64,000 bases of DNA from Knoellia koreensis (GTDB lineage: Bacteria > Actinomycetota > Actinomycetes > Actinomycetales > Dermatophilaceae). The notes below the pieces were generated by a model that saw nothing but the letters and a program-made list of their open reading frames with translations, was not told where the DNA came from and ran no database searches. Positions 1 to 64,000 of the stretch are shown here, one piece after another (position 1 is the first letter of the stretch; every line of letters begins with the position of its first letter). The stretch is from contig NZ_JABEPQ010000002.1 in NCBI RefSeq assembly GCF_013041615.1, positions 434,001-498,000 of the forward strand, read 5' to 3'. The position numbers and the translations under genes are program-made.

Positions 1-641
1 GTGGCCGGGTGCCGGTGACGGTGGTCGGGACGGGGGTCGACACCGATGTCTTCGCACCGACCGGCCGCGCGGCCACGGACGACGCGCCGACGCTGGTCTA
101 CGCCGGCACCATGTCGGAGATCCACGGCGCCGGTGTCTTCGTCGACGCCTTCGCGCGCGTCCTGCGCGACGTGCCCGGGGCCCGCCTGGTCATGTGTGGG
201 CAGGGCAGCGAGGAGACCGAGCTGCGCGAACGCGCGGCCCGGCTGGCGGGCGACCGGGTCACCTTCCGCGGCCTGCTGCCCGGTGCCGAGGTGGCCACGC
301 TGCTCTCCGGCGCCCGGGCCGGACTGGCGTCCCTGCACCCGCAGATGGGTTACGACTACGCGTTCCCCACCAAGATGTTCGCGACCACCGCCTGCGGCAC
401 ACCGGTCGTGTATGCCGGGCCCGGCCCCGGACGCGCCATGGTCGCCGACCACGACCTGGGGTGGGCCTGCGACTGGTCCGTCGACGCGGTGGCCGAGGTC
501 ATGGCCGCGGCACTGCGCGCGGCGCCGACCGCGTCCACGCGGGCGCGGCTGCGCGAGTGGACCGTCGCCAACGCCAGCCAGCACTCGGTGGCGGCCCGCG
601 CCGCCGACGTCGTCGAGCAGGTGGCCAGGGAGGGCCGGTAG
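1..641 (+). CDS. Glycosyltransferase, GT4-like family (5' partial)
   Basis: The reading frame is open at the left edge of the window, so the N-terminal acceptor domain is missing and only about 213 residues of the C-terminal donor-binding Rossmann half remain. Visible family features are the sugar-nucleotide-domain opening 'LVYAGTMSEIHGAGVFVDAF' and the later 'FPTKMFATTACGTPVVYA' block, which matches the donor-binding P-x-K-x-x-E/A-x-A-x-G-x-PVV region of GT-B enzymes. The usual acidic residue after the Lys is not obvious, so donor specificity cannot be read. The gene faces the nucleotide-sugar operon at 1.8-5.8 kb, which suggests, but does not prove, a role in surface polysaccharide assembly. 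The family call is fairly secure; the substrate is unknown. Confidence 0.75.
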   Translation, partial: GRVPVTVVGTGVDTDVFAPTGRAATDDAPTLVYAGTMSEIHGAGVFVDAFARVLRDVPGARLVMCGQGSEETELRERAARLAGDRVTFRGLLPGAEVATLLSGARAGLASLHPQMGYDYAFPTKMFATTACGTPVVYAGPGPGRAMVADHDLGWACDWSVDAVAEVMAAALRAAPTASTRARLREWTVANASQHSVAARAADVVEQVAREGR

Positions 642-652
642 CCCGCCGGGTC

Positions 653-1714
653 CTAGCGCCGACCCAGGTGCCAGAGGTGGCCGTGCTGCTCGCGGTCGGT
701 CAGCTCGGGCATGACGTCGCGCTCGAACATCGCGATGCCGGTGGTGTCGTAGGCCGCCTCGTAGAAGTACGTGATGAGGTACTTCATGCCCAGGCCCTCG
801 AGCTCGCGGAGGCGCTCCACGATCTGCTCGGGCGTGCCCGTGCCGGGGCTGCGGCGGATCCCCTCGATGCGGTCGGTGAGCTCCTTGTCGGGCACACCCG
901 CGCGGCGCATGTGGTCCTCGAGCCAGGCGATCCGGTCGGCGACGTCGCGCTCGGTGGCACCGATGAAGATGTCGAGGTTGGTCGAGCGGGTGATCTCGTC
1001 GTAGTCGCGGCCGACGTCGGAGCAGCGGGCCGCCAGGACCTCGCTCTTGGCGGCGAAGTCCGCGGCGACGCCGGCACCGAAGTTGGTGTAGTCGGCATAC
1101 TGCGCCGCGATCCGCAACGTCACCTTCTCGCCGCCACCGGCGATCCACATGGGTATGCCGTTCGCGGCCGACCCGGGGACCGCGGTGCCCTGCAGCGGCT
1201 GCGGGTAGCAGCGGGCGCCCTCGGTCGTGTAGTGCTTGCCGGAGAACGTCGAACGGCCCTCGGTCCACATCTGCCGGAAGATCTGGACGCCCTCGTCGAG
1301 CCGCGCGAGCCGCTCCCCCGCGCGGGGGAAGCCGTAGCCGTAGGCGCGCCACTCGTCCTCGTACCAGCCGGCGCCGATCCCCATCTCGAGCCGGCCCTCG
1401 GACACGATGTCGACGGTGGCGGCGACCTTGGCGAGGTAGGCCGGGTTGCGGTAGCTCATGCAGGTGCACATCTGGCCCAGCCGCACCCGACCGGTCACCC
1501 CGGCGAAGGCGGACATGAGGGTCCACGCCTCGTGGGTGGCCTCCTCGCTGGGCACCGGCACGGTGTGGAAGTGGTCGTAGACCCAGACCGAGCTCCAGTC
1601 CTCGTTGGCGTCGGCACGACGCGCGAGCCCGGCCATGACGCCCCAGTGCTGGCTCGGCTCGATGCCGACGAGGTCCATCTTCCAACCCTGCGGAATGAAC
1701 AGTCCGAACTTCAT
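653..1714 (-). CDS. LLM-class F420-dependent oxidoreductase
   Basis: A 353-residue luciferase-like monooxygenase-fold (TIM barrel) protein. The start 'MKFGLFIPQGW' is the standard opening of the family. Other family blocks are 'SSVWVYDHFHTVPVP' and 'LEMGIGAGWYEDEWRAYGYGF', the latter characteristic of actinobacterial F420-dependent LLM oxidoreductases. Members transfer hydride between reduced F420 and diverse organic substrates in the cytoplasm; the substrate cannot be inferred here. It lies 11 bp from the convergent glycosyltransferase and about 60 bp downstream of the wbp-like operon on the same strand, so it could be read through from that operon, but nothing ties it to polysaccharide synthesis. 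Confidence 0.85.
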   Translation of the reverse strand: MKFGLFIPQGWKMDLVGIEPSQHWGVMAGLARRADANEDWSSVWVYDHFHTVPVPSEEATHEAWTLMSAFAGVTGRVRLGQMCTCMSYRNPAYLAKVAATVDIVSEGRLEMGIGAGWYEDEWRAYGYGFPRAGERLARLDEGVQIFRQMWTEGRSTFSGKHYTTEGARCYPQPLQGTAVPGSAANGIPMWIAGGGEKVTLRIAAQYADYTNFGAGVAADFAAKSEVLAARCSDVGRDYDEITRSTNLDIFIGATERDVADRIAWLEDHMRRAGVPDKELTDRIEGIRRSPGTGTPEQIVERLRELEGLGMKYLITYFYEAAYDTTGIAMFERDVMPELTDREQHGHLWHLGRR

Positions 1715-1775
1715 CCGGTCGATCTCCTCGTGCTACCTGGTGGTGAAGTGCCTGGTGCGCGGCCGCGCTCGCGGC

Positions 1776-2768
1776 TCAGCCGTCGAGGACGACCGTACGC
1801 CCGCTCGTGGCCGACTCGATGCAGGCCTCGGCGACGCGCACCGTGGTGAGGCCCTGCTCCATCGTGACGATGTCGGCCTCCTTGCCCAGCACCGCGTCGC
1901 GGAAGTTCTCGTGCTCGACCCGCAGCGGCTCCGGCTTGGCAATGGCGTAGCGCACGACGTCGCCCTCGGACACCCCACGGAACTGGGCGAGGTCGCTCCA
2001 CGTGTGCTCGACCTCGCCGTTGGCGTAGAACGTCAGGTCAGCGGTGAGGGTGTCGGCGACGAACGCCCCACGCTCGCCGGTGATGATCGTGACCCGCTCC
2101 TTGAGCGGCGAGAGCCAGTTGACGAGGTGGTTGGTCACCGTGCCGCCGGAGAGCTGCCCGACGACCGCCACGAGGTCCTCGTGCTCGCGACCCGACTTGT
2201 ATGCCGTGCGCGCGGCGACCGAGGTGAACTCCTGCTGGGTGACCCACGCCGTGAGGTCGATGTCGTGGGTGCCGAGGTCCTTGACGACACCGACGTCGGC
2301 GATGCGTGCCGGGAACGGACCCTGCCGGCGGGTGGTCACCTGGTAGACGTCGCCGAGCTCGCCGGCCTCGAGGCGGCTGCGGGCCTGCTGCAGCGCGGGG
2401 TTGTAGCGCTCGATGTGCCCGACGGCGCCGACGAGGCCCTTGGCGGCGAACGCGTCGGCGACCTTGCGGGCGGCGGGGGTGTCCTGGGCGAGCGGCTTCT
2501 CCACGAGGGCGTGGACCCCGGCCTCGGCGAGGGTCAGTCCGACCTGCTCGTGGTAGATCGTCGGCACGGCCACCATGCAGTAGTCGATGCCGGTCTCGAT
2601 GAGCTGCTCGACGTTCTCCAGGACGGGGCGGCCGCCGGCGACCCCGTGCACGTCACCGCCCGGGTCCGCCACGGCGACGAGGTCGACACCGTCGAGCGAC
2701 CCCAGGACGCGAGCGTGGTGGCGACCCATCATGCCGAGGCCGATGAGTCCGGCGCGCAGGTTTGCCAT
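1776..2768 (-). CDS. wbpB: Gfo/Idh/MocA oxidoreductase, WbpB-like UDP-GlcNAcA 3-dehydrogenase
   Basis: 330 residues with an N-terminal NAD-binding Rossmann fold ('AGLIGLGMMGRHHARVLGS'), the catalytic-lysine signature 'VEKPLAQD' and the downstream 'GTHDIDLTAWV' motif of Gfo/Idh/MocA enzymes. In WbpB/WlbA the enzyme oxidises C3 of UDP-GlcNAc-uronic acid to the 3-keto sugar, recycling NAD through 2-oxoglutarate. Its start overlaps the stop of the upstream aminotransferase gene by one base (TGATG), so the two are translationally coupled. The three genes upstream match the other steps WbpE, WbpD and WbpA, which is the main argument for this specific assignment within a broad superfamily. Confidence 0.82.
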   Translation of the reverse strand: MANLRAGLIGLGMMGRHHARVLGSLDGVDLVAVADPGGDVHGVAGGRPVLENVEQLIETGIDYCMVAVPTIYHEQVGLTLAEAGVHALVEKPLAQDTPAARKVADAFAAKGLVGAVGHIERYNPALQQARSRLEAGELGDVYQVTTRRQGPFPARIADVGVVKDLGTHDIDLTAWVTQQEFTSVAARTAYKSGREHEDLVAVVGQLSGGTVTNHLVNWLSPLKERVTIITGERGAFVADTLTADLTFYANGEVEHTWSDLAQFRGVSEGDVVRYAIAKPEPLRVEHENFRDAVLGKEADIVTMEQGLTTVRVAEACIESATSGRTVVLDG

Positions 2769-3889
2769 CAGGCACCCGCCTTCGCAAGAGCGTTGACAGC
2801 ATTGACGATTCGCTCGAGGTCACCCTGGCTGAGCGACGGGTGCACCGGCAGCGAGAGGCACTCGGCGGCGGCCCGCATCGTCTCCGGCAGGTCTGCGTCC
2901 GAGGTGTTGCCGGCGAACGGCTTCAGCTGGTGGTTGGGCACCGGGTAGAACATGCCGGACCCGACGGCATACTCCTCCTTGAGCGCCTTCGCGAGACCGT
3001 CGCGGTCCTCGGGGACGCGCACGGTGTACTGGTGGTAGACGTGCACCGCACCGTCGGCGACGGGGGGCGCGGTGACACCCTCGAGGTTCGCCGAGAGGTA
3101 GGCCGCGTTGTCCTGCCGCTGCTTGGTCCACCCGTCGACCTTGGTGAGCTGGACGCGGCCGATGGCGGCGTGGATGTCGGTCATGCGGTTGTTCAGGCCG
3201 ACGACCTCGTTGTGGTACTGCTGCTCCATGCCCTGGTTGCGGTAGAGCCGCAGCAGCCGCTCGGTCTCGCCGTCGGCCGCGCTGACCATGCCGCCCTCAC
3301 CGGACGTCATGTTCTTGGTCGGGTAGAGCGAGAACATCGCGAACTGGCCGAACGCACCGACGGGCGTCCCGCCGAGCGAGGCGCCGTGGGCCTGCGCGGC
3401 GTCCTCGAACACCTTGAGGCCGTGCTTGTCGGCGACCGCCTGCAGGCCGGGCATGTCCGCGGGGTGGCCGTAGAGGTGGACCGGCATGATGCCGACGGTC
3501 CGCTCGGTGACGACGCGCTCGACCGCCGCGGGGTCGAGGCAGAACGACTCCGGGTCGATGTCGGCGAAGACGGGGGTCGCGCCCGTGAGGGCGACCGAGT
3601 TGCAGGTGGCGGCGAAGGTGAACGACGGGACGATGACCTCGTCGCCGGGGCCGACGCCCGCGGCCAGCAGACCGAGGTGCAGACCCGAGGTGCCCGAGTT
3701 CACCGCGACGCAGGCGCGGCCGAGACCGAAGTGCTCGGCGAACTCCTGCTCGAACGCCTTGACCTCCGGGCCCTGGGCCAGCATGCCGCTGCGCAGCACG
3801 CGGTCGACGGCCTCGCGCTCCTCGTCGCCGATGAGGGGCTTGGCGGGCGGGATGAACGCCTGCTCCTGCGGGGTGGTCGTCTCGGTCAT
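2768..3889 (-). CDS. wbpE: DegT/DnrJ/EryC1 aminotransferase, WbpE-like
   Basis: 373 residues from the ATG at 3889, which overlaps the upstream acyltransferase stop by four bases (ATGA). A longer upstream reading was rejected because it is out of register with that coupling and looks non-coding. PLP-dependent sugar aminotransferase features: 'MLAQGPEVKAFEQEFAEHFG', 'VNSGTSGLHLGLLAAGVGPG', and the Schiff-base lysine in 'MFSLYPTKNMTSGEGG'. In the WbpABED pathway it adds the 3-amino group to UDP-3-keto-GlcNAcA using glutamate, whose product 2-oxoglutarate feeds back to WbpB. The pathway assignment relies on the neighbouring genes; the family assignment is secure. Confidence 0.85.
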   Translation of the reverse strand: MTETTTPQEQAFIPPAKPLIGDEEREAVDRVLRSGMLAQGPEVKAFEQEFAEHFGLGRACVAVNSGTSGLHLGLLAAGVGPGDEVIVPSFTFAATCNSVALTGATPVFADIDPESFCLDPAAVERVVTERTVGIMPVHLYGHPADMPGLQAVADKHGLKVFEDAAQAHGASLGGTPVGAFGQFAMFSLYPTKNMTSGEGGMVSAADGETERLLRLYRNQGMEQQYHNEVVGLNNRMTDIHAAIGRVQLTKVDGWTKQRQDNAAYLSANLEGVTAPPVADGAVHVYHQYTVRVPEDRDGLAKALKEEYAVGSGMFYPVPNHQLKPFAGNTSDADLPETMRAAAECLSLPVHPSLSQGDLERIVNAVNALAKAGA

Positions 3890-4491
3890 GACGCGGAGCC
3901 TTCTTCCGTCAGGGTGTCGTCGGTCTCGGTGTAACGGTCGCCCGTCGTCGGGCAGACCCAGGTGCCGGGCTCGTCGCCGGGCTCGAGTGGTACGCCGGCC
4001 TTGCCGACCCACCGGATGCGCTTGGCCGGGACGCCGGCCACGAGCGCGAAGTCAGGGACGTCCTGGGTGACGACGGAGCCGGCGGCAACCAGCGCCCAGC
4101 GGCCGATCGTCACGGGCGCGACGCAGACCGACCGGGCGCCGATGGACGCGCCGGTGCGGCAGGTCACCCCGACCGCCTCCCAGTCGGCGCCGCTCTTCAG
4201 CGAGCCGTCGGGGTTGATCGCGCGCGGGTAGTGGTCGTTGGTGAAGACCACCGCGGGCCCGACGAAGACCCCGTCCTCGAGGACGGCGGGCTCGTAGACC
4301 AGCGCGTAGTTCTGCAGCTTGCAGTTGTCACCCATCTGGACCCCGGTGCCGACGTAGGCACCCCGGCCCACCACGCAGTTCGCGCCGAGGGTGGCGTTCT
4401 CGCGCACCTGCGCGAGGTGCCAGACGGAGGAGCCGTCGCCGATGGTCGCCTCGGGCGAGACGTCGGCGGACTCCACGATCCGGACGCCCAC
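3886..4491 (-). CDS. wbpD: Left-handed beta-helix acyltransferase, WbpD-like N-acetyltransferase
   Basis: 201 residues composed largely of hexapeptide repeats ('IVESADVSPEATIGDGSSVW', 'ENATLGANCVVGRGAYVGTG') with the internal loop 'FTNDHYPRAINPDG', whose NDxxPRA signature is typical of WbpD/WlbB UDP-3-amino-sugar N-acetyltransferases. It would acetylate the 3-amino group using acetyl-CoA to give UDP-GlcNAc(3NAc)A. The C-terminal 40 residues after 'GVPAKRIRWVG' are a short tail of a type common in this family. Four-base overlap with the downstream aminotransferase and a three-base gap to the upstream dehydrogenase place it firmly inside one operon. Confidence 0.85.
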   Translation of the reverse strand: MGVRIVESADVSPEATIGDGSSVWHLAQVRENATLGANCVVGRGAYVGTGVQMGDNCKLQNYALVYEPAVLEDGVFVGPAVVFTNDHYPRAINPDGSLKSGADWEAVGVTCRTGASIGARSVCVAPVTIGRWALVAAGSVVTQDVPDFALVAGVPAKRIRWVGKAGVPLEPGDEPGTWVCPTTGDRYTETDDTLTEEGSAS

Positions 4492-4494
4492 CGC

Positions 4495-5799
4495 TCAGCT
4501 CACCTTCTCGGCCTGGCCGACCACGAGGAAGCGCACGCCGTCGAACCTGGCCGGGTCGAGGACGCGGCGGCCGTCGACGACGACCTGCACGCCCGGGAAG
4601 TCCGAAGCCGACAGGTCGCGGTACTCGGCGTGGTCGGCCTGGACGACGACGACGTCGACCGGCTCACCGACCGTGTACGCGTCCCAGCCGAACTTCGCGA
4701 GCTCGTCCGCGGCATACATGGGGTCGTGCACGACCACGTCGGCGCCCGCCTCGCGCAGCGCGTCCACGGTCGCGAAGACGCCGGAGAAGGCCGTCTCCTT
4801 GACGCCACCGCGGTACGACGCGCCGAGGACGGCGACCTTCTTGCCCTGCAGCGAGCCGCCGGCTGCGCCGACGGTGAGACCCACGGTGTATGCCGGCATG
4901 GCGGCGTTGGCCTCGCGCGCGGCGCGGACGACCGTGGCGTCGGGGTCGTTCCACAGGTAGAGCCGCGGGTAGACCGGGATGCAGTGGCCGCCGACGGCGA
5001 TGCCGGGGCGGTGGATGTGGCTGTACGGCTGGGAGTTGCTGGCCTCGATGACCTGGAAGACGTCGATGCCGTTCTTGGCGGCGAAGGCGCCGAACTGGTT
5101 GGCGAGGCCGATGTTGACGTCGCGGTAGGTCGTCTCGGCCAGCTTGGCCATCTCGGCTGCCTCGGCCGACCCGAGGTCCCACACACCGTTGGCGCGGGTC
5201 AGGTCGGGGCGCTCGTCGAACTGCAGCACCTGCTCGTAGAAGTCGACCGCGCGCTTGGCGCCCTCGTCCGAGAGGCCACCCAGCAGCTTGGGGTACTTGC
5301 GCAGGTCCTCGAAGACGCGACCGGTGAGGACGCGCTCGGGCGAGAAGACGAGGTGGAAGTCGGTGCCCTCGGTGAGGCCGCTGCCCTGCTCCAGCTTCGG
5401 CTTCCACCGGGTGCGGGTGGTGCCGACCGGCAGGGTCGTCTCGTAGATGACCAGGGTGCCGGGCTTCAGGCCGCGCGCGATGTCCTCGGTGGCGGAGTCC
5501 ATCCAGCCGAAGTCGGGCCGGGCCTCCTCGTCGACGAACAGGGGCACCACCACGACGACGGCGTCGCTGTCGGCGACGGCGGCAGCGGTGTCGGTGGTCG
5601 CCTCGAGCCGGCCGTCACCGACGACCTCGGCGAGGTAGTCGGCCAGGTGCGCCTCGCCCGGGAAGGGCTCGGTTCCGGCGTTGACGAGGTCGACGACCTT
5701 CTGGCTGACGTCGGCCCCGTGGACCTGGTGACCTGACTTGGCAAACTGGACGGCCAGGGGCAAGCCGATCTTGCCCAGGCCGACGACAGTGATCTTCAC
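4495..5799 (-). CDS. wbpA: Nucleotide-sugar 6-dehydrogenase (WbpA/WecC family)
   Basis: 434 residues from GTG 5799, chosen because the Rossmann opening 'VKITVVGLGKIGLPLAVQFA' begins there and a purine-rich AAGGAA stretch lies just upstream. It has the UDP-glucose/GDP-mannose dehydrogenase layout: NAD-binding domain, central domain with the catalytic cysteine in 'GIAVGGHCIPVYPRL', and a UDP-binding C-terminal domain ('VAVLGASYRGGVKETAFSG'). It oxidises C6 of a UDP-N-acetylhexosamine to the uronic acid, consuming two NAD+. First gene of the operon; together with the next three genes it completes a WbpA-D-E-B set. UDP-ManNAc dehydrogenase is the main alternative specificity. No 2-epimerase gene is present in this window. 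Confidence 0.86.
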   Translation of the reverse strand: MKITVVGLGKIGLPLAVQFAKSGHQVHGADVSQKVVDLVNAGTEPFPGEAHLADYLAEVVGDGRLEATTDTAAAVADSDAVVVVVPLFVDEEARPDFGWMDSATEDIARGLKPGTLVIYETTLPVGTTRTRWKPKLEQGSGLTEGTDFHLVFSPERVLTGRVFEDLRKYPKLLGGLSDEGAKRAVDFYEQVLQFDERPDLTRANGVWDLGSAEAAEMAKLAETTYRDVNIGLANQFGAFAAKNGIDVFQVIEASNSQPYSHIHRPGIAVGGHCIPVYPRLYLWNDPDATVVRAAREANAAMPAYTVGLTVGAAGGSLQGKKVAVLGASYRGGVKETAFSGVFATVDALREAGADVVVHDPMYAADELAKFGWDAYTVGEPVDVVVVQADHAEYRDLSASDFPGVQVVVDGRRVLDPARFDGVRFLVVGQAEKVS

Positions 5800-5977
5800 G
5801 GCGTTCCTTCGCGGTCGGGGTTGCAGGTCGCATCCTAGGGGCACGGACGCAGCGGTCCGCGCGGCGGCATGCGTGAGCGCGTCGCCACGGGTCCGGCTCG
5901 TGCGGGCAGGCACCGCTGCGTCACGCGCGCGTCACTGTCCATTCACCCGCGACCGTGTGATGCTGGGAGACGTGACC

Positions 5978-6427
5978 ATGCGACACCAGAACGACCCGGA
6001 CCTCATTCGTGAGCTGCTCATCGACCCCGGCATCTGGGTGGTGGTCGGCCTCTCGTCGAACCGGGAGCGAACGGCATACGACATCTCGCGCTGGCTCAAG
6101 ATGGAGCTGGGCAAGGGCCTCATCCCCGTCCACCCCAAGGCCGAGACGGTCCACGGCGAGAAGGGCTACGCCTCCCTCGCCGACATCCCGGACGGCACCG
6201 ACATCAAGGTCGTCGACTGCTTCGTCAACTCCGACCGCGTGGGTGCCGTCGTCGACGAGGTCATCGCCAACAAGGAGCGGCTCAAGATCGACGCCGTGTG
6301 GTTGCAGCTGGGCGTCGTCGACCAGGACGCCGCCGACCGCGCGCGCAAGGCGGGCCTCGACGTCGTCATGGACACCTGCCCTCGCATCGAGTGGCGTGGC
6401 GTGCGATCGGCCGGGATGGCGCGCTGA
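5978..6427 (+). CDS. CoA-binding domain protein (YccU-like)
   Basis: 149 residues forming a single small Rossmann-type CoA-binding domain: 'WVVVGLSSNRERTAYDISRW', 'KGLIPVHPKAETVHGEKGYA', and the C-terminal 'DTCPRIEW' that ends this family. Homologous domains bind CoA or NAD in the cytoplasm, but no catalytic role is established. ATG 5978 was preferred because GGGAGA sits about ten bases upstream; GTG 5972 is possible. It is transcribed away from the sugar operon and ends inside a strong hairpin shared with the convergent gene. Confidence 0.8.
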   Translation: MRHQNDPDLIRELLIDPGIWVVVGLSSNRERTAYDISRWLKMELGKGLIPVHPKAETVHGEKGYASLADIPDGTDIKVVDCFVNSDRVGAVVDEVIANKERLKIDAVWLQLGVVDQDAADRARKAGLDVVMDTCPRIEWRGVRSAGMAR

Positions 6428-6444
6428 GCGCCGTCCCGGCCGAT
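6406..6444. terminator. Hairpin shared by convergent genes
   Basis: Two 17-base arms (6406-6422 and 6428-6444) pair with a single T/C difference that still allows a G-U pair, leaving a five-base loop. The left arm overlaps the last codons of the CoA-binding gene. With no T run on either side it resembles the U-less terminators common in actinobacteria and could serve both converging genes. Confidence 0.7.
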
Positions 6445-6487
6445 TGCGTATGCCGCGTGCCTGCGTGGGTGGGTCGGACCCGCCCGG

Positions 6488-7525
6488 TCAGCAGGGCTTG
6501 AGGTTGAGCGCGGCGTCGGAGACGACTCCGGTACCGCCCAGCGCCGTCACCTTCGTCGCACCGAGGCGGGCGATCTCGTTGAGGGTGGTGCGCGGGACGC
6601 AGTCCTTCTGGGTCAGCAGCAGCGGGCGGCCGTTCCAGTAGGGGGCGACGGCGCCGCCGGCCAGCGCGTCCGGGTAGGACGTGCCGTTCGCCAGGAAGAC
6701 CTCCTTGGCCGAGCTGAGCGTGTTGGCCGAGACCTTCGCGGCGGTCTCGTAGCGGTTGGAGCCGCCGACCCGGGTCACCGGGACCGCCGAGCCCACCGTG
6801 GAGCGCACCTTGGTGATGACGCCGTTCGAGACGGCGCCGGTGCCACCCAGCACGACGACCTTGCTGGGCTTGAGGCGCTTGAGGGCGCTGGCTGTCTCCG
6901 CGGGGAGGCTGGTCGGCGCGGTCAGGAGCATGACGCCGCCGCGGATGGCGGCCGCGGCGCTGCCGCCGAGAGCGTCGGGGAAGGTGGTGCCGCTGGCCAG
7001 GTAGACAGGGAGGTTGGTGAGCGGCGGGTCGTACCCGTCCGAGGCGAAGGCCGCCGTGGCGTACCGGTTCGACCCGGCCACGACGTCGATGACACCGGTC
7101 TTGGCGTGGCGGTCGAGCTGGCTGACCATCGAGTTGCTCACCGCGCCGGGACCGCCGACCACGATGATCTGGTTGGTCTGGAGGCGGTCGAGCTCGGCGG
7201 CCACCGAGCTGGGCAGCGTGCCGTTCGTGGGCACGAGCAGCAGGGGCGCCTCGAGGAGGCCGCCCATCGGACCGGCGGCGAGGGCGTCGGGGAAGGCCTG
7301 GCCCGACGCGACCACGACGTAGTCCTGCGGGGCCACGAAGTTGGCCTTGGAGATGGCGACGGCGGTCTTGTAGCGGTCGGCACCGGCGAGCCGGCCCTTG
7401 GTGATCGCGGTGGTGGCCGACGGCGCAGCGGGGGCGGAGGGGCTTGCGGTGGCGGGGATGGCGCTCGTGGCGGCCACGAGCGACAGCGCCGCCACGAGGG
7501 GCAGGGCGAAACGGAGACGGGGCAT
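6488..7525 (-). CDS. Secreted cell-wall-binding repeat 2 (CWB2) protein
   Basis: 345 residues: a Sec signal peptide (about 1-27, basic MPRLR then a hydrophobic stretch and an ATA-SPS cleavage region) followed by three CWB2 (PF04122) repeats and nothing else. Each repeat has an R-Y-x-TA turn ('RLAGADRYKTAVAISKANF', 'VAGSNRYATAAFASDGYD', 'VGGSNRYETAAKVSANTL'), an 'FPDAL/YPDAL' block and a 'VVGG/VLGG-TGAVS' strand. In clostridia three CWB2 modules anchor S-layer proteins to anionic wall polymers; in actinobacteria the ligand is less clear. A lone anchor without effector domain suggests an adhesin, scaffold or subunit. AAAGGAC lies just upstream of the ATG. Confidence 0.85.
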   Translation of the reverse strand: MPRLRFALPLVAALSLVAATSAIPATASPSAPAAPSATTAITKGRLAGADRYKTAVAISKANFVAPQDYVVVASGQAFPDALAAGPMGGLLEAPLLLVPTNGTLPSSVAAELDRLQTNQIIVVGGPGAVSNSMVSQLDRHAKTGVIDVVAGSNRYATAAFASDGYDPPLTNLPVYLASGTTFPDALGGSAAAAIRGGVMLLTAPTSLPAETASALKRLKPSKVVVLGGTGAVSNGVITKVRSTVGSAVPVTRVGGSNRYETAAKVSANTLSSAKEVFLANGTSYPDALAGGAVAPYWNGRPLLLTQKDCVPRTTLNEIARLGATKVTALGGTGVVSDAALNLKPC

Positions 7526-7695
7526 CAGGGTGCGTCCTTTGGCAAAGGCGGGGCGGCCGTGGGAAACGCGGCCGAGGGAAGATTAAGCGCGCCAGCGCAC
7601 CCTGTGGGTGCGTTTTGGCGGAATCCGGGCACAAATCGGGACAAATGACCGATGGGGGCGGCGCGGCTCGGCGCGCCCGCGGTGCCACTCGAGCC

Positions 7696-7777
7696 CTGGC
7701 GCCGGGCCCGCAGGCCGGGTGGCTCGGGCCTGGCGCCGGGCCGCAGGCCGGGTGGCTCAGCCCTGGCGTCGGGCCCG
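7696..7777. repeat. GC-rich tandem repeat spanning the 3' end of purE
   Basis: Two near-identical units (7696-7729, 34 bp; 7730-7762, 33 bp) and a partial third (7763-7777) share the core GCAGGCCGGGTGGCTC. The purE stop lies inside the second unit, so the last purE codons and adjacent noncoding DNA have been duplicated. The rest of the 231-bp gap holds a short hairpin at about 7596-7612 (GCACCC-TGT-GGGTGC) and the untranslated leader of the CWB2 gene; no small gene is visible. Confidence 0.75.
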
Positions 7778-8284
7778 AAGCGCCGCGCCCTTGGCGTGCG
7801 CCTGGTCGCGCAGGTCGCCCTGGAAGGCGACCATCTGCTCGCGCAACCCCGCGGCATACTCCCCGTCGCCCGCGGCGAGGACCCGCACGGCGAGCAGCCC
7901 CGCGTTGCGCGCCCCACCGACCGAGACGGTGGCCACCGGCACGCCGGCCGGCATCTGCACGATCGACAGCAGCGAGTCCATGCCGTCGAGGTGCGCGAGC
8001 GGCACGGGCACCCCGATGACCGGCAGCGGTGTCACCGAGGCGAGCATCCCGGGCAGGTGGGCCGCTCCCCCGGCACCGGCGATGATGACGCGCAGCCCGC
8101 GGCCGGCGGCGTTCTGGCCGTAGGCGATCATCTCGTCCGGCATGCGGTGTGCCGAGACGACGTCGGCCTCGAACGGCACGTCGAACTCCTCGAGCGCCTG
8201 CGCCGCCGCCTCCATGACCGGCCAGTCGCTGTCGCTGCCCATGACGAGGCCGACGAGGGGCTGCTGCGGGGTCTGGTCGCTCAT
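7757..8284 (-). CDS. purE: N5-carboxyaminoimidazole ribonucleotide mutase PurE (class I)
   Basis: 175 residues. The N-terminal signature '[17 protein letters not shown]' and '[18 protein letters not shown]' contain the active-site Ser, Asp and His of class I PurE; '[17 protein letters not shown]' and '[20 protein letters not shown]' complete the family. It converts N5-CAIR to CAIR in de novo purine synthesis, working directly after PurK. The ATG overlaps the purK stop by four bases, so the pair is translationally coupled. The C-terminal tail ends in a tandemly duplicated GC-rich sequence. Confidence 0.95.
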
Positions 8285-9489
8285 TCGGTGATCACTCCCG
8301 TGAGGTAGTCAGCGGCGTGCCCGGCGCGCTCGCGCAGGTCGGCGAGGTCGGTGCCGGTGAGGTTGACGTGGCCGATCTTGCGGCCGGGCCGGACGCCCTT
8401 GCCGTAGAGGTGCACCTTGAGCTCGGGGTCGCGTGCCATGACGTGCCGGTATGCCGGGTAGAGCTCCGGGTGGTCGCCGCCGAGGACGTTGGCCATCACC
8501 GTGAACGGCGCGCGGGGCGTGGGGGAACCCAGGGGGAGGTCGAGGACGGCACGCAGGTGCTGCTCGAACTGGCCGGTGACGGCTCCGTCCATCGACCAGT
8601 GGCCGGAGTTGTGCGGCCGCATGGCGAGCTCGTTGACGACGTATGCCGGGGCGCCCGTCCCCGGGTCGGTCACCTCGAACATCTCGATCGCGAAAACACC
8701 TGTCACTGAGAGGGATTCGGCGATACGCAGGCCGGCTTCGGTGACGACGGCGGCGAGGTCGGGGTCGAGTCCGGGAGCCGGCGCGAGGACCTCGGTGCAG
8801 ATGCCGTCGGTCTGGACGGTCTCGACGACCGGCCACGCGGCGGCCTGCCCCATGGGGCTGCGGGCGATGAGGACGGCGAGCTCGCGGACGAAGTCGACCT
8901 TCTCCTCGAGCAGGATGCCGTCGGCGAGCGGGCCGGTGGTGCCGTCCTGCTGGGCGGCGAGGTCGAGCCAGTCGGCGACGTCTTCGGGTCGGTTGACGAC
9001 GCGAACTCCCTTGCCGTCGTAGCCACCGCGCGGCGTCTTGGCGATGACCGGCCAGCCGTGCTCGGCGCCGAACGCCTCGACGTCGGCGGCGGTGCGCGCA
9101 GGCGCCCAGGCCGGGCAGGCGACGCCGATCGCGGTCATCCGCTCCCGCATGGCGAGCTTGTCCTGGGCGAAGTGCAGGGCGTCAGGGCTCGGGTGCAACG
9201 TGACCCCGTCGGCGGCGAGCGCGGCCAGGACGTCGGCCGGCACGTGCTCGTGGTCGAACGTCACGACGTCGCACTCGCGCGCCCACGCGCGGACCGTCTC
9301 GACGTCGGTGTAGTCGCCGACCGGTGCCGAGGGGATGACCTGCGCCGCCGCGGCGTCGGGCGCCTCGGCGAGGACCGACAGCGTGATCGCGAGCTCGGCC
9401 GCAGGGGCAGCACACATGCGGGCCAGCTGCCCGCCACCGATGATCCCGACGACGGGAAACCCTCCCGGGGCACGCTGCGGCGAAGTCAC
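8281..9489 (-). CDS. purK: N5-carboxyaminoimidazole ribonucleotide synthase PurK
   Basis: 402 residues from GTG 9489; longer in-frame extensions upstream read as noncoding and cross the divergent gtrA gene. The start is supported by a TATCGT -10-like hexamer six bases upstream, implying a leaderless mRNA. ATP-grasp features: '[15 protein letters not shown]', '[17 protein letters not shown]', '[19 protein letters not shown]', and '[20 protein letters not shown]'. It makes N5-CAIR from AIR, bicarbonate and ATP for PurE. First gene of the purK-purE pair and divergent from gtrA across 111 bp. Confidence 0.93.
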
Positions 9490-9600
9490 GCCGCGACGAT
9501 ACCGGCCCCGCAATCCGTCCCCACGACCCGCCCGCGGCCCCTCGCGGCATACCGGCACGGTCGGCGCGTGCGGCGCCCGTCGCACGGATAGGCTCACCCG

Positions 9601-10080
9601 GTGCCCGGTGCCCCCGCCCTGCTCGACCGCCTGCGCGGGACGGTCGGCGTCCTCTATCGCGAGTTGATCAAGTTCGGGGTCGTGGGAGGGGTGGCCTTCA
9701 TCATCGACGTCGGCCTGTTCAACCTGTTGCGGCACACCGCCCTCGAGGACAAGCCGAGCACCGCCAAGGTGATCTCGGCCGGCGTCGCCACCCTGGTGGC
9801 CTGGATCGGCAACCGGATGTGGACCTTTCGCCGCCGCCGCAACCGGCCGGTGCACCACGAGGCGCTGCTGTTCTTCGTGACCAACGGTGTGGCGCTGCTC
9901 ATCGGGGTGGGCGTGATCGCCTTCTCGCACTACGTGCTCGACCTCAAGAGCCTGTCCGCCGACAACGTCGCCAACCTCATCGGCATCGCTCTCGGGACGC
10001 TGTTCCGGTTCTGGGCCTACCGGACCTTCGTCTTCAGCCGCGAGCCCCTCGAGGACACCTCGCCGCTCGCCGAGCGCTGA
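9601..10080 (+). CDS. GtrA family membrane protein
   Basis: 159 residues with four predicted transmembrane helices and the GtrA (PF04138) pattern 'ELIKFGVVGGVAFIIDVGLF', 'WIGNRMWTF' and C-terminal 'GTLFRFWAYRTFVF'. GtrA-type proteins are thought to help flip polyprenyl-phosphate-linked sugars for cell-wall or glycan decoration. Start GTG 9601 has a TAGGCT hexamer six bases upstream, fitting a leaderless transcript. Divergent from purK; no glycosyltransferase adjoins it, so the lipid-linked sugar is unknown. Confidence 0.85.
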   Translation: MPGAPALLDRLRGTVGVLYRELIKFGVVGGVAFIIDVGLFNLLRHTALEDKPSTAKVISAGVATLVAWIGNRMWTFRRRRNRPVHHEALLFFVTNGVALLIGVGVIAFSHYVLDLKSLSADNVANLIGIALGTLFRFWAYRTFVFSREPLEDTSPLAER

Positions 10081-10095
10081 ACCGGCCGTCCGGCC

Positions 10096-11130
10096 TCAGC
10101 CCAGCACCACGCCCTCGGACTCGCTGAGGAACAGCGCGAAGATCGCCGGCTGTGCCTGGATCAGCTCGAGCCGGCCACCGTTGGACTCCGCCAGGTCGCG
10201 GGCCAGCGCCAGCCCCAGGCCGGTGCCCGTCGTCGTCACCGACCGCTCGAAGATGTGCGGCGCAATGGTGGCGGGCACCCCCTCACCCTGGTCGCTGACC
10301 TCGACGACGACCGACGGGCCCGACCGGCGGGCATGCACGTCGACAGTGCCGCGCCCGTGGGCCAAGGCGTTCTCGAGCAGCGTCGAGAGCACCTGGGACA
10401 GGTCGACCGGCTTGGCCTGCACGACCAGCCCGCGCTCGCCGTGGACCCGCACCGAGCGACGCGCCTGCTCGAATGCCGGCTGCCACTCGCGCTGCAGGGC
10501 AGCGATCACGGAGTCGAGCGACACCGTCGCCTTGGCCTCGTCACCGCCCCGACGGCTGCGGGACAGCAGGTCGTCGACGACGCCCGTCAGCCGCTCCACC
10601 TGCGCGATGGCGATGTTGGCCTCCTCCTGCACGACCTCCAGGTCGTCGGTGGCGGCGATCTCCTCGAGCCGCATCAGCAGCGCCGTCAGGGGCGTTCGCA
10701 GCTGGTGCGACGCGTCCGCGGCGAAGTCGCGCTCCGACGCCAGGCTCTTGGTCAACCGCTGACCGCTGCGCGACAGCACCTCCGACACCTGGTCCAGCTC
10801 GGCGATCCCCGAGTGCAGCGGCTGGATGCGGGACTCACCGGCCCCGAGCCGCTCGGCCCGCTCGGCCAGCGCCCGCATCGGCCCGGTGAGGTGATGCGCC
10901 TGTCGTAGCGCGACCAGGATGCCGCCGACCATGGCCAGGATGGCCAGGGCGACCACGACGAGGCCTAGGCGCATCGACGTGGCGGACGGTGTCCCCTCCT
11001 GGAGCCACTGGGCCACCATGCCGTGACCGTTGGCGCCGGCGTTCCACAGGGCGAACGCGACGGGCGCCATCGTGATGAGGATGGCGAGCCCCACGGCCAG
11101 GGCCGTGGAACGGATCAGTTGCTGGCGCAT
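10096..11130 (-). CDS. Two-component sensor histidine kinase
   Basis: 344 residues. Two membrane helices (about 8-30 and 55-76) enclose only about 25 extracytoplasmic residues, then a HAMP linker, HisKA with the phospho-accepting His142 in 'DFAADASHQLRTPLTALL', and an HATPase domain with N box 'LSTLLENALAHG', G1 'VSDQGEGVP' and G2 'TGTGLGLALARDLAESNGG'. The tiny external loop suggests sensing within the membrane or through a partner rather than a dedicated ligand domain. Nine bases downstream of its response regulator gene, so co-transcribed. Confidence 0.92.
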   Translation of the reverse strand: MRQQLIRSTALAVGLAILITMAPVAFALWNAGANGHGMVAQWLQEGTPSATSMRLGLVVVALAILAMVGGILVALRQAHHLTGPMRALAERAERLGAGESRIQPLHSGIAELDQVSEVLSRSGQRLTKSLASERDFAADASHQLRTPLTALLMRLEEIAATDDLEVVQEEANIAIAQVERLTGVVDDLLSRSRRGGDEAKATVSLDSVIAALQREWQPAFEQARRSVRVHGERGLVVQAKPVDLSQVLSTLLENALAHGRGTVDVHARRSGPSVVVEVSDQGEGVPATIAPHIFERSVTTTGTGLGLALARDLAESNGGRLELIQAQPAIFALFLSESEGVVLG

Positions 11131-11139
11131 CGCATGCGC

Positions 11140-11814
11140 TCAGTCGTCGTCGCGCTCGAACCGGAAGCCGACACCGCGAACGGTCGCGATGTACCGCGGC
11201 TGTCCCGCGTCGTCGCCGAGCTTTCGCCGCAGCACCGAGATGTGCATGTCGAGGGTCTTGGTCGACCCGAACCACGCGGTCTCCCAGATCTCCCGCATCA
11301 ACTGCTCACGCGAAACGACCTTGCCCTGCTCGCGCACGAGCACCCGCAACAGGTCGAACTCCTTGGCGGTGAGCTGCAGCTCCTCGTCCTTGAACCACGC
11401 GCGCCGGCCCTCGGGGTCGATCCGCACCAGCTCGTTGGAGGCGGGCGCATCGGTCGGGTTGCGCCGCAGCAGCGCCCGCACCCGCGCCAGCAGCTCGGCC
11501 AGCCGGAACGGCTTGGTCACGTAGTCGTCGGCTCCGGCGTCGAGTCCCACCACGGTGTCGACCTCGTCGGCGCGCGCGGTGAGGATCAGGACGGGCACGG
11601 TGCGGCCCTCGGCGCGGATCCGCCGGCACACCTCCAGCCCGTCGACGTACGGCAGCCCGAGGTCGAGCACGACCAGGTCGGGGTTCTCCGCGGACGCCTC
11701 GAGGGCGGCCTTGCCGTCGGCGCGGACATCGACGTCATAACCCTCGCGGCGCAGTGCGCGCGCCAGTGGTTCGGAGATCGCGGGGTCGTCCTCGGCGAGG
11801 AGCACTCGGGTCAT
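11140..11814 (-). CDS. OmpR/PhoB-family response regulator
   Basis: 224 residues. Receiver domain with acidic pocket E8-D9-D10, phospho-acceptor Asp51 in 'LVVLDLGLPYVDG', and the conserved Lys in 'YVTKPFRLAELLARVRALLR'; C-terminal winged helix (about 130-224) with the PhoB-like 'LTAKEFDLLRVLVREQGKVV' and 'TLDMHISVLRRKLGDD'. It would be phosphorylated by the kinase encoded downstream and bind direct-repeat operators. ATG 11814 is preferred over a TTG six codons upstream. The target regulon cannot be read from this window. Confidence 0.93.
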   Translation of the reverse strand: MTRVLLAEDDPAISEPLARALRREGYDVDVRADGKAALEASAENPDLVVLDLGLPYVDGLEVCRRIRAEGRTVPVLILTARADEVDTVVGLDAGADDYVTKPFRLAELLARVRALLRRNPTDAPASNELVRIDPEGRRAWFKDEELQLTAKEFDLLRVLVREQGKVVSREQLMREIWETAWFGSTKTLDMHISVLRRKLGDDAGQPRYIATVRGVGFRFERDDD

Positions 11815-11844
11815 GGGGGTGATCGTAGGCAAAACGCGGGGTCC

Positions 11845-12654
11845 TCAGCGACCGGGCCAGCTCGGTCGGCGTTTCTCGTTGAACGCCGCAACCCCCTCGG
11901 CCCGGTCCGCCGAGAACGCCGTCGAAGCCCACATCTCGTCCTCGATCCGCAGCCCGGCGGACAGGTCGGTGTCGTACCCCTGCCGCATCGCGGCCTTGGC
12001 GTTGCGCACCCCGATGGGCGAGTTGGCCGCGATCGTGGTCGCCAGCTCCAGCGCCCGCTCGCGGGCCGCCCCGGCCGACACCACCTCGTCGACCGCGCCC
12101 AGGTCCGCCGCCGCAGCCGCACCGAACCGCTCCCCCGTGAAGATCATCCGTGCCGCCCGCGACCAGCCGACCCGGCGCGTGAGCAGCTGCGTCCCGCCAC
12201 CGCCGGGGATGACGCCCACCGTCACCTCGGGCAGCCCGACCGTCGCACCCTCGCCACACACGACGAGGTCGCACGACAGCGCGATCTCGAAGCCGCCCCC
12301 GAGCGCATACCCGTCCACCGCGGCGATCGCCGGGACGGGCAGGTCGAGGACGCCCCGGTATGCCGCCTGCGCCAGTGGGCGTTGCGCGCGCAGCTCCTCG
12401 TCGGTGAAGGAGTTGCGCTCCTTGAGGTCCGCCCCGACGCAGAACGCCTTCGGGTGCGTCGAGGTGACGACCACCGCGCGCACGGTCGGGTCGTCCGCGA
12501 GCTCCTTGGTCGCGCGGCCGAGCGCGTGGGCCATCGCGGTCGACACGGCATTCATCGCCTCCGGCCGGTCGAGCACGAGCTCGGCGACGTGTCCGCCCTC
12601 CCCGTGCCGCTCGATCCGGACGAGCTGGTCGGACTGGGGTGCGGGCTCGGTCAT
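11845..12654 (-). CDS. Enoyl-CoA hydratase/isomerase (crotonase family)
   Basis: 269 residues with crotonase-fold signatures: 'VVVTSTHPKAFCVGADLKER' (first oxyanion-hole strand), 'IAAVDGYALGGGFEIALSCD' (second oxyanion loop) and 'GLPEVTVGVIPGGGGTQLL', where the glutamate is at the catalytic position expected for a hydratase. It likely hydrates trans-2-enoyl-CoA in fatty or branched-chain acid breakdown. Its ATG overlaps the stop of the cyclase gene by four bases, so the two are coupled, an unusual pairing with no evident common function. Confidence 0.88.
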   Translation of the reverse strand: MTEPAPQSDQLVRIERHGEGGHVAELVLDRPEAMNAVSTAMAHALGRATKELADDPTVRAVVVTSTHPKAFCVGADLKERNSFTDEELRAQRPLAQAAYRGVLDLPVPAIAAVDGYALGGGFEIALSCDLVVCGEGATVGLPEVTVGVIPGGGGTQLLTRRVGWSRAARMIFTGERFGAAAAADLGAVDEVVSAGAARERALELATTIAANSPIGVRNAKAAMRQGYDTDLSAGLRIEDEMWASTAFSADRAEGVAAFNEKRRPSWPGR

Positions 12655-13799
12655 GAGGTGGCCTCTCTCGTGCTGGACGGCTCCGGTTCGCCTGGTTCGC
12701 CGGAGTCGCTTGGTTCGCGGGTGGTGCGGGTGCGTCCGCCGGCGGCGCGGCGCAGCGCGCTGGGCGTGACGGGTCCGATGCCGCGCAGGGTCCGACGGCG
12801 CAGCGCGGTGGTCTCGAAGCCGGACATCGTCGCGAGCGCCGTCGCGAGTGCGTCGTCGACGAGCACCTCGCCGGCGGGCGCGACGCTGGTGAGCCGGCTG
12901 GCCCGGTTGACGGTGGTGCCGAAGACGTCCCCGAGCCGCGACAGCACCGGCCCGTACGCCATGCCGACACGGACGTCCGGCAGCACCTCGTCCTCCTTCA
13001 TCGTGTCGATGAGGTCGAGCGCGATGGCGGCAGCGGGCAGCGGTTCGATGTGCACGAACAGGATCTCGTCACCCACGGTCTTGATGACGCGGCCACCGTG
13101 CGCCGTGACGATGTCGGTCGCCAGGGCCTCGAACCGCTGCACCAGCACGGCCAGCTGCCGCTCGGTCATGCGGCGCACGAGCGAGGTGAAGTTGACGAGG
13201 TCGGCGAACCCCACGACCCGCTGGACACCCTCGGACGACGCGTCCGGGTCGGCGTCGGCGAGCATGCGTGAGATCGCGGCGGTCAGGTGGCGCCGCCACG
13301 CGTAGATCAGCAGCGGCTCGAGCTCGTCGACCATGTCGGCGAGCTTGAGCGCCGAGGCGCGGGCCGCCGCGAGGTCGGGAGCGGCGCGGGCGTCCGCCTC
13401 GTCGAGGGCGGCCTCGGTGTGGGGCTCCGCGAGCGCCTCGGCCATGAGTTGGGTCTGCCAGACGGCCAGCCGGTCGGTGGTGCGGGCGAACGCTCGCGTC
13501 ATCGCCAGCGCGGTCTCCTCGTCGAGCTCCTGTTCGCGCACCAGCCGGGCCACGGACTTGAGCGCCATGAGGTCGGCCTCGGTGAACATCGCGTCGTCGT
13601 CCTCGACGATCGGGAAACCGAGCGCGTGCCAGAACTTGCGCGCCGACAGCAGCGACACCTCGGCGCCCCGGCTGACGTCGCGTCGCGCCATCGACGCGGG
13701 ACGCCCGAGCAGCCGCGCCTCCAGGTCGTCCTGGGCGAGGGCCTCGGCGTCGTCGGGACGCACGATGCGGTGCCGCCCGACAACCTCACCGTCGCTCAC
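12651..13799 (-). CDS. Adenylate cyclase with N-terminal regulatory domain (Rv1264-like)
   Basis: 382 residues. The N-terminal half (about 1-190) is all-helical and aligns in style with the autoinhibitory, pH-responsive domain of mycobacterial Rv1264. The class III catalytic domain follows, with metal-binding Asp200 in 'VVGFADLVNFTSLVRRM', substrate-binding Lys240 and second metal Asp244 in 'GRVIKTVGDEILFVH', and the transition-state block 'GTTVNRASRLTSVAPAGEVL' (Asn/Arg). A Pro/Glu-rich tail ends the protein. Start GTG 13799 has a TAGGGT hexamer six bases upstream, consistent with leaderless expression. Predicted to make cAMP; the pH response is inferred from the family only. Confidence 0.87.
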   Translation of the reverse strand: MSDGEVVGRHRIVRPDDAEALAQDDLEARLLGRPASMARRDVSRGAEVSLLSARKFWHALGFPIVEDDDAMFTEADLMALKSVARLVREQELDEETALAMTRAFARTTDRLAVWQTQLMAEALAEPHTEAALDEADARAAPDLAAARASALKLADMVDELEPLLIYAWRRHLTAAISRMLADADPDASSEGVQRVVGFADLVNFTSLVRRMTERQLAVLVQRFEALATDIVTAHGGRVIKTVGDEILFVHIEPLPAAAIALDLIDTMKEDEVLPDVRVGMAYGPVLSRLGDVFGTTVNRASRLTSVAPAGEVLVDDALATALATMSGFETTALRRRTLRGIGPVTPSALRRAAGGRTRTTREPSDSGEPGEPEPSSTREATS

Positions 13800-13829
13800 G
13801 CCGCCAACCCTAACGAGCGCGCGGCCTCC

Positions 13830-14630
13830 TCACCGCTGCGCCTCACGACCGCCCGGCCGCACGTGCACGACGTCGCCGGCGGCGACGGCATACTCACCCG
13901 TCGGTCCGGCGACCACGAGCCGCCCCTGCTCGTCGAGGCCGGTGGCGCGCACCCGGCGCACCGCCCCGCCCGCCTCGTGCAGGTCGACCTCGCGACCGAT
14001 GGTGGTGCAAGCCGACCGGTATGCCGCGTGCGCGGCCGAGCGCTCGCCGGCGCCACCGGAGAGGGCGGCGTGCCAGCGGACGAGGGACCGGAGCAGCGCG
14101 ACGACGAGGTCGTGGCGCGAGACGTCGGTGGCGCCCGCGAGATGCAGCGAGGTGGCGGTCGGGACGGGTAGCTCGTCGCGGTCCTGGTCGACGTTGAGCC
14201 CGATGCCGACGACGATGCCGGCCGGGTGGAGCTCGCACAGGATGCCGCAGACCTTGCGGTCGTCGTCGGCGGGGAGCTGGACGTCGTTGGGCCACTTGAG
14301 GTTTGCCGCCAGGCCGGTCGTCTCGGCGATGGCGTCGCGGACGGCGAGCGCGGTGACCAGCGGCATCCAGCCGGCGGCGTTCGGCGCCGACGGAGCCGGG
14401 ACGAGGGCCGAGAGGGCCACGGACGTCCGGGCCGGTGTCTCCCACGTGCGGCCGAGCCGGCCGCGACCGGTGACCTGGTGGTCGGTCGTGACGACGTGCC
14501 ACGGCTCACCGATGCGCGCCGCCTCGGCATTCGTCGAGCCGAGCTCGGGATGGACGTCGATGCCGCGCCACGGCGAACCGGGCGTGACCAACGCCTCGTG
14601 CAATGGCTCACGCTGGAGGGGTTCGCGCAT
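13830..14630 (-). CDS. birA: Biotin-[acetyl-CoA-carboxylase] ligase
   Basis: 266 residues, class I (no N-terminal DNA-binding domain). The biotinyl-AMP loop reads '[20 protein letters not shown]' and the catalytic lysine motif is '[11 protein letters not shown]'; a short SH3-like C-terminal domain follows. ATG 14630 was chosen because TAGCCT lies seven bases upstream, the leaderless -10 pattern seen elsewhere here; the same frame stays open far upstream, but that is antisense to the carboxylase gene. It attaches biotin to the BCCP domain of acyl-CoA carboxylase alpha subunits. Divergent from accD across only 24 bp, a long-conserved actinobacterial arrangement. Confidence 0.92.
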
Positions 14631-14654
14631 GGCGCCAAGGCTAGGCTCGCCGGC
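14631..14654. promoter_or_regulatory. Overlapping divergent leaderless promoters of birA and accD
   Basis: The 24-bp gap between the two ATG codons contains TAGGCT on the plus strand (14642-14647, seven bases before accD) and TAGCCT on the minus strand (rc of 14638-14643, seven bases before birA). The two hexamers share two base pairs, so polymerase binding for one gene should exclude the other. The -35 elements would have to lie inside the opposite coding region; I did not identify clear ones. Confidence 0.6.
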
Positions 14655-16294
<1,640 letters not shown>

Positions 16295-16298
<4 letters not shown>

Positions 16299-16558
16299 CC
16301 GCGTCGCAGGCTCCGAGCTCAGGGGGACCCCACGCTATGACCTCGGCCGACTCCGGTCCCCCGCTGCGGCTGGTCCGCGGCGACGCGACCCCGGAAGAAG
16401 TGGCCGCGGTCCTCGCCGTGCTGGCCGCCGCGGGTGGCGACGCGGGCACCGAGCCGGCCCCGCGGCATACCTCGCAGTGGGCGTCCCGCGAACGCCTCGT
16501 CCGCCGCCCCCTCACCCCCGGCCCGGGAGCCTGGCGCGCCTCCGCCTGGCCCCGCTGA
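16295..16558 (+). CDS. accE: Acyl-CoA carboxylase epsilon subunit
   Basis: 87 residues. The epsilon-subunit signature is '[20 protein letters not shown]' followed by a C-terminal '[28 protein letters not shown]' with the conserved W-RASA-P ending. Epsilon is a small actinobacterial protein that stabilises the alpha-beta carboxylase complex. Its start overlaps the accD stop by four bases. An internal ATG at residue 15 just before the conserved region is an alternative start. Confidence 0.88.
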
Positions 16559-16591
16559 GCGACCCGACACACCGAACCCTGACCATCCCCC

Positions 16592-16657
16592 GTCGGCAAG
16601 TCACCCAAATGGAAGATCGTTGACGTCGGTAAGTCACCCAAATGGAAGATCGTTGAC
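16592..16657 (-). repeat. 33-bp tandem repeat, two units (left copy, inverted to right copy)
   Basis: Two abutting 33-bp units (16592-16624, 16625-16657) differing at one base. The unit contains AAGTCACCCAAATGGAAGAT and joins its neighbour at GTTGAC|GTCGG. The same pair occurs in opposite orientation at 17655-17720, so the DUF559 gene is bracketed by 66-bp inverted repeats. The motif is noticeably more AT-rich than its surroundings. The rest of the 107-bp gap shows nothing else. Confidence 0.9.
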
Positions 16658-16665
16658 CGCCGACT

Positions 16666-17589
16666 TCACGCCGACAACGCGCGCGTTGCGAAGTGCCGCC
16701 GCCATTCGTCGCTGAGGACAGAGGGCACCGGTATGCCGTGCGCGGCGAGTTCGTCGTGAAGCCGGGCAAGGGTCTCGGCTGGCGTCTCGTAGACGTCCTC
16801 GGCACGGAGCACGACGAACGTCCACCCCCTGCGTGTGAGTTCGTCGCGCCGTGCCTCATCCAACGCCCGCTGCTCCGGTGTGTCGTGCCAGCGCCCGTCA
16901 TACTCGATCGCGAGCTGCACGGCCGGGAACGCCAGGTCGAGGCGGTACTCCACGCTTCCGTCGGCCCTCTTGATGGCATGGTTGACGACAGGCTCAGGCA
17001 GACCCGCCAGCACCATGAGCAGCCGCACCTGGGTCTCCGATGCCGAGTCGACGCGTTCGCGCGAAAGTTTCGCGGCTCGCTCGGCGAGCGCAGCGCCTTG
17101 GCCGCCGTATTGGCGAGCGAACTCGGCGAGGTCGAACGGGGTGGTGACCCGACGCCGGACGAACTGGTCGGCGCATGCCACGAGCTGGACCAGGTCGAGC
17201 GGGCGCGCAAGGTGGAGCAACGTCTGTTCGGGTGTCGTCACAAGCAGCCCGTGCCGGCGATGCACAGCGAACTGCCGGGTGAACCTGTGCGTCTTGATGC
17301 CGTCGATCCCCGTGCCGACGTCCCGGGCGAAGGCCAGGTGGATGTTCGCGCTGTCCGGGACGACGCCTCGCCACAGCCGGGCGGCGGTGTGCAGACCGAG
17401 GACCGCATCGCTTGGCATGATCTTGAGCGCTGCGCGCGACCGGACCACCAAGGTGTCTGGGATCTCCCGCGCGACGTAGACGCCCTTGAACACCTTGCGG
17501 AACTCCGGCCCCCGGAGCGCTCGATCGGTGATACCTGCCGACAGTGCCTCCGCGCGGGTGAAGGGTGAGGCGAGGTCGAGGATGTGCAT
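16666..17589 (-). CDS. DUF559 (Vsr-like) domain protein with AbiEi-type N-terminus
   Basis: 307 residues from ATG 17589 (a TTG eight codons upstream is an alternative). The N-terminal half resembles the winged-helix AbiEi antitoxin-like module common in actinobacteria ('FTRAEALSAGITDRALRG', 'FKGVYVARE', 'TPEQTLLHLARPLDLVQLVA'). The C-terminal DUF559 region has the endonuclease-like pattern 'YRLDLAFPAVQLAIEYDGRW' with H following and 'RRDELTRRGWTFVVLRAEDV', a PD-(D/E)xK-type core (D, E-x-D). Role unknown: nuclease or defence-related protein is plausible. It sits alone between inverted 33-bp repeat pairs with no neighbour antitoxin or toxin. Confidence 0.75.
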   Translation of the reverse strand: MHILDLASPFTRAEALSAGITDRALRGPEFRKVFKGVYVAREIPDTLVVRSRAALKIMPSDAVLGLHTAARLWRGVVPDSANIHLAFARDVGTGIDGIKTHRFTRQFAVHRRHGLLVTTPEQTLLHLARPLDLVQLVACADQFVRRRVTTPFDLAEFARQYGGQGAALAERAAKLSRERVDSASETQVRLLMVLAGLPEPVVNHAIKRADGSVEYRLDLAFPAVQLAIEYDGRWHDTPEQRALDEARRDELTRRGWTFVVLRAEDVYETPAETLARLHDELAAHGIPVPSVLSDEWRRHFATRALSA

Positions 17590-17654
17590 GCGTGCAACAG
17601 TGGCGGAACTCAAGGCGGTCGCGAGAGTTGTCCACAGGTTCCGGGCGACGTCTG

Positions 17655-17720
17655 GTCAACGACCTTCCATTTGGGTGACTTACCGACGTCAACGATCTTC
17701 CATTTGGGTGACTTACCGAC
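17655..17720 (+). repeat. 33-bp tandem repeat, two units (right copy)
   Basis: Two abutting units (17655-17687, 17688-17720) that are the reverse complement of those at 16592-16657, with two mismatches over 66 bp. The right end overlaps the last bases of the MOSC gene (stop at 17713), so that gene's C-terminus is encoded partly by repeat DNA. Either end of the DUF559 gene is thus about 10-65 bp from a repeat. Confidence 0.9.
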
Positions 17721-18381
17721 GGGTGCGGGTGGCCACCATGGCGCGCAGCTCGGCGGCCTCGGTCTCGTTGAGGCAGTCGGCGGCCAGGACCTCCCGGGCC
17801 GCGTCGAGGTCGCCCATGAACGCGCGGAACGCGACCGGAACGCTCACCCCGTGGTCGGGGCGCGAGCGCACGACCACCGCGTCACCGGGGCGGATCGTCC
17901 CCGGCGCCACCACCGACAGGTAGGCGCCCGTGCGACCTGCGTCGCTGAACCGCTTGACCCAGCCTCGCTCCCCCATCCGCGCGGCAAAGGTCGAGCACGG
18001 GATCCGCGGGCCCTCCACCCGCAGGACCACCTCGTCGCCGATCGCCCAATCCTCGCCGAGCACTGCGCCATCCACGTCGAGTCCGGACGTCGTGAGGTTC
18101 TCACCGAACATGCCGTCGGGAAGGTCGCGGCCCAGCTCGCGCGCCCACCAGTCGAGCTCCTCACGCGCGAACGCGTAGACCGCCTGCGTGTCGCCACCGT
18201 GGTGCTTCGTGTCCGCGATGAAGTCGCCCACGACCCCGCTGCCGAGCCCCCCACGCTTGGGCCCCGGCGCGCGCACCTCGACCGACCGCGCCGGCACCTT
18301 GCCGATCCCGGTCGTCCCCACCTTCTTGGCCGCGTTGGGCTGGGGCGACCCGACGTTGACGGACAGCACCTTCCCGGACAT
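17713..18381 (-). CDS. MOSC domain protein (YiiM-like)
   Basis: 222 residues with the MOSC beta-barrel pattern: 'GLGSGVVGDFIADTKHHGGD-TQAVYAFAREELDWW', 'GMFGENLTTSGLDVDGAVLG' and the conserved cysteine in 'VEGPRIPCSTFAARMG', the expected molybdenum-cofactor ligand; a helical 3-alpha-like tail (about 160-222) resembles YiiM. Such proteins reduce N-hydroxylated compounds or carry Mo-cofactor sulfur. ATG 18381 has TAGGGT seven bases upstream, fitting leaderless expression. Its last codons overlap the 33-bp repeat. Divergent from the DUF885 gene. Confidence 0.85.
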   Translation of the reverse strand: MSGKVLSVNVGSPQPNAAKKVGTTGIGKVPARSVEVRAPGPKRGGLGSGVVGDFIADTKHHGGDTQAVYAFAREELDWWARELGRDLPDGMFGENLTTSGLDVDGAVLGEDWAIGDEVVLRVEGPRIPCSTFAARMGERGWVKRFSDAGRTGAYLSVVAPGTIRPGDAVVVRSRPDHGVSVPVAFRAFMGDLDAAREVLAADCLNETEAAELRAMVATRTRR

Positions 18382-18466
18382 GGCGCCAACCCTAGGCGCC
18401 CCACCCACGGGTCGACACCGGATATCGGGACGACCCCGGTCGGCCCGCTGGGATACGTTCGCTGTC

Positions 18467-20188
18467 GTGACGACCGACTCCAACGCCACCGCCCCTCGCC
18501 CTGCCACCGACGTCGACCGCATCGCCGACGACTTCTTCGCCAAGCTGGTCGAGCTCAGCCCGATCACGGCCACCTACCTCGGCATCCCGGGCCACGAGGA
18601 GGACCTCGACGACTTCTCCCCCGCAGGCCACGACGCCCAGTCCCAGCTGCGCCGTGACACCCTCGAGCAGCTCGACCGCGCCACCCCGACCGACGACATC
18701 GACCGCGTGACGATTGCAGCCATGCGCGAGCGGCTCGGCCTCGCCGAGGAGGTGCACGCCGCCGGGCTCGACGAGATGAGCCTCAACGTCATCGCCTCAC
18801 CGCTGCAGGAGATCCGCGGCACCTTCGACCTCATGGCCACGGCCACCGACGAGGACTGGGGCGTCATCGCCCGCCGCCTCGCCAAGGTCCCGACCGCGCT
18901 GGAGCAGTGGAAGGAGAGCCTGCTCGCCGCCGCCGAGCGCGGTGACGTCGCCCCACGCCGCCAGGTCGAGGCCTGCATCAAGCAGTGCGAGGACCTCACC
19001 GCCGACGACGGCTACTTCGCCACCCTCGTCGAGGACGCGCGCCTGTCCGACGGCAATGACCCGGGTGAGCTGTCGGAGGCGTCGCGCGCCGCGCTCGCCG
19101 AGGCGGCCGGCCAGGCATCCGAGGCGTATGCCGCGTTGGGCGCCTGGCTGCGCGAGAACCTCCTCGACCGGGCCCCGGAGGCGGACGCGTGCGGGCGCGA
19201 GCGCTACCAGCTGTGGTCGCGCGACTTCCTCGGCGCCGAGGTCGACCTCGAGGAGACCTACCGGTGGGGCATGCAGGAGGTCGACCGCATCACCGCGGAG
19301 ATGGAGCAGGTCGCCGAGCAAATCAAGCCGGGCGCGACCGTCAAAGAGGCCATCGCCGCCCTCAACGACGACCCGGCATACCAGCTGCACGGCACCGACG
19401 AGCTCAAGGCGTGGATGCAGGAACGGGCCGACGAGGTGATCACCAACCTCGGCAAGGACGACTTCGACATCCCCGCCCCGGTGCGCACCATCGAGTGCCT
19501 CATCGCGCCGACCCAGACCGGTGGCATCTACTACACCGGCCCCTCCGAGGACTTCTCGCGACCGGGCCGCATGTGGTGGTCGGTGCCCAAGGGCGTCACC
19601 GAGTTCGGCACGTGGAAGGAGCTCACGACCGTCTACCACGAGGGCGTCCCCGGGCATCACCTCCAGGTCGCGCAGACCGTGTTCCGGTCCGAGCTGCTCA
19701 ACAAGTGGCGGCGGATGGCGGCGTGGACCTCGGGTCACGGTGAGGGCTGGGCCCTCTACGCGGAGCGGCTCATGGAGGAGCTCGGCTACATGGACGACCC
19801 GGGCAACCGGATGGGCCTGCTCGACAGCCAGTCACTGCGCGCCGCCCGCGTCGTGATCGACATCGGCGTGCACTGCGGTTTCGAGGCGCCCGAGGAGGTC
19901 GGCGGCGGGGAGTGGACCTACGACAAGGCGTGGACCTACCTCAACGCCCACGCCAACCAGGGCGAGGAGTGGCTGCGGTTCGAGCTCGACCGCTACCTCG
20001 GCTGGCCGGGTCAGGCGCCGTCCTACAAGATCGGCGAGCGGCTCTGGATGCAGCTGCGCGACCAGGTGCGCGAGCAGCAGGGAGATGCGTTCTCCCTCAA
20101 GGACTTCCACCGTCGCGCGCTCGACATCGGTGGGGTCGGGCTCGACACCCTGCGGGCCGCCGTCCTCGGCGAGCTCGCCGACGCCTGA
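18467..20188 (+). CDS. DUF885 family metallopeptidase-like protein
   Basis: 573 residues from GTG 18467, which follows a TACGTT hexamer at leaderless spacing. The zinc-binding motif is 'TTVYHEGVPGHHLQVAQ' (HExxxH-H variant typical of DUF885), with downstream 'GHGEGWALYAERLMEELGY' providing the further acidic ligand, and the C-terminal 'PGQAPSYKIGERLWMQLRDQ' block. No signal peptide is seen, so it should act in the cytoplasm. DUF885 proteins are putative oligopeptidases with poorly known substrates. Followed by a perfect 15-bp-stem terminator. Confidence 0.87.
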   Translation: MTTDSNATAPRPATDVDRIADDFFAKLVELSPITATYLGIPGHEEDLDDFSPAGHDAQSQLRRDTLEQLDRATPTDDIDRVTIAAMRERLGLAEEVHAAGLDEMSLNVIASPLQEIRGTFDLMATATDEDWGVIARRLAKVPTALEQWKESLLAAAERGDVAPRRQVEACIKQCEDLTADDGYFATLVEDARLSDGNDPGELSEASRAALAEAAGQASEAYAALGAWLRENLLDRAPEADACGRERYQLWSRDFLGAEVDLEETYRWGMQEVDRITAEMEQVAEQIKPGATVKEAIAALNDDPAYQLHGTDELKAWMQERADEVITNLGKDDFDIPAPVRTIECLIAPTQTGGIYYTGPSEDFSRPGRMWWSVPKGVTEFGTWKELTTVYHEGVPGHHLQVAQTVFRSELLNKWRRMAAWTSGHGEGWALYAERLMEELGYMDDPGNRMGLLDSQSLRAARVVIDIGVHCGFEAPEEVGGGEWTYDKAWTYLNAHANQGEEWLRFELDRYLGWPGQAPSYKIGERLWMQLRDQVREQQGDAFSLKDFHRRALDIGGVGLDTLRAAVLGELADA

Positions 20189-20209
20189 CCCGTCACCTGG
20201 GGCGCAACC

Positions 20210-20244
20210 GGCGCCGGGGCGAGGGCTGACCTCGCCCCGGCGCC
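20210..20244 (+). terminator. Perfect 15-bp hairpin after the DUF885 gene
   Basis: Arms 20210-20224 and 20230-20244 (GGCGCCGGGGCGAGG and its complement) pair perfectly around the five-base loop GCTGA, 22 bp past the stop. There is no T run, as expected for actinobacterial hairpin terminators. Confidence 0.75.
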
Positions 20245-20266
20245 GCTGCTTTGCGAGGATGCGTCC

Positions 20267-22162
20267 GTGGAAACTGCCGGCGCGATCGTCGCCATCGTCG
20301 CCACGGTCATCCTGGTGGCCGGGCTCGCCCAGCGGGCGCGCATCGCCGCTCCCCTCGCGCTGCTCGTCGTGGGTGTGCTCGTCAGCTACGTCCCGTTCGT
20401 CACCGAGCCCGAGCTGAGCTCCGAGGTCGTGCTCCTCGGGTTGTTGCCGCCGCTGTTGTATGCCGCGGCGATCCGGACCTCGCTCGTGGACTTCCGCGCC
20501 AACTGGAGCGTGATCCTCGCCCTGTCGGTTGGGTTGGTGCTGTTCACCGCGCTCGGCGTCGGCCTCGTGGTGTGGAAGCTGCTCGACGTGCCGTTCTCGG
20601 TCGCCTTCGCGCTCGGCGCGATCGTCGCGCCGCCGGACGCGGTCGCGGCAACATCCATCGGCCGCCGGATCGGCCTGCCGCGGCGGATCGTCACGATCCT
20701 CGAGGGCGAGTCGCTGGTCAACGACGCCACGGCGCTGGTGTCGCTGCGCACGGCGATCGCCGCCATCCCCCTCGTGGGGGCCACCGCGGGCGGGCACGCC
20801 GAGGCGGTGACGTTCGGCTCGGTGGGCCTCGACTTCGTCCGCGCCGTCGTCGTCGGTGTGGGGGTCGGCCTCGTCGTCGCGATGGTGATCATTGCCCTGC
20901 GCAAGCGGATCACCGACGCCGTCCTCGACACCTCGCTATCGTTCATCGTCCCCTATCTCGCCTACCTGCCCGCCGAGCACTGGCACGGCTCGGGTGTCCT
21001 GGCCGTCGTCGTCGCGGGCCTGCTCATCGGGCACAAGGCACCCGTCGTGCAGACGGCGTCGTCACGCCTCGGCGAGCGGATCAACTGGGCCACGATCCAG
21101 TTCATCCTCGAGAACGTCGTGTTCCTCATGCTGGGCCTGCAGATGCGCCGCCTCGTCGAGGACGCCAGCGACAGCGGCCCCGGATGGGCCCGCCTCATCA
21201 CGGTCTGCCTCGTCGTCCTCGTCACGGTCATCCTGCTGCGCCCGGTGTACGTCTTCCCGTTCAAGTGGCTCCAGCACCGGTTCCTCGCGGACGAGGGTCG
21301 CTTCCGACCGGCCGCGGCCGCGATCATCTCGTGGGCGGGCATGCGCGGCGTGGTCACCCTGGCAGCGGCCTTCACCCTCCCCGCGGAGACACCGCAGCGC
21401 GCCACCCTCGTCCTAGCGGCCATGACCGTGACCGTGGGAACCCTTCTGCTGCAAGGACTTTCGCTGCCTGCAGTCGCCCGCGCCCTTGACGTCCGCGGTC
21501 CGGACCCGCGCGAGGACTCCCTCCAGGAGGCGACCATCCTCCAGGCCTCGGTGGGCGCCGGCCTCAAGGCCCTCGATGCCGAGCCCGACAAGGACCCCGA
21601 CACCGTCGCGCTGCTTCGCGACCGTGCCGACAACCGCACCAACATCGTCTGGGAACGGCTGGGGCAGGGACGCGACGACGCAGCGGAGACTCCCAGCGCG
21701 GCATACCGTCGCTTGCGCCTGGTCATGCTCGACGCCGAGCGCGGCGAGCTGTTGCGGATCCGCGACTCGGGCACGGTCGACCAGGAGGTGCTCTCGCGCG
21801 TCCTCGGCCAGCTCGACATCGAGGAGTCGATGCTCGACCGCATCGACGAGCGCGATGCGGAGGTCGCCGACCGCCCGCTGTTGCCGCCCGACCAGCACAC
21901 CGACGAGTGCGAGCATCTCGCCGCCTCGCACGAGAAGCTGGCACCCCCGCGGACCCCACAGGGCTGTGAGGAGTGCCTCGCGATGGGCGACACGTGGGTG
22001 CACCTGCGGTTGTGCATGCAGTGCGGCCACGTCGGCTGCTGCGACTCCTCGCCGAACAGGCACGCGAGCGCGCACTTCCGCGAGACCGGTCACCCGGTGA
22101 TGCGCAGCTTCGAGCCGGGCGAGGCCTGGCGGTGGTGCTTCGTCGACGAGCAGCTCGGCTGA
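20267..22162 (+). CDS. CPA1 Na+/H+ antiporter with C-terminal UBP-type zinc finger
   Basis: 631 residues. About residues 1-400 form a 12-helix CPA1 exchanger, with ion-binding motifs 'ALGAIVAPPDAVAATSIGR' and 'ILEGESLVNDATALVSLRTA' (ND pair) and 'SWAGMRGVVTLAAAFTLP'. A cytoplasmic helical region (about 410-540) leads to a zf-UBP domain (about 545-631) with zinc ligands in 'CEHLAASHEK', 'GCEECLAMGDTWVHLRLCMQ', 'CGHVGCCDSSPNRHASAHF' and 'TGHPVM'. The exchanger extrudes Na+ for H+; the zinc finger probably regulates it. Bacteria lack ubiquitin, so its ligand is unknown. GTG start follows GAGGAT at leaderless spacing. Confidence 0.9.
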   Translation: METAGAIVAIVATVILVAGLAQRARIAAPLALLVVGVLVSYVPFVTEPELSSEVVLLGLLPPLLYAAAIRTSLVDFRANWSVILALSVGLVLFTALGVGLVVWKLLDVPFSVAFALGAIVAPPDAVAATSIGRRIGLPRRIVTILEGESLVNDATALVSLRTAIAAIPLVGATAGGHAEAVTFGSVGLDFVRAVVVGVGVGLVVAMVIIALRKRITDAVLDTSLSFIVPYLAYLPAEHWHGSGVLAVVVAGLLIGHKAPVVQTASSRLGERINWATIQFILENVVFLMLGLQMRRLVEDASDSGPGWARLITVCLVVLVTVILLRPVYVFPFKWLQHRFLADEGRFRPAAAAIISWAGMRGVVTLAAAFTLPAETPQRATLVLAAMTVTVGTLLLQGLSLPAVARALDVRGPDPREDSLQEATILQASVGAGLKALDAEPDKDPDTVALLRDRADNRTNIVWERLGQGRDDAAETPSAAYRRLRLVMLDAERGELLRIRDSGTVDQEVLSRVLGQLDIEESMLDRIDERDAEVADRPLLPPDQHTDECEHLAASHEKLAPPRTPQGCEECLAMGDTWVHLRLCMQCGHVGCCDSSPNRHASAHFRETGHPVMRSFEPGEAWRWCFVDEQLG

Positions 22163-22244
22163 GCCTGCGCCCCCGGCGGGCAGGTATGCCGCGGACGCGC
22201 CTCCCGCTGCCCCGTCACCGGACGCTCGTGGCAGGCTGGCCCGC

Positions 22245-22883
22245 GTGACCGTGCCACTCGTCCTCGCCTCCGCCTCTCCCGCCCGCAAGAAGCTGCTCCA
22301 CGCCGCCGGGGTGGATCCCAGCGTCGTGGTGAGCTCTGTCGACGAGGCCGCGGTCGAGGCTTCGGCGCGCGACCAGTACGGCGAGCTCGAACCCGCCGAC
22401 GTGGCGCTGCTGCTCGCCCGGGCCAAGGCGGAGGACGTCGCCGGACAGGTGGGCAACGCCCTGGTGCTCGGCTGCGACTCGGTGCTCGAGCTGGACGGCG
22501 AGGTGCACGGCAAGCCAGCGGGTGCCGAGCAGGCGCTCGAGCGGTGGCAGCGGATGCGCGGCTCGACGGGCGTGCTGCACACGGGACACTGGCTCGTCGA
22601 CGCCCGCGAGGAGGGGTCGGGCGCGACCCTCGGCGCGACCGCGTCGACGCTCGTGCGGTTCGGCAACCCGACCGATGCCGACCTCGAGGCGTACATCGCG
22701 ACCGGTGAGCCGATGCGGGTCGCCGGCGCGTTCACCCTCGACGGTCTCGGTGGGCCGTTCGTCGACGGCATCGACGGCGACCCGAGCAACGTCGTGGGCC
22801 TGTCCCTGCCGCTGCTGCGCGGCCTGGTCGCCGAGCTGGGGCTCGGCTGGCACGACCTGCGCGCACCCGGCATACCCACCTGA
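22245..22883 (+). CDS. maf: Maf family nucleotide pyrophosphatase
   Basis: 212 residues with Maf signatures 'PLVLASASPARKKLLHAAGV', 'VLGCDSVLELDGEVHGKPAG' and 'AYIATGEPMRVAGAFTLDGL'. Maf proteins hydrolyse noncanonical or methylated NTPs and are linked to septation arrest and housecleaning. The 'ASPARKKLL' form and catalytic Asp are intact. GTG 22245 follows CAGGCT by seven bases. Stands alone between the antiporter and a convergent transporter, followed by a small hairpin. Confidence 0.9.
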   Translation: MTVPLVLASASPARKKLLHAAGVDPSVVVSSVDEAAVEASARDQYGELEPADVALLLARAKAEDVAGQVGNALVLGCDSVLELDGEVHGKPAGAEQALERWQRMRGSTGVLHTGHWLVDAREEGSGATLGATASTLVRFGNPTDADLEAYIATGEPMRVAGAFTLDGLGGPFVDGIDGDPSNVVGLSLPLLRGLVAELGLGWHDLRAPGIPT

Positions 22884-22904
22884 CGCCACACTCCGTGTGG
22901 GCGT
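22883..22904. terminator. Short hairpin between convergent maf and MFS genes
   Basis: ACGCCACAC and GTGTGGGCGT pair with one bulged base around a short loop immediately after the maf stop, in a 28-bp gap between converging genes. Modest stem, so terminator function is only probable. Confidence 0.5.
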
Positions 22905-22911
22905 GCGTGCG

Positions 22912-24258
22912 CTATGGAGCAGCGTCACCCACACGACTCGGTGAGCGCAGCGCCACTGCGAGCACACCCGCCGCGACCATCGCCGCACCGACGACCCACA
23001 GGCCCGTCTTCTGGCTGCCGGTGAGGTCGGCGAGCCAGCCGGTGATGTAGGGCGCGGCGAAACCGGCGGTGTTGCCGACGGAGTTGACCAGGGCGATGCC
23101 GCTCGCCGCGGCGGCCCCCGTGAGGAACGCGGTCGGCAGCGCCCAGAACGTCGGCAGTGCACACATGACGCCCACCGCGCAGACGGTCACGGCGACCATT
23201 GCTGTCACCGGGCTGCCGAGGTAGAGCGCCACGGGGATGGCGGCCCCACCGATGATGGCGGGCAGCGCGACGTGCCACGTGCGCTCACCGGTGCGGTCGC
23301 CATGGCGAGCCCACAGGAGCATCGCGACTGCGCCCACGGCATACGGGATGGCATTGATGAGCCCGCGCTCGAGGAGCGTGTAGCTCGTCCCGAACTGCTT
23401 CTCGAAGCCCTTGATGATGGTCGGGAGGAAGAAGCCGAGGGCGTAGAGGCCGTAGACGATCCCGAAGTAGACGAAGGCGAGCGCCCACACCCGCGGCCGC
23501 GTCAGGGACTGACGGATCGACACGTGGTAGCGCGCCTTCTCGGCATCGTCCTCGTCGAGCGCGCGCACCAGGGCGTCGCGTTCGTCGTCGGGCAGCCACG
23601 CAGCATCCTGCGGCCGGTCGGTGAGGAAGAACCACGTGACGACACCGAGCAGGATGGCGGGGATGCCCTCGAAGAGGAACATCGTGCGCCACCCGCTCAT
23701 GCCGAACAGCCCGTGGCCGTAGTCGATCAACAGCGACGACAGCGGCGCGCCGATGGCCGACGACAACGGGATCGCAGCCATGAAGAGCGCCGTCATGCGG
23801 GCCCGGTCGCGCTGCGGGAACCAGAAGGTCAGGTAGAGGATGATGCCTGGGAAGAAGCCAGCCTCGGCCACGCCCAGCAGGAAGCGCAGTGCCACCAGCC
23901 AACCGGCGTTCGGCACGAAAGCCATTGCGGCAGCAACGATTCCCCATGTCACGAGGATGCGGGCGATCCACCGGCGCGCCCCGAACCGGTGCAGTGCCAT
24001 GTTGCTCGGCACCTCCAGCAGCAGGTAGCCGATGAAGAACACCCCAGCCGCGAACCCGAACGCCTTCGCGGTGAGGCCGAGCTCGTCGTTCATGCCGTTC
24101 GGGCCGGCGAAGCCGATGTTGGTGCGGTCGAGGTAGTTGACGAGGTAGAGCAGCGCGAGGAAGGGCGTGAGCCTGCGCGCGACTCGTCTGGTGGCGCGGG
24201 CCAACGTCGCGTCGTGACTGTCGTATGCCGCGTGGTCGCCTGCCGTCGTCGTGGCCAT
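22912..24258 (-). CDS. MFS transporter, anion:cation symporter (ACS) family
   Basis: 448 residues and 12 predicted helices from ATG 24258, preceded by GAGGAG. ACS-family blocks are 'LTPFLALLYLVNYLDRTNIG', 'FGFAAGVFFIGYLLLEVPSN', 'RFLLGVAEAGFFPGIILYLT', and 'PLSSAIGAPLSSLLIDYGHG'. Relatives import organic acids such as phthalates, tartrate, hexuronates or 4-hydroxyphenylacetate by proton symport. No catabolic genes adjoin it, so the substrate is open. Divergent from the small membrane protein/regulator pair across 140 bp. Confidence 0.9.
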   Translation of the reverse strand: MATTTAGDHAAYDSHDATLARATRRVARRLTPFLALLYLVNYLDRTNIGFAGPNGMNDELGLTAKAFGFAAGVFFIGYLLLEVPSNMALHRFGARRWIARILVTWGIVAAAMAFVPNAGWLVALRFLLGVAEAGFFPGIILYLTFWFPQRDRARMTALFMAAIPLSSAIGAPLSSLLIDYGHGLFGMSGWRTMFLFEGIPAILLGVVTWFFLTDRPQDAAWLPDDERDALVRALDEDDAEKARYHVSIRQSLTRPRVWALAFVYFGIVYGLYALGFFLPTIIKGFEKQFGTSYTLLERGLINAIPYAVGAVAMLLWARHGDRTGERTWHVALPAIIGGAAIPVALYLGSPVTAMVAVTVCAVGVMCALPTFWALPTAFLTGAAAASGIALVNSVGNTAGFAAPYITGWLADLTGSQKTGLWVVGAAMVAAGVLAVALRSPSRVGDAAP

Positions 24259-24355
24259 CGGGTGCTCCTCGTGTCGTCGTCGGCCCCGGGCAGCCTTGCA
24301 CAGCACCTGCCTGATCGCCCGTTGTGGGGCGGTCCGTCGCGCCTCCCGTTACGGG

Positions 24356-24398
24356 AAGTACTTGACATGATGGAAAGTACTTTCGTAGAGTCCTCGCC
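24356..24398 (+). promoter_or_regulatory. Promoter with two AAGTACTT palindromes
   Basis: TTGACA (24362-24367) and TAGAGT (24386-24391) are spaced by 18 bp; transcription would begin at about the ATG at 24399, i.e. leaderless. The palindrome AAGTACTT occurs at 24356-24363, overlapping the -35 box, and within AAAGTACTTT at 24374-24383 in the spacer. Centres are 19 bp apart, close to two helical turns, fitting an operator for a dimeric winged-helix repressor, most simply the regulator encoded two genes downstream. Confidence 0.65.
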
Positions 24399-24860
24399 AT
24401 GGACCACATGACTTCACAGCAGGCCAAGGCCCAGCTCGCCGCAGCGCAGGCGACAGAGGTCACCACCACCCACGACCGCCGCGTGCACGGGCTGGCGACA
24501 GCCGGGTTCGGCGTGGCGATGGGCGCCTATGTCGCGGTGCAGCGAGTCGTGGACGGCACCAGCGCCGAGACACCGCTACTTGCCGTCTACGCCATCGCCC
24601 TGCTCGGCCTCGTCACCTGGCAGACCCGGGCGGCCCGCAGCGTGCCGCGCTCCTCGCGACTGGTCGGCTACGTCGGGCTCGCCGGGTCGTTCGTGCTCAT
24701 GATGGCAACCATCATGTGGCTCAACATCCGTGGCACCGGACGGCTCGGCGGCGTCGAGGGCCAGCCGGAGTCGTGGGGCGTCCTGCTCCTCGCCGGAGTC
24801 GTCATCGCCCTGCCGATGCTGGTCGCCGGGGTGCGCATCCTGCGCGGCGGCACCCGGTGA
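24399..24860 (+). CDS. Small integral membrane protein of unknown function
   Basis: 153 residues. A polar N-terminus (about 1-30, Ala/Gln-rich) precedes four predicted helices, including 'LLAVYAIALLGLVTW', 'YVGLAGSFVLMMATIMWLNI' and 'WGVLLLAGVVIALPMLVAGV'. I do not recognise a functional family. The stop overlaps the start of the downstream regulator by four bases, a gene pair repeated in many actinobacteria where a small multipass membrane protein precedes a PF13601-type regulator. Transcribed from the TTGACA/TAGAGT promoter just upstream, probably leaderless. Confidence 0.75.
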   Translation: MDHMTSQQAKAQLAAAQATEVTTTHDRRVHGLATAGFGVAMGAYVAVQRVVDGTSAETPLLAVYAIALLGLVTWQTRAARSVPRSSRLVGYVGLAGSFVLMMATIMWLNIRGTGRLGGVEGQPESWGVLLLAGVVIALPMLVAGVRILRGGTR

Positions 24861-25183
24861 CCGCACCCACGCAGCCCGCGGGCAGCACCAGCGGGCACGC
24901 GCGGCACCAGCTGGACGAGGTCATCCACGCACCCGTGCGGTTCAGCATCGTGGCAGCCCTCGCCAGCGCCGACGAGGCCGAGTTCGCAGCGGTTCGCGAT
25001 GCCGTCGAGGTGTCGGACTCCGTTCTCTCCAAACAGGTCTCGACGCTCGAGGCGGCCGGCTACGTCAAGGTCCGCAAGGGCTACGTCGGCAAGCGCCCAC
25101 GCACCTGGCTCAAGCTCACGCGAGCCGGCCGCGCGGCATACGACAAGCACCTCGCCGCCCTGCGCGCCATCGCCGGCGCCTGA
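24857..25183 (+). CDS. Winged-helix transcriptional regulator (PF13601/MarR-like)
   Basis: 108 residues from GTG 24857. It shows a compact winged helix: 'LDEVIHAPVRFSIVAALASA', recognition region 'VSDSVLSKQVSTLEAAGYVK' and wing 'RKGYVGKRPRTWLKLTRAGR'. This is the single-domain DNA-binding type often encoded beside a membrane protein. It probably represses its own operon through the AAGTACTT palindromes near 24.36 kb; that link is inferred. Last gene before the CRISPR island; an imperfect long hairpin follows the stop. Confidence 0.83.
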   Translation: MTAPTQPAGSTSGHARHQLDEVIHAPVRFSIVAALASADEAEFAAVRDAVEVSDSVLSKQVSTLEAAGYVKVRKGYVGKRPRTWLKLTRAGRAAYDKHLAALRAIAGA

Positions 25184-25199
25184 CGCACTTCGCCCGTTC

Positions 25200-25280
25200 G
25201 AGGTAATTGGCTACCGCATGATGGTCTGTCTTCGGAAGTCCCTTCAGAAGTCAGACCCGATGCTGGTCGCCGATTACCTC
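25200..25280. other. Long imperfect hairpin element
   Basis: Nested inverted repeats: outer GAGGTAATTGGC/GCCGATTACCTC (one mismatch), inner GGTCTGTCTTC/GAAGTCAGACC (one mismatch), giving an interrupted stem of about 36 bp over 81 bases. It starts 17 bases after the regulator stop, so it may terminate that transcript, but its size and AT content also suit a MITE-like relic or structured RNA at the island border. Confidence 0.5.
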
Positions 25281-25293
25281 AAACCGGCGACTC

Positions 25294-25353
25294 TCAGACG
25301 GGGGGTATGCCGCGGCGCTTGGCGGAGAAGTGGCGGTCACGCCCGCGGGCGTA
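25294..25353 (-). repeat. Left direct repeat of the CRISPR island (copied 3' end of a carboxyltransferase gene)
   Basis: Sixty bases matching 36277-36336 at 58 positions. It encodes the last 19 codons and stop of the carboxyltransferase gene at 36277-37899, ending in the residues SAKRRGIPPV. Both mismatches are synonymous, so this copy derives from a functional allele. Homology stops at the stop codon on one side and about a Tyr codon on the other. It behaves like an attachment-site or recombination duplication. From 25354 to 25428 I see nothing recognisable. Confidence 0.85.
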
Positions 25354-25428
25354 ACCAACTCGGCGGGGCCCACAACATGCACAGTGACGTCAGGCAAAGC
25401 TCGCTGCTCCTGGGACTCGGACTCCACC

Positions 25429-27282
25429 GGATGATCCCCGCGCTCGCGGGGACAACCCGGTGCCCGGCTCGGGCGCGGTGCCGGTCGGGGGATGATCCCC
25501 GCGCTCGCGGGGACGACACGTTCGGCCCCCGCCAGTCCGAGCGTGGCACGGGATCATCCCCGCGCTCGCGGGGACGACAACCGCAGCGGGATCTGCGACC
25601 AGCCGTCACGCGGATGATCCCCGCGCTCGCGGGGACGACATGCTCATCGTCGGCGCCGTCGCCGTCAGCAACGGATGATCCCCGCGCTCGCGGGGACGAC
25701 GGCCTGTCCGTCCTCGCCAGCCAGTTCGTGCTCGGATGATCCCCGCGCTCGCGGGGACGACACCCGGACCGTGCCGACGGTGAGGTGACCTTCGGATGAT
25801 CCCCGCGCTCGCGGGGACGACAAACCCTTCACCCACGACACGAGCTCCCCGAGCGGATGATCCCCGCGCTCGCGGGGACGACCGTGCGCGAGCGCTGGTC
25901 ACCGACCTCGCATGGGGATGATCCCCGCGCTCGCGGGGACGACCGCCCCGACGGGGTCGGCGCCACGGACGACGAGGGATGATCCCCGCGCTCGCGGGGA
26001 CGACGTGGACTGGCAGTCGCGACGCCGCGCAGAGAAGGGATGATCCCCGCGCTCGCGGGGACGACCGCTCGTCCTGGATGAACTGGACCGGCTTGCGCGG
26101 ATGATCCCCACGCTCGCGGGGACGACCTCACCCTCACCCGCGACGCGGACGACAAGCGGGGATGATCCCCGCGCTCGCGGGGACGACTCGGTGGCCGAGA
26201 ACTGGCTGTCCGCGCCGAGCGGATGATCCCCGCGCTCGCGGGGACGACATGACGCCGCGCCCGGCCCTGGTGCGCTGGTGCGGATGATCCCCGCGCTCGC
26301 GGGGACGACACGTCCAAGGCCGACGTCGGACCGGGCAAGTTCGGATGCCCGCGCTCGCGGGGACGACTCGTCGTAGGCGATGTCGTCGAGCCAGTACGTG
26401 GGATGATCCCCGCGCTCGCGGGGACGACCTCACCAACCACGGCCAGCAGAAGGCCGCCATCGGATGATACCCGCGCTCGCGGGGACGACTCGATCTCGTG
26501 CTCCGCGGCTTCGTGCAACGCCGGATGATCCCCGCGCTCGCGGGGACGACGCCTGCCCGTCGGGGCAGGTGTAGGTGCCGGGCGGATGATCCCCGCGCTC
26601 GCGGGGACGACATCGGGGGCACATCGGCCATCGGTCAGGCGCCCGGATGATCCCCGCGCTCGCGGGGACGACGGGTACAGGGCAGCCCACGCTTCGAGCA
26701 GCGACGGATGATCCCCGCGCTCGCGGGGACGACCACTCGATGCGCGGGTGGGTGAGGCCGTACTCCGGATGATCCCCGCGCTCGCGGGGACGACCACTCG
26801 ATGCGCGGGTGGGTGAGGCCGTACTCCGGATGATCCCCGCGCTCGCGGGGACGACTTCCTCCAGAGCAAGGGCTACAACCCGACGCACGGATGATCCCCG
26901 CGCTCGCGGGGACGACGGCACCCCTGTTCAACCGCCCGTCGAGGCCGACGGATGATCCCCGCGCTCGCGGGGACGACTGCACGGTCACCGGCACCTCCTG
27001 GCCGGGAGGCGGATGATCCCCGCGCTCGCGGGGACGACCTCTTCGACGAGCGCCCACAGGGCGGCGGCGGCGGATGATCCCCGCGCTCGCGGGGACGACT
27101 TCTGCACTTCGGCGAGGATCGCGTCGAGGGTCGGATGATCCCCGCGCTCGCGGGGACGACTACGCCTCGGTGGTGGTGCCGAGAGGCCAGCGCGGATGAT
27201 CCCCGCGCTTGCGGGGACGACGGAAGCAGACGTGCTCGATCAGCACCACGTCCTGGATGATCCCCGCGCTCGCGGGGATCAC
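25429..27282 (-). CRISPR. Type I-E CRISPR array, 31 repeats and 30 spacers
   Basis: The 28-bp repeat contains the palindrome ATCCCCGCGCTCGCGGGGA; spacers are mostly 33 bp (61-bp period). Read on the minus strand the repeat has the E. coli-like polarity (GTCGTCCCCGCG to GGGGATCATCC), co-oriented with the cas genes. Repeat starts run from 25429 to 27255. Variants: 25429 (GACAAC end), 25551 (GGATCATCC), 26099 (CCCCACGC), 26343 (three bases lost), 26462 (GATACC), 27194 (GCTTGC), 27255 (GATCAC end). The unit beginning at 26706 is duplicated at 26767 with an identical spacer. No AT-rich leader separates the array from cas2. Confidence 0.97.
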
Positions 27283-27579
27283 ACTTGCTGACCAGGCAGT
27301 TTCCCGACGTTGACGCGCCACCAGCATCAGTCCATCGAAGTCGACCGGTGACCACCCTTCACGACCGGCTGTGCGAATTGCCCAGCCTTGCTCCGTTACC
27401 GCGGGTTCGATCATGACCACTTGCCCATCCCTGATCCGCTCCGACAGCAGCAGCCAGAGACGGTCGCGCATTCGACGGCTGAGTTCGCCGACGAAGACAC
27501 CGGCCTGGACCTCGATCATCCACCGGGTCAGGTGGCCTCGCAGCCCTGGCGGGGCTGCGACCATCACGATGACAGTCAC
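27160..27579 (-). CDS. cas2: Cas2e, reading through into the CRISPR array
   Basis: Cas2 of the type I-E kind: 'MTVIVMVAAPPGLRGHLTRW', 'VQAGVFVGELSRRMRDRLWL', 'VVMIEPAVTEQGWAIRTAG' and 'PVDFDGLMLVARQRRE' cover the whole normal domain (about 92 residues, 27579 to about 27300). There is no stop codon at the expected place: the frame continues through the terminal repeat and further into the array, adding about 45 junk residues (139 in total). Cas2 pairs with Cas1 to integrate spacers. Its start overlaps the cas1 stop by four bases. The fusion suggests a deletion that removed the cas2 end and leader. Confidence 0.85.
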   Translation of the reverse strand: MTVIVMVAAPPGLRGHLTRWMIEVQAGVFVGELSRRMRDRLWLLLSERIRDGQVVMIEPAVTEQGWAIRTAGREGWSPVDFDGLMLVARQRRETAWSASVIPASAGIIQDVVLIEHVCFRRPRKRGDHPRWPLGTTTEA

Positions 27580-28570
27580 CAGTCGACCGGATACTCGGGG
27601 ATATCTGGACCCGTGACCGTTGCGTACCCATGGACGTTCAACTCCTCGAAGCCGCTCCAGTTCATACCACCTGCAACCGTCCCTCCGACGTCCTCCCAGA
27701 GCAGGTTGCGATCCAGCTGGTCTTGCGGCTCCGACGAGTCGCCCATTATGAGATCGAAGATGTCGTCGACTACGCGCTTCATGAAGCGCGTCTCCCGAAA
27801 ATGATCTCGCGTCGCCAGGCGCACATCATCTTCCTCGACCATCTCTTGAGCAACCAGATCGAACGCAATCGGAATGGAGTAGTCGGCCTTGTACAGATCG
27901 GCGATGTCGAGAACGAACGACAACGCTCCGCCCGTGTGCACGAACCCCAGTGCTGGACTGGCTCCCACGCCAACTACGGCGGCGTGGCAGGCGGCATACA
28001 GGCAGGCGTGTGCCGCCGAAAGGGCCCGGTTGATGTCATCTCCCGCCTCAAATGCTTCGCCCGGCCGGTAGCTTCGCTTGGCCCACGGAACACCAGACCT
28101 TTTGCTCTCTGCGCGGTAGATTCGCTTGACGCGGCCCCCTTCCTTGCCTCGCAGCTGCTGCATGGTTGCCGAACTCACGTCCTCACCGGAAACCGCATCG
28201 CATACATCCGCCGCGCTACGGCAAGGCGTTCAGTCACATGAGACGCAAGGTGAGCCTGGCGGATCACGAGGTCGGCCCCACGTGAGGGACCAAGCCCCGC
28301 GGCATACATCCGCACCCCGTGCTCGCCCACCCAGCTGACAGCCGTGCCTGAGTCGGCCAACAGCCGCATTGCACCGTGCGTGACGCGCGATCCCGGACCA
28401 AGCATGAGCGCCGCGACATAGCCGGCCGGGACGCGCACCGTGCGCTCCTTGTTGATGATCACGACAGCGTTCTCGGCGCGGTCGACATGGCTCTTCTCCA
28501 CGTAGAGAGTCGAGATGCGATCGCTGACCCGGTGCAGGTCGAGCGGTTCAGCGATCCACCACATGGCCAT
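27576..28570 (-). pseudogene. cas1: cas1e, split by a single-base frameshift
   Basis: Two overlapping reading frames together make one Cas1e. 28175-28570 gives the N-terminal 131 residues ('DRISTLYVEKSHVDRAENAV' to 'RRMYAMRFPVRT' stop); 27576-28178 gives the C-terminal 200 with all catalytic residues: Glu in 'QLRGKEGGRVKRIYR', His in 'GFVHTGGALSFVLDIADLYK', and its Asp pair. Adding one G to CCGGTGAGG near 28183 restores the continuous reading MRFPGEDVSSATMQQLRG, matching E. coli Cas1. So either a real inactivating deletion, a sequencing error in a G run, or much less likely a frameshift programme. Overlaps cas6e upstream by 23 bases. Confidence 0.85.
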
Positions 28571-29294
28571 TCACCGGCGCCAACGTCAACAACCCGCACC
28601 CGTAGGCCTTCCCGCGCCCCAGCCCCCCGACCAGGACCTCGCGCAAACGATCCGCATCCGTCACGATAAGCCGTCCTTCAAAAGTCGCCCGATCCAGCGT
28701 GACTTTGTGCCTGGTTTCTCGCCCCTTGGAAAACGAAATATGTTCTCGCGCAACGAGACTCACGTGGGGATGGTCTTCATCACCTAGGACGGCAAAGCCC
28801 CATGCGGTGTCGTCTTCCCGTGTGCGTGCCAGGAACCATTCAAGTTGGTGCCCAGCCGTTCGATGCGCCACTCGTATGCCGCGTCGCCGCAGCCCGTCGT
28901 CCAGCGCCTTGCGTTGCGCAGCGGTCGGGCTCTGAGGCTTCGCGACGGAGGTCGTGGGGTTGGCTCGGACCCGGAAGCCGAACTCGCGACCATCGACCAC
29001 CAGGTCGAGCAATGGGTCGAGACTGCGGACGAGGGGCGCCCCCTCGGGTGTCGCCCAACCTGCTTGCTCGACGAGGTGGGACCAGTCAGGCATCTGCGGT
29101 GTCAGCACCAGCAACTCGGGTCGAGCCGGCCCAGCCACCTCCCCCTTGGTCACCTCGTCTCGCCAGAGGACGCGCCCGGATGACCCCGGCGGCATGCCTC
29201 CGAGCACGGCCGCATGAGTGCGTTGCGGGTTGGCCAGGAGACGCTGCGTGCCCTGTCGGAGCGGATTCAGCTGGATCTTCGAGAGATAGGGCAT
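28548..29294 (-). CDS. cas6e: Cas6e/CasE crRNA endoribonuclease
   Basis: 248 residues with the two ferredoxin-like folds of CasE. The N-terminus 'MPYLSKIQLNPLRQGTQRLL' is typical, followed by the candidate catalytic His27 in 'NPQRTHAAVLGG'. The C-terminal glycine-rich loop 'VGGLGRGKAYGCGLLTLAP' is the RAMP hallmark. It cuts pre-crRNA at the 3' base of the repeat hairpin and stays bound to the mature crRNA in Cascade. Intact; three-base gap from cas5e. Confidence 0.92.
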   Translation of the reverse strand: MPYLSKIQLNPLRQGTQRLLANPQRTHAAVLGGMPPGSSGRVLWRDEVTKGEVAGPARPELLVLTPQMPDWSHLVEQAGWATPEGAPLVRSLDPLLDLVVDGREFGFRVRANPTTSVAKPQSPTAAQRKALDDGLRRRGIRVAHRTAGHQLEWFLARTREDDTAWGFAVLGDEDHPHVSLVAREHISFSKGRETRHKVTLDRATFEGRLIVTDADRLREVLVGGLGRGKAYGCGLLTLAPVNGHVVDR

Positions 29295-29297
29295 TGC

Positions 29298-30080
29298 TCA
29301 CCAACCCAGCAGCGCGAATGGGTCATGGTCCCGAGCATCGGCTGACCCGTCCCTGCCGTCGGTCAACGTCACCCAGCCGTGCTGCACCCGACGAGAGACC
29401 ATCTGCCGTCGCTGCGGGTCGAAGGAGACCGGAACGTCACTCACGACGTCCATTCCCTCGGGGTCGTCGACGGTGTAGGCCATCGACGCGACCCCGTTCT
29501 GGCGATTTTGCCATGACTCGGATGCCTGCCAGGGCACGGCGAGAACCACCTCGGCCGCTGCTCCGGGCCAGATCGACTCCCCATCGGGGTTGTCATTCCG
29601 GGTCACGAGGAGCGGCCGAGCTGGCGGACACGAGCGACGACCAAGCGCCAGGGGGTAGGCCGGGCGGAGCACCGCCAACGCCAGATCCTCGAGGAGTTGG
29701 CGCGGGCCCTCGACGACGGCCACAAAGACCGCGTCCTGGACGTAGTACCGGCTCGTGACGTGGGTGAACTTCTTAGGGGATGTCGATGTCTGCCGGCCTT
29801 TCGCGTTGGTGCTTGCGCTCAGCAGCGGGACGCCTCGAATATCACTGACGGTGTGGTAGTCGCGTAGGAGCGAGCCTGGCTGGTCCACGCGAACCGCGAG
29901 CCGCAAGCCGACAAGGTCCTCGATCGAGTCAGCTCGTCGCCTCCCTTGCGCCGCCGCGAGCAGCCCGATCACCCCGGACTTGGTCGGCCGGTCCTGCGTC
30001 TCTCGACGGTTGAACTGGCTGCGGGCACCCCACGACTGCAAAGGCCCCGCGAGTCTGAGCACCAAGGAGGTCTCAGCCAT
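29298..30080 (-). CDS. cas5e: Cas5e/CasD Cascade subunit
   Basis: 260 residues. The Cas5 N-terminal signature 'LVLRLAGPLQSWGARSQFNR' and 'RPTKSGVIGLLAAAQGRRR' are plain, followed by 'SLLRDYHTVSDIRGVPLLSA' and 'RYYVQDAVFVAVVEGP'. Cas5e caps the 5' handle of the crRNA in Cascade. Intact; its start overlaps the cas7e stop by eight bases. Confidence 0.93.
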   Translation of the reverse strand: MAETSLVLRLAGPLQSWGARSQFNRRETQDRPTKSGVIGLLAAAQGRRRADSIEDLVGLRLAVRVDQPGSLLRDYHTVSDIRGVPLLSASTNAKGRQTSTSPKKFTHVTSRYYVQDAVFVAVVEGPRQLLEDLALAVLRPAYPLALGRRSCPPARPLLVTRNDNPDGESIWPGAAAEVVLAVPWQASESWQNRQNGVASMAYTVDDPEGMDVVSDVPVSFDPQRRQMVSRRVQHGWVTLTDGRDGSADARDHDPFALLGW

Positions 30081-31182
30081 CGCGGCCGCCAGCGCTCACG
30101 CTCTCCGTCACGCGAGTGACGAGGTCCGGCAGAGACGTGCTTTCACCGAATGCTTCCGTGAGGGCGCTGTCACCATTGCCCGACGCGGCATACGAAGCCA
30201 CGAGCAGTCGTGGCTCGTCACCCCATCGCTCAGCCTCAGAACGGTGATGGCGCGCGAGCCGCTCCAGGGACGCGCCCATGTAACCCGTGCTGTGCCCGTC
30301 TTCGAACCGCGGTCGGACCGGCGATTCGAAGGCGCTGACCAGACTGACCGGTTGGTCGTCGCGCACCTCCACCAAGACCAACGCCGGACGCGTGTGCGCC
30401 GCGAACGTGTTCTGCTTGCCGGTCGGCATGGACTGCACGAAGGACTCGATGAACTGACCGATGCCTGCAATGGCTTCTTCACGATCGCCCATGTTCTCCA
30501 CGAGCTGCTCGACACCGACGACGGCATATCGGTAGAGCGTCCCTGAGTTGAACTCGACCGTTCCGATCATGCCAGCGCCGGCTTCGTCCTTCTCCTGCTG
30601 GTCGTCGACCGCCGTGAAGTAGTCGAACTGCGTCGGGGCGGCATGGGTTGAGATCGCGTGGGCGACCTGGGCGGCTGCATCCACGTTGAGCTGCGTCATG
30701 TCGGCCACCATGCGACCGAAGAGCGCGACGTCGAGTGGGTGGGTCGACCCCAGGATCTCTGCGGCATCGACGGACTTGGCATCGGCGCCATCCGCGGCCA
30801 GTGCATCGGCGAGTTCCTCGAGCTGCCTGCGCCCGGCGAAGAGCAGGTACGAGGACTGCGCCTCGTTGTTCCTGTCAGGCGTGATCTTGAGGGTGCCGAG
30901 CGATTCCTTGGCCAGCGCTTTGGCTGCCTCGTGGTCTTTGCCTCGATCCTCGAGGGCCTTGGTGAGTATGCCGTGGAGGCGTCGCGTGCGAATGCCCTGA
31001 GCGTCACGGTCCATCCGTTCGCGAAAGTGCATCCGGGTGGCCCTTTTCCATGCCTGAGACGAGACCCGCAGGCGGTCTACGCCACCGTAGACCGCCTGCT
31101 TGGGCGTTCCGTTGTCGTCACGGTTCAGGTTGGCCGGCGGCACATCCTGGAGCACGTGCACGCAGACATAGGTGTTGCTCAT
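30073..31182 (-). CDS. cas7e: Cas7e/CasC Cascade backbone subunit
   Basis: 369 residues from ATG 31182, overlapping the cse2 stop by four bases and preceded by GGAAAGGAAC. Family blocks: 'NTYVCVHVLQDVPPANLNRD', 'GVDRLRVSSQAWKRATRMHF', 'FGRMVADMTQLNVDAAAQVA' and 'EFNSGTLYRYAVVGVEQLVE'. Six copies would form the crRNA-binding filament of Cascade. Apparently intact. Confidence 0.93.
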   Translation of the reverse strand: MSNTYVCVHVLQDVPPANLNRDDNGTPKQAVYGGVDRLRVSSQAWKRATRMHFRERMDRDAQGIRTRRLHGILTKALEDRGKDHEAAKALAKESLGTLKITPDRNNEAQSSYLLFAGRRQLEELADALAADGADAKSVDAAEILGSTHPLDVALFGRMVADMTQLNVDAAAQVAHAISTHAAPTQFDYFTAVDDQQEKDEAGAGMIGTVEFNSGTLYRYAVVGVEQLVENMGDREEAIAGIGQFIESFVQSMPTGKQNTFAAHTRPALVLVEVRDDQPVSLVSAFESPVRPRFEDGHSTGYMGASLERLARHHRSEAERWGDEPRLLVASYAASGNGDSALTEAFGESTSLPDLVTRVTESVSAGGRDG

Positions 31183-31790
31183 AACGGGCCGTTCCTTTCC
31201 GAAGAGTCTGGTGTTGAAGGCTTGGCTGATCCGGGCTTGCGGAAGTAGTCGGCGCCGAGACGCCGTCGCACCCGCAAGCGCCCGTGCGGGCGTTGCCACG
31301 ACAGGAAGTCGCGCGTCAGCGCGGTGTAGTCCAGGCCTTGAGGCTGTGGCAGCGTCTTAAGCATCGTGACGAGAGAGCGCAGGTGATGGGCGAACTCGTC
31401 CAGCGAGTCGGCCGTAGCGCACTGAGCCACCCGCCGATCGAGGGCCGACTCGCTGTAGCGCCCTGATTCCCGCAGGGCCCGCAATGCCTCCCCGAGTCGG
31501 ACTCCGGGTCGATGCATGGGTGAGGTCTGGCTCTGCTGGTGCACGCCGAAGAGGGCGAGGGCATGATGCTCGGCGCGAAGCTCGGGGCTCACCGACCCGT
31601 CTGGTCGGAAAGTGGTGTACATCGGCCACATCAGGGGGATGCTGCCCGGTTCTGCCCCCACCCCTCGCCGCAGTGCTGCAAGGTCCTGACCCGGTGGGAC
31701 GCCACCCCCCTTCTCGGGCCGGCGCTCCCAGTACGGGGGGGCGACGCCTCCGTCCGTGCTCGACACTGCATTGTCGCTGTCGACGGTCAT
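31179..31790 (-). CDS. cse2: Cse2/CasB Cascade small subunit
   Basis: 203 residues, an alpha-helical CasB/Cse2 protein: 'YWERRPEKGGGVPPGQDLAA' then 'LRRGVGAEPGSIPLMWPMYT' (the LRRG-x5-G core), 'EHHALALFGVHQQSQ', and C-terminal 'YTALTRDFLSWQRPHGRLRV'. Two copies normally span Cascade and stabilise the displaced DNA strand. Overlaps the degraded cse1 end by four bases and cas7e by four. Confidence 0.9.
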   Translation of the reverse strand: MTVDSDNAVSSTDGGVAPPYWERRPEKGGGVPPGQDLAALRRGVGAEPGSIPLMWPMYTTFRPDGSVSPELRAEHHALALFGVHQQSQTSPMHRPGVRLGEALRALRESGRYSESALDRRVAQCATADSLDEFAHHLRSLVTMLKTLPQPQGLDYTALTRDFLSWQRPHGRLRVRRRLGADYFRKPGSAKPSTPDSSERNGPL

Positions 31791-33387
31791 GAGCGGACCT
31801 CCTCTAACTGGATCTCGCGCTGCGGAGCAGATGCCGGCAGTACCTTGTTGAGTTTGCTGCGAAAGAACGCCTCGGCGTTCTGCTGACGGACGGGCCGGTC
31901 AGGGTCATGGCCGAGAAACGCTGCAGGGGCAACGTTATTCAGCAGGGGATCGGCGAAGCTCCACGCGTGCGCCCGCAGAATCTGCTCCCATGCCAAAGGG
32001 GCATCCGACACTTTCGTCGGATCCTCAGCAAGACCTACCAACGCACGCATGGCGTGCGCCGCGACGGCACCCAGGAACAGCTCGCCGATGCGTTGCCCCG
32101 GTCCCACGGGAGCTTCTCTCCCCCCACTGCCCGCCGCAAGTCGTCGCCGAGATCATTCAGGGCTTTGGCGACGTCGTCGGCTTGGCGCGCCATCAGATGC
32201 AGCCACTCACGCGCCGGCCCCCCGGCCTAGCGATCCAAAGCGATCACCGGGAGGGGCGTCCGATCGCTGATGACGTCCTCGATGACAGCCGACTGGTTGC
32301 CATACTCAACCCCGACCAGGTGGACCGAGATCGGGTGATCCAGCGGTAGGACGCCGTTGTTCACCAGTTGCTCCATCTGGTCGATGACACCTGCGACGGG
32401 AGAGCGCTCACCCCCCACGTCCGCTCCCGTGAGCAGGGCCGCCAGGCCGCGCCAGGCCGCGCGCCCAGGCCGCAGGCGTCGGGGGCGCACTGCGGAGGAG
32501 CCTTTGTCCGGACGATTCCAGCCCGTGCGCTGCTCGACCCCTTGCGGCCGCGAGGACAGTCGATCACCGGCGGCTACGAGAACCTGAGGGATTCTGAGGT
32601 CTCCGTCGACGGTCACCGGATAGAGCCGGACACGCCTCGACTGCCACGTGTACAGGTCGAGCGTTCCCAACGGTTCCCGGCTCGCCCACGTCGCGTCGTG
32701 TTCGGCACGCCACGCAGGTCGATCTTCCTCGTGGACCTCACCAAGAGGAAGATTGAGCATCAGGGTCTCGAAGAGGTTCCGGCCAATGAGGGTGACAACA
32801 CCCAGCTGGCCCATGGCCCCGGTTGGGTTGCCGGTTGTTTTCCCGGACTTGACCTGGGGGTCATTCTTGGCGCCGCTCTTGATCGCCGCCGTGTCCCACG
32901 CGTGACAGGCGACCAGCCGTCGGGCAGCATCGGCCGGGCTGAGTGCCGGGGCGCTGGTCTCCGTGGCCGCTGCGAAGATCGGGACGTTGTTCCCTGTCGC
33001 AACCTCGGGCACCAACAAGGCCGCTGGCTTCGGGTTGCCGCTCGCGGGTTCGAGCCCGCCGACCTGGAAGAACGGATGATCCGGATGGAACAGGTCGAAG
33101 CGGGACGAGTGCTCGGCCCAATGCAGGTCAAAGGCTCCATCCGGGAACCGGCCAGCTGCCCAAAGCCGCGTGAAACCGGCCATGCCCTCGACCCGAAGCG
33201 CGTCCTTGACCACTGCGACGAGCAAACTGAGAATCGCACTTGCCTCGAGTGGATTGCCCCAGTCGAGGTCATCGATCGCCTCTGCCTCATCGAGCAGCAC
33301 CCTTAACGACACCGTGACAGGCCGACCAGCCCGCACGACCCTCAGCCAGGGCCTCTCGATCAACGAGAATTCAGGCTCCCCGGTCAT
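31787..33387 (-). pseudogene. cse1: cse1/casA, interrupted by an amber stop and a frameshift
   Basis: Starting at ATG 33387 after GAAGAGGTGA, the frame encodes 386 residues of the Cse1 N-terminal domain ('FSLIERPWLRVVRAG', 'LFHPDHPFFQVGGL', 'GVEYGNQSAVIEDVISD') and stops at an in-frame TAG (32227-32229). The same frame continues for about 44 further Cse1-like residues ('EWLHLMARQADDVAKALNDL') to about 32102, then homology moves to another frame, 31787-32107, which supplies the C-terminal helical bundle ('GQRIGELFLGAVAAHAMRAL' to 'PAAFLGHDP'). Total about 536 residues, normal for the family. Cse1 recognises the PAM and recruits Cas3, so loss should disable interference. Confidence 0.85.
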
Positions 33388-33409
33388 CGAGTCACCTCTT
33401 CGTGGTTCA

Positions 33410-36142
33410 TCAGCTCAACGTCCTCTCGATGACTAGGCCAATCTCCTCGTCGTAGGAGGCACTCCCCCACGCCCCGTACGCTCGGCCCTCAGCATCGAGG
33501 ACAAGGGCGGGGACGCTGCGGAGCAGATCGCTTCCGGCCCACCCTGGCAGGGGTGGAGGGCCCTCCGGCGTCTCGTGCAACCGCTCGGTCTGACGCACCC
33601 GCACCGTGTCCGCGAGAACCTCGCGAGCCAACCCGTCATGGTGAGCCCCTTCGCCAGTAGGCCCCAGCACGCGCCCTCCCAAAGTGGTATACCGCTGACG
33701 CTCTTCGTCCCAACGCACGAGCGCCACCTCTCGGCTCGGTTCGCCGTCGCGCACGGAGATGCGCTCTGGTCGGCGCTCGACACCCGTTGCAGCGTGGAGA
33801 CGATCGAGCGTGCGTCCGCCGTCGAGGGCATTGGGATCGGGCTGCAGAACACCTTCACTGGCCCGCAGACTGCGCTCGGCAGCTCGGGAGCGAGCCTCTG
33901 CCAGCGCCTCGCCGCCCTCGTTCTTCCAACCACCCGGCCATGGACCTGCCTCGTCGTATGCTGCCGACACCAGGCTCGGAATATCGCTCGGGATCGTCCA
34001 GGTCGCACCCGCCCCGATGAGCTGTGCGGTCCGCAGCAGCGAATAGCTGTCGTAGACGTAGCCGAATGCTCGCGGCATACGTGGCGGGCCCGACTCCACG
34101 GGAACGCAACCAGTCACCACGACCTTCGGTGCCGCCAGATGAGCTGGGCGCCCGGCGTCGTTGTCCTTATGCCGGTGCAGCCGCCCGATGCGTTGCAGCA
34201 GCAGGTCCATCGGTGCGATGTCGGTGACCAACACGTCAGCGTCGACGTCAAAGCTCTGCTCGGCAATCTGGGTGGCCACCACGATCTTGCGCTTCGGCCG
34301 GCGCGAGGATCCGCTACCCAGCTCGGCGACGAGGTGTCTTGTCCGGTCGGCTCGCGCCCCGGTGGTCAACCGCCCGTGCAGAAGGGTCGGGTGGCCACCC
34401 TGATCACGGATTGCCGCATAAACCTCCTGAGCGCGGCGGACAGTGTTGAGCACGACGAGGACGCACCCTCCATCCTTGCCTTGCTGCCCAACAACATCCG
34501 CGATTGCTGCAGTGTCGTCTGGATCGGCTATTCCGGCCCACAAGACCGCGACCTTTTTGCCCGTGGACATGGGTTCCGCGGACGAGGTGGTGACACCGTC
34601 GACAGGGTTCCAGCTCGTGATGCACGGATAACCGGAGCTGGGGGGCACTTCGGTCTCGAGGCCTCTCTCCAACCCTTCGGCATAGGCCGCAAGAAGAGCC
34701 TGTCGCTGGGCAGGAGGCAGGGTTGCGCTCATCAGCACGACAGGGATTCTCCCGTCGCCGCACCAGCGCAGGAGCTGCTCGAGGTAACGGCTCATGAACA
34801 CGTCGTAGGAGTGGACCTCGTCGATCACGATGACCTTGCCAATCAGACCGGCATACCGCAGGGACACGTACTTCACCTGGGTCGCAGCCATGAGTGGTTG
34901 GTCGACGGTCGCCACGATGCACGGCGACAAGAGCCCCCGGTGGCGGCCGAGGAGCCACTCGGCTGGCGCCGCAGCTGGCGAGCCCGGGACGCGGCTGTTC
35001 GTGGCGAGCCCGTAGTCGTCGTCCCCGACGTCGCAGACGTCGTTCAGAAACACCGGAGCCAGCTGCTCGCGCCAAGCCTCGTTAGCCATCGCCTTGCCAT
35101 GGTTGAGCGACACGATCGGCTGACTGTCGAGTGTCCTGGACCAGGCCCTGCACCGGTCGTACATGGCGTCGGTCGTGCCCTGGGTCGGCATCGCGAAGAG
35201 GAACCCGTCATAGCCAAATCGCGCAGCCATGACCTCGACCGCCGCCAGAGCCGCCTCAGTCTTGCCTTCACCCATCGGCCCCTCGACGATGAGCAGACCT
35301 GGGGCGCTCATGCGTTCAGCCACGTCGACCACCATCTGTTGCAGTGGACGCGGTGGGACGCCGAACCGCTCGCGGAAGGGCGCCGTTACTCCCGGGAAAG
35401 ACGTCCTCCCCGCGAGCCCGAGCGAGAGCCACGCCGCGCGAGCCCGTGCCCGGGCGTCATCGACAGTCATCGGCTCGTCACCCATACCCGGGAAGAGGGA
35501 GGAGCTCGCAATCCAGTCGGCCATGGAGACCCACCCAGCAGCCGCGAGCTGCAAAGCCCGCGGTGGTGTATCCAGAGCCAGAGAGCCCACATCGACGCCG
35601 AACGCGTCGGCGACGCCGCCGGCCAGTGCGTCCTGTCCCGCGAGCCACGTGGCCGCAGCAGCAGACTCGCCCTGCTGCCAGACGCTCCCCTGGTATTGCC
35701 GCAGGGACCACAGCAAGAAGGAGCCGTGATGGCCGTGAATGATGGGGAGCAACCACTCGAACCCGCTGGCACCGGCGGCTGACAGGACTCGCTGTGCAAT
35801 GAGACACCCGCTGGCACCATGTTTGAGCGGCACCCGGGTGTGTGGTGGCATCGTCCAACCGACTCGGGCAGCACTCTCGGCGAGCGCCGAGACCTGCGCC
35901 TGAAAGGCGGGCGTGGCCTTCCCGAGGTCGTGCCAGGCGCAGAGCAGGACCAGCACATCTCGTCCTCGGCCCGCACACCGCTCGTTCAGAGCACGACGCG
36001 AGGCGGGCGCCATGAACTCGTCCCAGATCAGCTCACCGACGGCGCCGCTATCCAGGAGATGCCCGGGCAGCGAATGCGTGCGCCCGGCAGCGTCAGACTT
36101 GGCCCAGAGCGACCACGGTGTCGCTCCCCCTCCATGGAGCAT
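33410..36142 (-). CDS. cas3: Cas3 nuclease-helicase (type I-E)
   Basis: 910 residues from ATG 36142. The frame extends 41 codons further up, but those codons lie in a terminator hairpin, and a -35/-10 pair sits just before ATG 36142. Order: HD nuclease domain (His23/His28 region 'RTHSLPGHLLDSGAV', His71-Asp72 'CAWHDLGKATPAF', 'HGHHG' at 136-140, Asp209), SF2 helicase with Walker A 288-294 'GPMGEGKT', DEVH box 441-444, SAT motif 472-474, and C-terminal helicase half with 'GRLTTGARADRTRHLVAELG' and 'RIGRLHRH'. It degrades DNA flagged by Cascade. Intact, unlike cse1 22 bp downstream. Confidence 0.93.
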   Translation of the reverse strand: MLHGGGATPWSLWAKSDAAGRTHSLPGHLLDSGAVGELIWDEFMAPASRRALNERCAGRGRDVLVLLCAWHDLGKATPAFQAQVSALAESAARVGWTMPPHTRVPLKHGASGCLIAQRVLSAAGASGFEWLLPIIHGHHGSFLLWSLRQYQGSVWQQGESAAAATWLAGQDALAGGVADAFGVDVGSLALDTPPRALQLAAAGWVSMADWIASSSLFPGMGDEPMTVDDARARARAAWLSLGLAGRTSFPGVTAPFRERFGVPPRPLQQMVVDVAERMSAPGLLIVEGPMGEGKTEAALAAVEVMAARFGYDGFLFAMPTQGTTDAMYDRCRAWSRTLDSQPIVSLNHGKAMANEAWREQLAPVFLNDVCDVGDDDYGLATNSRVPGSPAAAPAEWLLGRHRGLLSPCIVATVDQPLMAATQVKYVSLRYAGLIGKVIVIDEVHSYDVFMSRYLEQLLRWCGDGRIPVVLMSATLPPAQRQALLAAYAEGLERGLETEVPPSSGYPCITSWNPVDGVTTSSAEPMSTGKKVAVLWAGIADPDDTAAIADVVGQQGKDGGCVLVVLNTVRRAQEVYAAIRDQGGHPTLLHGRLTTGARADRTRHLVAELGSGSSRRPKRKIVVATQIAEQSFDVDADVLVTDIAPMDLLLQRIGRLHRHKDNDAGRPAHLAAPKVVVTGCVPVESGPPRMPRAFGYVYDSYSLLRTAQLIGAGATWTIPSDIPSLVSAAYDEAGPWPGGWKNEGGEALAEARSRAAERSLRASEGVLQPDPNALDGGRTLDRLHAATGVERRPERISVRDGEPSREVALVRWDEERQRYTTLGGRVLGPTGEGAHHDGLAREVLADTVRVRQTERLHETPEGPPPLPGWAGSDLLRSVPALVLDAEGRAYGAWGSASYDEEIGLVIERTLS

Positions 36143-36149
36143 GCCCTGG

Positions 36150-36178
36150 ATACTGGCACCGGCACACGACAACGTCCA
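36150..36178 (-). promoter_or_regulatory. Predicted cas3 promoter (leaderless)
   Basis: On the minus strand TGGACG (rc of 36173-36178) and CAGTAT (rc of 36150-36155) are spaced by 17 bp, and CAGTAT is seven bases from ATG 36142, the same geometry as other leaderless genes here. It lies downstream of the strong hairpin that should stop transcription from the neighbouring carboxyltransferase gene, so the cas operon would have its own promoter. Confidence 0.5.
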
Positions 36179-36222
36179 CCGCAAGCCTGCGCCCCGGCCG
36201 GCGGTTGCCCACTTCTCCACTG

Positions 36223-36272
36223 GAGTTGTGTGGGTGAGCACGCGCCATGACGCGTGCTCACCCACACAACTC
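36223..36272 (-). terminator. Perfect 22-bp-stem hairpin after the carboxyltransferase gene
   Basis: Arms 36223-36244 and 36251-36272 are exact reverse complements around a six-base loop (CCATGA), four bases past the carboxyltransferase stop. It is one of the strongest hairpins in the window and lacks a T run. It isolates the cas operon from the gene it adjoins. The copied gene end at 25294 has no such hairpin beside it. Confidence 0.8.
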
Positions 36273-36276
36273 GAGA

Positions 36277-36336
36277 TCAGACGGGGGGTATGCCGCGGCG
36301 CTTGGCGGAGAAGTGGCGGTCGCGTCCGCGGGCGTA
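36277..36336 (-). repeat. Right direct repeat of the CRISPR island (native gene end)
   Basis: The partner of 25294-25353 (58/60 identical), forming the real 3' end of the carboxyltransferase gene including its stop. Together the copies delimit about 11 kb that contains the complete CRISPR-Cas locus and no other genes. Confidence 0.85.
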
Positions 36337-37899
36337 GCGGAGCCGGTGAAGGAGCTCGTCGCGCAGCACGTCGGCCTCGATGATCTGGTCGATGACGAGG
36401 TCGGCGGCGAGGCGCTCAAGGTCGACGTCCTCCTCGTACTCGGCCCGCATCTGGGCGACGAAGGCGTCCCGCGCCTCGGCGCCCTTCTCGGCCTCGATCG
36501 CTGCGATCTTGTTGGCGTACACAGCATTCACGGCCGCCTCGGGACCCATGACGGCGATCCGTGCGGTCGGTAGAGCAATGGTCGCGTCCGGCCCGAATCC
36601 CGGGCCGCCCATGGCGTAGAGCCCGGCACCGTAGGCCTTGCGCACCACGACGCAGAACTGCGGCACGGTCGCCGACGACACGGCCGAGACCATCTTGGCG
36701 CCGTGCCGGATGATGCCGCCGCGCTCGACCTCCGACCCGATCATGAACCCCGGCACGTCGGCGAGGTAGATCAGCGGGATCGAGTAGGCGTCACACATCC
36801 AGATGAAGCGGGCGGCCTTGTCGGCGCTGTCGGTGAACAGCACGCCACCCTTGACCATCGAGTTGTTGGCCACGATGCCGACCGTCTCCCCCGCCATCCG
36901 CCCGAACCCCACGACGAGCTCGGGGGCGAACAACGGCTTGACTTCGAAGAACGACTCGTCGTCGACCAGCCCGTCGATGACCTCGTGGATGTCGAAGGGC
37001 TGGCTCTCGCGCTCGGGCACCGTGTGCCGGGTCAGCGGCGCGGCCGGCTCCTCCGGCGCATAGGTCGGCAGGTCGCTGTGGAAGTTCTGCGGCAGGTAGG
37101 AGAAGAACAGTCGCGCCATCTCGATGGCTTCGGTGTCGTCGTCGACGAGCAGGTCACCGACGCCCGAGACGGTGCAGTGCATCCGCGCACCGCCCATCTC
37201 CTCGAGCGAAACCTTTTCTCCCACAACCATTTCCGCCATGCGCGGGCTGCCGAGGTACATCGACGCGTTGCCGTCGACCATGATGACGATATCGGTGAAG
37301 CTCGGGATGTAGGCGCCACCCGCAGCCGAAGGCCCGAACAGGCAGCAGATCTGCGGCACCTTGCCCGACAGCGCGACCTGGTTGTGGAAGATGCGCCCAG
37401 CGCCGCGCCGCCCGGGGAACATCTCGACCTGGTCGGTGATTCGCGCCCCCGCCGAGTCGACGAACCAGAAGACCGGCAGCTCCTCACGCAGCGCCATCTC
37501 GGTGGCCCGCACGATCTTCTCGACCGTCCGCGCGCCCCATGAACCAGCCTTGACCGTAGGGTCGTTGGCAATGACGATCGCCGGCCGCCCGTCGACCGTC
37601 CCCCGTCCCGTGACGACGCCGTCGGCCGGCAGGCCCGGCGCCATTGCGTTGGCGAACCGCCCGTCCTCGACAAAGCTCCCCTCGTCGAAGAGCAGCGCGA
37701 TCCGGTCGCGCACATAGAGCTTGCCCTGACTGTCGAGCTTCGCCTTCGCCTTCTCAGGAGGCAGTGCCGAGGCGTCGTATGCCGCCGCGAGCCGGCCGCG
37801 CACGTCCGTCACCTTCGCGTCGGAGCCGGAGTCGCCGCCCGTGGCAAATGGTGCGGCGCTGGCAGGTGAGGCGGTCTCGGAAGGTGAGGTCACCGGCAT
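36277..37899 (-). CDS. Acyl-CoA carboxyltransferase beta subunit (second paralogue)
   Basis: 540 residues, distinct from the accD at 14.7 kb. Carboxyltransferase signatures: 'FWFVDSAGARITDQVEMFPG', 'QICCLFGPSAAGGAYIPSFT', 'IYLADVPGFMIGSEVERGGI' and 'RKAYGAGLYAMGGPGFGPDA', ending 'SAKRRGIPPV'. The SAGARI/GAGLYAM forms resemble methylcrotonyl- or other branched-chain acyl-CoA carboxylases. Upstream on the same strand lies an acyl-CoA dehydrogenase (46-bp gap), which supports a branched-chain acyl-CoA catabolic role. No alpha subunit adjoins; it must borrow one, perhaps that at 48.3 kb. Its 3' end is the island target site. Confidence 0.9.
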   Translation of the reverse strand: MPVTSPSETASPASAAPFATGGDSGSDAKVTDVRGRLAAAYDASALPPEKAKAKLDSQGKLYVRDRIALLFDEGSFVEDGRFANAMAPGLPADGVVTGRGTVDGRPAIVIANDPTVKAGSWGARTVEKIVRATEMALREELPVFWFVDSAGARITDQVEMFPGRRGAGRIFHNQVALSGKVPQICCLFGPSAAGGAYIPSFTDIVIMVDGNASMYLGSPRMAEMVVGEKVSLEEMGGARMHCTVSGVGDLLVDDDTEAIEMARLFFSYLPQNFHSDLPTYAPEEPAAPLTRHTVPERESQPFDIHEVIDGLVDDESFFEVKPLFAPELVVGFGRMAGETVGIVANNSMVKGGVLFTDSADKAARFIWMCDAYSIPLIYLADVPGFMIGSEVERGGIIRHGAKMVSAVSSATVPQFCVVVRKAYGAGLYAMGGPGFGPDATIALPTARIAVMGPEAAVNAVYANKIAAIEAEKGAEARDAFVAQMRAEYEEDVDLERLAADLVIDQIIEADVLRDELLHRLRYARGRDRHFSAKRRGIPPV

Positions 37900-37945
37900 A
37901 CCCTCTCGCAGTTGGCTTTTCGGTTGAAGATCAGTGGCTCGGGGC

Positions 37946-39121
37946 TCAGGCGTTGGGGAGGCCGAGGCCGCGCGCGATGACCATGCGCTGCACCTCGGAG
38001 GTGCCCTCGCCGATCTCGAGGATCTTGGCGTCGCGGTAGAAGCGGGCGACGGGGTACTCCTCCATGAACCCGTTGCCGCCGAAGACCTGGGTGGCGATGC
38101 GGGTCGAGGTGACCGCGGCCTCGGTGGCGTAGAGCTTGCAGATCGCCGCGGCCTGCTTGACCTCCTTGAGGGTGCGGCGGCCGGCCTCCATCTCGTCCTT
38201 GAGCCAGGCGGCCTTGTAGGTCAGCTGGCGCGACGCCTCGACCATGACGGCGAGGTCGGCGATCTGGAAGGACACGCCCTGGTTGACGCCGATGGGCTTG
38301 CCGAATGCCGTGCGCTCACCGGCGTAGCGCGTCGTCTCCTCGAGCATCCGCTGGCTCATGCCGACCGCGAGGGCCGAGATGGCGATGCGTCCGTCGTCGA
38401 GGGTCTTGAGGAACTGCTTGAACCCGTCGCCCTCGGCGCCGAGCAGGTTGCCCTCGGGGACGCGGCAGTCGCTGAAGGTCAGGCCGTGGGTGTCGGACGA
38501 GTGCCAGCCGAGCTTGTCGTAGGCCGGCTCGACGGTGAATCCTGTTGTGCCGGAAGGGATCATGATCGCGCTGATCTGCGCTGAGCCGTCGTCGTTCGAG
38601 CCGGTGCGGGCGGTGACGGTGACGACCGAGGTGATGTCGGTGCCGGAGTTGGTGATGAACGCCTTGGCGCCATTGACGACCCACTCGCCACCGTCGCGGA
38701 CCGCCTTCGTGCGCGTAGCCCCGGCATCGGAACCCGCGTCGGGCTCGGTCAGGCCGAAGCCGGCGAGCGCGCGGCCGGCGACCAGGTCGGGGAGGAACCG
38801 CTCCTTCTGCTCCTGCGTGCCGTAGGTGAGGATCGGGTTGATGCCCAGGCCCACGCCGGCCGACAGGGTGATGCCGATCGACTGGTCGACGCGGCCGAGC
38901 TCCTCGATCGCAACGCACAGCGAGGTGAAGTCGGCGTCGGCTCCCCCGAACTCCTCGGGTACGACGAGGCCGAAGAGGCCCAGGTCGCCCATCTTCGGCA
39001 CGAGGTCGGTCGGGAAGTGGTGCTCGCGGTCCCACTGCGCGATGTGCGGCTCGACCTCGGCCTCGGCGAACTCCCGCACGACCTTGCGGAAGTCCTCGTG
39101 CTCCTTGCTCAGCTCGAACAT
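37946..39121 (-). CDS. Acyl-CoA dehydrogenase
   Basis: 391 residues from ATG 39121, preceded by AAGGAGAG. FAD-dependent ACAD fold: 'GFGLTEPDAGSDAGATRTKA', 'WVVNGAKAFITNSGTDITSV', the catalytic-base region near 'QVFGGNGFMEEYPVARFYRD', and C-terminal 'ILEIGEGTSEVQRMVIARGL'. It oxidises an acyl-CoA to the 2-enoyl-CoA, passing electrons to ETF. The adjacent carboxyltransferase and LiuR-like MerR regulator suggest isovaleryl- or another branched-chain acyl-CoA as substrate; that is inference from context. Confidence 0.92.
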   Translation of the reverse strand: MFELSKEHEDFRKVVREFAEAEVEPHIAQWDREHHFPTDLVPKMGDLGLFGLVVPEEFGGADADFTSLCVAIEELGRVDQSIGITLSAGVGLGINPILTYGTQEQKERFLPDLVAGRALAGFGLTEPDAGSDAGATRTKAVRDGGEWVVNGAKAFITNSGTDITSVVTVTARTGSNDDGSAQISAIMIPSGTTGFTVEPAYDKLGWHSSDTHGLTFSDCRVPEGNLLGAEGDGFKQFLKTLDDGRIAISALAVGMSQRMLEETTRYAGERTAFGKPIGVNQGVSFQIADLAVMVEASRQLTYKAAWLKDEMEAGRRTLKEVKQAAAICKLYATEAAVTSTRIATQVFGGNGFMEEYPVARFYRDAKILEIGEGTSEVQRMVIARGLGLPNA

Positions 39122-39226
39122 CGTTCTCTCCTTCGTGAGTCCACCCGGCGGGACCCGTTCGATGGGCGCGGCGCGAGGACGGGGCTGGATGGACACGAGT
39201 CCCGGCCACGCGGCATACGGACGCTG

Positions 39227-39250
39227 CTTGACGTTGACGTAAACGTAAAG
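39227..39250. promoter_or_regulatory. 24-bp palindromic operator for the MerR/LiuR-like regulator
   Basis: An imperfect palindrome CTTGACGTTGAC/GTAAACGTAAAG lies between the divergent acyl-CoA dehydrogenase and merR genes. It closely resembles the TTTACGTTnACGTCAACG type of sites bound by LiuR-like MerR regulators of branched-chain acid catabolism. TTGACG inside it may be the -35 element for merR. It probably controls both genes. Confidence 0.65.
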
Positions 39251-39263
39251 CAAGAATCGGCGC

Positions 39264-39656
39264 ATGACAACCACGACCGAGCAGCAGACCTGGACCATCC
39301 GCGAGGTGGCCGAGGAGTTCGGCGTGACCCATCGGACCATCCGGCACTACGAGGACCTCGGGCTCATCTCCCCCGAGCGCCGCGGCCAGCAGCGGGTCTA
39401 CCGGCGGCGCGACCGCACCCGGCTGGCACTGATCCTGCGCGGCAAGCGGCTCGGGTTCCCCCTGGAGGAGATCCGCACGATCATCGACCTCTACGACCGG
39501 CCGCGGGGCAAGGCGAGCCAGCTCGAGTACGTGCTCTCCCAGATCGACGAGCGGCGCGCCGACCTCGAGGCGCGACGTCGCGACCTCGACGACGCGCTCT
39601 CCGAGCTGGACCGCTGGGAAGAGCGCTGCCGCGAGGATCTCGCCAAGCTGTCCTGA
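39264..39656 (+). CDS. MerR-family regulator (LiuR-like)
   Basis: 130 residues. MerR winged helix 'WTIREVAEEFGVTHRTIRHY' with 'EDLGLISPERRGQQRVYRRR', then a coiled-coil dimerisation helix (about 85-125, Arg/Asp/Leu-rich). The short length and absence of a cysteine effector cluster match LiuR/acyl-CoA-responsive MerR proteins rather than metal sensors. Divergent from the acyl-CoA dehydrogenase with a palindromic operator between, so it likely regulates that operon and itself. Confidence 0.88.
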   Translation: MTTTTEQQTWTIREVAEEFGVTHRTIRHYEDLGLISPERRGQQRVYRRRDRTRLALILRGKRLGFPLEEIRTIIDLYDRPRGKASQLEYVLSQIDERRADLEARRRDLDDALSELDRWEERCREDLAKLS

Positions 39657-39716
39657 CTGGCGGACGGCACCCTCAGGACGGGATCGGCCGGTAGCCTGAC
39701 TCGCGCCGACCACGGC

Positions 39717-39758
39717 TTGACTATTTGCAATCGCAAACCCTAGATTTGCTTTTGCAAA
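39717..39758 (+). promoter_or_regulatory. Promoter with two TTTGCnnnnGCAAA operators
   Basis: TTGACT (39717-39722) and TAGATT (39741-39746) form a promoter with an 18-bp spacer. Two palindromes, TTTGCAATCGCAAA (39724-39737) and TTTGCTTTTGCAAA (39745-39758), are centred 21 bp apart, exactly two helical turns. One fills the spacer and the other covers the -10 edge and start site, an arrangement expected for cooperative repression of the von Willebrand gene. The regulator is not evident nearby. The block is strikingly AT-rich. Confidence 0.65.
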
Positions 39759-39788
39759 CAAGACAACCGTTCTCGAGGGGGAACCACG

Positions 39789-41770
39789 ATGAGCACCATC
39801 AGTCGCGTCACCGCGTCCGTCGCAGCAGTGGGGGTGACGATGCTCGCGGCCGCCGGCGCGCTATTGGCGAGCCCCGTTGCGGCACAAGCGGATCCGACCG
39901 CTGACGAGACGCCGGGCAAGCTGCTGCTGATGCTCGACGCATCCGGCTCGATGAAGGCCAAGGACCCCTCCGGGCTGACCAAGATCGCCGCCGCGAAGAA
40001 AGCCCTCACCTCCGTCGTCGGCGCCCTACCCGCCGACGCCCAAGTGGGCCTGCGCGTCTACGGCGCCACCCAGCCCGGCGTCGCACCGGGCGTCAAACCA
40101 CCCGCCAAGGCGTGCACCGACACCCAGCTCGTCGCCCCCATCAAGACCCTCGACAAGCCGGGCCTCACCAAGGCCATCAACGGCTTCGCCGCCAAGGGCG
40201 AGACCCCCATCGCCTACTCCCTCACCCAGGCAATGAAGGACCTCGGCAGCACCGGCAAACGCAACATCGTCCTGGTCTCCGATGGCGAGGAGTCCTGCGT
40301 CCCCGACCCCTGCCCCGTCATCAAGAAACTCGTCGGCACCGGCATCGACCTCCAGATCGACACCGTCGGCTTCGGGGTGAACGCCAAGGCCCGCCAACAG
40401 CTCCAATGCATCGCCACGGCCGGAAAGGGCACCTACTACGACGCCGACAACTCCGACCAGCTCGCGGCCTCCCTGACCAAGCTCTCGCAACGTGCCATCC
40501 GCCAGTTCACCGTGTCGGGGACGCCGGTCAAGGCAGCCGTTCGGCCCGAGGACGCCCCGCAGCTCACCCCGGGCCAGTACACGGACACCTTCACCACCGG
40601 AGAGGCAGCGCGGTACTACCGGATCACCCGCGCGGCAGGCTCGACCACGATGTTCTCGGTGACCGCTCGGCCCGGCCCGAACCCGGACGACTACAACACT
40701 GAGCGACTCGCCGTGAGCCTCGGCCTCCCCGACGGCACGGAATGTGCCAGCGAGTCCGGTCTCCGATTCGGTGGACGCGGCTCGGTCGTCACGGCAGTGC
40801 GCGCGAGGGGACCGAAGAAGGCCGACGACACGGAACCGTGCCACACCGCGACCGAGCTCATCGCCAAAGTCACGCGCGAGAAAGGAGCTCCCGGTGCCGT
40901 ACCGTCGAGGTGCTCCTGATCGAGGAGCCGGCCGTCACAAATCTTGGCTCGCTGCCTGCCGGTGAGGAACCCACGGCGGTCAAGCCGTTGATCGCCCCAG
41001 CCGATGGACCGGGCCGCCGCGTCACCGGTGGCGGCAGCTTCTCCGACGCCATCACCCTCACCCCCGGCACCTACTCGGACGTCATCCTCCCCGATGAGCA
41101 GATCTTCTACCGGGTGCGTGGCGACTTCGGTCAGCGGCTCGGTTTCACCGTGGACGCACCCACACCCGGCGAGACGATCAAGCTCGGCTCCACGTCCTAC
41201 ACCAGCTTCAACGTGGGCGTGTGGAACCCGTGGCGCTACCCGCTGACCCGTGCCGCGGGTCAGGACCCCGACAACGGAGACAGCATCGGGCCAAGCGGGG
41301 AGCCGCTGGTCCTGGGGGAGTTCACTCCGACCATCCAGTACCGGAACCGTGAGGTGTTCGGCAACGGGCGCTACTCCTATGTGCCGCTCCGCGAGGCATC
41401 CGTCGCCGGCTACTACTACTTCGCGATCGGCAGGTCCCAGGAGGACGCTGGAGACGACGAGGCTGCCCCCGTCACGGTCCGCATCCGCGTCGCTGTCGAG
41501 GGACAACCCACGGGTCAACCGCAGTATGCCGGTGGCGCACCCGCCGTGGTGACCGGCACCTCCTCGCCCAGCGAGACCGCAACGGGGTCGGTGACGACCA
41601 GCCCGTCTGGCAAGGACGCGAACGCGAAGGCCGTGTCGCAGGAGACCCGGTCCGAGGGTGGGTTGCCGGTGTGGGTGTGGATCGTCGGCAGTGTGGTCGT
41701 CCTGGCCGCGGCCGGTGGTGTCGCACTGGGCGCCATGCGCCGCGGATCCACCACGGGAGGTCACCAATGA
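39789..41770 (+). pseudogene. von Willebrand factor A surface protein, frameshifted
   Basis: Frame one (39789-40919, 376 residues): signal peptide (about 1-35), VWA domain with MIDAS 'LLMLDASGSMKAKDPSG' and 'RNIVLVSDGEESC', then a beta-rich region. It stops at 40919. Frame two, from about 40899 to 41770, continues the same protein ('VEVLLIEEPAVTNLGSL' onward) through a Ser/Thr-rich linker to a C-terminal helix 'VWVWIVGSVVVLAAAGGVAL'. Adding one C to GGTGCCGTACC near 40898 restores a single product of about 660 residues. Intact it would be a membrane-anchored extracellular adhesion or sensing protein. Followed by a small membrane protein with four-base overlap. RBS GAGGGGG. Confidence 0.8.
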
Positions 41771-41937
41771 GTCACCACACATCGCGCGCCGACGACCCGT
41801 CCCCGTTCGGCTGGATCTTCGGGGGTCTGCTCGCCGCTCTCGGTATCGGCGCACTCGTCTCAGGACTGTTGCGCCGCAAGGGAACCCGAGCCGATCGTCT
41901 TGACCAGGCGAAGGCTCAGCGACGCACCCACGTGTAA
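41767..41937 (+). CDS. Small single-span membrane protein
   Basis: 56 residues: polar N-terminus, one hydrophobic helix 'FGWIFGGLLAALGIGALVSG' and a basic C-terminus ('LLRRKGTRADRLDQAKAQRR'). Its ATG overlaps the stop of the VWA gene by four bases, so it belongs to that operon and may be a partner or assembly factor. Its end overlaps the convergent kinase gene by about 22 bases. No recognisable family. Confidence 0.65.
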   Translation: MSHHTSRADDPSPFGWIFGGLLAALGIGALVSGLLRRKGTRADRLDQAKAQRRTHV

Positions 41938-43331
41938 CGGCCGTCGTCGTTACGCGTGCACACGACCGGCACACCGTCGGTGGTGGTCTCTCGCACTCCG
42001 ACATCGCTGAACTCACAGGTCTGCCCGACCCGCGTCACGACCGTGCCGACCCCGACCGACCCCCGCGGCGTCGTGGTCAACGGCGTGGTCGTCGTCGGCG
42101 AGCCGGAGGTGGTCGAGGGGTTGGACGCCGAGGACGTCGTCGTCGACGGCGCCACCGGTGTCGACGGGTTCGGCGTGCGTGCAGGGGTCTCGTCCCCCGA
42201 CCACGGCGACCACACCAGCACTCCGACGACGACGGCCACAGTCGCCACTGCAGCGGCCACGATCGGGCCGAGCCCTTGCCCTCGGGCGGAGTCCGGCACA
42301 GACGCCGACCCGGCCGACGCCTCGCGCGCGCCACCACCGTGGTCGCCGGATTGGTCGTCGACCGCTGGCGTCGCCACTGGACGCCGCCTGGTCGTCGCGT
42401 CGTCCGACGTCGCCCCAGCCGCCCCGAGGGTCGCCGCCTGGGGCTGGCCCGGGCTCGGCTGGGGCGCGACGGTGACCTCGTCCTCCGGTGGTGCGGCGGT
42501 GAGCTGGGAGGTCCCTGCGGGCGGCTGCGGCACGTGCCGCAACACCTCGACGTCGCCGATCGCCTCCGGCGTCCAGGTGAGGGAAGGGTCATCGAGACGA
42601 CCACGCACCTCGGCTGCATCCTGGGGTCGCTTCGCCGGGTCGTCGTCCGCAAGCTCGATGACCAGCTGCCACAACGCATCCGGTATGCCGGACGGTCGCC
42701 CTTCCCAGCGACCGGGCCGCTCGCCGGTGAGCATCGTCAGCCCGACCTGGCCCACGGCATACAGGTCTGCGGTCGGGTGCGGTTCCGCGCCCCGCAACGT
42801 CTCCGGCGCGGCATACCCGGGCGTCCCCGACCAGACACCGGTCTGCGTCAGGCGCGGCCCCTCCATGTCGATGGCGATGCCGAAGTCGGTGAGCAGGACG
42901 TAGGGGCGGTCGGTGCCGGTGGCTGCGAGCAGGACGTTCGCGGGCTTGACGTCGCGGTGCAGGACCCCCGCCTCGTGCACCGCACCCACCGCCTCGGTCA
43001 GCTGGCGCAGCACCTCTGCCACGAACAGTGGCGGCAGGGCCCCGAAGTCGCCCACGAGCGTGGCGACCGATCCCCCTTCGACAACGGGCATCGTGAAGAG
43101 CACGCGGTCGTCCTCCCCCGCCCAGCCGACGGGCGTCAGGACGTGGCGGTGCCGCACCCGCATCGCCTGCTCACGCACGAACCGCAGCAACGACACGGCG
43201 TCGGACTGGCGCAGCACCTTCGCGGCGACCAGACGCTGCTCGCGGGAGTCCCAGACCCGCCAGACCGACCCCATTCCACCCTCGCCGATGAGGTCGACGA
43301 GCTCGTACCGCCCGGCGAACACCTCACCCAC
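41916..43331 (-). CDS. Transmembrane serine/threonine protein kinase
   Basis: 471 residues from GTG 43331, overlapping the upstream HTH gene by eight bases. Hanks-type kinase domain (about 5-265): glycine loop 'DLIGEGGMGSVWRVWD', ATP-lysine 'LVAAKVLRQ', catalytic loop 'VLHRDVKPANVLLA', metal-binding 'LLTDFGIAID', and 'SGTPGYAAPETL'. A Pro/Thr-rich juxtamembrane stretch, one helix 'PIVAAAVATVAVVVGVLVW', a Thr/Ser/Pro-rich spacer and a small extracellular end with two cysteines ('GQTCEFSDVG', 'VVCTRNDDGRYTWVRR') follow. It has no PASTA domains, so the sensed signal is unknown. Confidence 0.9.
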   Translation of the reverse strand: MGEVFAGRYELVDLIGEGGMGSVWRVWDSREQRLVAAKVLRQSDAVSLLRFVREQAMRVRHRHVLTPVGWAGEDDRVLFTMPVVEGGSVATLVGDFGALPPLFVAEVLRQLTEAVGAVHEAGVLHRDVKPANVLLAATGTDRPYVLLTDFGIAIDMEGPRLTQTGVWSGTPGYAAPETLRGAEPHPTADLYAVGQVGLTMLTGERPGRWEGRPSGIPDALWQLVIELADDDPAKRPQDAAEVRGRLDDPSLTWTPEAIGDVEVLRHVPQPPAGTSQLTAAPPEDEVTVAPQPSPGQPQAATLGAAGATSDDATTRRRPVATPAVDDQSGDHGGGAREASAGSASVPDSARGQGLGPIVAAAVATVAVVVGVLVWSPWSGDETPARTPNPSTPVAPSTTTSSASNPSTTSGSPTTTTPLTTTPRGSVGVGTVVTRVGQTCEFSDVGVRETTTDGVPVVCTRNDDGRYTWVRR

Positions 43332-43785
43332 GGGCGGCCCCGGCGGCTCGACGCAGCAGCGCTGCGAGGGCGTCCGCACCGGCCACATCAGCCGCGGCTG
43401 CGACCTGCGACAGCTGCGCGCCCGTGGCGCTTGCTCCGAGGGCCTGCACTGCCGCCTCGGTGTCACTGTTGTCGCGACTGGTGCCCGTCAACGTGTGCTG
43501 CTCGTCGCGGATCGACTCGAGCTCACTCGCGACCTGGTCGGCCGAAAGACCGGAGGCGTTGCGGGACAACGTGATCAGCGACTGGAGGCGGTGCACCACC
43601 GACGGGTTGCCGATCTTGACCCGCTGCCCGCTCATGAGCTGGGACAGCATCGGGGCCGAGAGCCCGAGGGTGTGCGCGAGCTTGCCCTGGGTCAGGCCCA
43701 GCACCGACATCACCTCGGCAGCCAGCTCCCCCAACGGTGCTCCGTAGAGGGCACGTTGCTGCTCTCGGGCGTCCGTGGTCGTCAC
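43324..43785 (-). CDS. HTH (XRE-like) protein paired with the kinase
   Basis: 153 residues from GTG 43785, chosen because TAGGAT is seven bases upstream (leaderless pattern); ATG 43794 would sit inside that hexamer. An XRE-type helix-turn-helix occupies about 15-85 ('VMSVLGLTQGKLAHTLGLSA-PMLSQLMSGQRVKIG'), followed by an Ala-rich helical tail ('AGADALAALLRRAAG'). The stop overlaps the kinase start. Co-expression suggests the HTH protein is a kinase substrate or regulates the VWA/kinase locus. Confidence 0.82.
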   Translation of the reverse strand: MTTTDAREQQRALYGAPLGELAAEVMSVLGLTQGKLAHTLGLSAPMLSQLMSGQRVKIGNPSVVHRLQSLITLSRNASGLSADQVASELESIRDEQHTLTGTSRDNSDTEAAVQALGASATGAQLSQVAAAADVAGADALAALLRRAAGAARG

Positions 43786-43834
43786 GCCGTCCATCCTAGG
43801 AGACCCGCTCGGCTCGCCACCGGTCATCGCCCGA

Positions 43835-43892
43835 CGAGGGGTCACGGCTCGCCGACGGTCAGGCAGATGGTTCAGCGCGCCGTGACCCCTCG
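43835..43892 (-). terminator. Hairpin after the PfkB kinase gene
   Basis: Perfect 14-base arms (CGAGGGGTCACGGC at 43835-43848 and its complement at 43879-43892) flank a 30-base loop, starting five bases after the pfkB-family stop on the minus strand. Probably terminates that gene upstream of the HTH promoter. Confidence 0.6.
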
Positions 43893-43897
43893 ACCGA

Positions 43898-44824
43898 TCA
43901 GCCCGGAGCCACACGGGCGAGGAAGTCGTCGATCTCGGCCGACGTCGGCGCGGTCGCCGGACCGCGCCGAGTCACCTTGATGGCACCAGCGGCGTTGGCG
44001 CGCCGCGCTGCCTCGACCCAGTCGGTGCCCCGCGCGCGTTCGGCCACGAGGACGCCGGTGTGCGTGTCACCGGCGCCGTTGGTGTCGACCGCCTTGGCGG
44101 GATAACCCGGCAGGTATGCCGTGTGGTCGCCCGCGCGGACGTGGCACCCTTTCGGGCCGTCACGCACGATGGCGACGCCGTCACCGCGCAACAGCTCGGC
44201 GACGGCGTCGACCGACGCGGCGGGGTCGGCCACACCGGTGGCGTCGTGGGCCTCGTCGGCGTTGCTGGTCCAGACGTCGGTGAGCGCCAGCACCCGCTCG
44301 CGCAGGGGCGCGTCCAGCGTCGCGAACGCGGCGCCCGGGTCGAGCACGACGACCACGGCGTCGTCCAGCGACTCCAACCACTCAAGCAGCGGGTCGCGGG
44401 TGCGCCCCACGAGTGAGAAGCCGCTGACGCAGGCGAGGTCACCCGCCACCGGAGCACTGGTCGCCAGCGACTCGGCCGTGGTCTCGCGCTCGGCGCCCTG
44501 AGTCGTCACGAACGTGCGTTCCGCGCTCGGCTCGACCAGCACGACGCAGATGCCGGTGTCGAGGTCGGCCACGGGCGGGCTGCTCACCGAGATGCCTTCC
44601 GCGGCAAGGGCTTCCCGCACCAGGTCGCCATTCTCCCCCGTGCCCACCGAACCAGCCAGCACCGACTCGGCGCCCGACCGGGCAGCCGCGACGAGGATGT
44701 TCACTGCTCCCCCGGCATACCGGTGGCACGACCCGGCCACGGCGTTCCCGCCACGTTCGGGCAGGCCCTCCACCTCCATGACGAGGTCGACCAGCGCCTG
44801 TGCCGTGTGGATCACCCGGGTCAT
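43898..44824 (-). CDS. PfkB/ribokinase family carbohydrate kinase
   Basis: 308 residues. PfkB features: N-terminal 'VEGLPERGGNAVAGSCHRYA' followed by 'GGAVNILVAAARSGAESVLA' (substrate-binding GG-x-N-A region) and the C-terminal active-site block 'AVDTNGAGDTHTGVLVAERA', with Asp of 'GAGD' as catalytic base; the 'NADEAHDATG' motif is also present. It phosphorylates a sugar or nucleoside; the specific substrate is unclear. Beside the divergent zwf gene, which would suit hexose metabolism, but that is only suggestive. Confidence 0.87.
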   Translation of the reverse strand: MTRVIHTAQALVDLVMEVEGLPERGGNAVAGSCHRYAGGAVNILVAAARSGAESVLAGSVGTGENGDLVREALAAEGISVSSPPVADLDTGICVVLVEPSAERTFVTTQGAERETTAESLATSAPVAGDLACVSGFSLVGRTRDPLLEWLESLDDAVVVVLDPGAAFATLDAPLRERVLALTDVWTSNADEAHDATGVADPAASVDAVAELLRGDGVAIVRDGPKGCHVRAGDHTAYLPGYPAKAVDTNGAGDTHTGVLVAERARGTDWVEAARRANAAGAIKVTRRGPATAPTSAEIDDFLARVAPG

Positions 44825-44913
44825 GACGGACAGTCAACCGGACATGAGTGCCTGACACCGACCGATAGGGAGTTCTCAGGCACTCAACCCGGCGCAGGTG
44901 GAATGCTTCGGAC

Positions 44914-46311
44914 ATGGTGACCGGAGCGAAGACCAAGCCAAACAGCACTCCCACGACCCTGCTCATCCTCGGCGCCGGAGGCGACCTCACCCACCGGCTG
45001 CTGCTGCCCGGGCTGGCGAGCCTGCTCGTCGCCGAGCGCGACCGCACCGTGCGGGTCGTGGGCGCGGACCGCGCCGACCTCAGCCAGGCCCAGTGGAAGG
45101 CCCGCGTCAAGGACTCCTTCGCCACGGTGAAGGCACCCGCGACGGTGACGAACGCGGTCACGAGGCACACGGCATACGTCAAGGCCGACCTGCTCGATCC
45201 GCACGGCCTCGCCGACCTCATCGCCGAGTGCGGCGACGGCCCACTCGTCATCTTCTTCGCCCTGCCACCGCAGGTGTCGATGAAGGTGTGCGGTCTGCTG
45301 CGTGACATCACCCTCCCGAAGGTCACCCGCCTCGCCCTCGAGAAGCCGTTCGGCACCGACCGTGACAGCGCGGAGGCGTTCAACTCCCTTCTGCACCAAG
45401 TGGTTCCGGAAGATCAGGTCTTCCGAATCGACCACTTCCTCGGCCGTGCCACCGTGCTCAACCTCATCGGCCTGCGCTTCGCCAACCGCCTGCTGCAACC
45501 CGTCTGGAACGCCGACCACATCGAGCGGGTCGAGGTCGTCTACGACGAGGACCTCGCGCTGGAGGGGCGGGCTGGCTACTACGACGGCGCAGGTGCGCTG
45601 CGCGACATGATCCAGAGCCACCTGCTGCAGGTGATGGCGATGTTCGCGCTCGAGTCGATCGCCGTCCTCGACGACCAGGAGCTGAGCGACCAGAAGGCCC
45701 AGGTGCTGCGCGCGACCAAGGTCTGGGGCGGTTCGCCCAAGCGGTCCTCGCGTCGCGCCCGCTACACCGCCGGCACCATCGGTCGGCGCAAGGTCCCCGA
45801 CTACGTCAAGGAGGACGGCGTCGACCCCGGGCGCGACACCGAGACGCTCGCGCAGGTCACCGTCGCGATCGACAACAACCGCTGGGCCGGCGTGCCCTTC
45901 GTCCTGCGCAGCGGCAAGGCACTCGGCACCGCCCGCAAGCAGATCATCGTGACGTTCCGCGACGTGGCGCACCTGCCCGGCGGGTTCAGCGCCGCGACCA
46001 CCGAGCCCGACACCCTCACCCTCGACCTCAAGACCGGCGACGTCGCCCTCGGCCTGACCATGAACGCCGAGGGCGACCCGTTCGACCTCGAGCAGAAGGT
46101 CCTCACCACGACGCTCGCACCCGCGGAGCTGCTCCCCTACGGCGAGATCCTGGCCCAGATCTTCGACGGCAGCCAGCTGCTCACCGTCCGCGCCGACGCG
46201 GCGGTCGAGTGCTGGCGGATCGTCGAGCCGGTCCTGTCCGCGTGGGCAGCCGGAAAGGTGCCGATCGAGGAGTATGCCGCCGGGTCGGCCGGCCCCGACG
46301 GGTGGCAGTGA
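44914..46311 (+). CDS. zwf: Glucose-6-phosphate 1-dehydrogenase
   Basis: 465 residues. The dinucleotide-binding start is 'TLLILGAGGDLTHRLLLPGL' (GAGGDL in place of the usual GASGDL), and the active-site motif is 'FRIDHFLGRAT' with catalytic His174 (RIDHYLGK in most enzymes). 'LEKPFGTD' and 'DMIQSHLLQVMAMFALE' also match. It oxidises glucose-6-phosphate to 6-phosphogluconolactone, yielding NADPH. These substitutions put it in a divergent branch, typically a second zwf in actinobacteria; it is not accompanied by tal, opcA or pgl. Different sugar-phosphate specificity is possible. Confidence 0.87.
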   Translation: MVTGAKTKPNSTPTTLLILGAGGDLTHRLLLPGLASLLVAERDRTVRVVGADRADLSQAQWKARVKDSFATVKAPATVTNAVTRHTAYVKADLLDPHGLADLIAECGDGPLVIFFALPPQVSMKVCGLLRDITLPKVTRLALEKPFGTDRDSAEAFNSLLHQVVPEDQVFRIDHFLGRATVLNLIGLRFANRLLQPVWNADHIERVEVVYDEDLALEGRAGYYDGAGALRDMIQSHLLQVMAMFALESIAVLDDQELSDQKAQVLRATKVWGGSPKRSSRRARYTAGTIGRRKVPDYVKEDGVDPGRDTETLAQVTVAIDNNRWAGVPFVLRSGKALGTARKQIIVTFRDVAHLPGGFSAATTEPDTLTLDLKTGDVALGLTMNAEGDPFDLEQKVLTTTLAPAELLPYGEILAQIFDGSQLLTVRADAAVECWRIVEPVLSAWAAGKVPIEEYAAGSAGPDGWQ

Positions 46312-46354
46312 GGCGGACGCGTCAGGGGGCGACGCGACCGAGCGCAGCCGCGGG

Positions 46355-47230
46355 TCAGCCGCCGACGCGGGTGCGGACCGTGTAGAGCTCAGGGAAGAAC
46401 GTCAGGTCGAGCGCGCGCCGCAGGAAGTCGACTCCGGACGAGCCGCCCGTGCCCATCTTGTGGCCGATGGTGCGGGTGACGACCTGCAGGTGCCGGAACC
46501 GCCACTGCTGGAAGTTGTCCTCGACGTCGACGAGCTCCTCGCAGGTCTCGTAGACACCCCAGTGCTCATCGGGGGCCGCGTAGACGGCGGCAATGGTGTC
46601 GACGAGGGCGTCGTTCTCGCGGTAGGGCTGAGTGACGTCGCGCTCGAGCACCGCCGCCGGCACGGCATACCCGCGCCTGGCGAGGTAGCGCAGGAACTCG
46701 TCGTAGAGGCTCGGCTCCGTCAGCAGCTCGGCGAGCATCGCGCGTGCGGTCGGGTCGTGGTCGAAGACCTTGACCATGTCGGCGTTCTTGTTGCCGAGCA
46801 GGAACTCGACCGCGCGGTACTGGTAGCTCTGGAAGCCCGACGAGGACGCGAGGAACGGCCGGATCAGCGCGTACTCGCTCGGGGTGAGCGTCGCGAGGAC
46901 GTCCCACTGCTGGGTCAGAGTGTTCTGGATGTGCTTGACGCGGGCGAGACGCTTGAGCGCCGGGGCCAGGTCGTCGCCAGCCAAAAGCGTTCGGGCAGAA
47001 CGCAGCTCGTGGATCATCAGCTTGAGCCACAGCTCGCTCGTCTGGTGCTGGACGATGAACAGCAGCTCGTCGTGCTGCGGCGGTTCGCTGCGCGGGTGCT
47101 GGGCGGCGAGCAGGGTGTCGAGGTCGAGGTAGTCGCCGTAGGACATCGCCTGGGTGAAGTCGCGCTGCACGCCGTCCTCGAGGGCCCGGACCGCGCGCCG
47201 GTCGCTGTCCGGCTGCGAAGGTTCGCTCAT
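46355..47230 (-). CDS. kynA: Tryptophan 2,3-dioxygenase
   Basis: 291 residues from ATG 47230, seven bases downstream of TAGGGT (leaderless). Family blocks: 'MSYGDYLDLDTLLAAQHPRS', 'HDELLFIVQHQTSELWLKLM', 'TPSEYALIRPFLASSSGFQS' with 'YQYRAVEFLLGNKN', and C-terminal 'RHLQVVTRTIGHKMGTGGSS', whose His is the haem ligand. It opens the indole ring of tryptophan to N-formylkynurenine, the first step of the kynurenine route. kynU and kynB are not adjacent in this window. Confidence 0.94.
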   Translation of the reverse strand: MSEPSQPDSDRRAVRALEDGVQRDFTQAMSYGDYLDLDTLLAAQHPRSEPPQHDELLFIVQHQTSELWLKLMIHELRSARTLLAGDDLAPALKRLARVKHIQNTLTQQWDVLATLTPSEYALIRPFLASSSGFQSYQYRAVEFLLGNKNADMVKVFDHDPTARAMLAELLTEPSLYDEFLRYLARRGYAVPAAVLERDVTQPYRENDALVDTIAAVYAAPDEHWGVYETCEELVDVEDNFQQWRFRHLQVVTRTIGHKMGTGGSSGVDFLRRALDLTFFPELYTVRTRVGG

Positions 47231-47283
47231 GCCGGACACCCTAGGCCCGGTGCCCGGCATGAGCGGGAGCTCCTCCTGCGGGG

Positions 47284-48129
47284 TCAGGCCCCCATGTTGA
47301 ACTCGGCCGGGTCGGGGCCGGTGCGCTGTCCCCGGTCGAGCGCCGCGATCTCGCGCAGGTCGTCACCGTCGAGCTCGAACCCGAAGATGTCGAAGTTCTC
47401 CTCGATGCGGCTCGGCGTCACCGACTTGGGGATGACGACGTTGCCGATCTGGGTCTGCCAGCGCAGGATCGCCTGTGCCGGGGTCACGCCGTGCTTCTCG
47501 GCGATGCGACCGATCACCTCGTCGGCGAGGACGTCGCCACCGGAGGCGAGGGGGCTCCACGCCTCGGTGAGGATGCCGTTGGCCTCGTGGAAGTCGCGCA
47601 GCTCGGCCTGCTGCAGGTAGGGGTGCAGCTCGATCTGGTTGATGGCCGGGAACTCGCCCGTCTCGTCGCGCAGCCGCTTGAGGTCCTCGATGCGGAAGTT
47701 GCACACACCGATCGCCTTGAGGCGGCCCTGCTCGCGCAGCTCCTGCATCGCGCGCCAGGTCTCGACGTAGGCGTCCTTCTTCGGCACCGGCCAGTGGATG
47801 AGGTAGAGGTCGAGGATGTCGAGGCCCAGCTTGGACATCGAGGTGTCGAACGCGGCGAAGGTCTGCTCGCGGCCCTGGTCGGTGTTCCACAGCTTGGTGG
47901 TGACGAAGATGTCGCTGCGGTTGACGTCGCTGTCGGCGAGCGCCTGCCCGACGCCCTCCTCGTTGCCGTAGGCCGCGGCGGTGTCGATGCTGCGGTAGCC
48001 GGTCTGCAGCGCGGTCGTGACCGCGTCCACGACCTGGTCCTCGGGGACCTGCCAGACGCCGAAGCCGAGCTGGGGGATCTCGATGGTGTCGCCATCGGTG
48101 CGGAGCTTGAGGTTTGGAACAGAAGTCAT
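47284..48129 (-). CDS. Aldo/keto reductase
   Basis: 281 residues of AKR (beta/alpha)8 fold. Catalytic tetrad: Asp in 'SIDTAAAYGNEEGVGQAL' with Tyr in the same block, Lys in 'IFVTTKLWNTDQGRE', and His in 'DLYLIHWPVPKKDAYVETWR'. The NADPH-binding end includes 'VIPKSVTPSRIEENFDIFGF'. It resembles 2,5-diketo-gluconate-reductase-like AKR5 enzymes with broad carbonyl specificity. Monocistronic; a REP-like hairpin lies between it and the divergent carboxylase gene. Confidence 0.92.
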   Translation of the reverse strand: MTSVPNLKLRTDGDTIEIPQLGFGVWQVPEDQVVDAVTTALQTGYRSIDTAAAYGNEEGVGQALADSDVNRSDIFVTTKLWNTDQGREQTFAAFDTSMSKLGLDILDLYLIHWPVPKKDAYVETWRAMQELREQGRLKAIGVCNFRIEDLKRLRDETGEFPAINQIELHPYLQQAELRDFHEANGILTEAWSPLASGGDVLADEVIGRIAEKHGVTPAQAILRWQTQIGNVVIPKSVTPSRIEENFDIFGFELDGDDLREIAALDRGQRTGPDPAEFNMGA

Positions 48130-48138
48130 GATCCGACC

Positions 48139-48219
48139 GTATGCCGCGTGGTCGCCGCGCGCAGCGCGGGCTCCCCGCGCGGTCGACAGTCGAGACGCGA
48201 AGGCGCGACCGCGGCATAC
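48139..48219. repeat. REP-like hairpin bounded by inverted GTATGCCG motifs
   Basis: GTATGCCGCGTGGTCGC (48139-48155) pairs with GCGACCGCGGCATAC (48205-48219) apart from a two-base bulge, and an inner GCGCGGG/CCCGCGC stem lies between. The element sits in the 159-bp divergent gap between the aldo/keto reductase and carboxylase genes and looks like a repetitive extragenic palindrome carrying the window's over-represented 8-mer at both ends. Confidence 0.55.
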
Positions 48220-48288
48220 CCGGGTGTTGTGAGGCCCACACCCGAGCCGGTGAGGTGACCCTGCGGAAAGCGGCTAGAGTCCGGAACC

Positions 48289-50079
48289 ATGGCGCCGACG
48301 AAGCCGATCAGCAAGGTCCTCATCGCAAACCGTGGCGAGATCGCCGTCCGAATCGCCCGCGCGTGCAAGGACAGCGGGATCGGTTCGGTCGCGGTCTACG
48401 CCGACCCCGACCGGGACGCGTTGCACGTGAAGGTTGCCGACGAGGCGTACGCGCTCGGTGGCGCGACCCCCGGCGACAGCTACCTGGTGCAGGAGAAGCT
48501 GCTCGACGTGGCGGCCAAGTCGGGCGCCGACGCGGTGCACCCGGGGTACGGCTTCCTTGCCGAGAACGCGGAGTTCGCGCAGGCCGTGATCGATGCTGGG
48601 CTCACCTGGATCGGGCCGTCGCCGGAGGCGATCGACGCGCTCGGCGACAAGGCCAAGGCCAAGCACATCGCGGTCAAGGCGAACGCGCCGCTGGCCCCCG
48701 GCACCAAGGACCCGGTCAAGGATGCCGACGAGGTCGTCGAGCTGGCCAAGGAGTTCGGGCTGCCGATCGCGATCAAGGCGGTCTACGGCGGTGGCGGTCG
48801 CGGCCTCAAGGTGGCGCGCACCCTCGAGGAGATCCCCGAGCTCTATGACTCGGCGGTGCGCGAGGCCGTGGGGGCGTTCGGCCGGGGCGAGTGCCTCGTC
48901 GAGAAGTTCCTCGACAAGCCGCGACACGTCGAAACCCAGTGTCTCGCAGACGAACACGGCAACGTCGTCGTCGTCTCGACACGTGACTGCTCGCTCCAGC
49001 GGCGCAACCAGAAGCTCGTCGAGGAGGCGCCCGCGCCGTTCCTGACGGACGAGCAGAACGCCGAGCTGCGCCGCGCCTCCAAGGCGATCCTCAAGGAGGC
49101 GGGCTACGTCGGCGCCGGCACCTGCGAGTACCTCGTGGCCCAGGACGGCACCATCTCCTTCCTCGAGGTCAACACGCGTCTGCAGGTCGAGCACCCCGTC
49201 ACCGAGGAGGTGACCGGCATTGACCTCGTGCGCGAGCAGTTCCGCATCGCGAACAGTGAGGAGCTCGGCTACGACGACCCCGAGCCGGTGCGGCACTCGA
49301 TCGAGTTCCGCATCAACGGCGAGGACGCGGGCCGGAACTTCCTGCCCGCCCCGGGTGTCGTCGCTGTCTTCCGGCCGCCGTCGGGTCCGGGCGTGCGGCT
49401 CGACTCCGGTGTCGTCGAGGGTGACGTGGTCGCCGGTGCGTTCGACTCGATGCTCGCCAAGCTCGTCGTCACCGGCCGCGACCGGCACGAGGCACTCGAG
49501 CGGTCACGGCGCGCGCTGGCCGAGTTCGAGGTCGACGGCATGCCGACGGTCATCCCGTTCCACCGGGTCGTCGTCGACGACCCCGCCTTCGCCCCCGAGG
49601 GTGATGAGGCGTTCACGGTGCACACCCGGTGGATCGAGACCGAGTTCGACAACCAGATCGCGCCGTATGCCGGGTCGACACCCGAGGTGCCCGAGGCCGG
49701 CGATGGCGAGCGCCAGACCGTCGTGGTCGAGGTGGGCGGCAAGCGGCTCGAGGTCGTGCTGCCGGGCGGGTTGTCCTTCGGTGGCGGCAGTGGCGCCGGT
49801 GGTGGTGCCAAGAAGAAGGCGCCGCGGCGCTCGTCGGCCGCCAAGGGCGGGGCCGCGGCTTCTGGCGACTCCCTCACCGCGCCCATGCAGGGCACCATCG
49901 TCAAGATCGCCGTCGAGGAGGGCCAGCAGGTCGAGGCTGGCGACCTCGTCGTGGTCCTCGAGGCGATGAAGATGGAACAGCCCATCACCGCCCACAAGGC
50001 GGGCACCGTGACCGGGCTGAAGGCCGAGGTCGGCCAGACGGTCACGGCCGGCGCCGTCATCGCCGACCTCAAGGACTGA
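48289..50079 (+). CDS. accA3: Acyl-CoA carboxylase alpha subunit (biotin carboxylase + BCCP)
   Basis: 596 residues. Biotin carboxylase: '[20 protein letters not shown]', ATP-grasp '[20 protein letters not shown]', '[20 protein letters not shown]', '[20 protein letters not shown]'. An Ala/Lys-rich linker (about 500-525) leads to BCCP with the biotinylated lysine in '[20 protein letters not shown]'. It carboxylates biotin and hands it to beta subunits such as those at 14.7 and 36.3 kb, so it may serve several carboxylases. TAGAGT eight bases before the ATG suggests leaderless expression. A 17-bp-stem terminator follows. Confidence 0.94.
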
Positions 50080-50083
50080 GCAG

Positions 50084-50150
50084 ACGCACTTCGGGCCACT
50101 GGGGTGCCGACCCGGGTTGCCGGACCGGACCTCAGTGGCCCGAAGTGCGT
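50084..50150 (+). terminator. 17-bp-stem hairpin after accA3
   Basis: ACGCACTTCGGGCCACT (50084-50100) and its exact complement (50134-50150) start four bases after the accA3 stop; the 33-base loop can fold further through GGTGCCG/CGGACC-type pairing. No T run beyond TTT. Confidence 0.7.
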
Positions 50151-50162
50151 TTGGTGGCTTGG

Positions 50163-51305
50163 TCAGCCCTGGCCGAACGGCGGGAGCTTCTTCTCCCCAC
50201 CGCCGGGGTTGTCACCGGTGTCGGGTCCCGGCTCGGGCACGGAGGACGAGCCCGGCTCGTCGGTCGGCACCTGCGCGGGTCCATCGGTCGTCGCGTCGCT
50301 CGAACCGGCATCGCCCGAGCCGGCGTCCCCGCCGCGGTCCCACGAACCCGAGTCACCAGACCCGGTGTCGCTTGAACCCGTGTCGGCCGAACCCGAGTCG
50401 CCACCGCGGTCCCACGAACCCGAGTCGCCAGAACCGGTGTCCTGGCCGGGGGTCAGGGAGCCGTCGTCGGCCGCGGAACCGCCGGGCTGCGGGTCGCCGG
50501 TGCCGGGGCTGGGGTTCGGCGCCTCACCGGACGTCGCGTCACCAGACGACCCGTAGTCGCCAGCTCCGCTGTCACCCGAACCCGTGTCGGCAGAACCGGT
50601 GTCACCGTCGTAACGGCCGTGGTCGGCCGGTCCGGCTTCGCCGTCGCCGGACCGTGGCTCGTCCCAGCTGGGCCCGTCCTGGGTGGACCCGGTGGTGCTG
50701 TCACCGGCCGTCGTGTCGGTCGACGAAGGCGGTCCGGCCGTCGTGTCCGTCGAGGACGAGGGCCCGGTGGGCTCCGGAGCCGTCGGGTCGGATGCCGTCG
50801 AGTCGGAAGGGGCCGGTGCGGTCGGGTCCGGCACCGGCGAGTCGCCACCGCTCGGCGCGGGGTCCGGCGAGGGCACCGGGCCGGGCTCCGGGGTGGGCGC
50901 CGGACCGGGGTCGGGCGTCGGCACCGGGCTGGGCTCGGGGGTGGGCGCCGGCCCCGGCTCGGGGCCGGGCTGCGGCGTCGGGTCCGGCACGGGCCCAGGG
51001 GTCGGGTCGGGCGTCGGCGAGGGACCCGGCTCCGGCGTGGGCGAGGGGATCGTCTGGTCCGACTGCGTCTGGCCGGGTTGGTCACCCGGGACCTGGCCAG
51101 GGGCATCCCCCGGCGCCTGCGGGTCCTGCTGGCCCGGGATCCCGAGCTTGCCGCGGATCGCGTCGCCGCCCTTGTCGATCTGCTCCGAGTACTTGCCACC
51201 GGTCTTGGAGTCGATGGCGTTCTCGACCTTCTCGATGGCCGAATCGGCCTGTTCCGGATTGCCCTTGACGTAATCCTTGATCTTGTCCATCCAACCGTCG
51301 GCCAT
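50163..51305 (-). CDS. MT0933-like antitoxin-domain protein with long low-complexity tail
   Basis: 380 residues. The first about 55 ('WMDKIKDYVKGNPEQADSAI' to 'KYSEQIDKGGDAIRGKLG') match the MT0933 antitoxin-like domain (PF14013), normally a 60-100 residue actinobacterial protein. The rest is disordered: a Pro-rich block of PEPGP/PDPTPGP repeats (about 85-160), a Ser/Thr/Asp block, then DTGSGDSG/SWDRGGDSG-type repeats. There is no signal peptide and no toxin gene beside it, so a classical TA role is doubtful; a charged, desiccation- or wall-associated protein is also possible. The tail length is exceptional. Confidence 0.75.
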   Translation of the reverse strand: MADGWMDKIKDYVKGNPEQADSAIEKVENAIDSKTGGKYSEQIDKGGDAIRGKLGIPGQQDPQAPGDAPGQVPGDQPGQTQSDQTIPSPTPEPGPSPTPDPTPGPVPDPTPQPGPEPGPAPTPEPSPVPTPDPGPAPTPEPGPVPSPDPAPSGGDSPVPDPTAPAPSDSTASDPTAPEPTGPSSSTDTTAGPPSSTDTTAGDSTTGSTQDGPSWDEPRSGDGEAGPADHGRYDGDTGSADTGSGDSGAGDYGSSGDATSGEAPNPSPGTGDPQPGGSAADDGSLTPGQDTGSGDSGSWDRGGDSGSADTGSSDTGSGDSGSWDRGGDAGSGDAGSSDATTDGPAQVPTDEPGSSSVPEPGPDTGDNPGGGEKKLPPFGQG

Positions 51306-51429
51306 GATCTGCCTTCCAGTGCGTGTGAACTACAGGGAGACGGTCCCCGGGGTGCCGTCACGGCCGACCCTACTCACCGGTCGCGAGAATTGTCCGTTTC
51401 AAGCTTGGCTCGAACCACGCCTGCGGGTC

Positions 51430-51561
51430 GTCAACGATCTTCCATTTGGGTGGGTTGCCGACGTCAACGATGTTCCATTTGGGTGGGTTACCGACGTCAA
51501 CGATGTTCCATTTGGGTGGGTTACCGACGTCAACGACGTTCCATTTGGGTGGGTTGCCGAC
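51430..51561 (+). repeat. 33-bp tandem repeat, four units (variant subtype)
   Basis: Four abutting 33-bp units starting at 51430, 51463, 51496 and 51529, related to those at 16.6 and 17.7 kb but with GGGTGGGTT instead of GGGTGACTT and ATGTTCC in the middle units. It fills most of the 281-bp gap between the MT0933-like gene start and the flavoprotein gene end. Units differ from each other at only one to three bases. Nothing else is visible in the gap apart from one GTATGCCG. Confidence 0.9.
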
Positions 51562-51585
51562 GGCTGGGTATGCCGCGGGCGCGGC

Positions 51586-53001
51586 TCAGTCGCGGGCGTG
51601 GAGCTGGCGTGCCGCCTCGGCGATCGAGCCGGACAGCGACGGGTAGACGGTGAACGTCCCGGCCAGCTGGTCGACGGTGAGCGAGTGCTGCACCGCCAAG
51701 GTCACGGGGTAGATGAGCTCGGACGCCCGCGGCGCCACGACCACTCCCCCGACGACCGTGCCCACCCCACGGCGGGCGAACAGCTTCACGAACCCGTCGG
51801 TGATGCCCTGCATCTTGGCGCGCGGGTTGGTGGCCAGCGGCAGCATCACTGCCGTGGCGTCGACCGTGCCCTCGTCGACGTCCTTCTGCGAGTAGCCGAC
51901 CGTCGCGATCTCGGGGTCGGTGAAGATGTTCGCCGAGACGCTGTGCAGGTTGAGCGGTGCCACCGCGTCCCCGAGGGCGTGCGCCATGGCGATCCGCCCC
52001 TGCATCGCCGCCACCGACGCAAGGGGAAGGACCCCCGTGCAGTCGCCCGCGGCATACACACCTCGCACGCTCGTGCGGGAGACGCGGTCGACCTGGATGT
52101 GACCGGATTCGGCGAGCCGCACGCCCGCCTCCTCGAGCCCGAGGCCGGACGTCTGCGGCACCGAGCCGACGGCGAGCAGCGCGTGCGAGCCCTCGACCTC
52201 GCGTCCGTCGACGAGCTTCACGAGCACCCCGGACGCGGTCCGCGTCACCGACTCCATCCGCGACTGCCCGAGGACCTCCATGCCGCGCTTGCGGAAGACG
52301 TCCTCGATCACGGTGGCCGCGTCGGCGTCCTCGCCGGGCAACACGCGGTCGCGCGACGACACGAGGGTGACACGGCTGCCGAGCCCGAGGTAGGCCTGCG
52401 CGAGCTCGGCACCGGTGACACCGGAGCCGACGACGACGAGGTGCTCGGGCAGGTCCGTCAGCTCATAGATCTGCTGCCAGGTGAGGATGCGCTCGCCGTC
52501 GGGCTGCGCACTCGGCATGACCCGCGGTGTCGCGCCGGTCGCGAGCAGGACCACGTCGGCGTCCAGGGTCGAGGTGGACCCGTCGGCGTGGGCGACCTCG
52601 ACCTGCGAGGCGGACGCGAGCCGTCCGGTGCCGTCGAGGATGGTCACGCCATCGGTCGCGAGCCGGCCGGCGATGTCACGTGACTGCGCCGCTGCGAGCG
52701 CCCGGATGCGCTTGTTGACGGCGGGCAGCTGCGCGACCGAGTCGGCGACCTCGTCGCCCTCGTCGTCCTCGAGGTGCACGCCGAGGTCGGAGGCGGTCTC
52801 GAACTGCGACATGAAGTCGGCCGTCGAGATGAGCGTCTTGGACGGCACGCAGTCGGTGAGCACCGCGGCGCCACCCACGCCATCGCGGTCGACGACCGTG
52901 ACCTTGGCCCCGAGGTGGGCTGCGACCAGCGCGGCTTCGTACCCGCCGGGGCCGCCACCGACGATGACGACGGAGGTGTCTGGCGCGTTCACGGCACCCA
53001 T
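51586..53001 (-). CDS. lpdA: Lpd-like NAD(P)H:quinone oxidoreductase (flavoprotein disulfide reductase family)
   Basis: 471 residues. FAD-binding 'VVIVGGGPGGYEAALVAAHL', NAD-binding 'HLVVVGSGVTGAELAQAYLG', FAD contact 'VYAAGDCTGVLPLASVAAMQ' and the dimerisation domain with 'FTDPEIATVGYSQKDVDEG'. The redox motif reads 'GVGGAAVLTDCVPSKTLIST': the first cysteine (residue 46) is Ala and only Cys51 remains, as in mycobacterial LpdA/Rv3303c-type quinone reductases rather than dihydrolipoamide dehydrogenase. It should reduce quinones or dyes with NAD(P)H. Convergent with the 33-bp repeat cluster. Confidence 0.87.
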   Translation of the reverse strand: MGAVNAPDTSVVIVGGGPGGYEAALVAAHLGAKVTVVDRDGVGGAAVLTDCVPSKTLISTADFMSQFETASDLGVHLEDDEGDEVADSVAQLPAVNKRIRALAAAQSRDIAGRLATDGVTILDGTGRLASASQVEVAHADGSTSTLDADVVLLATGATPRVMPSAQPDGERILTWQQIYELTDLPEHLVVVGSGVTGAELAQAYLGLGSRVTLVSSRDRVLPGEDADAATVIEDVFRKRGMEVLGQSRMESVTRTASGVLVKLVDGREVEGSHALLAVGSVPQTSGLGLEEAGVRLAESGHIQVDRVSRTSVRGVYAAGDCTGVLPLASVAAMQGRIAMAHALGDAVAPLNLHSVSANIFTDPEIATVGYSQKDVDEGTVDATAVMLPLATNPRAKMQGITDGFVKLFARRGVGTVVGGVVVAPRASELIYPVTLAVQHSLTVDQLAGTFTVYPSLSGSIAEAARQLHARD

Positions 53002-53057
53002 CCAACCACCCCCGTGGGCCGGTGCGGCGCTCGGCCCGGGCTCGCTACAGTGCGCAG

Positions 53058-53909
53058 GTGAGCGAGCAGAACGGCCCCACGACGGCCAACCTGGACCTGT
53101 CCGACCCGAGCACCGACCCGTTCGAGGTGGCCCGAGCCGCCGCGGCGGTGATCGCTGAGAAGACGGGCGCCGAGCGCCACGACGTCGCGCTCGTCCTCGG
53201 CTCCGGGTGGGGCCAGACCGGTGACCTGATCGGCGAGACGCTCGCGACGATCGACAACTCCGAGGTGCCCGGCTTCGCCAAGGCCGCGGTCGCCGGTCAC
53301 TCCGGCACGATGCGCTCGGTCGCCATCGGTGACACCGGTCGGCGCGCGCTCGTCTACGGCACCCGCACCCACTTCTACGAGGGCAAGGGCGTGCGCGCCG
53401 TGGTCCACGCGGTGCGCACCGCCGCCGCGGCCGGTTGCCGGACCATCGTCCTCACCAACGGGTGCGGGGGCCTCAACCCCGACTGGGCACCCGGCACGCC
53501 CGTCCTCATCCGCGACCACCTCAACCTCACGGCCACCTCCCCCATCGAGGGCGCCAACTTCGTCGACCTCACCGACCTCTACACGCCCCGGCTTCGAGAC
53601 CTCGCCCGCAGCGTCGACCCCGAGCTCGACGAGGGCGTCTACGTGCAGTTCCGTGGTCCCCACTACGAGACGCCGGCCGAGGTGCAGATGGCCAAGGTGC
53701 TCGGGGGCGACCTCGTCGGCATGTCCACCACGCTCGAGGCGATCGCCGCGCGCCAGGCCGGGCTCGACGTCCTCGGCATCTCGCTCGTCACCAACCTCGC
53801 CGCCGGCATCAGCGACCAGCCGCTCTCGCACGAGGAGGTCATCGAGGCGGGCCAGGCCGCCGCCGAACGCTGTGGTCGCCTCCTCTCCGCCGTCGTCGCC
53901 CAGATTTGA
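53058..53909 (+). CDS. punA: Purine-nucleoside phosphorylase
   Basis: 283 residues from GTG 53058, which follows TACAGT at leaderless spacing. Trimeric PNP motifs: 'HDVALVLGSGWGQTGDLIGE' (phosphate site), 'VAGHSGTMRSVAIG', 'TIVLTNGCGGLNPDWAPGTP', 'VYVQFRGPHYETPAEVQMAK' (base-binding Glu), and 'LVGMSTTLEAIAARQAGLDV' with 'LVTNLAAGISDQPLSHEEV'. It splits (deoxy)guanosine and inosine with phosphate into base and (deoxy)ribose-1-phosphate. The mutase 13 bp downstream and DeoC further on form a nucleoside-salvage/catabolic group. Confidence 0.94.
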   Translation: MSEQNGPTTANLDLSDPSTDPFEVARAAAAVIAEKTGAERHDVALVLGSGWGQTGDLIGETLATIDNSEVPGFAKAAVAGHSGTMRSVAIGDTGRRALVYGTRTHFYEGKGVRAVVHAVRTAAAAGCRTIVLTNGCGGLNPDWAPGTPVLIRDHLNLTATSPIEGANFVDLTDLYTPRLRDLARSVDPELDEGVYVQFRGPHYETPAEVQMAKVLGGDLVGMSTTLEAIAARQAGLDVLGISLVTNLAAGISDQPLSHEEVIEAGQAAAERCGRLLSAVVAQI

Positions 53910-53922
53910 GAGGACCACGACC

Positions 53923-55638
53923 ATGACGTATGCCGCCCGCCACGGCCGCGCGTCCGCCTCGCCTTCCGGCGGGGCCGACACCGAAGCCCAGGAGCTGATC
54001 GAGGCCGCGCAGGCCTGGATCGACGACGACCCCGACCACGACACCCGCGTCGAGCTCGGTGACGTCCTCGCCCGCGCCAAGGACGGTGACGAGGCGGCGC
54101 TGGCCGACCTCGCCGACCGGTTCTCCGGCATGCTCGAGTTCGGCACCGCCGGGCTGCGCGGCGCCATCGGCGCCGGCCCCAACCGGATGAACCGCTCGGT
54201 CGTCATCCGGGCGGCAGCCGGCCTCACGGCATACCTGCAGGAGACCAAGCCGGAGCCCCTTGTGGTGATCGGCTATGACGCCCGCACCAAGTCCGACGTC
54301 TTCGCCCGCGACACGGCGGCGGTCGTCGTCGGCGCCGGTGGCAAGGCTGCGATCCTGCCGCGCCCGCTGCCAACTCCGGTGCTGGCGTACGCGATTCGCT
54401 TCCTCGGCGCCGACGCGGGGGTGATGGTGACGGCGAGCCACAACCCGCCGCAGGACAACGGCTACAAGGTCTACCTCGGTGACGGGTCTCAGATCGTGCC
54501 GCCGTCGGACAGCCAGATCGCCCGGCACATCGCCCGCGTCTCGGCGGTGGCGGACGTGGCGCTCGCCGACGACGGCTGGGAGACGCTCGAGGACGACGTG
54601 CTCGACGAGTACCTCACCGCGACGGCCGCGGTCGTCGCCGACGACTCGCCCCGCGATGTGACCGTCGTGCACACCGCGCTCCACGGGGTGGGTGCGGAGA
54701 CGGTCAAGGCGGCGTTCCTGCGCGCCGGGTATGCCGCGCCGATCCCGGTCGAGAGCCAGGCACGGCCGGACCCGGCGTTCCCGACGGTGTCGTTTCCCAA
54801 CCCGGAGGAGCCGGGCGCGATGGACGCGGCGCTCGAGCTGGCCGAGCAGACCGGTCCCGACGTCGTCATCGCCAACGACCCCGACGCCGACCGGTGCGCG
54901 GTCGCGATCCCGGCGCCCGGCGGGTGGCGGATGCTGCGCGGCGACGAGGTGGGAGCGCTGCTGGGCGCGCACGTGCTGGCGCGCGGGGTCTCGCCGGACG
55001 CGGTGTTCGCCAACTCGATCGTGTCGTCGCGGCTGCTCGCCGCAATCGCGAGCGCGGCCGGGCTCCGGCACGAGGAGACGCTGACCGGGTTCAAGTGGAT
55101 CTCGCGGGTCGAGGGCCTGCGCTACGGCTACGAGGAGGCGCTCGGTTACTGCGTCGACCCCGGCACCGTGCGCGACAAGGACGGGGTCAGCGCGGCGCTC
55201 ATGGTGGCCGAGCTGGTGGCGACGCTGAAGGCGCAGGGCCGGTCGCTCGCCGACCTGCTCGACGCGCTGGCGGTCGAGCACGGGGTGCACGCGACCGACT
55301 CGTTCTCGGTACGGGTCGACGACCTCGCGCTGATCCCGCAGATCATGGCCAAGCTGCGCGACCATGCACCGGCCGAGGTGGCCGGTGTCGCGGTCACCCG
55401 CGCCGACGACCTGTCGGCCGGCAGCGAGGACCTGCCCCCGACCGACGGGCTGCGCTACTACCTCGCCGACGACTCACGCATCATCGTGCGGCCGTCGGGC
55501 ACCGAGCCCAAGGTCAAGGTCTACCTCGAGGTCATCGAGCCGGTCGACGACGCCAGCCGGCTCGGGGAGGCGAAGGCGGCAGCAGTGAAGCGGCTGGCCG
55601 GCATACGCACCGACCTGGAGTCACTCACCCGCCTCTGA
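53923..55638 (+). CDS. Phospho-sugar mutase (PGM/PMM type, likely phosphopentomutase role)
   Basis: 571 residues from ATG 53923 with GAGAGGA ten bases upstream. The alpha-D-phosphohexomutase fold shows the phospho-serine loop 'AGVMVTASHNPPQDNGYKVY', metal-binding 'VVIANDPDADRCAVAIPAPG', sugar-binding 'TGFKWISRVEGLRYGYEEAL' and phosphate-binding 'RIIVRPSGTEPKVKVYLEV'. The 'FGTAGLRGAIGAGPNRMNR' start places it in the PGM2-like branch, whose human member is a phosphopentomutase. Directly behind punA, so conversion of (deoxy)ribose-1-P to 5-P is the likely role. Confidence 0.91.
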   Translation: MTYAARHGRASASPSGGADTEAQELIEAAQAWIDDDPDHDTRVELGDVLARAKDGDEAALADLADRFSGMLEFGTAGLRGAIGAGPNRMNRSVVIRAAAGLTAYLQETKPEPLVVIGYDARTKSDVFARDTAAVVVGAGGKAAILPRPLPTPVLAYAIRFLGADAGVMVTASHNPPQDNGYKVYLGDGSQIVPPSDSQIARHIARVSAVADVALADDGWETLEDDVLDEYLTATAAVVADDSPRDVTVVHTALHGVGAETVKAAFLRAGYAAPIPVESQARPDPAFPTVSFPNPEEPGAMDAALELAEQTGPDVVIANDPDADRCAVAIPAPGGWRMLRGDEVGALLGAHVLARGVSPDAVFANSIVSSRLLAAIASAAGLRHEETLTGFKWISRVEGLRYGYEEALGYCVDPGTVRDKDGVSAALMVAELVATLKAQGRSLADLLDALAVEHGVHATDSFSVRVDDLALIPQIMAKLRDHAPAEVAGVAVTRADDLSAGSEDLPPTDGLRYYLADDSRIIVRPSGTEPKVKVYLEVIEPVDDASRLGEAKAAAVKRLAGIRTDLESLTRL

Positions 55639-55650
55639 CACCCCGCCCTT

Positions 55651-55702
55651 GCTTGCGTCTGCGTGAGTGGCGGCTCCAGCAACCGTTCACGCAGACGCAC
55701 GC
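55651..55702. terminator. Hairpin between mutase and protease genes (first copy)
   Basis: GCTTGCGTCTGCGTGA (55651-55666) pairs with TCACGCAGACGCACGC (55687-55702) with one mismatch. An almost identical left arm (CCTTGCTTGCGTCTGCGT) and loop start recur 1.3 kb on at about 56.99 kb. Likely terminator of the mutase gene. Confidence 0.65.
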
Positions 55703-55814
55703 GAGCCGGAGGTCCACAGGAAGGGCACAAGGACGGCACAGGGCTCTCGCACGGGGGCGCGGTGTGGTGGTGGTCGACAGCAACCGACCACACCAGAACC
55801 GCAGGTGACCTCCG

Positions 55815-56972
55815 ATGCGACTCCTCCCCCGATCCCGAACCCTCACCGTCGCGGCCGCCGGCGCCCTCGCGGTCGGCACCATCACCTTCGGCGGCGCCCA
55901 GCTGATGGCGCCCCCACCCGGCCATGCGGCGACCGTCGCGACGACCGCCGCACCGCCATGGGCTCGCGACGGATTCGCTTGGGGCTACGGCGATTCCGCC
56001 GCTCAGACGACCACTACCCAGGCGACCACCGAAGCATCCGACTCCCAGCTGACCGGGGTCGTCGACATCGTCACCACGGTGAACTTCGGGCAGGGTGAGG
56101 CGGCCGGCACCGGCATCGTCCTCACCTCGGGCGGGGAGGTCCTCACCAACAACCACGTCGTGTCCGGTTCGACGTCGATCAAGGTCACGGCGCTCTCGAC
56201 CGGCCGCTCGTATGCCGCAAAGGTGGTCGGGACCAGCGCCACCAACGACATCGCCGTCCTCCAGCTCGAGGGGGCCAGCGGCCTGGCCACCGCACCGATC
56301 GGCACCGCGTCCGGCCTCGCGGTCGGCGACGAGGTCACCGGAGTCGGCAACGCGGGCAACGAACCCGGGACCGCCGCGAGCCCCGGCACCGTCACCGACC
56401 TCGACCAGCAGATCACCGCGAGCGACGGCACCGGCAGCGGTGAGACGCTCACCGGGCTCATCGAGACCAGCGCGGCCATCGCCTCGGGCGACTCCGGCGG
56501 CCCGCTGCTCGACGCGGACGGCAGGCTCGTCGGCATCGACACCGCCGCGCAGACCGACCGCACCGGCCAGACGGTCGCCGGCTACGCCATCCCGATCGAC
56601 CACGCGCTCGACATCGCCAGCCAGATCCTCGCCGGCGCCGACAACGCGACCATCTCCCAGGGCGTGCCCGCGTTCCTCGGGGTGCAGACCAGCGCCTACG
56701 GCCAGTGGGGCGGGTGGGCGCCGCAGCAGAGCGCGTATGCCGCCGGCGTCACCATCGCGGGTGTCGTCACCGACTCGGCGGCGGACCGCGCCGGCCTGAC
56801 CAGCGGCGACACGATCACCGCTGTCGGCGGGACCGAGGTCGCGAGCGCCGACGAGCTCACCGCAGCCCTCGCGCAGCGACAGCCGGGCGACAAGGTCGCG
56901 ATCACCTGGACCGATGCGACCGGCACCAGCCACACGGCGACGGTCACCCTCGGTGAGGGACCCGCTGCCTGA
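55815..56972 (+). CDS. HtrA-like secreted/membrane-anchored serine protease with PDZ domain
   Basis: 385 residues. An N-terminal signal/anchor ('TVAAAGALAVGTITFGGAQL') is followed by a linker, a trypsin-like domain with triad His in 'VLTNNHVVSGSTSIKV', Asp in 'TSATNDIAVLQLEGA', Ser in 'AIASGDSGGPLLDADGRLVG', and a C-terminal PDZ domain (about 285-385, 'VVTDSAADRAGLTSGDTITA'). It would act outside the membrane in protein quality control or processing. It breaks up the nucleoside-catabolism gene group and is bracketed by two copies of the same hairpin, suggesting insertion as a unit. Confidence 0.91.
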   Translation: MRLLPRSRTLTVAAAGALAVGTITFGGAQLMAPPPGHAATVATTAAPPWARDGFAWGYGDSAAQTTTTQATTEASDSQLTGVVDIVTTVNFGQGEAAGTGIVLTSGGEVLTNNHVVSGSTSIKVTALSTGRSYAAKVVGTSATNDIAVLQLEGASGLATAPIGTASGLAVGDEVTGVGNAGNEPGTAASPGTVTDLDQQITASDGTGSGETLTGLIETSAAIASGDSGGPLLDADGRLVGIDTAAQTDRTGQTVAGYAIPIDHALDIASQILAGADNATISQGVPAFLGVQTSAYGQWGGWAPQQSAYAAGVTIAGVVTDSAADRAGLTSGDTITAVGGTEVASADELTAALAQRQPGDKVAITWTDATGTSHTATVTLGEGPAA

Positions 56973-56993
56973 GCCACCCGGCATACCCCCCTT

Positions 56994-57045
56994 GCTTGCG
57001 TCTGCGTCAACGGCGGCTATAATCACCACTCACGCAGACGCAAGC
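56994..57045. terminator. Hairpin between protease and deoC genes (second copy)
   Basis: GCTTGCGTCTGCGT (56994-57007) pairs perfectly with ACGCAGACGCAAGC (57032-57045). Its loop contains TATAAT (57018-57023), a consensus -10 in an otherwise GC-rich region. It duplicates the element at 55.65 kb. It may terminate the protease transcript and could also hold a promoter. Confidence 0.6.
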
Positions 57046-57074
57046 GGGCGCCGGGAGCGGGCTAGGATCGTCCG

Positions 57075-58079
57075 GTGAGCACCACTGTTGCCGCGGACTC
57101 CGCCGTCGACGCCACCGCGCGGGCGCGAGACCTGCTCGGCGTGACCCGCCTGACCAACACCGCCCTGACGAGCTGGTTGCACGGCCTGCCCGGTGTCGAC
57201 CAGGTCGGCGCCGAGGCCCGGGCCGCCGCGCTCGGCACCCGGTCGATCAAGACCACCAGCAAGCAGTGGGGCATCGACACGGCGATCTCGATGATCGACC
57301 TCACCACCCTCGAGGGCGCCGACACCCCGGGCAAGGTCCGCGGGCTGTGCGCCAAGGCCCTCACCCCTGACGTGACCGACCTGTCGACACCGCGCCCCGC
57401 GGCCGTCTGTGTCTACGGCGACATGGTCGAGATCGCCAAGGACGCGCTCGGCGCCGACTCGCGCGTCAACGTGGCCGCGGTCGCGACGGCGTTCCCGAGC
57501 GGGCGCGCGTCGATGCCGGTCAAGCTGGCCGACACCCGGTTCGCGGTGGAGGCCGGGGCCGACGAGATCGACATGGTCATCGACCGCGGCGCGTTCCTGG
57601 CGGGTGACTACCTCACGGTGTTCCGCGAGATCGCGGCGGTGAAGGAGGCGTGTGGCGACGCGCGTCTCAAGGTGATCATGGAGACTGGTGAGCTCGTCAC
57701 CTACGACAACGTGCGACGTGCGTCATGGCTGTCGATGCTCGCCGGCGGTGACTTCATCAAGACCTCCACCGGCAAGGTGTCGCCCGCCGCGACGCTGCCG
57801 GTCACGATGATCATGCTCGAGGCCGTGCGCGACTGGCTCGACCTCACCGGCGAGATGGTCGGGGTCAAGCCGGCCGGTGGCATCCGCACCAGCAAGGACG
57901 CGCTCAAGTACCTCGTGACGGTCAACGAGGTCGCGGGCGAGGAGTGGCTCGACAACCACTGGTTCCGGTTCGGGGCGTCGAGCCTGCTGAACGACCTTCT
58001 CCTGCAACGGCAGCGGATCGCGACCGGCGCCTACTCCGGCGCCGACTACGTGACCGACGACTCTCCCAGCCTCTACTGA
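57075..58079 (+). CDS. deoC: Deoxyribose-phosphate aldolase
   Basis: 334 residues, the longer DeoC branch. Blocks: 'ETPGKVRGLCAKAL'-like 'GADTPGKVRGLCAKALTPDV', 'EAGADEIDMVIDRGAFLAGD', 'ARLKVIMETGELVTYDNVRR', Schiff-base Lys in 'GGDFIKTSTGKVSPAATLPV', and proton-relay Lys in 'MVGVKPAGGIRTSKDALKYL'. It cleaves 2-deoxyribose-5-phosphate to glyceraldehyde-3-phosphate and acetaldehyde. TAGGAT is six bases upstream of the GTG, implying leaderless mRNA. Two aldehyde dehydrogenase genes follow, apt for acetaldehyde oxidation. Confidence 0.93.
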   Translation: MSTTVAADSAVDATARARDLLGVTRLTNTALTSWLHGLPGVDQVGAEARAAALGTRSIKTTSKQWGIDTAISMIDLTTLEGADTPGKVRGLCAKALTPDVTDLSTPRPAAVCVYGDMVEIAKDALGADSRVNVAAVATAFPSGRASMPVKLADTRFAVEAGADEIDMVIDRGAFLAGDYLTVFREIAAVKEACGDARLKVIMETGELVTYDNVRRASWLSMLAGGDFIKTSTGKVSPAATLPVTMIMLEAVRDWLDLTGEMVGVKPAGGIRTSKDALKYLVTVNEVAGEEWLDNHWFRFGASSLLNDLLLQRQRIATGAYSGADYVTDDSPSLY

Positions 58080-58105
58080 TTCCTGCGTGAGGACCAAGGA
58101 CTGAC

Positions 58106-59554
58106 ATGGCCAAGTTCGAGTACGCACCGGCTCCCGAGTCGCGTGCCGTCGTCGACCTCAAGCCCTCCTACGGGCTGTTCATCAACGGCGAGTTCACCGA
58201 CAGCGAGGGCGGGTCGGCGTTCAAGTCGATCAGCCCGGCGACCGAGGAGGTCCTGGCCGAGGTGACCGAGGCCAGCCCGGCCGACGTCGACCGCGCCGTC
58301 GCCGCCGCCCGCCGCGCGTTCAACGGCCCGTGGGGCCGGATGTCGGGCGCCGACCGCGGCAAGTACCTCTTCCGCATCGCCCGGATCCTCCAGGAGCGGG
58401 CGCGCGAGTTCGCTGTGCTCGAGAGCCTCGACAACGGCAAGCCGATCCGCGAGAGCCGTGACGTCGACGTGCCGCTGGCCGCCGCGCACTTCTTCTACCA
58501 CGCGGGGTGGGCTGACAAGCTCGAGTATGCCGGGCTGGGAGCGGGTGCCCGCCCGCACGGAGTCGTGGGTCAGGTCATTCCGTGGAACTTCCCGTTGCTG
58601 ATGCTGGCGTGGAAGATCGCGCCCGCGCTGGCGACCGGCAACACCGTCGTCATCAAGCCGGCCGAGACCACTCCCCTGTCGGCGCTGCTGTTCGCGGAGG
58701 TGCTCCAGCAGGCCGACCTGCCGCCGGGTGTCGTCAACATCGTCACCGGCGCAGGGACCACGGGTCAGGCCATCGTCGACCACCCCGACATCGACAAGCT
58801 CGCGTTCACCGGGTCCACCGGAGTCGGCAAGATGATCGCCCGCTCGATCGCCGGCACCCGCAAGAAGGCCACCCTCGAGCTGGGCGGCAAGGCGGCCAAC
58901 ATCATCTTCGACGACGCCCCCATCGACCAGGCCGTCGAGGGCATCGTCAACGGCATCTTCTTCAACCAGGGCCACGTGTGCTGCGCCGGCTCGCGGCTGC
59001 TCGTGCAGGAGTCCATCGCCGACGAGGTCGAGAAGCGGCTCAAGCGGCGCCTCGCCACCCTGCGCGTCGGTGACCCGCTCGACAAGAACACCGACGTCGG
59101 CGCCATCAACTCCAAGGCACAGCTGTCGCGCATCACCGAGCTCACCGACGCCGGTGAGGCCGAGGGAGCCGAGCGCTGGGACAACGGATGTCCGTTGCCG
59201 GACAAGGGATTCTGGTTCCGCCCGACCGTGTTCACCGGTGTCTCGCAGACCCACCGCATCGCCCAGGAGGAGATCTTCGGACCGGTGCTGTCGGTGCTGA
59301 CGTTCCGCACCCCGCACGAGGCGGTGGCCAAGGCCAACAACACCCCCTACGGCCTGTCCGCCGGCATCTGGACCGAGAAGGGCTCGCGCATCCTGTGGAT
59401 GGCCGACCAGCTCCGCGCCGGGGTCGTCTGGGCCAACACGTTCAACAAGTTCGACCCGACCAGCCCCTTCGGTGGCTACAAGGAGTCCGGCTACGGCCGC
59501 GAGGGTGGCAAGCACGGCCTGGCTGCCTACGTCACGACGGGAGACACCAAGTGA
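58106..59554 (+). CDS. NAD(P)-dependent aldehyde dehydrogenase
   Basis: 482 residues with complete ALDH machinery: 'VGQVIPWNFPLLMLAWKIAP', coenzyme 'KLAFTGSTGVGKMIARSIAG', general-base Glu in 'KKATLELGGKAANIIFDDAP', and catalytic cysteine in 'FFNQGHVCCAGSRLLVQESI'. 26 bp after deoC and overlapping the next gene by four bases (GTGA), so it is part of the deoC operon. Probably oxidises the acetaldehyde released by DeoC. Confidence 0.93.
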   Translation: MAKFEYAPAPESRAVVDLKPSYGLFINGEFTDSEGGSAFKSISPATEEVLAEVTEASPADVDRAVAAARRAFNGPWGRMSGADRGKYLFRIARILQERAREFAVLESLDNGKPIRESRDVDVPLAAAHFFYHAGWADKLEYAGLGAGARPHGVVGQVIPWNFPLLMLAWKIAPALATGNTVVIKPAETTPLSALLFAEVLQQADLPPGVVNIVTGAGTTGQAIVDHPDIDKLAFTGSTGVGKMIARSIAGTRKKATLELGGKAANIIFDDAPIDQAVEGIVNGIFFNQGHVCCAGSRLLVQESIADEVEKRLKRRLATLRVGDPLDKNTDVGAINSKAQLSRITELTDAGEAEGAERWDNGCPLPDKGFWFRPTVFTGVSQTHRIAQEEIFGPVLSVLTFRTPHEAVAKANNTPYGLSAGIWTEKGSRILWMADQLRAGVVWANTFNKFDPTSPFGGYKESGYGREGGKHGLAAYVTTGDTK

Positions 59555-60474
59555 GCCCCACGGCCCAGCGCACCAGTCAGCGCGCCGACGAGCGCCTCGA
59601 CGTGCGCAAGACCTACAAGCTCTACATCGGCGGCAAGTTCCCCCGCTCGGAGTCCGGCCGCTCCTACGAGGTCACCGACAGCCGCGGGAAGTTCCTCGCC
59701 AACGCCGCGCAGGGCTCGCGCAAGGACGCCCGCGACGCTGTCGTCGCAGCGCGCGGCGCCTTCGCCGGCTGGGCCGGCGCCACGGCATACAACCGCGGTC
59801 AGGTGCTCTATCGCATCGCCGAGGTGATGGAGGGACGCAGAGCCCAGTTCGTCGCCGAGGTGCGCGCCAGCGAGGGCGTCACCGAGCGTCGCGCCGAGGC
59901 GCTCGTCAGCGCCGCCATCGACCGCTGGGTCTGGTATGCCGGGTGGTCCGACAAGATCGCCCAGGTGCTCGGCGGGCTGAACCCCGTCGCCGGCCCCTAC
60001 TTCGACATCTCCGCGCCCGAGCCGACCGGTGTGGTGGGAATCCTTGCGCCGCAACGCAGTTCGCTGCTCGGGCTCGTGTCGGTCATCGCACCGGCCATCG
60101 TCTCCGGCAACACCACGGTCGTCCTGACGAGTGAGCTGCGGCCGTTGCCGGCGATCACCTTCTCCGAGGCCCTCGCCACGTCCGACGTGCCCGGCGGGGT
60201 CGTCAACCTCATCACCGGGCGCACCGCCGAGGTCGCGCCGTGGATCGCCTCGCACCGCGACGTCAACGCGATCGACCTGGCCGGTGCGGCCGAGGCCGAG
60301 GGCGTCGTCTGGGGTGACCTCGAGCTCGCTGCCGCCGACAACCTCAAGCGCGTCGTCCGCCCGGCGGGCGTGGGCGCCGACGCGGTCGAGCCCGACTGGA
60401 CCGCCGACCCCGACCTCTCGCGCATCCAGGCGTTCCTCGAGACCAAGACCGTCTGGCACCCCAAGGGCCGGTGA
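59551..60474 (+). CDS. Truncated aldehyde-dehydrogenase-like protein lacking the catalytic domain
   Basis: 307 residues from GTG 59551. The N-terminal coenzyme-binding part of an ALDH is recognisable ('KTYKLYIGGKFPRSESGRSY', 'GVVGILAPQRSSLLGLVSVI', 'VSGNTTVVLTSELRPLPAIT'), but the LELGG glutamate block is degenerate ('VVWGDLELAAADNLKRVV') and the Cys-containing catalytic domain is absent. The end overlaps the next gene's start by four bases, so the truncation is not a recent frameshift. It may form an inactive, regulatory heteromer with the complete ALDH encoded just upstream. Confidence 0.83.
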   Translation: MSPTAQRTSQRADERLDVRKTYKLYIGGKFPRSESGRSYEVTDSRGKFLANAAQGSRKDARDAVVAARGAFAGWAGATAYNRGQVLYRIAEVMEGRRAQFVAEVRASEGVTERRAEALVSAAIDRWVWYAGWSDKIAQVLGGLNPVAGPYFDISAPEPTGVVGILAPQRSSLLGLVSVIAPAIVSGNTTVVLTSELRPLPAITFSEALATSDVPGGVVNLITGRTAEVAPWIASHRDVNAIDLAGAAEAEGVVWGDLELAAADNLKRVVRPAGVGADAVEPDWTADPDLSRIQAFLETKTVWHPKGR

Positions 60475-61097
60475 GTCCCCAGCACCCGACCACCGCGCGG
60501 GTCGTCGTCCTCGCCGGGCCGAGCGGTGCCGGCAAGTCACGCCTCGCCGGGCGGCTCAACGCCGCCCACGGGTGGCCGATCGTGCGGCTCGACGACTTCT
60601 ACCGGGACGTCGATGACACAGGCGACCCGCCGATGCCTCGACAGGCCGAGCTCGGCATCGTCGACTGGGACGACCCGGGTTCATGGAACGCCACCGCCGC
60701 GGTCGCGGCCCTCGACACGCTCGTGCGCACCGGGGCCGTCGAGACACCCGTCTACGACATCTCGACCAGCCGCGCGGTGGGCACTGCCGTCGTCACCGCC
60801 CGCCCCGACGACCTCGTCCTCGCCGAGGGCATCTTCGCGGCCGAGATCATCGGCGCCCTGCGCGAACGCGGGCTGCTCGCCGGCGCCTACTGCGTGCACC
60901 ACGACCGGTTCACGACGTTCGTCTACCGCCTCGTGCGCGACCTGTCCGAGCACCGCAAGCCGCCGTGGACCCTCGTGCGACGCGGCCTCGCGCTCATGCG
61001 CGACCAGCCGAAGGTCGTGGCGCGCCAGCGGGCCCTTGGCGCAGAACCGGCGCGGCCCCGGACGCTCGAGGCGACGCTCGCTCGGCTCGCCCGATGA
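60471..61097 (+). CDS. Uridine kinase-like P-loop NTPase
   Basis: 208 residues. Walker A 'VVLAGPSGAGKSRLAGRLNA', then 'PIVRLDDFYRDVDDTGDPPM' (substrate-binding DDFY), 'IVDWDDPGSW', 'VYDISTSRAVGTAV' and 'LVLAEGIFAAEIIGALRERG' (Walker B-like). Members of this actinobacterial group are annotated as uridine kinases. Coupled to the upstream ALDH-like gene by four-base overlap, it closes the nucleoside-related operon. Confidence 0.86.
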   Translation: MSPQHPTTARVVVLAGPSGAGKSRLAGRLNAAHGWPIVRLDDFYRDVDDTGDPPMPRQAELGIVDWDDPGSWNATAAVAALDTLVRTGAVETPVYDISTSRAVGTAVVTARPDDLVLAEGIFAAEIIGALRERGLLAGAYCVHHDRFTTFVYRLVRDLSEHRKPPWTLVRRGLALMRDQPKVVARQRALGAEPARPRTLEATLARLAR

Positions 61098-61183
61098 CAG
61101 GTATGCCGGTGCGCCCGGAACCGAGGGTCCGCGACCGGTGCGTCCGTTAGGGTTTCGAGCACGCACACGAGGGGGAGCACGAG

Positions 61184-62389
61184 ATGACGGACCAACCGTG
61201 GGTCGCACCGGGTAGCGAGCGCCCGCACCAGCCCGGGCAGTCGCCTGCGCCCGGCCAGTCGCCCGCGTCCGGCTACCCGCCGGCGCCGGCTCCGGCTCCG
61301 GCGCCGACCCCGCCACCCGCCCCCGGGCAGCCGCCCTCCTCCGCCACCCCGCCGGCATACCAGGTCCCTCCCCCGGCGCCCGCGCCCGGCTACCGCCCAC
61401 CGGTCATGGAGTTCCGGCCCGGCGTGATCCCGTTGCGGCCCCTCACCCTCGGCGACATCTACGGTGCCGTGGTCAAGACGATCCGGGGCAACGTCGCGGC
61501 CACGATGGGGCTGGCCCTGGTCACCACCCTGGTGTTCCTCGTGCCGACCACTGCGCTCGGCGCCTGGGTCGCGTCATTCGAGTCCACCGACTTCGAGCCC
61601 GACGCGACGGGTGGCGAGGCCCTGCCCCTCGTCGGAACCATCGCGCAGTACATCCCCAGCTTCGGCACCTGGCTCTCGACGGTCCTGTTGACCGGCATCG
61701 TCGCCTGGGTGGTGGGTCAGGCGGTCATGGGTCGCCGGGTGTCGGCCGGGCAGACGTGGGACGGCGTGCGCGGCCGGCTGCCCCAGGTCATCGGCGCCAC
61801 CCTGCTCACCACCGCCCTGTACACCGTGGCGTTCGTCGTCATCGCGGCACTGCCGGTGGTCGCCATCGTCAACGCCATCCAGACCAAGGACGACGCATCG
61901 ATCGGGATCGCCATCGGCGCCGGTCTCCTCGGCCTGCTCGCCCTGCTCGTCGTCATGTTCTTCCTGACCACCCGGCTGGCCTTCGTCACCGCCGTGGTGG
62001 TGCTCGAACGCACCGCGGTGGTCGAAGCCTTCCGCAGGTCCTGGCGGCTCACCGGCGGCAACCAGTTCTGGCGGATCTTCGGCATCCGGCTGCTCACGTC
62101 GTTCATCGTCGGCCTCGCCGCCCAGGTCGTGGCCGTGCCGCTGGGCATCGTCACGATGGTCCTGGCCGCCGGCGCCGGCGACCTCAGCCGGTTCTACATC
62201 TGGCAGGCGGTCGTCACCGGCGTGACCGGCCTCATCACCGGCGCCCTGACGACACCGTTCACGGCCGGCGTCGACTCGCTCCTCTACGTGGACCAGCGCA
62301 TCCGGCGCGAGGGCTTCGACGTCCAGCTCGTCACCGCCGCCCAGCAGTCCGGCGCCGGCACCCCGACCACCGGGCCCACGGTGCGGTGA
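61184..62389 (+). CDS. Multipass membrane protein with Pro-rich N-terminus
   Basis: 401 residues. Residues 1-70 are disordered and rich in Pro/Ala/Gly ('PAPAPAPTPPPAPGQPPSSA'); the remainder has about six helices ('TLVFLVPTTALGAWVASF', 'ALYTVAFVVIAALPVVAIVN', 'GLLGLLALLVVMFFLTTRLA', 'IVGLAAQVVAVPLGIVTMVL') and resembles the glycerophosphoryl-diester-phosphodiesterase membrane-domain family often upstream of DUF4129 genes. Function unknown. A TAGGGT hexamer lies near 61148 and GAGGGGGAG just before the ATG. It overlaps the next gene by four bases. Confidence 0.8.
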   Translation: MTDQPWVAPGSERPHQPGQSPAPGQSPASGYPPAPAPAPAPTPPPAPGQPPSSATPPAYQVPPPAPAPGYRPPVMEFRPGVIPLRPLTLGDIYGAVVKTIRGNVAATMGLALVTTLVFLVPTTALGAWVASFESTDFEPDATGGEALPLVGTIAQYIPSFGTWLSTVLLTGIVAWVVGQAVMGRRVSAGQTWDGVRGRLPQVIGATLLTTALYTVAFVVIAALPVVAIVNAIQTKDDASIGIAIGAGLLGLLALLVVMFFLTTRLAFVTAVVVLERTAVVEAFRRSWRLTGGNQFWRIFGIRLLTSFIVGLAAQVVAVPLGIVTMVLAAGAGDLSRFYIWQAVVTGVTGLITGALTTPFTAGVDSLLYVDQRIRREGFDVQLVTAAQQSGAGTPTTGPTVR

Positions 62390-63030
62390 ACGACACGCCA
62401 CCCCTCGACCCGACCTCGCCCGAGGCGCGGCAGTGGGTGCTCGACGAGCTGGGCACCGGCCGCTACTCCACGGAACCCCCGTGGTGGCAACGGTTCCTGG
62501 AGTGGCTGAACCAGTTCTTCGACTTCGCACCCGGCGGACGAGCGCCCACCACGCTGCTCGTGGTCGCACTGCTCGTCGTCGTTGCGCTGATCGTCCTGGT
62601 GGTGCTGCGGCGCGTCCGTCCCGAGTCGCGGGTCGGCCGACGCACGCCACGCGGTGGCGCGGTCGACGACGAAGGCCTGGACGCCGCGGCATACCGTGAC
62701 CGCGCCCAGCGCGCCCTCGCGCGTGGCGACTGGGACACGGCACTCCTCGACGCCTACCGCGCCATCGCCGCCTCGGCCGTCGAACGCACGCTCCTCGTCG
62801 ACCTGCCCGGACGCACTGCCCACGAGGTGGCGGTCGGGATCGCACCCGCCTTCCCCGATCACGGCGCGGCAATCACCAGTGCTGCCAATGATTTTGACGA
62901 CGTCCGCTATGGCCACCGCCCCGCGAGCAACGAGCAGGCGAAGGCCGTTGTCGACCTCGACACCGCGCTGCGTCACGCCCGCCCGGTCCTCACCGACGAC
63001 TCGACGTCGCCGCAGGTCGTCGCCCGATGA
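62386..63030 (+). CDS. DUF4129 domain membrane protein
   Basis: 214 residues from GTG 62386. One helix 'TTLLVVALLVVVALIVLVVL' separates an extracytoplasmic N-terminus with 'WWQRFLEWLNQFF' from a cytoplasmic DUF4129 domain ('AAYRDRAQRALARGDWDTAL', 'PGRTAHEVAVGIAPAF', 'DFDDVRYGHRPASNEQA'). DUF4129 proteins accompany MoxR ATPases and DUF58 proteins and may assist assembly of surface complexes; the exact role is unknown. Overlaps both neighbours by four bases. Confidence 0.87.
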   Translation: MNDTPPLDPTSPEARQWVLDELGTGRYSTEPPWWQRFLEWLNQFFDFAPGGRAPTTLLVVALLVVVALIVLVVLRRVRPESRVGRRTPRGGAVDDEGLDAAAYRDRAQRALARGDWDTALLDAYRAIAASAVERTLLVDLPGRTAHEVAVGIAPAFPDHGAAITSAANDFDDVRYGHRPASNEQAKAVVDLDTALRHARPVLTDDSTSPQVVAR

Positions 63031-64000
63031 CCACCTCCCCCACCGTGTCGGCGACGCTCACCGACCCGGCACCCGCGAAGAGCCACGTGGCACCGCGCGC
63101 CACCCGGGTCCGACGCCGGATCGTGTGGGGCCTGGTCGTGGCACTCGGTGTCGGGGCCCTCGCGGCCATCGCGCTCAGCACCGCCGCGCCCGACCGCCTG
63201 CTCGAGCCCGAGGACCGCGGGCCGAACGGCGCCAACGTCCTCGTCCGGGTCCTGCAGCGCCACGGCGTCACCGTCGACGTGGTGCGCTCCATCGGTGAGC
63301 TCGCCGACGCCGGCATCGGGTCCGGCGCGACGGTCGTCATGGCCAACGGCGAGTACCTCGGCACCAGTGCCGCCGCCACCCTCGCCGAGGAGACCCGCAG
63401 CGCCGACCGCGTCGTGCTGCTCGCCCCGTCGACCGAACAGCTCGCGGCGATGGACCTGCCCCTCGCGGCGATCCCGGGCGACCCCACGGTCTCGTTGCGG
63501 GCCGACTGCACCAGCACCGTGGCCCGCGCCGACGACCACGTCGAGGGCACCGACGTGCGGCTCGTGCCGGCCGATGGTGCCGCCACCGACGCGGCGGTGC
63601 CCTGCTTCGCGGTACCGCCGCCGGACCAGTCGCGTCGCGGGTCTGGTTCCAAGTCCGGCAAGTCCGGCGAGAGCAAGCCCAGTGACCCGTACGCCTACGG
63701 GGTCGGCATGGCGACCGTCCCCGCCGGTGCCCGCGGCCCCGAGGTCGTCGTCATCGGCTTCGGCTCGAGCTTCACCAACCGCTTCGTCGACGAGGACTCC
63801 AGCGCCGGTGTCGCCGTCCGCGCGCTCGGGACGTCCAAGCGGCTGATCTGGTACCAGCCCGACGTGTCCGACCTCGCCAGCGTCGGCGACGACTCGGCTG
63901 GACCGACACCGTGGCCCCGCTGGCTCGGCCCTGCAGTCGCCCTGGCTGCCGTTGCCGTCATCGCGCTGGCCCTCGCCCGCGGCCGTCGCCTCGGACGCCT
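63027..64000 (+). CDS. DUF4350 domain protein (3' partial)
   Basis: Open to the right edge, at least 324 residues. One helix near the N-terminus ('IVWGLVVALGVGALAAIALS'), an extracytoplasmic DUF4350 domain ('EPEDRGPNGANVLVRVLQRH', 'ATVVMANGEYLGTSAAATLA', 'VVVIGFGSSFTNRFVDED') and a second helix 'LGPAVALAAVAVIALALARG'. The ATG overlaps the DUF4129 stop by four bases. MoxR and DUF58 genes normally follow in this cluster; they would lie outside the window. Confidence 0.82.
   Translation, partial: MTTSPTVSATLTDPAPAKSHVAPRATRVRRRIVWGLVVALGVGALAAIALSTAAPDRLLEPEDRGPNGANVLVRVLQRHGVTVDVVRSIGELADAGIGSGATVVMANGEYLGTSAAATLAEETRSADRVVLLAPSTEQLAAMDLPLAAIPGDPTVSLRADCTSTVARADDHVEGTDVRLVPADGAATDAAVPCFAVPPPDQSRRGSGSKSGKSGESKPSDPYAYGVGMATVPAGARGPEVVVIGFGSSFTNRFVDEDSSAGVAVRALGTSKRLIWYQPDVSDLASVGDDSAGPTPWPRWLGPAVALAAVAVIALALARGRRLGR

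Follow-up and report, generated by a model that had tools for sequence, protein, structure and literature searches.

Described settings of CRISPR-Cas gain

The closest described systems are the Vibrio islands GI-24 and VPI-6 (type I-E / I-F), in which CRISPR-Cas likewise lies on a chromosomal island that is missing from other strains and has attL and attR at its ends. However, these islands carry an integrase and their excision was assayed, whereas in the locus described here no integrase was recognised and the interval consists of CRISPR-Cas alone (PMC6360697). The same paper refers to an 85-kb region of V. harveyi with a type I-E system, for which neither an integrase nor a transposase was identified (PMC6360697). 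A comparable situation is the variable defence locus of Streptococcus suis, where some strains likewise have CRISPR-Cas at a constant position in the chromosome; there, other defence systems alternate, in contrast to the present site, at which no other cargo was encountered, and the term "direct repeat" is absent from the main text of that paper (PMC5398294). In hotspots devoid of integrases, recombination in flanking core genes likewise leads to gain at a core-gene boundary without a mobility gene, and 27% is given as the share of hotspots without the integrases and transposases searched for (PMC5635113). With such a figure, the view taken in an earlier, sequence-only reading of our locus, that gain without a resident integrase would be an unusual route, is difficult to maintain. 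A clean double crossover of this kind would be expected to leave no duplication of a gene end, while here one end of the interval is a partial gene. Finally, homology-facilitated illegitimate recombination combines one homologous and one illegitimate join, as is proposed below, although the cited work deals with small linear DNA in the laboratory (PMC3240628), and we infer it here for a natural case of 11 kb. Among the titles and abstract openings searched, none reports a CRISPR-Cas locus flanked by duplicates of a carboxyltransferase gene end.

A type I-E locus with broken cse1 and cas1

The window, a stretch of 64,000 nucleotides from Knoellia koreensis, contains a CRISPR-Cas locus that is assigned to type I-E by its gene order (Pfam, NCBIfam): cas3, cse1, cse2, cas7e, cas5e, cas6e, cas1e and cas2e, followed by the array. 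This is the canonical I-E order, and it is shared, for the genes found in them, by 18 I-E loci of the family. All genes lie on the minus strand and, unless indicated, were identified by profile matches: cas3 (33410..36142), cse1 or cas8e (a 5' piece, 32227..33387, ending at an in-frame TAG, and a 3' piece after a frameshift, 31787..32107, the latter delimited by lesion analysis), cse2 (31179..31790), cas7e (30073..31299, with the true start probably further in), cas5e (29298..30080), cas6e (28548..29294), cas1e (28175..28570 and 27576..28178 before and after a frameshift, respectively) and cas2e (27160..27579), whose ORF continues into the array. The array (25429..27282, minus strand) has, by our own count, 31 repeats with a period of 61 and 30 spacers, one of them duplicated; 25 repeats were matched by script, the others (four imperfect ones and two beside cas2) by visual inspection. 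Apart from cas genes and the array, nothing was recognised in the interval, and Rfam gave no match in 24500-37000. The best matches of the spacers were not convincing (E 0.02 in the own genome; E 0.01 among phages, 31 bases at 93.5%).

The initial description of the locus as complete was correct in that all eight cas genes are recognisable, but two of them, cse1 and cas1, are not open. The former contains the in-frame TAG at 32227-32229 and a frameshift near 32092-32125, and the latter a frameshift near 28187. As a control on neighbouring native DNA, 118 gene-like ORFs of ten congeners were used for comparison; 11 with no or weak match were dropped, and 14 of the 107 comparable ones were flagged for a stop or split. 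Eight of these 14 were traced, in frames reading like antisense or upstream of a start, and two more were judged likewise from coordinates only. With cse1 and cas1 broken, the locus has probably lost both interference and spacer acquisition.

Two copies of a carboxyltransferase gene end

The locus is bounded, as had been proposed, by two 60-bp direct repeats (25294-25353 and 36277-36336), which agree without gaps at 58 of 60 bases when the window is compared with itself. A 120-base query of the carboxyltransferase gene end gave just two matches in the whole genome, namely these copies (E 2e-57 and 4e-22). With the array masked, five pairs of direct repeats (28 bp or longer, 85% identity or higher) were detected in the window, the other four belonging to one family of 33-bp tandem units. 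The right copy (36277..36336, minus strand) is the native 3' end, stop included, of an acyl-CoA carboxyltransferase gene (accD for short; 36277..37899, minus strand) of 540 codons that is open throughout and is matched in congeners. The left copy (25294..25353, minus strand) corresponds to the last 20 codons of that gene, including the stop. Their spacing from the locus is short: 73 bp to the array on the left (25354..25426, the left edge of the acquired DNA as judged from the abrupt end of similarity, with only a 14-base match to the 18 I-E loci) and 134 bp to cas3 on the right.

The similarity between the two copies stops at the stop codon, and its inner edge at 25353 is abrupt. The same limit is seen between congeners as between the two copies: the congener match to the gene begins at 36277 in eight of ten cases, the remaining two starting at 36274 and 36279. 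The two differences between the copies (GGA/GGG and CGC/CGT) are indeed both synonymous, but this does not imply, as had been suggested, that the additional copy came from another functional allele, given that two synonymous differences would arise by chance with a probability of 0.07 (any change) or 0.10 (transitions). While the copies share 58/60 bases with each other, they share only 41-50/60 with the gene ends of 22 other loci from 21 genomes, and being so much closer to each other, both come from this lineage.

The left copy occupies the ancestral junction

The left copy had been read as the extra piece, an interpretation that was changed by comparison with relatives. To the left of it lies a gene for a MarR-like winged-helix regulator (24857..25183, plus strand; Pfam HTH_34), preceded by a small hypothetical gene (24399..24860, plus strand) that travels with it, homologues of the two being close together in 8 of 89 accD loci. 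In five relatives (L047, L089, L075, L081 and L106) the MarR-like gene adjoins the carboxyltransferase gene and is convergent to it; the MarR protein match begins 31-121 bp from the gene, and the order is carboxyltransferase stop, hairpin (by eye in four of the five) and MarR stop. The same order surrounds the 60-bp fragment on the left side of the window. Thus, an empty site with a single gene end exists in relatives, which are other species rather than strains of the same one, and, judging from synteny, it is the left copy that occupies the ancestral junction with the MarR-like gene, the intact gene being now 11 kb away.

The accD loci numbered 90, of which 89 had more than 200 bp downstream. 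Five genomes are represented twice, as judged by identical sequence (L027/L108, L028/L114, L029/L112, L030/L110 and L032/L111), and L102, anchored at a wrong stop, is useless in these counts. Six cas queries had no match downstream of the gene in the 89 loci and cse1 had none in ten congeners, so cas genes ancestral at this place were not seen. Nor was the remnant of a full tandem gene: each congener has one close full-length copy plus one or two paralogues of 42-43%, in a search with a strict limit that is blind to fragments. With a 243-base query spanning the left junction, a single gene end, the one at the gene, was detected in seven of ten congeners; it was blind in G003, G005 and G009, where the gene's own end was missed as well. 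Additional matches of 22-23 bases in G008 and G004 (E 0.0025 and 0.0098) were taken for chance. The left fragment may nevertheless derive from a full tandem copy that was later deleted.

The sequence-only reading had also suggested looking for other cargo at the site; none with a gene-end repeat was found in 82 loci having 1 kb or more of downstream DNA (range 1 to 16 kb, mostly about 10 kb, so that longer islands would be missed). When the last 120 bases of the gene were compared with these loci, the best downstream match was 22/25 bases in L034, 3.65 kb downstream, and was taken for chance.

Origin of the module

The codon composition of the cas genes is foreign, with a GC3 of 0.765 (six genes) versus 0.924 in host genes (five genes). 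Within the genus, which is probably Pedococcus, cse1 was restricted to one of 11 genomes, the own one, with no match in the ten congeners. Of 186 family genomes, 20 have Cas7, the own one among them, and the best match outside the own genome is 66%. Among 396 order-level genomes searched under a strict limit, only the own one gave Cas7; since G057 and G162 pass this limit, they are absent from the 396-genome sample or unscored. From the 19 family matches outside the own genome, 18 I-E loci were fetched, and the carboxyltransferase gene was present in none of these stretches. The nearest of them, L152, had no integrase among ten ORFs scanned in its flank. Seventeen of the 18 could be searched for flanking repeats (L163 lacked a flank): matches appeared in L154, L156, L158 and L161, and in none of the 17 loci were they tied to the carboxyltransferase gene. 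The left-hand matches in L158, L161 and partly L154 have a spacing of 61 and look like arrays. A donor search among viral contigs found no relative. Taken with the empty sites in relatives, which support it, the proposal that the module was acquired horizontally at the carboxyltransferase 3' end stands.

Each copy is accompanied by a hairpin. An imperfect, putatively terminator-like one (25204..25287, fold z -5.1) lies between the MarR-like gene and the left copy; it has no other copy in the own genome and falls outside the genome's repeated hairpin family, so the resident side can be assigned only tentatively. The right one (36220..36275, 56 bp, recognised by repeat and fold analysis) directly follows the carboxyltransferase stop and may act as a terminator. 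It has four more copies in the own genome, beside predicted ORF ends, but elsewhere only a single weak match, in G004, while a search of 13 other genomes gave nothing. Since this family recurs in the own genome and is nearly absent from the others, the right copy seems to be flanked by chromosomal DNA that belongs to this species group.

How the module could have reached the site

Among the possible routes, recombination with a close relative's chromosomal DNA is tentatively preferred over site-specific integration, with a probability of about 0.45, because the right hairpin has relatives in the genome beside ORF ends and the similarity stops at the stop codon. In this model, a foreign type I-E module was inserted at the carboxyltransferase 3' end, in the old junction with the convergent MarR-like gene. 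The incoming DNA would have come from the chromosome of a very close relative that already had the cas locus behind the gene and its terminator hairpin; the first arrival of the module there is outside this account. Its right side would have been joined by RecA-type recombination within the carboxyltransferase gene, and its array-distal end within the resident gene, 60 bp short of the gene's end, by illegitimate recombination or later deletion. What stayed behind would be the last 20 codons of the resident copy together with its hairpin and the MarR-like gene. When identity was followed in 120-bp steps along the carboxyltransferase gene, no mosaic break appeared. The stretch 1384-1503, where the own gene and that of G010 are more outgroup-like than those of other congeners, was dropped because G010 shares it. 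Same-species donor DNA would leave no mosaic break in the gene. Counting against this proposal, no strain with the order carboxyltransferase, hairpin and cas, and without the left fragment, was found among the 18 family I-E loci, and a gene-end repeat with a restored gene is also the classic picture of islands made by integrases.

Indeed, in a rather unlikely alternative, an element whose 60-bp attP equalled the gene 3' end would have been inserted by a tyrosine or serine integrase, restoring the gene and displacing the old end, with the integrase and the non-CRISPR cargo lost later. The topology is exact, with the intact gene at one end and the displaced 60-bp end beside the ancestral neighbour at the other, and there are documented cases of CRISPR-Cas carried by islands with an integrase and attL/attR (PMC6360697). 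Direct repeats at the ends, a restored gene 3' end and, in relatives of other species, an empty site are all present, but an integrase next to one repeat inside the interval is not: the genome has nine PF00589 and two PF07508 matches, none of them in the window, and those on the same contig are more than 500 kb away. The 73 and 134 bp between the repeats and the array or cas3 also speak against it, as do the lack of a second user in 82 loci and of any free form, the gene end having two short weak matches in plasmid records, both outside the 60-bp core, none in phage records and no exact match to a 33-base core in viral contigs. As for a Tn7-like or other transposon, the combination of a transposase and a short target-site duplication was not found: the repeats measure 60 bp and no transposase was among the ORFs scanned inside the interval (some short ORFs were outside the scan).

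It is improbable that a circular replicon carrying the gene and CRISPR-Cas entered by a single crossover, giving two tandem gene copies, and that its backbone and all but 60 bp of the left copy were then deleted. RecA and deletion would suffice, the abrupt inner edge at 25353 would be accounted for, and Cas7 relatives occur on 237 plasmid records; however, all of these are below 60% identity, the 60-bp gene end is unmatched in plasmid records, and no trace of a backbone or further gene remnant was recognised. It is very improbable that a fragment was captured at a staggered break where fill-in duplicated 60 bp of resident sequence, the two differences reflecting later drift of the dead left copy: such drift is compatible with the chance of 0.07-0.10 given above, but only a coincidence would make the duplication stop exactly with the final base of the stop codon, and the own-family hairpin next to the right copy would be unexplained. 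It is more doubtful still that a bare CRISPR-Cas unit moves without its own integrase or transposase, with a short host-gene 3' end serving as a homology arm that it carries along and that restores the gene on arrival. Misassembly or contamination is hardly credible, for although the assembly is in 15 contigs and two of the three cas lesions are indels, both sides run into congener-syntenic sequence on a 1.1-Mb contig, the third lesion is a nonsense change, and completeness is 100 with a contamination of 0.34.

Significance of the locus

The locus alone gives no pointer to a new transfer route, and its acquisition has the appearance of ordinary horizontal gene transfer, not of a novel mechanism. 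What it offers is a CRISPR-Cas gain that can be read to the base at both edges, at a site known in its empty state from relatives, and whose effector and adaptation genes are now broken.

The duplicated gene end

From left to right, the locus consists of a hypothetical gene and a MarR-like HTH_34 gene (both on the plus strand), a hairpin, the left 60-bp copy (25294-25353), a spacing of 73 bp, an array with 31 repeats by our own count, the genes cas2, cas1, cas6e, cas5e, cas7e, cse2, cse1 and cas3 (all on the minus strand), a spacing of 77 bp, a 56-bp hairpin (36220-36275) and the intact minus-strand carboxyltransferase gene (accD), whose stop codon lies at 36277-36279 and whose 3' end forms the right copy (36277-36336). 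No non-cas gene was recognised inside the interval, where four long opposite-strand frames had no Pfam match. Two identical spacers stand side by side in the array (26734-26827), and the cas2 frame (27160-27579) has no stop ahead of the array and continues through its first repeats, leaving little room for a leader.

The direct repeat is genuine: its copies share orientation, and a 120-base query with the gene end matched only these two places in the whole 4.28-Mb genome. Once the array is masked, five pairs of direct repeats reaching at least 28 bp and at least 85% identity occur in the window; four of them belong to one family of tandemly repeated 33-bp units, located at 17655 and 51429, and the fifth is the 60-bp repeat, which is not due to chance. 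The 33-bp unit (about GTCAACGATSTTCCATTTGGGTGGGTTACCGAC) occurs in about two tandem copies at 17655-17725 and about four at 51429-51562, with 34 kb between. The 60-bp copies are identical to each other at 58 of 60 positions, against 41-50 of 60 to the gene ends of 22 other loci, so that both derive from this lineage. The sequence-only reading had drawn the extra copy from a second functional allele, since both differences are synonymous. They are indeed so; yet 47 of the 180 possible single changes are synonymous (19 of 60 among transitions), and two consecutive ones would arise by chance with a probability of 0.07 (0.10 for transitions), which makes them weak evidence for such an allele.

The ancestral junction

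In nine of the ten congeners, homology to the window up to position 22862 extends to within 18-164 bp of the accD stop; in the tenth, locus L106, the hypothetical and the MarR-like gene intervene, the latter ending 116 bp from that stop. A wider comparison covered 89 accD loci whose downstream sequence exceeds 200 bp, a set in which five genomes appear twice and one locus, L102, is mis-anchored. A MarR-like match begins within 10 kb in ten of these loci and within 121 bp in five: Phycicoccus sp. HDW14 (L047), P. avicenniae (L089), Janibacter melonis (L075), P. sonneratiae (L081) and L106. All five junctions read gene stop, hairpin (in four, as judged by eye) and MarR stop, the same order found on the window's left side around the 60-bp fragment. 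Across the 89 loci, six cas queries from the window had no match downstream of the gene, and an MFS query had one. The left copy therefore lies in the ancestral junction, from which the intact gene is now separated by 11 kb, and we put the probability of insertion at this junction at about 0.95. An empty site, the gene-MarR junction lacking cas genes, thus exists in relatives (five of the 89 loci), and the proposed polarity, a right copy in place and an isolated left one, has to be reversed, although two differences are too few to show which copy is the resident one by descent.

Two further observations concern this neighbourhood. The MFS transporter gene (22912-24306) had no match at the corresponding place in the ten congeners, and Knoellia remsis (L039) presents a MarR-hypothetical-MFS order downstream of accD, with 84% identity for MFS. 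The congener G010 carries a 6.5-kb stretch (L115, about 7187-13736) between homologues of window positions 20175 and 20252, with no match in the compared part of the window (14000-41000).

Foreign origin and decay of the module

The six cas genes examined have a GC content at third codon positions of 0.765, versus 0.924 for five host genes. A cse1 query matched only the own genome among 11 of the genus, and Cas7 was found in 20 of 186 family genomes, the own included, the nearest others showing 66% (G057) and 61% (G162) identity. The carboxyltransferase gene was present in none of the loci of 18 of the 19 other Cas7 matches, within the stretch fetched.

The locus had been described as complete, which is not the case. 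Compared with the full-length proteins of two other type I-E loci (L152 and L153), cse1 carries an in-frame TAG (32227-32229) and a frame change near 32092-32125, and cas1 a frame change near 28187. To provide a control, gene-like ORFs from ten congeners, 118 in all, were set against the window; 14 of the 107 that matched well enough to judge were flagged, eight of which, once traced, had frames reading like antisense or upstream extensions, as two more probably do, to judge by their coordinates. From this control, the lesions seem special to the cas genes, and the two indels may still be read errors.

Mechanism of insertion

An insertion made by an integrase at the gene end would fit the topology of the repeat, but none of the nine PF00589 and two PF07508 matches of the genome lies in the window, and the ones that share its contig, C8, are at distances above 500 kb. 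The nearest match noted in a congener (PF07508, G007) lies about 18 kb from the gene, on its 5' side. Nor was the site found to hold other cargo, as the sequence-only reading had suggested looking for: neither 82 loci nor phage records showed a further element carrying a repeat of the gene end, the exact 33-base core of the gene end was absent from viral contigs, and the two matches in a plasmid collection both fell outside the 60-bp core. Whole congener genomes, informative in seven of ten cases, yielded no second gene end, only chance matches of 22-23 bases.

The hairpin adjoining the right copy belongs to a family of long, near-perfect hairpins (GTGTGGGTGAGC...GCTCACCCACAC) with four more members in the own genome, beside predicted ORF ends (contig:position C8:691532, C1:1090108, C10:44681 and C8:937967). 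Elsewhere, G004 has a single weak copy, and a search of 13 other genomes found none; this distribution suits a near relative's chromosomal DNA better than a phage or plasmid end. The similarity of the left and right copies ceases at the stop codon, and the match between window and congeners ceases at the same point in eight of ten, and at most three bases off in the other two. The origin of both copies in this lineage, the hairpin family and the similarity ending at the stop lead us to favour, tentatively and at slightly under even odds, an event in which the right side would have been joined by homologous recombination and the left by an illegitimate join or a deletion.

CRISPR-Cas systems are documented on islands, including one I-E region for which an integrase or transposase was not identified (PMC6360697), mobility genes are described as absent from many hotspots (PMC5635113), a variable locus of S. 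suis is occupied by CRISPR elements (PMC5398294), and one-sided homology combined with an illegitimate join is demonstrated in the laboratory (PMC3240628). The acquisition first proposed is real and well bounded: a type I-E module was acquired horizontally at the gene end and has since decayed.
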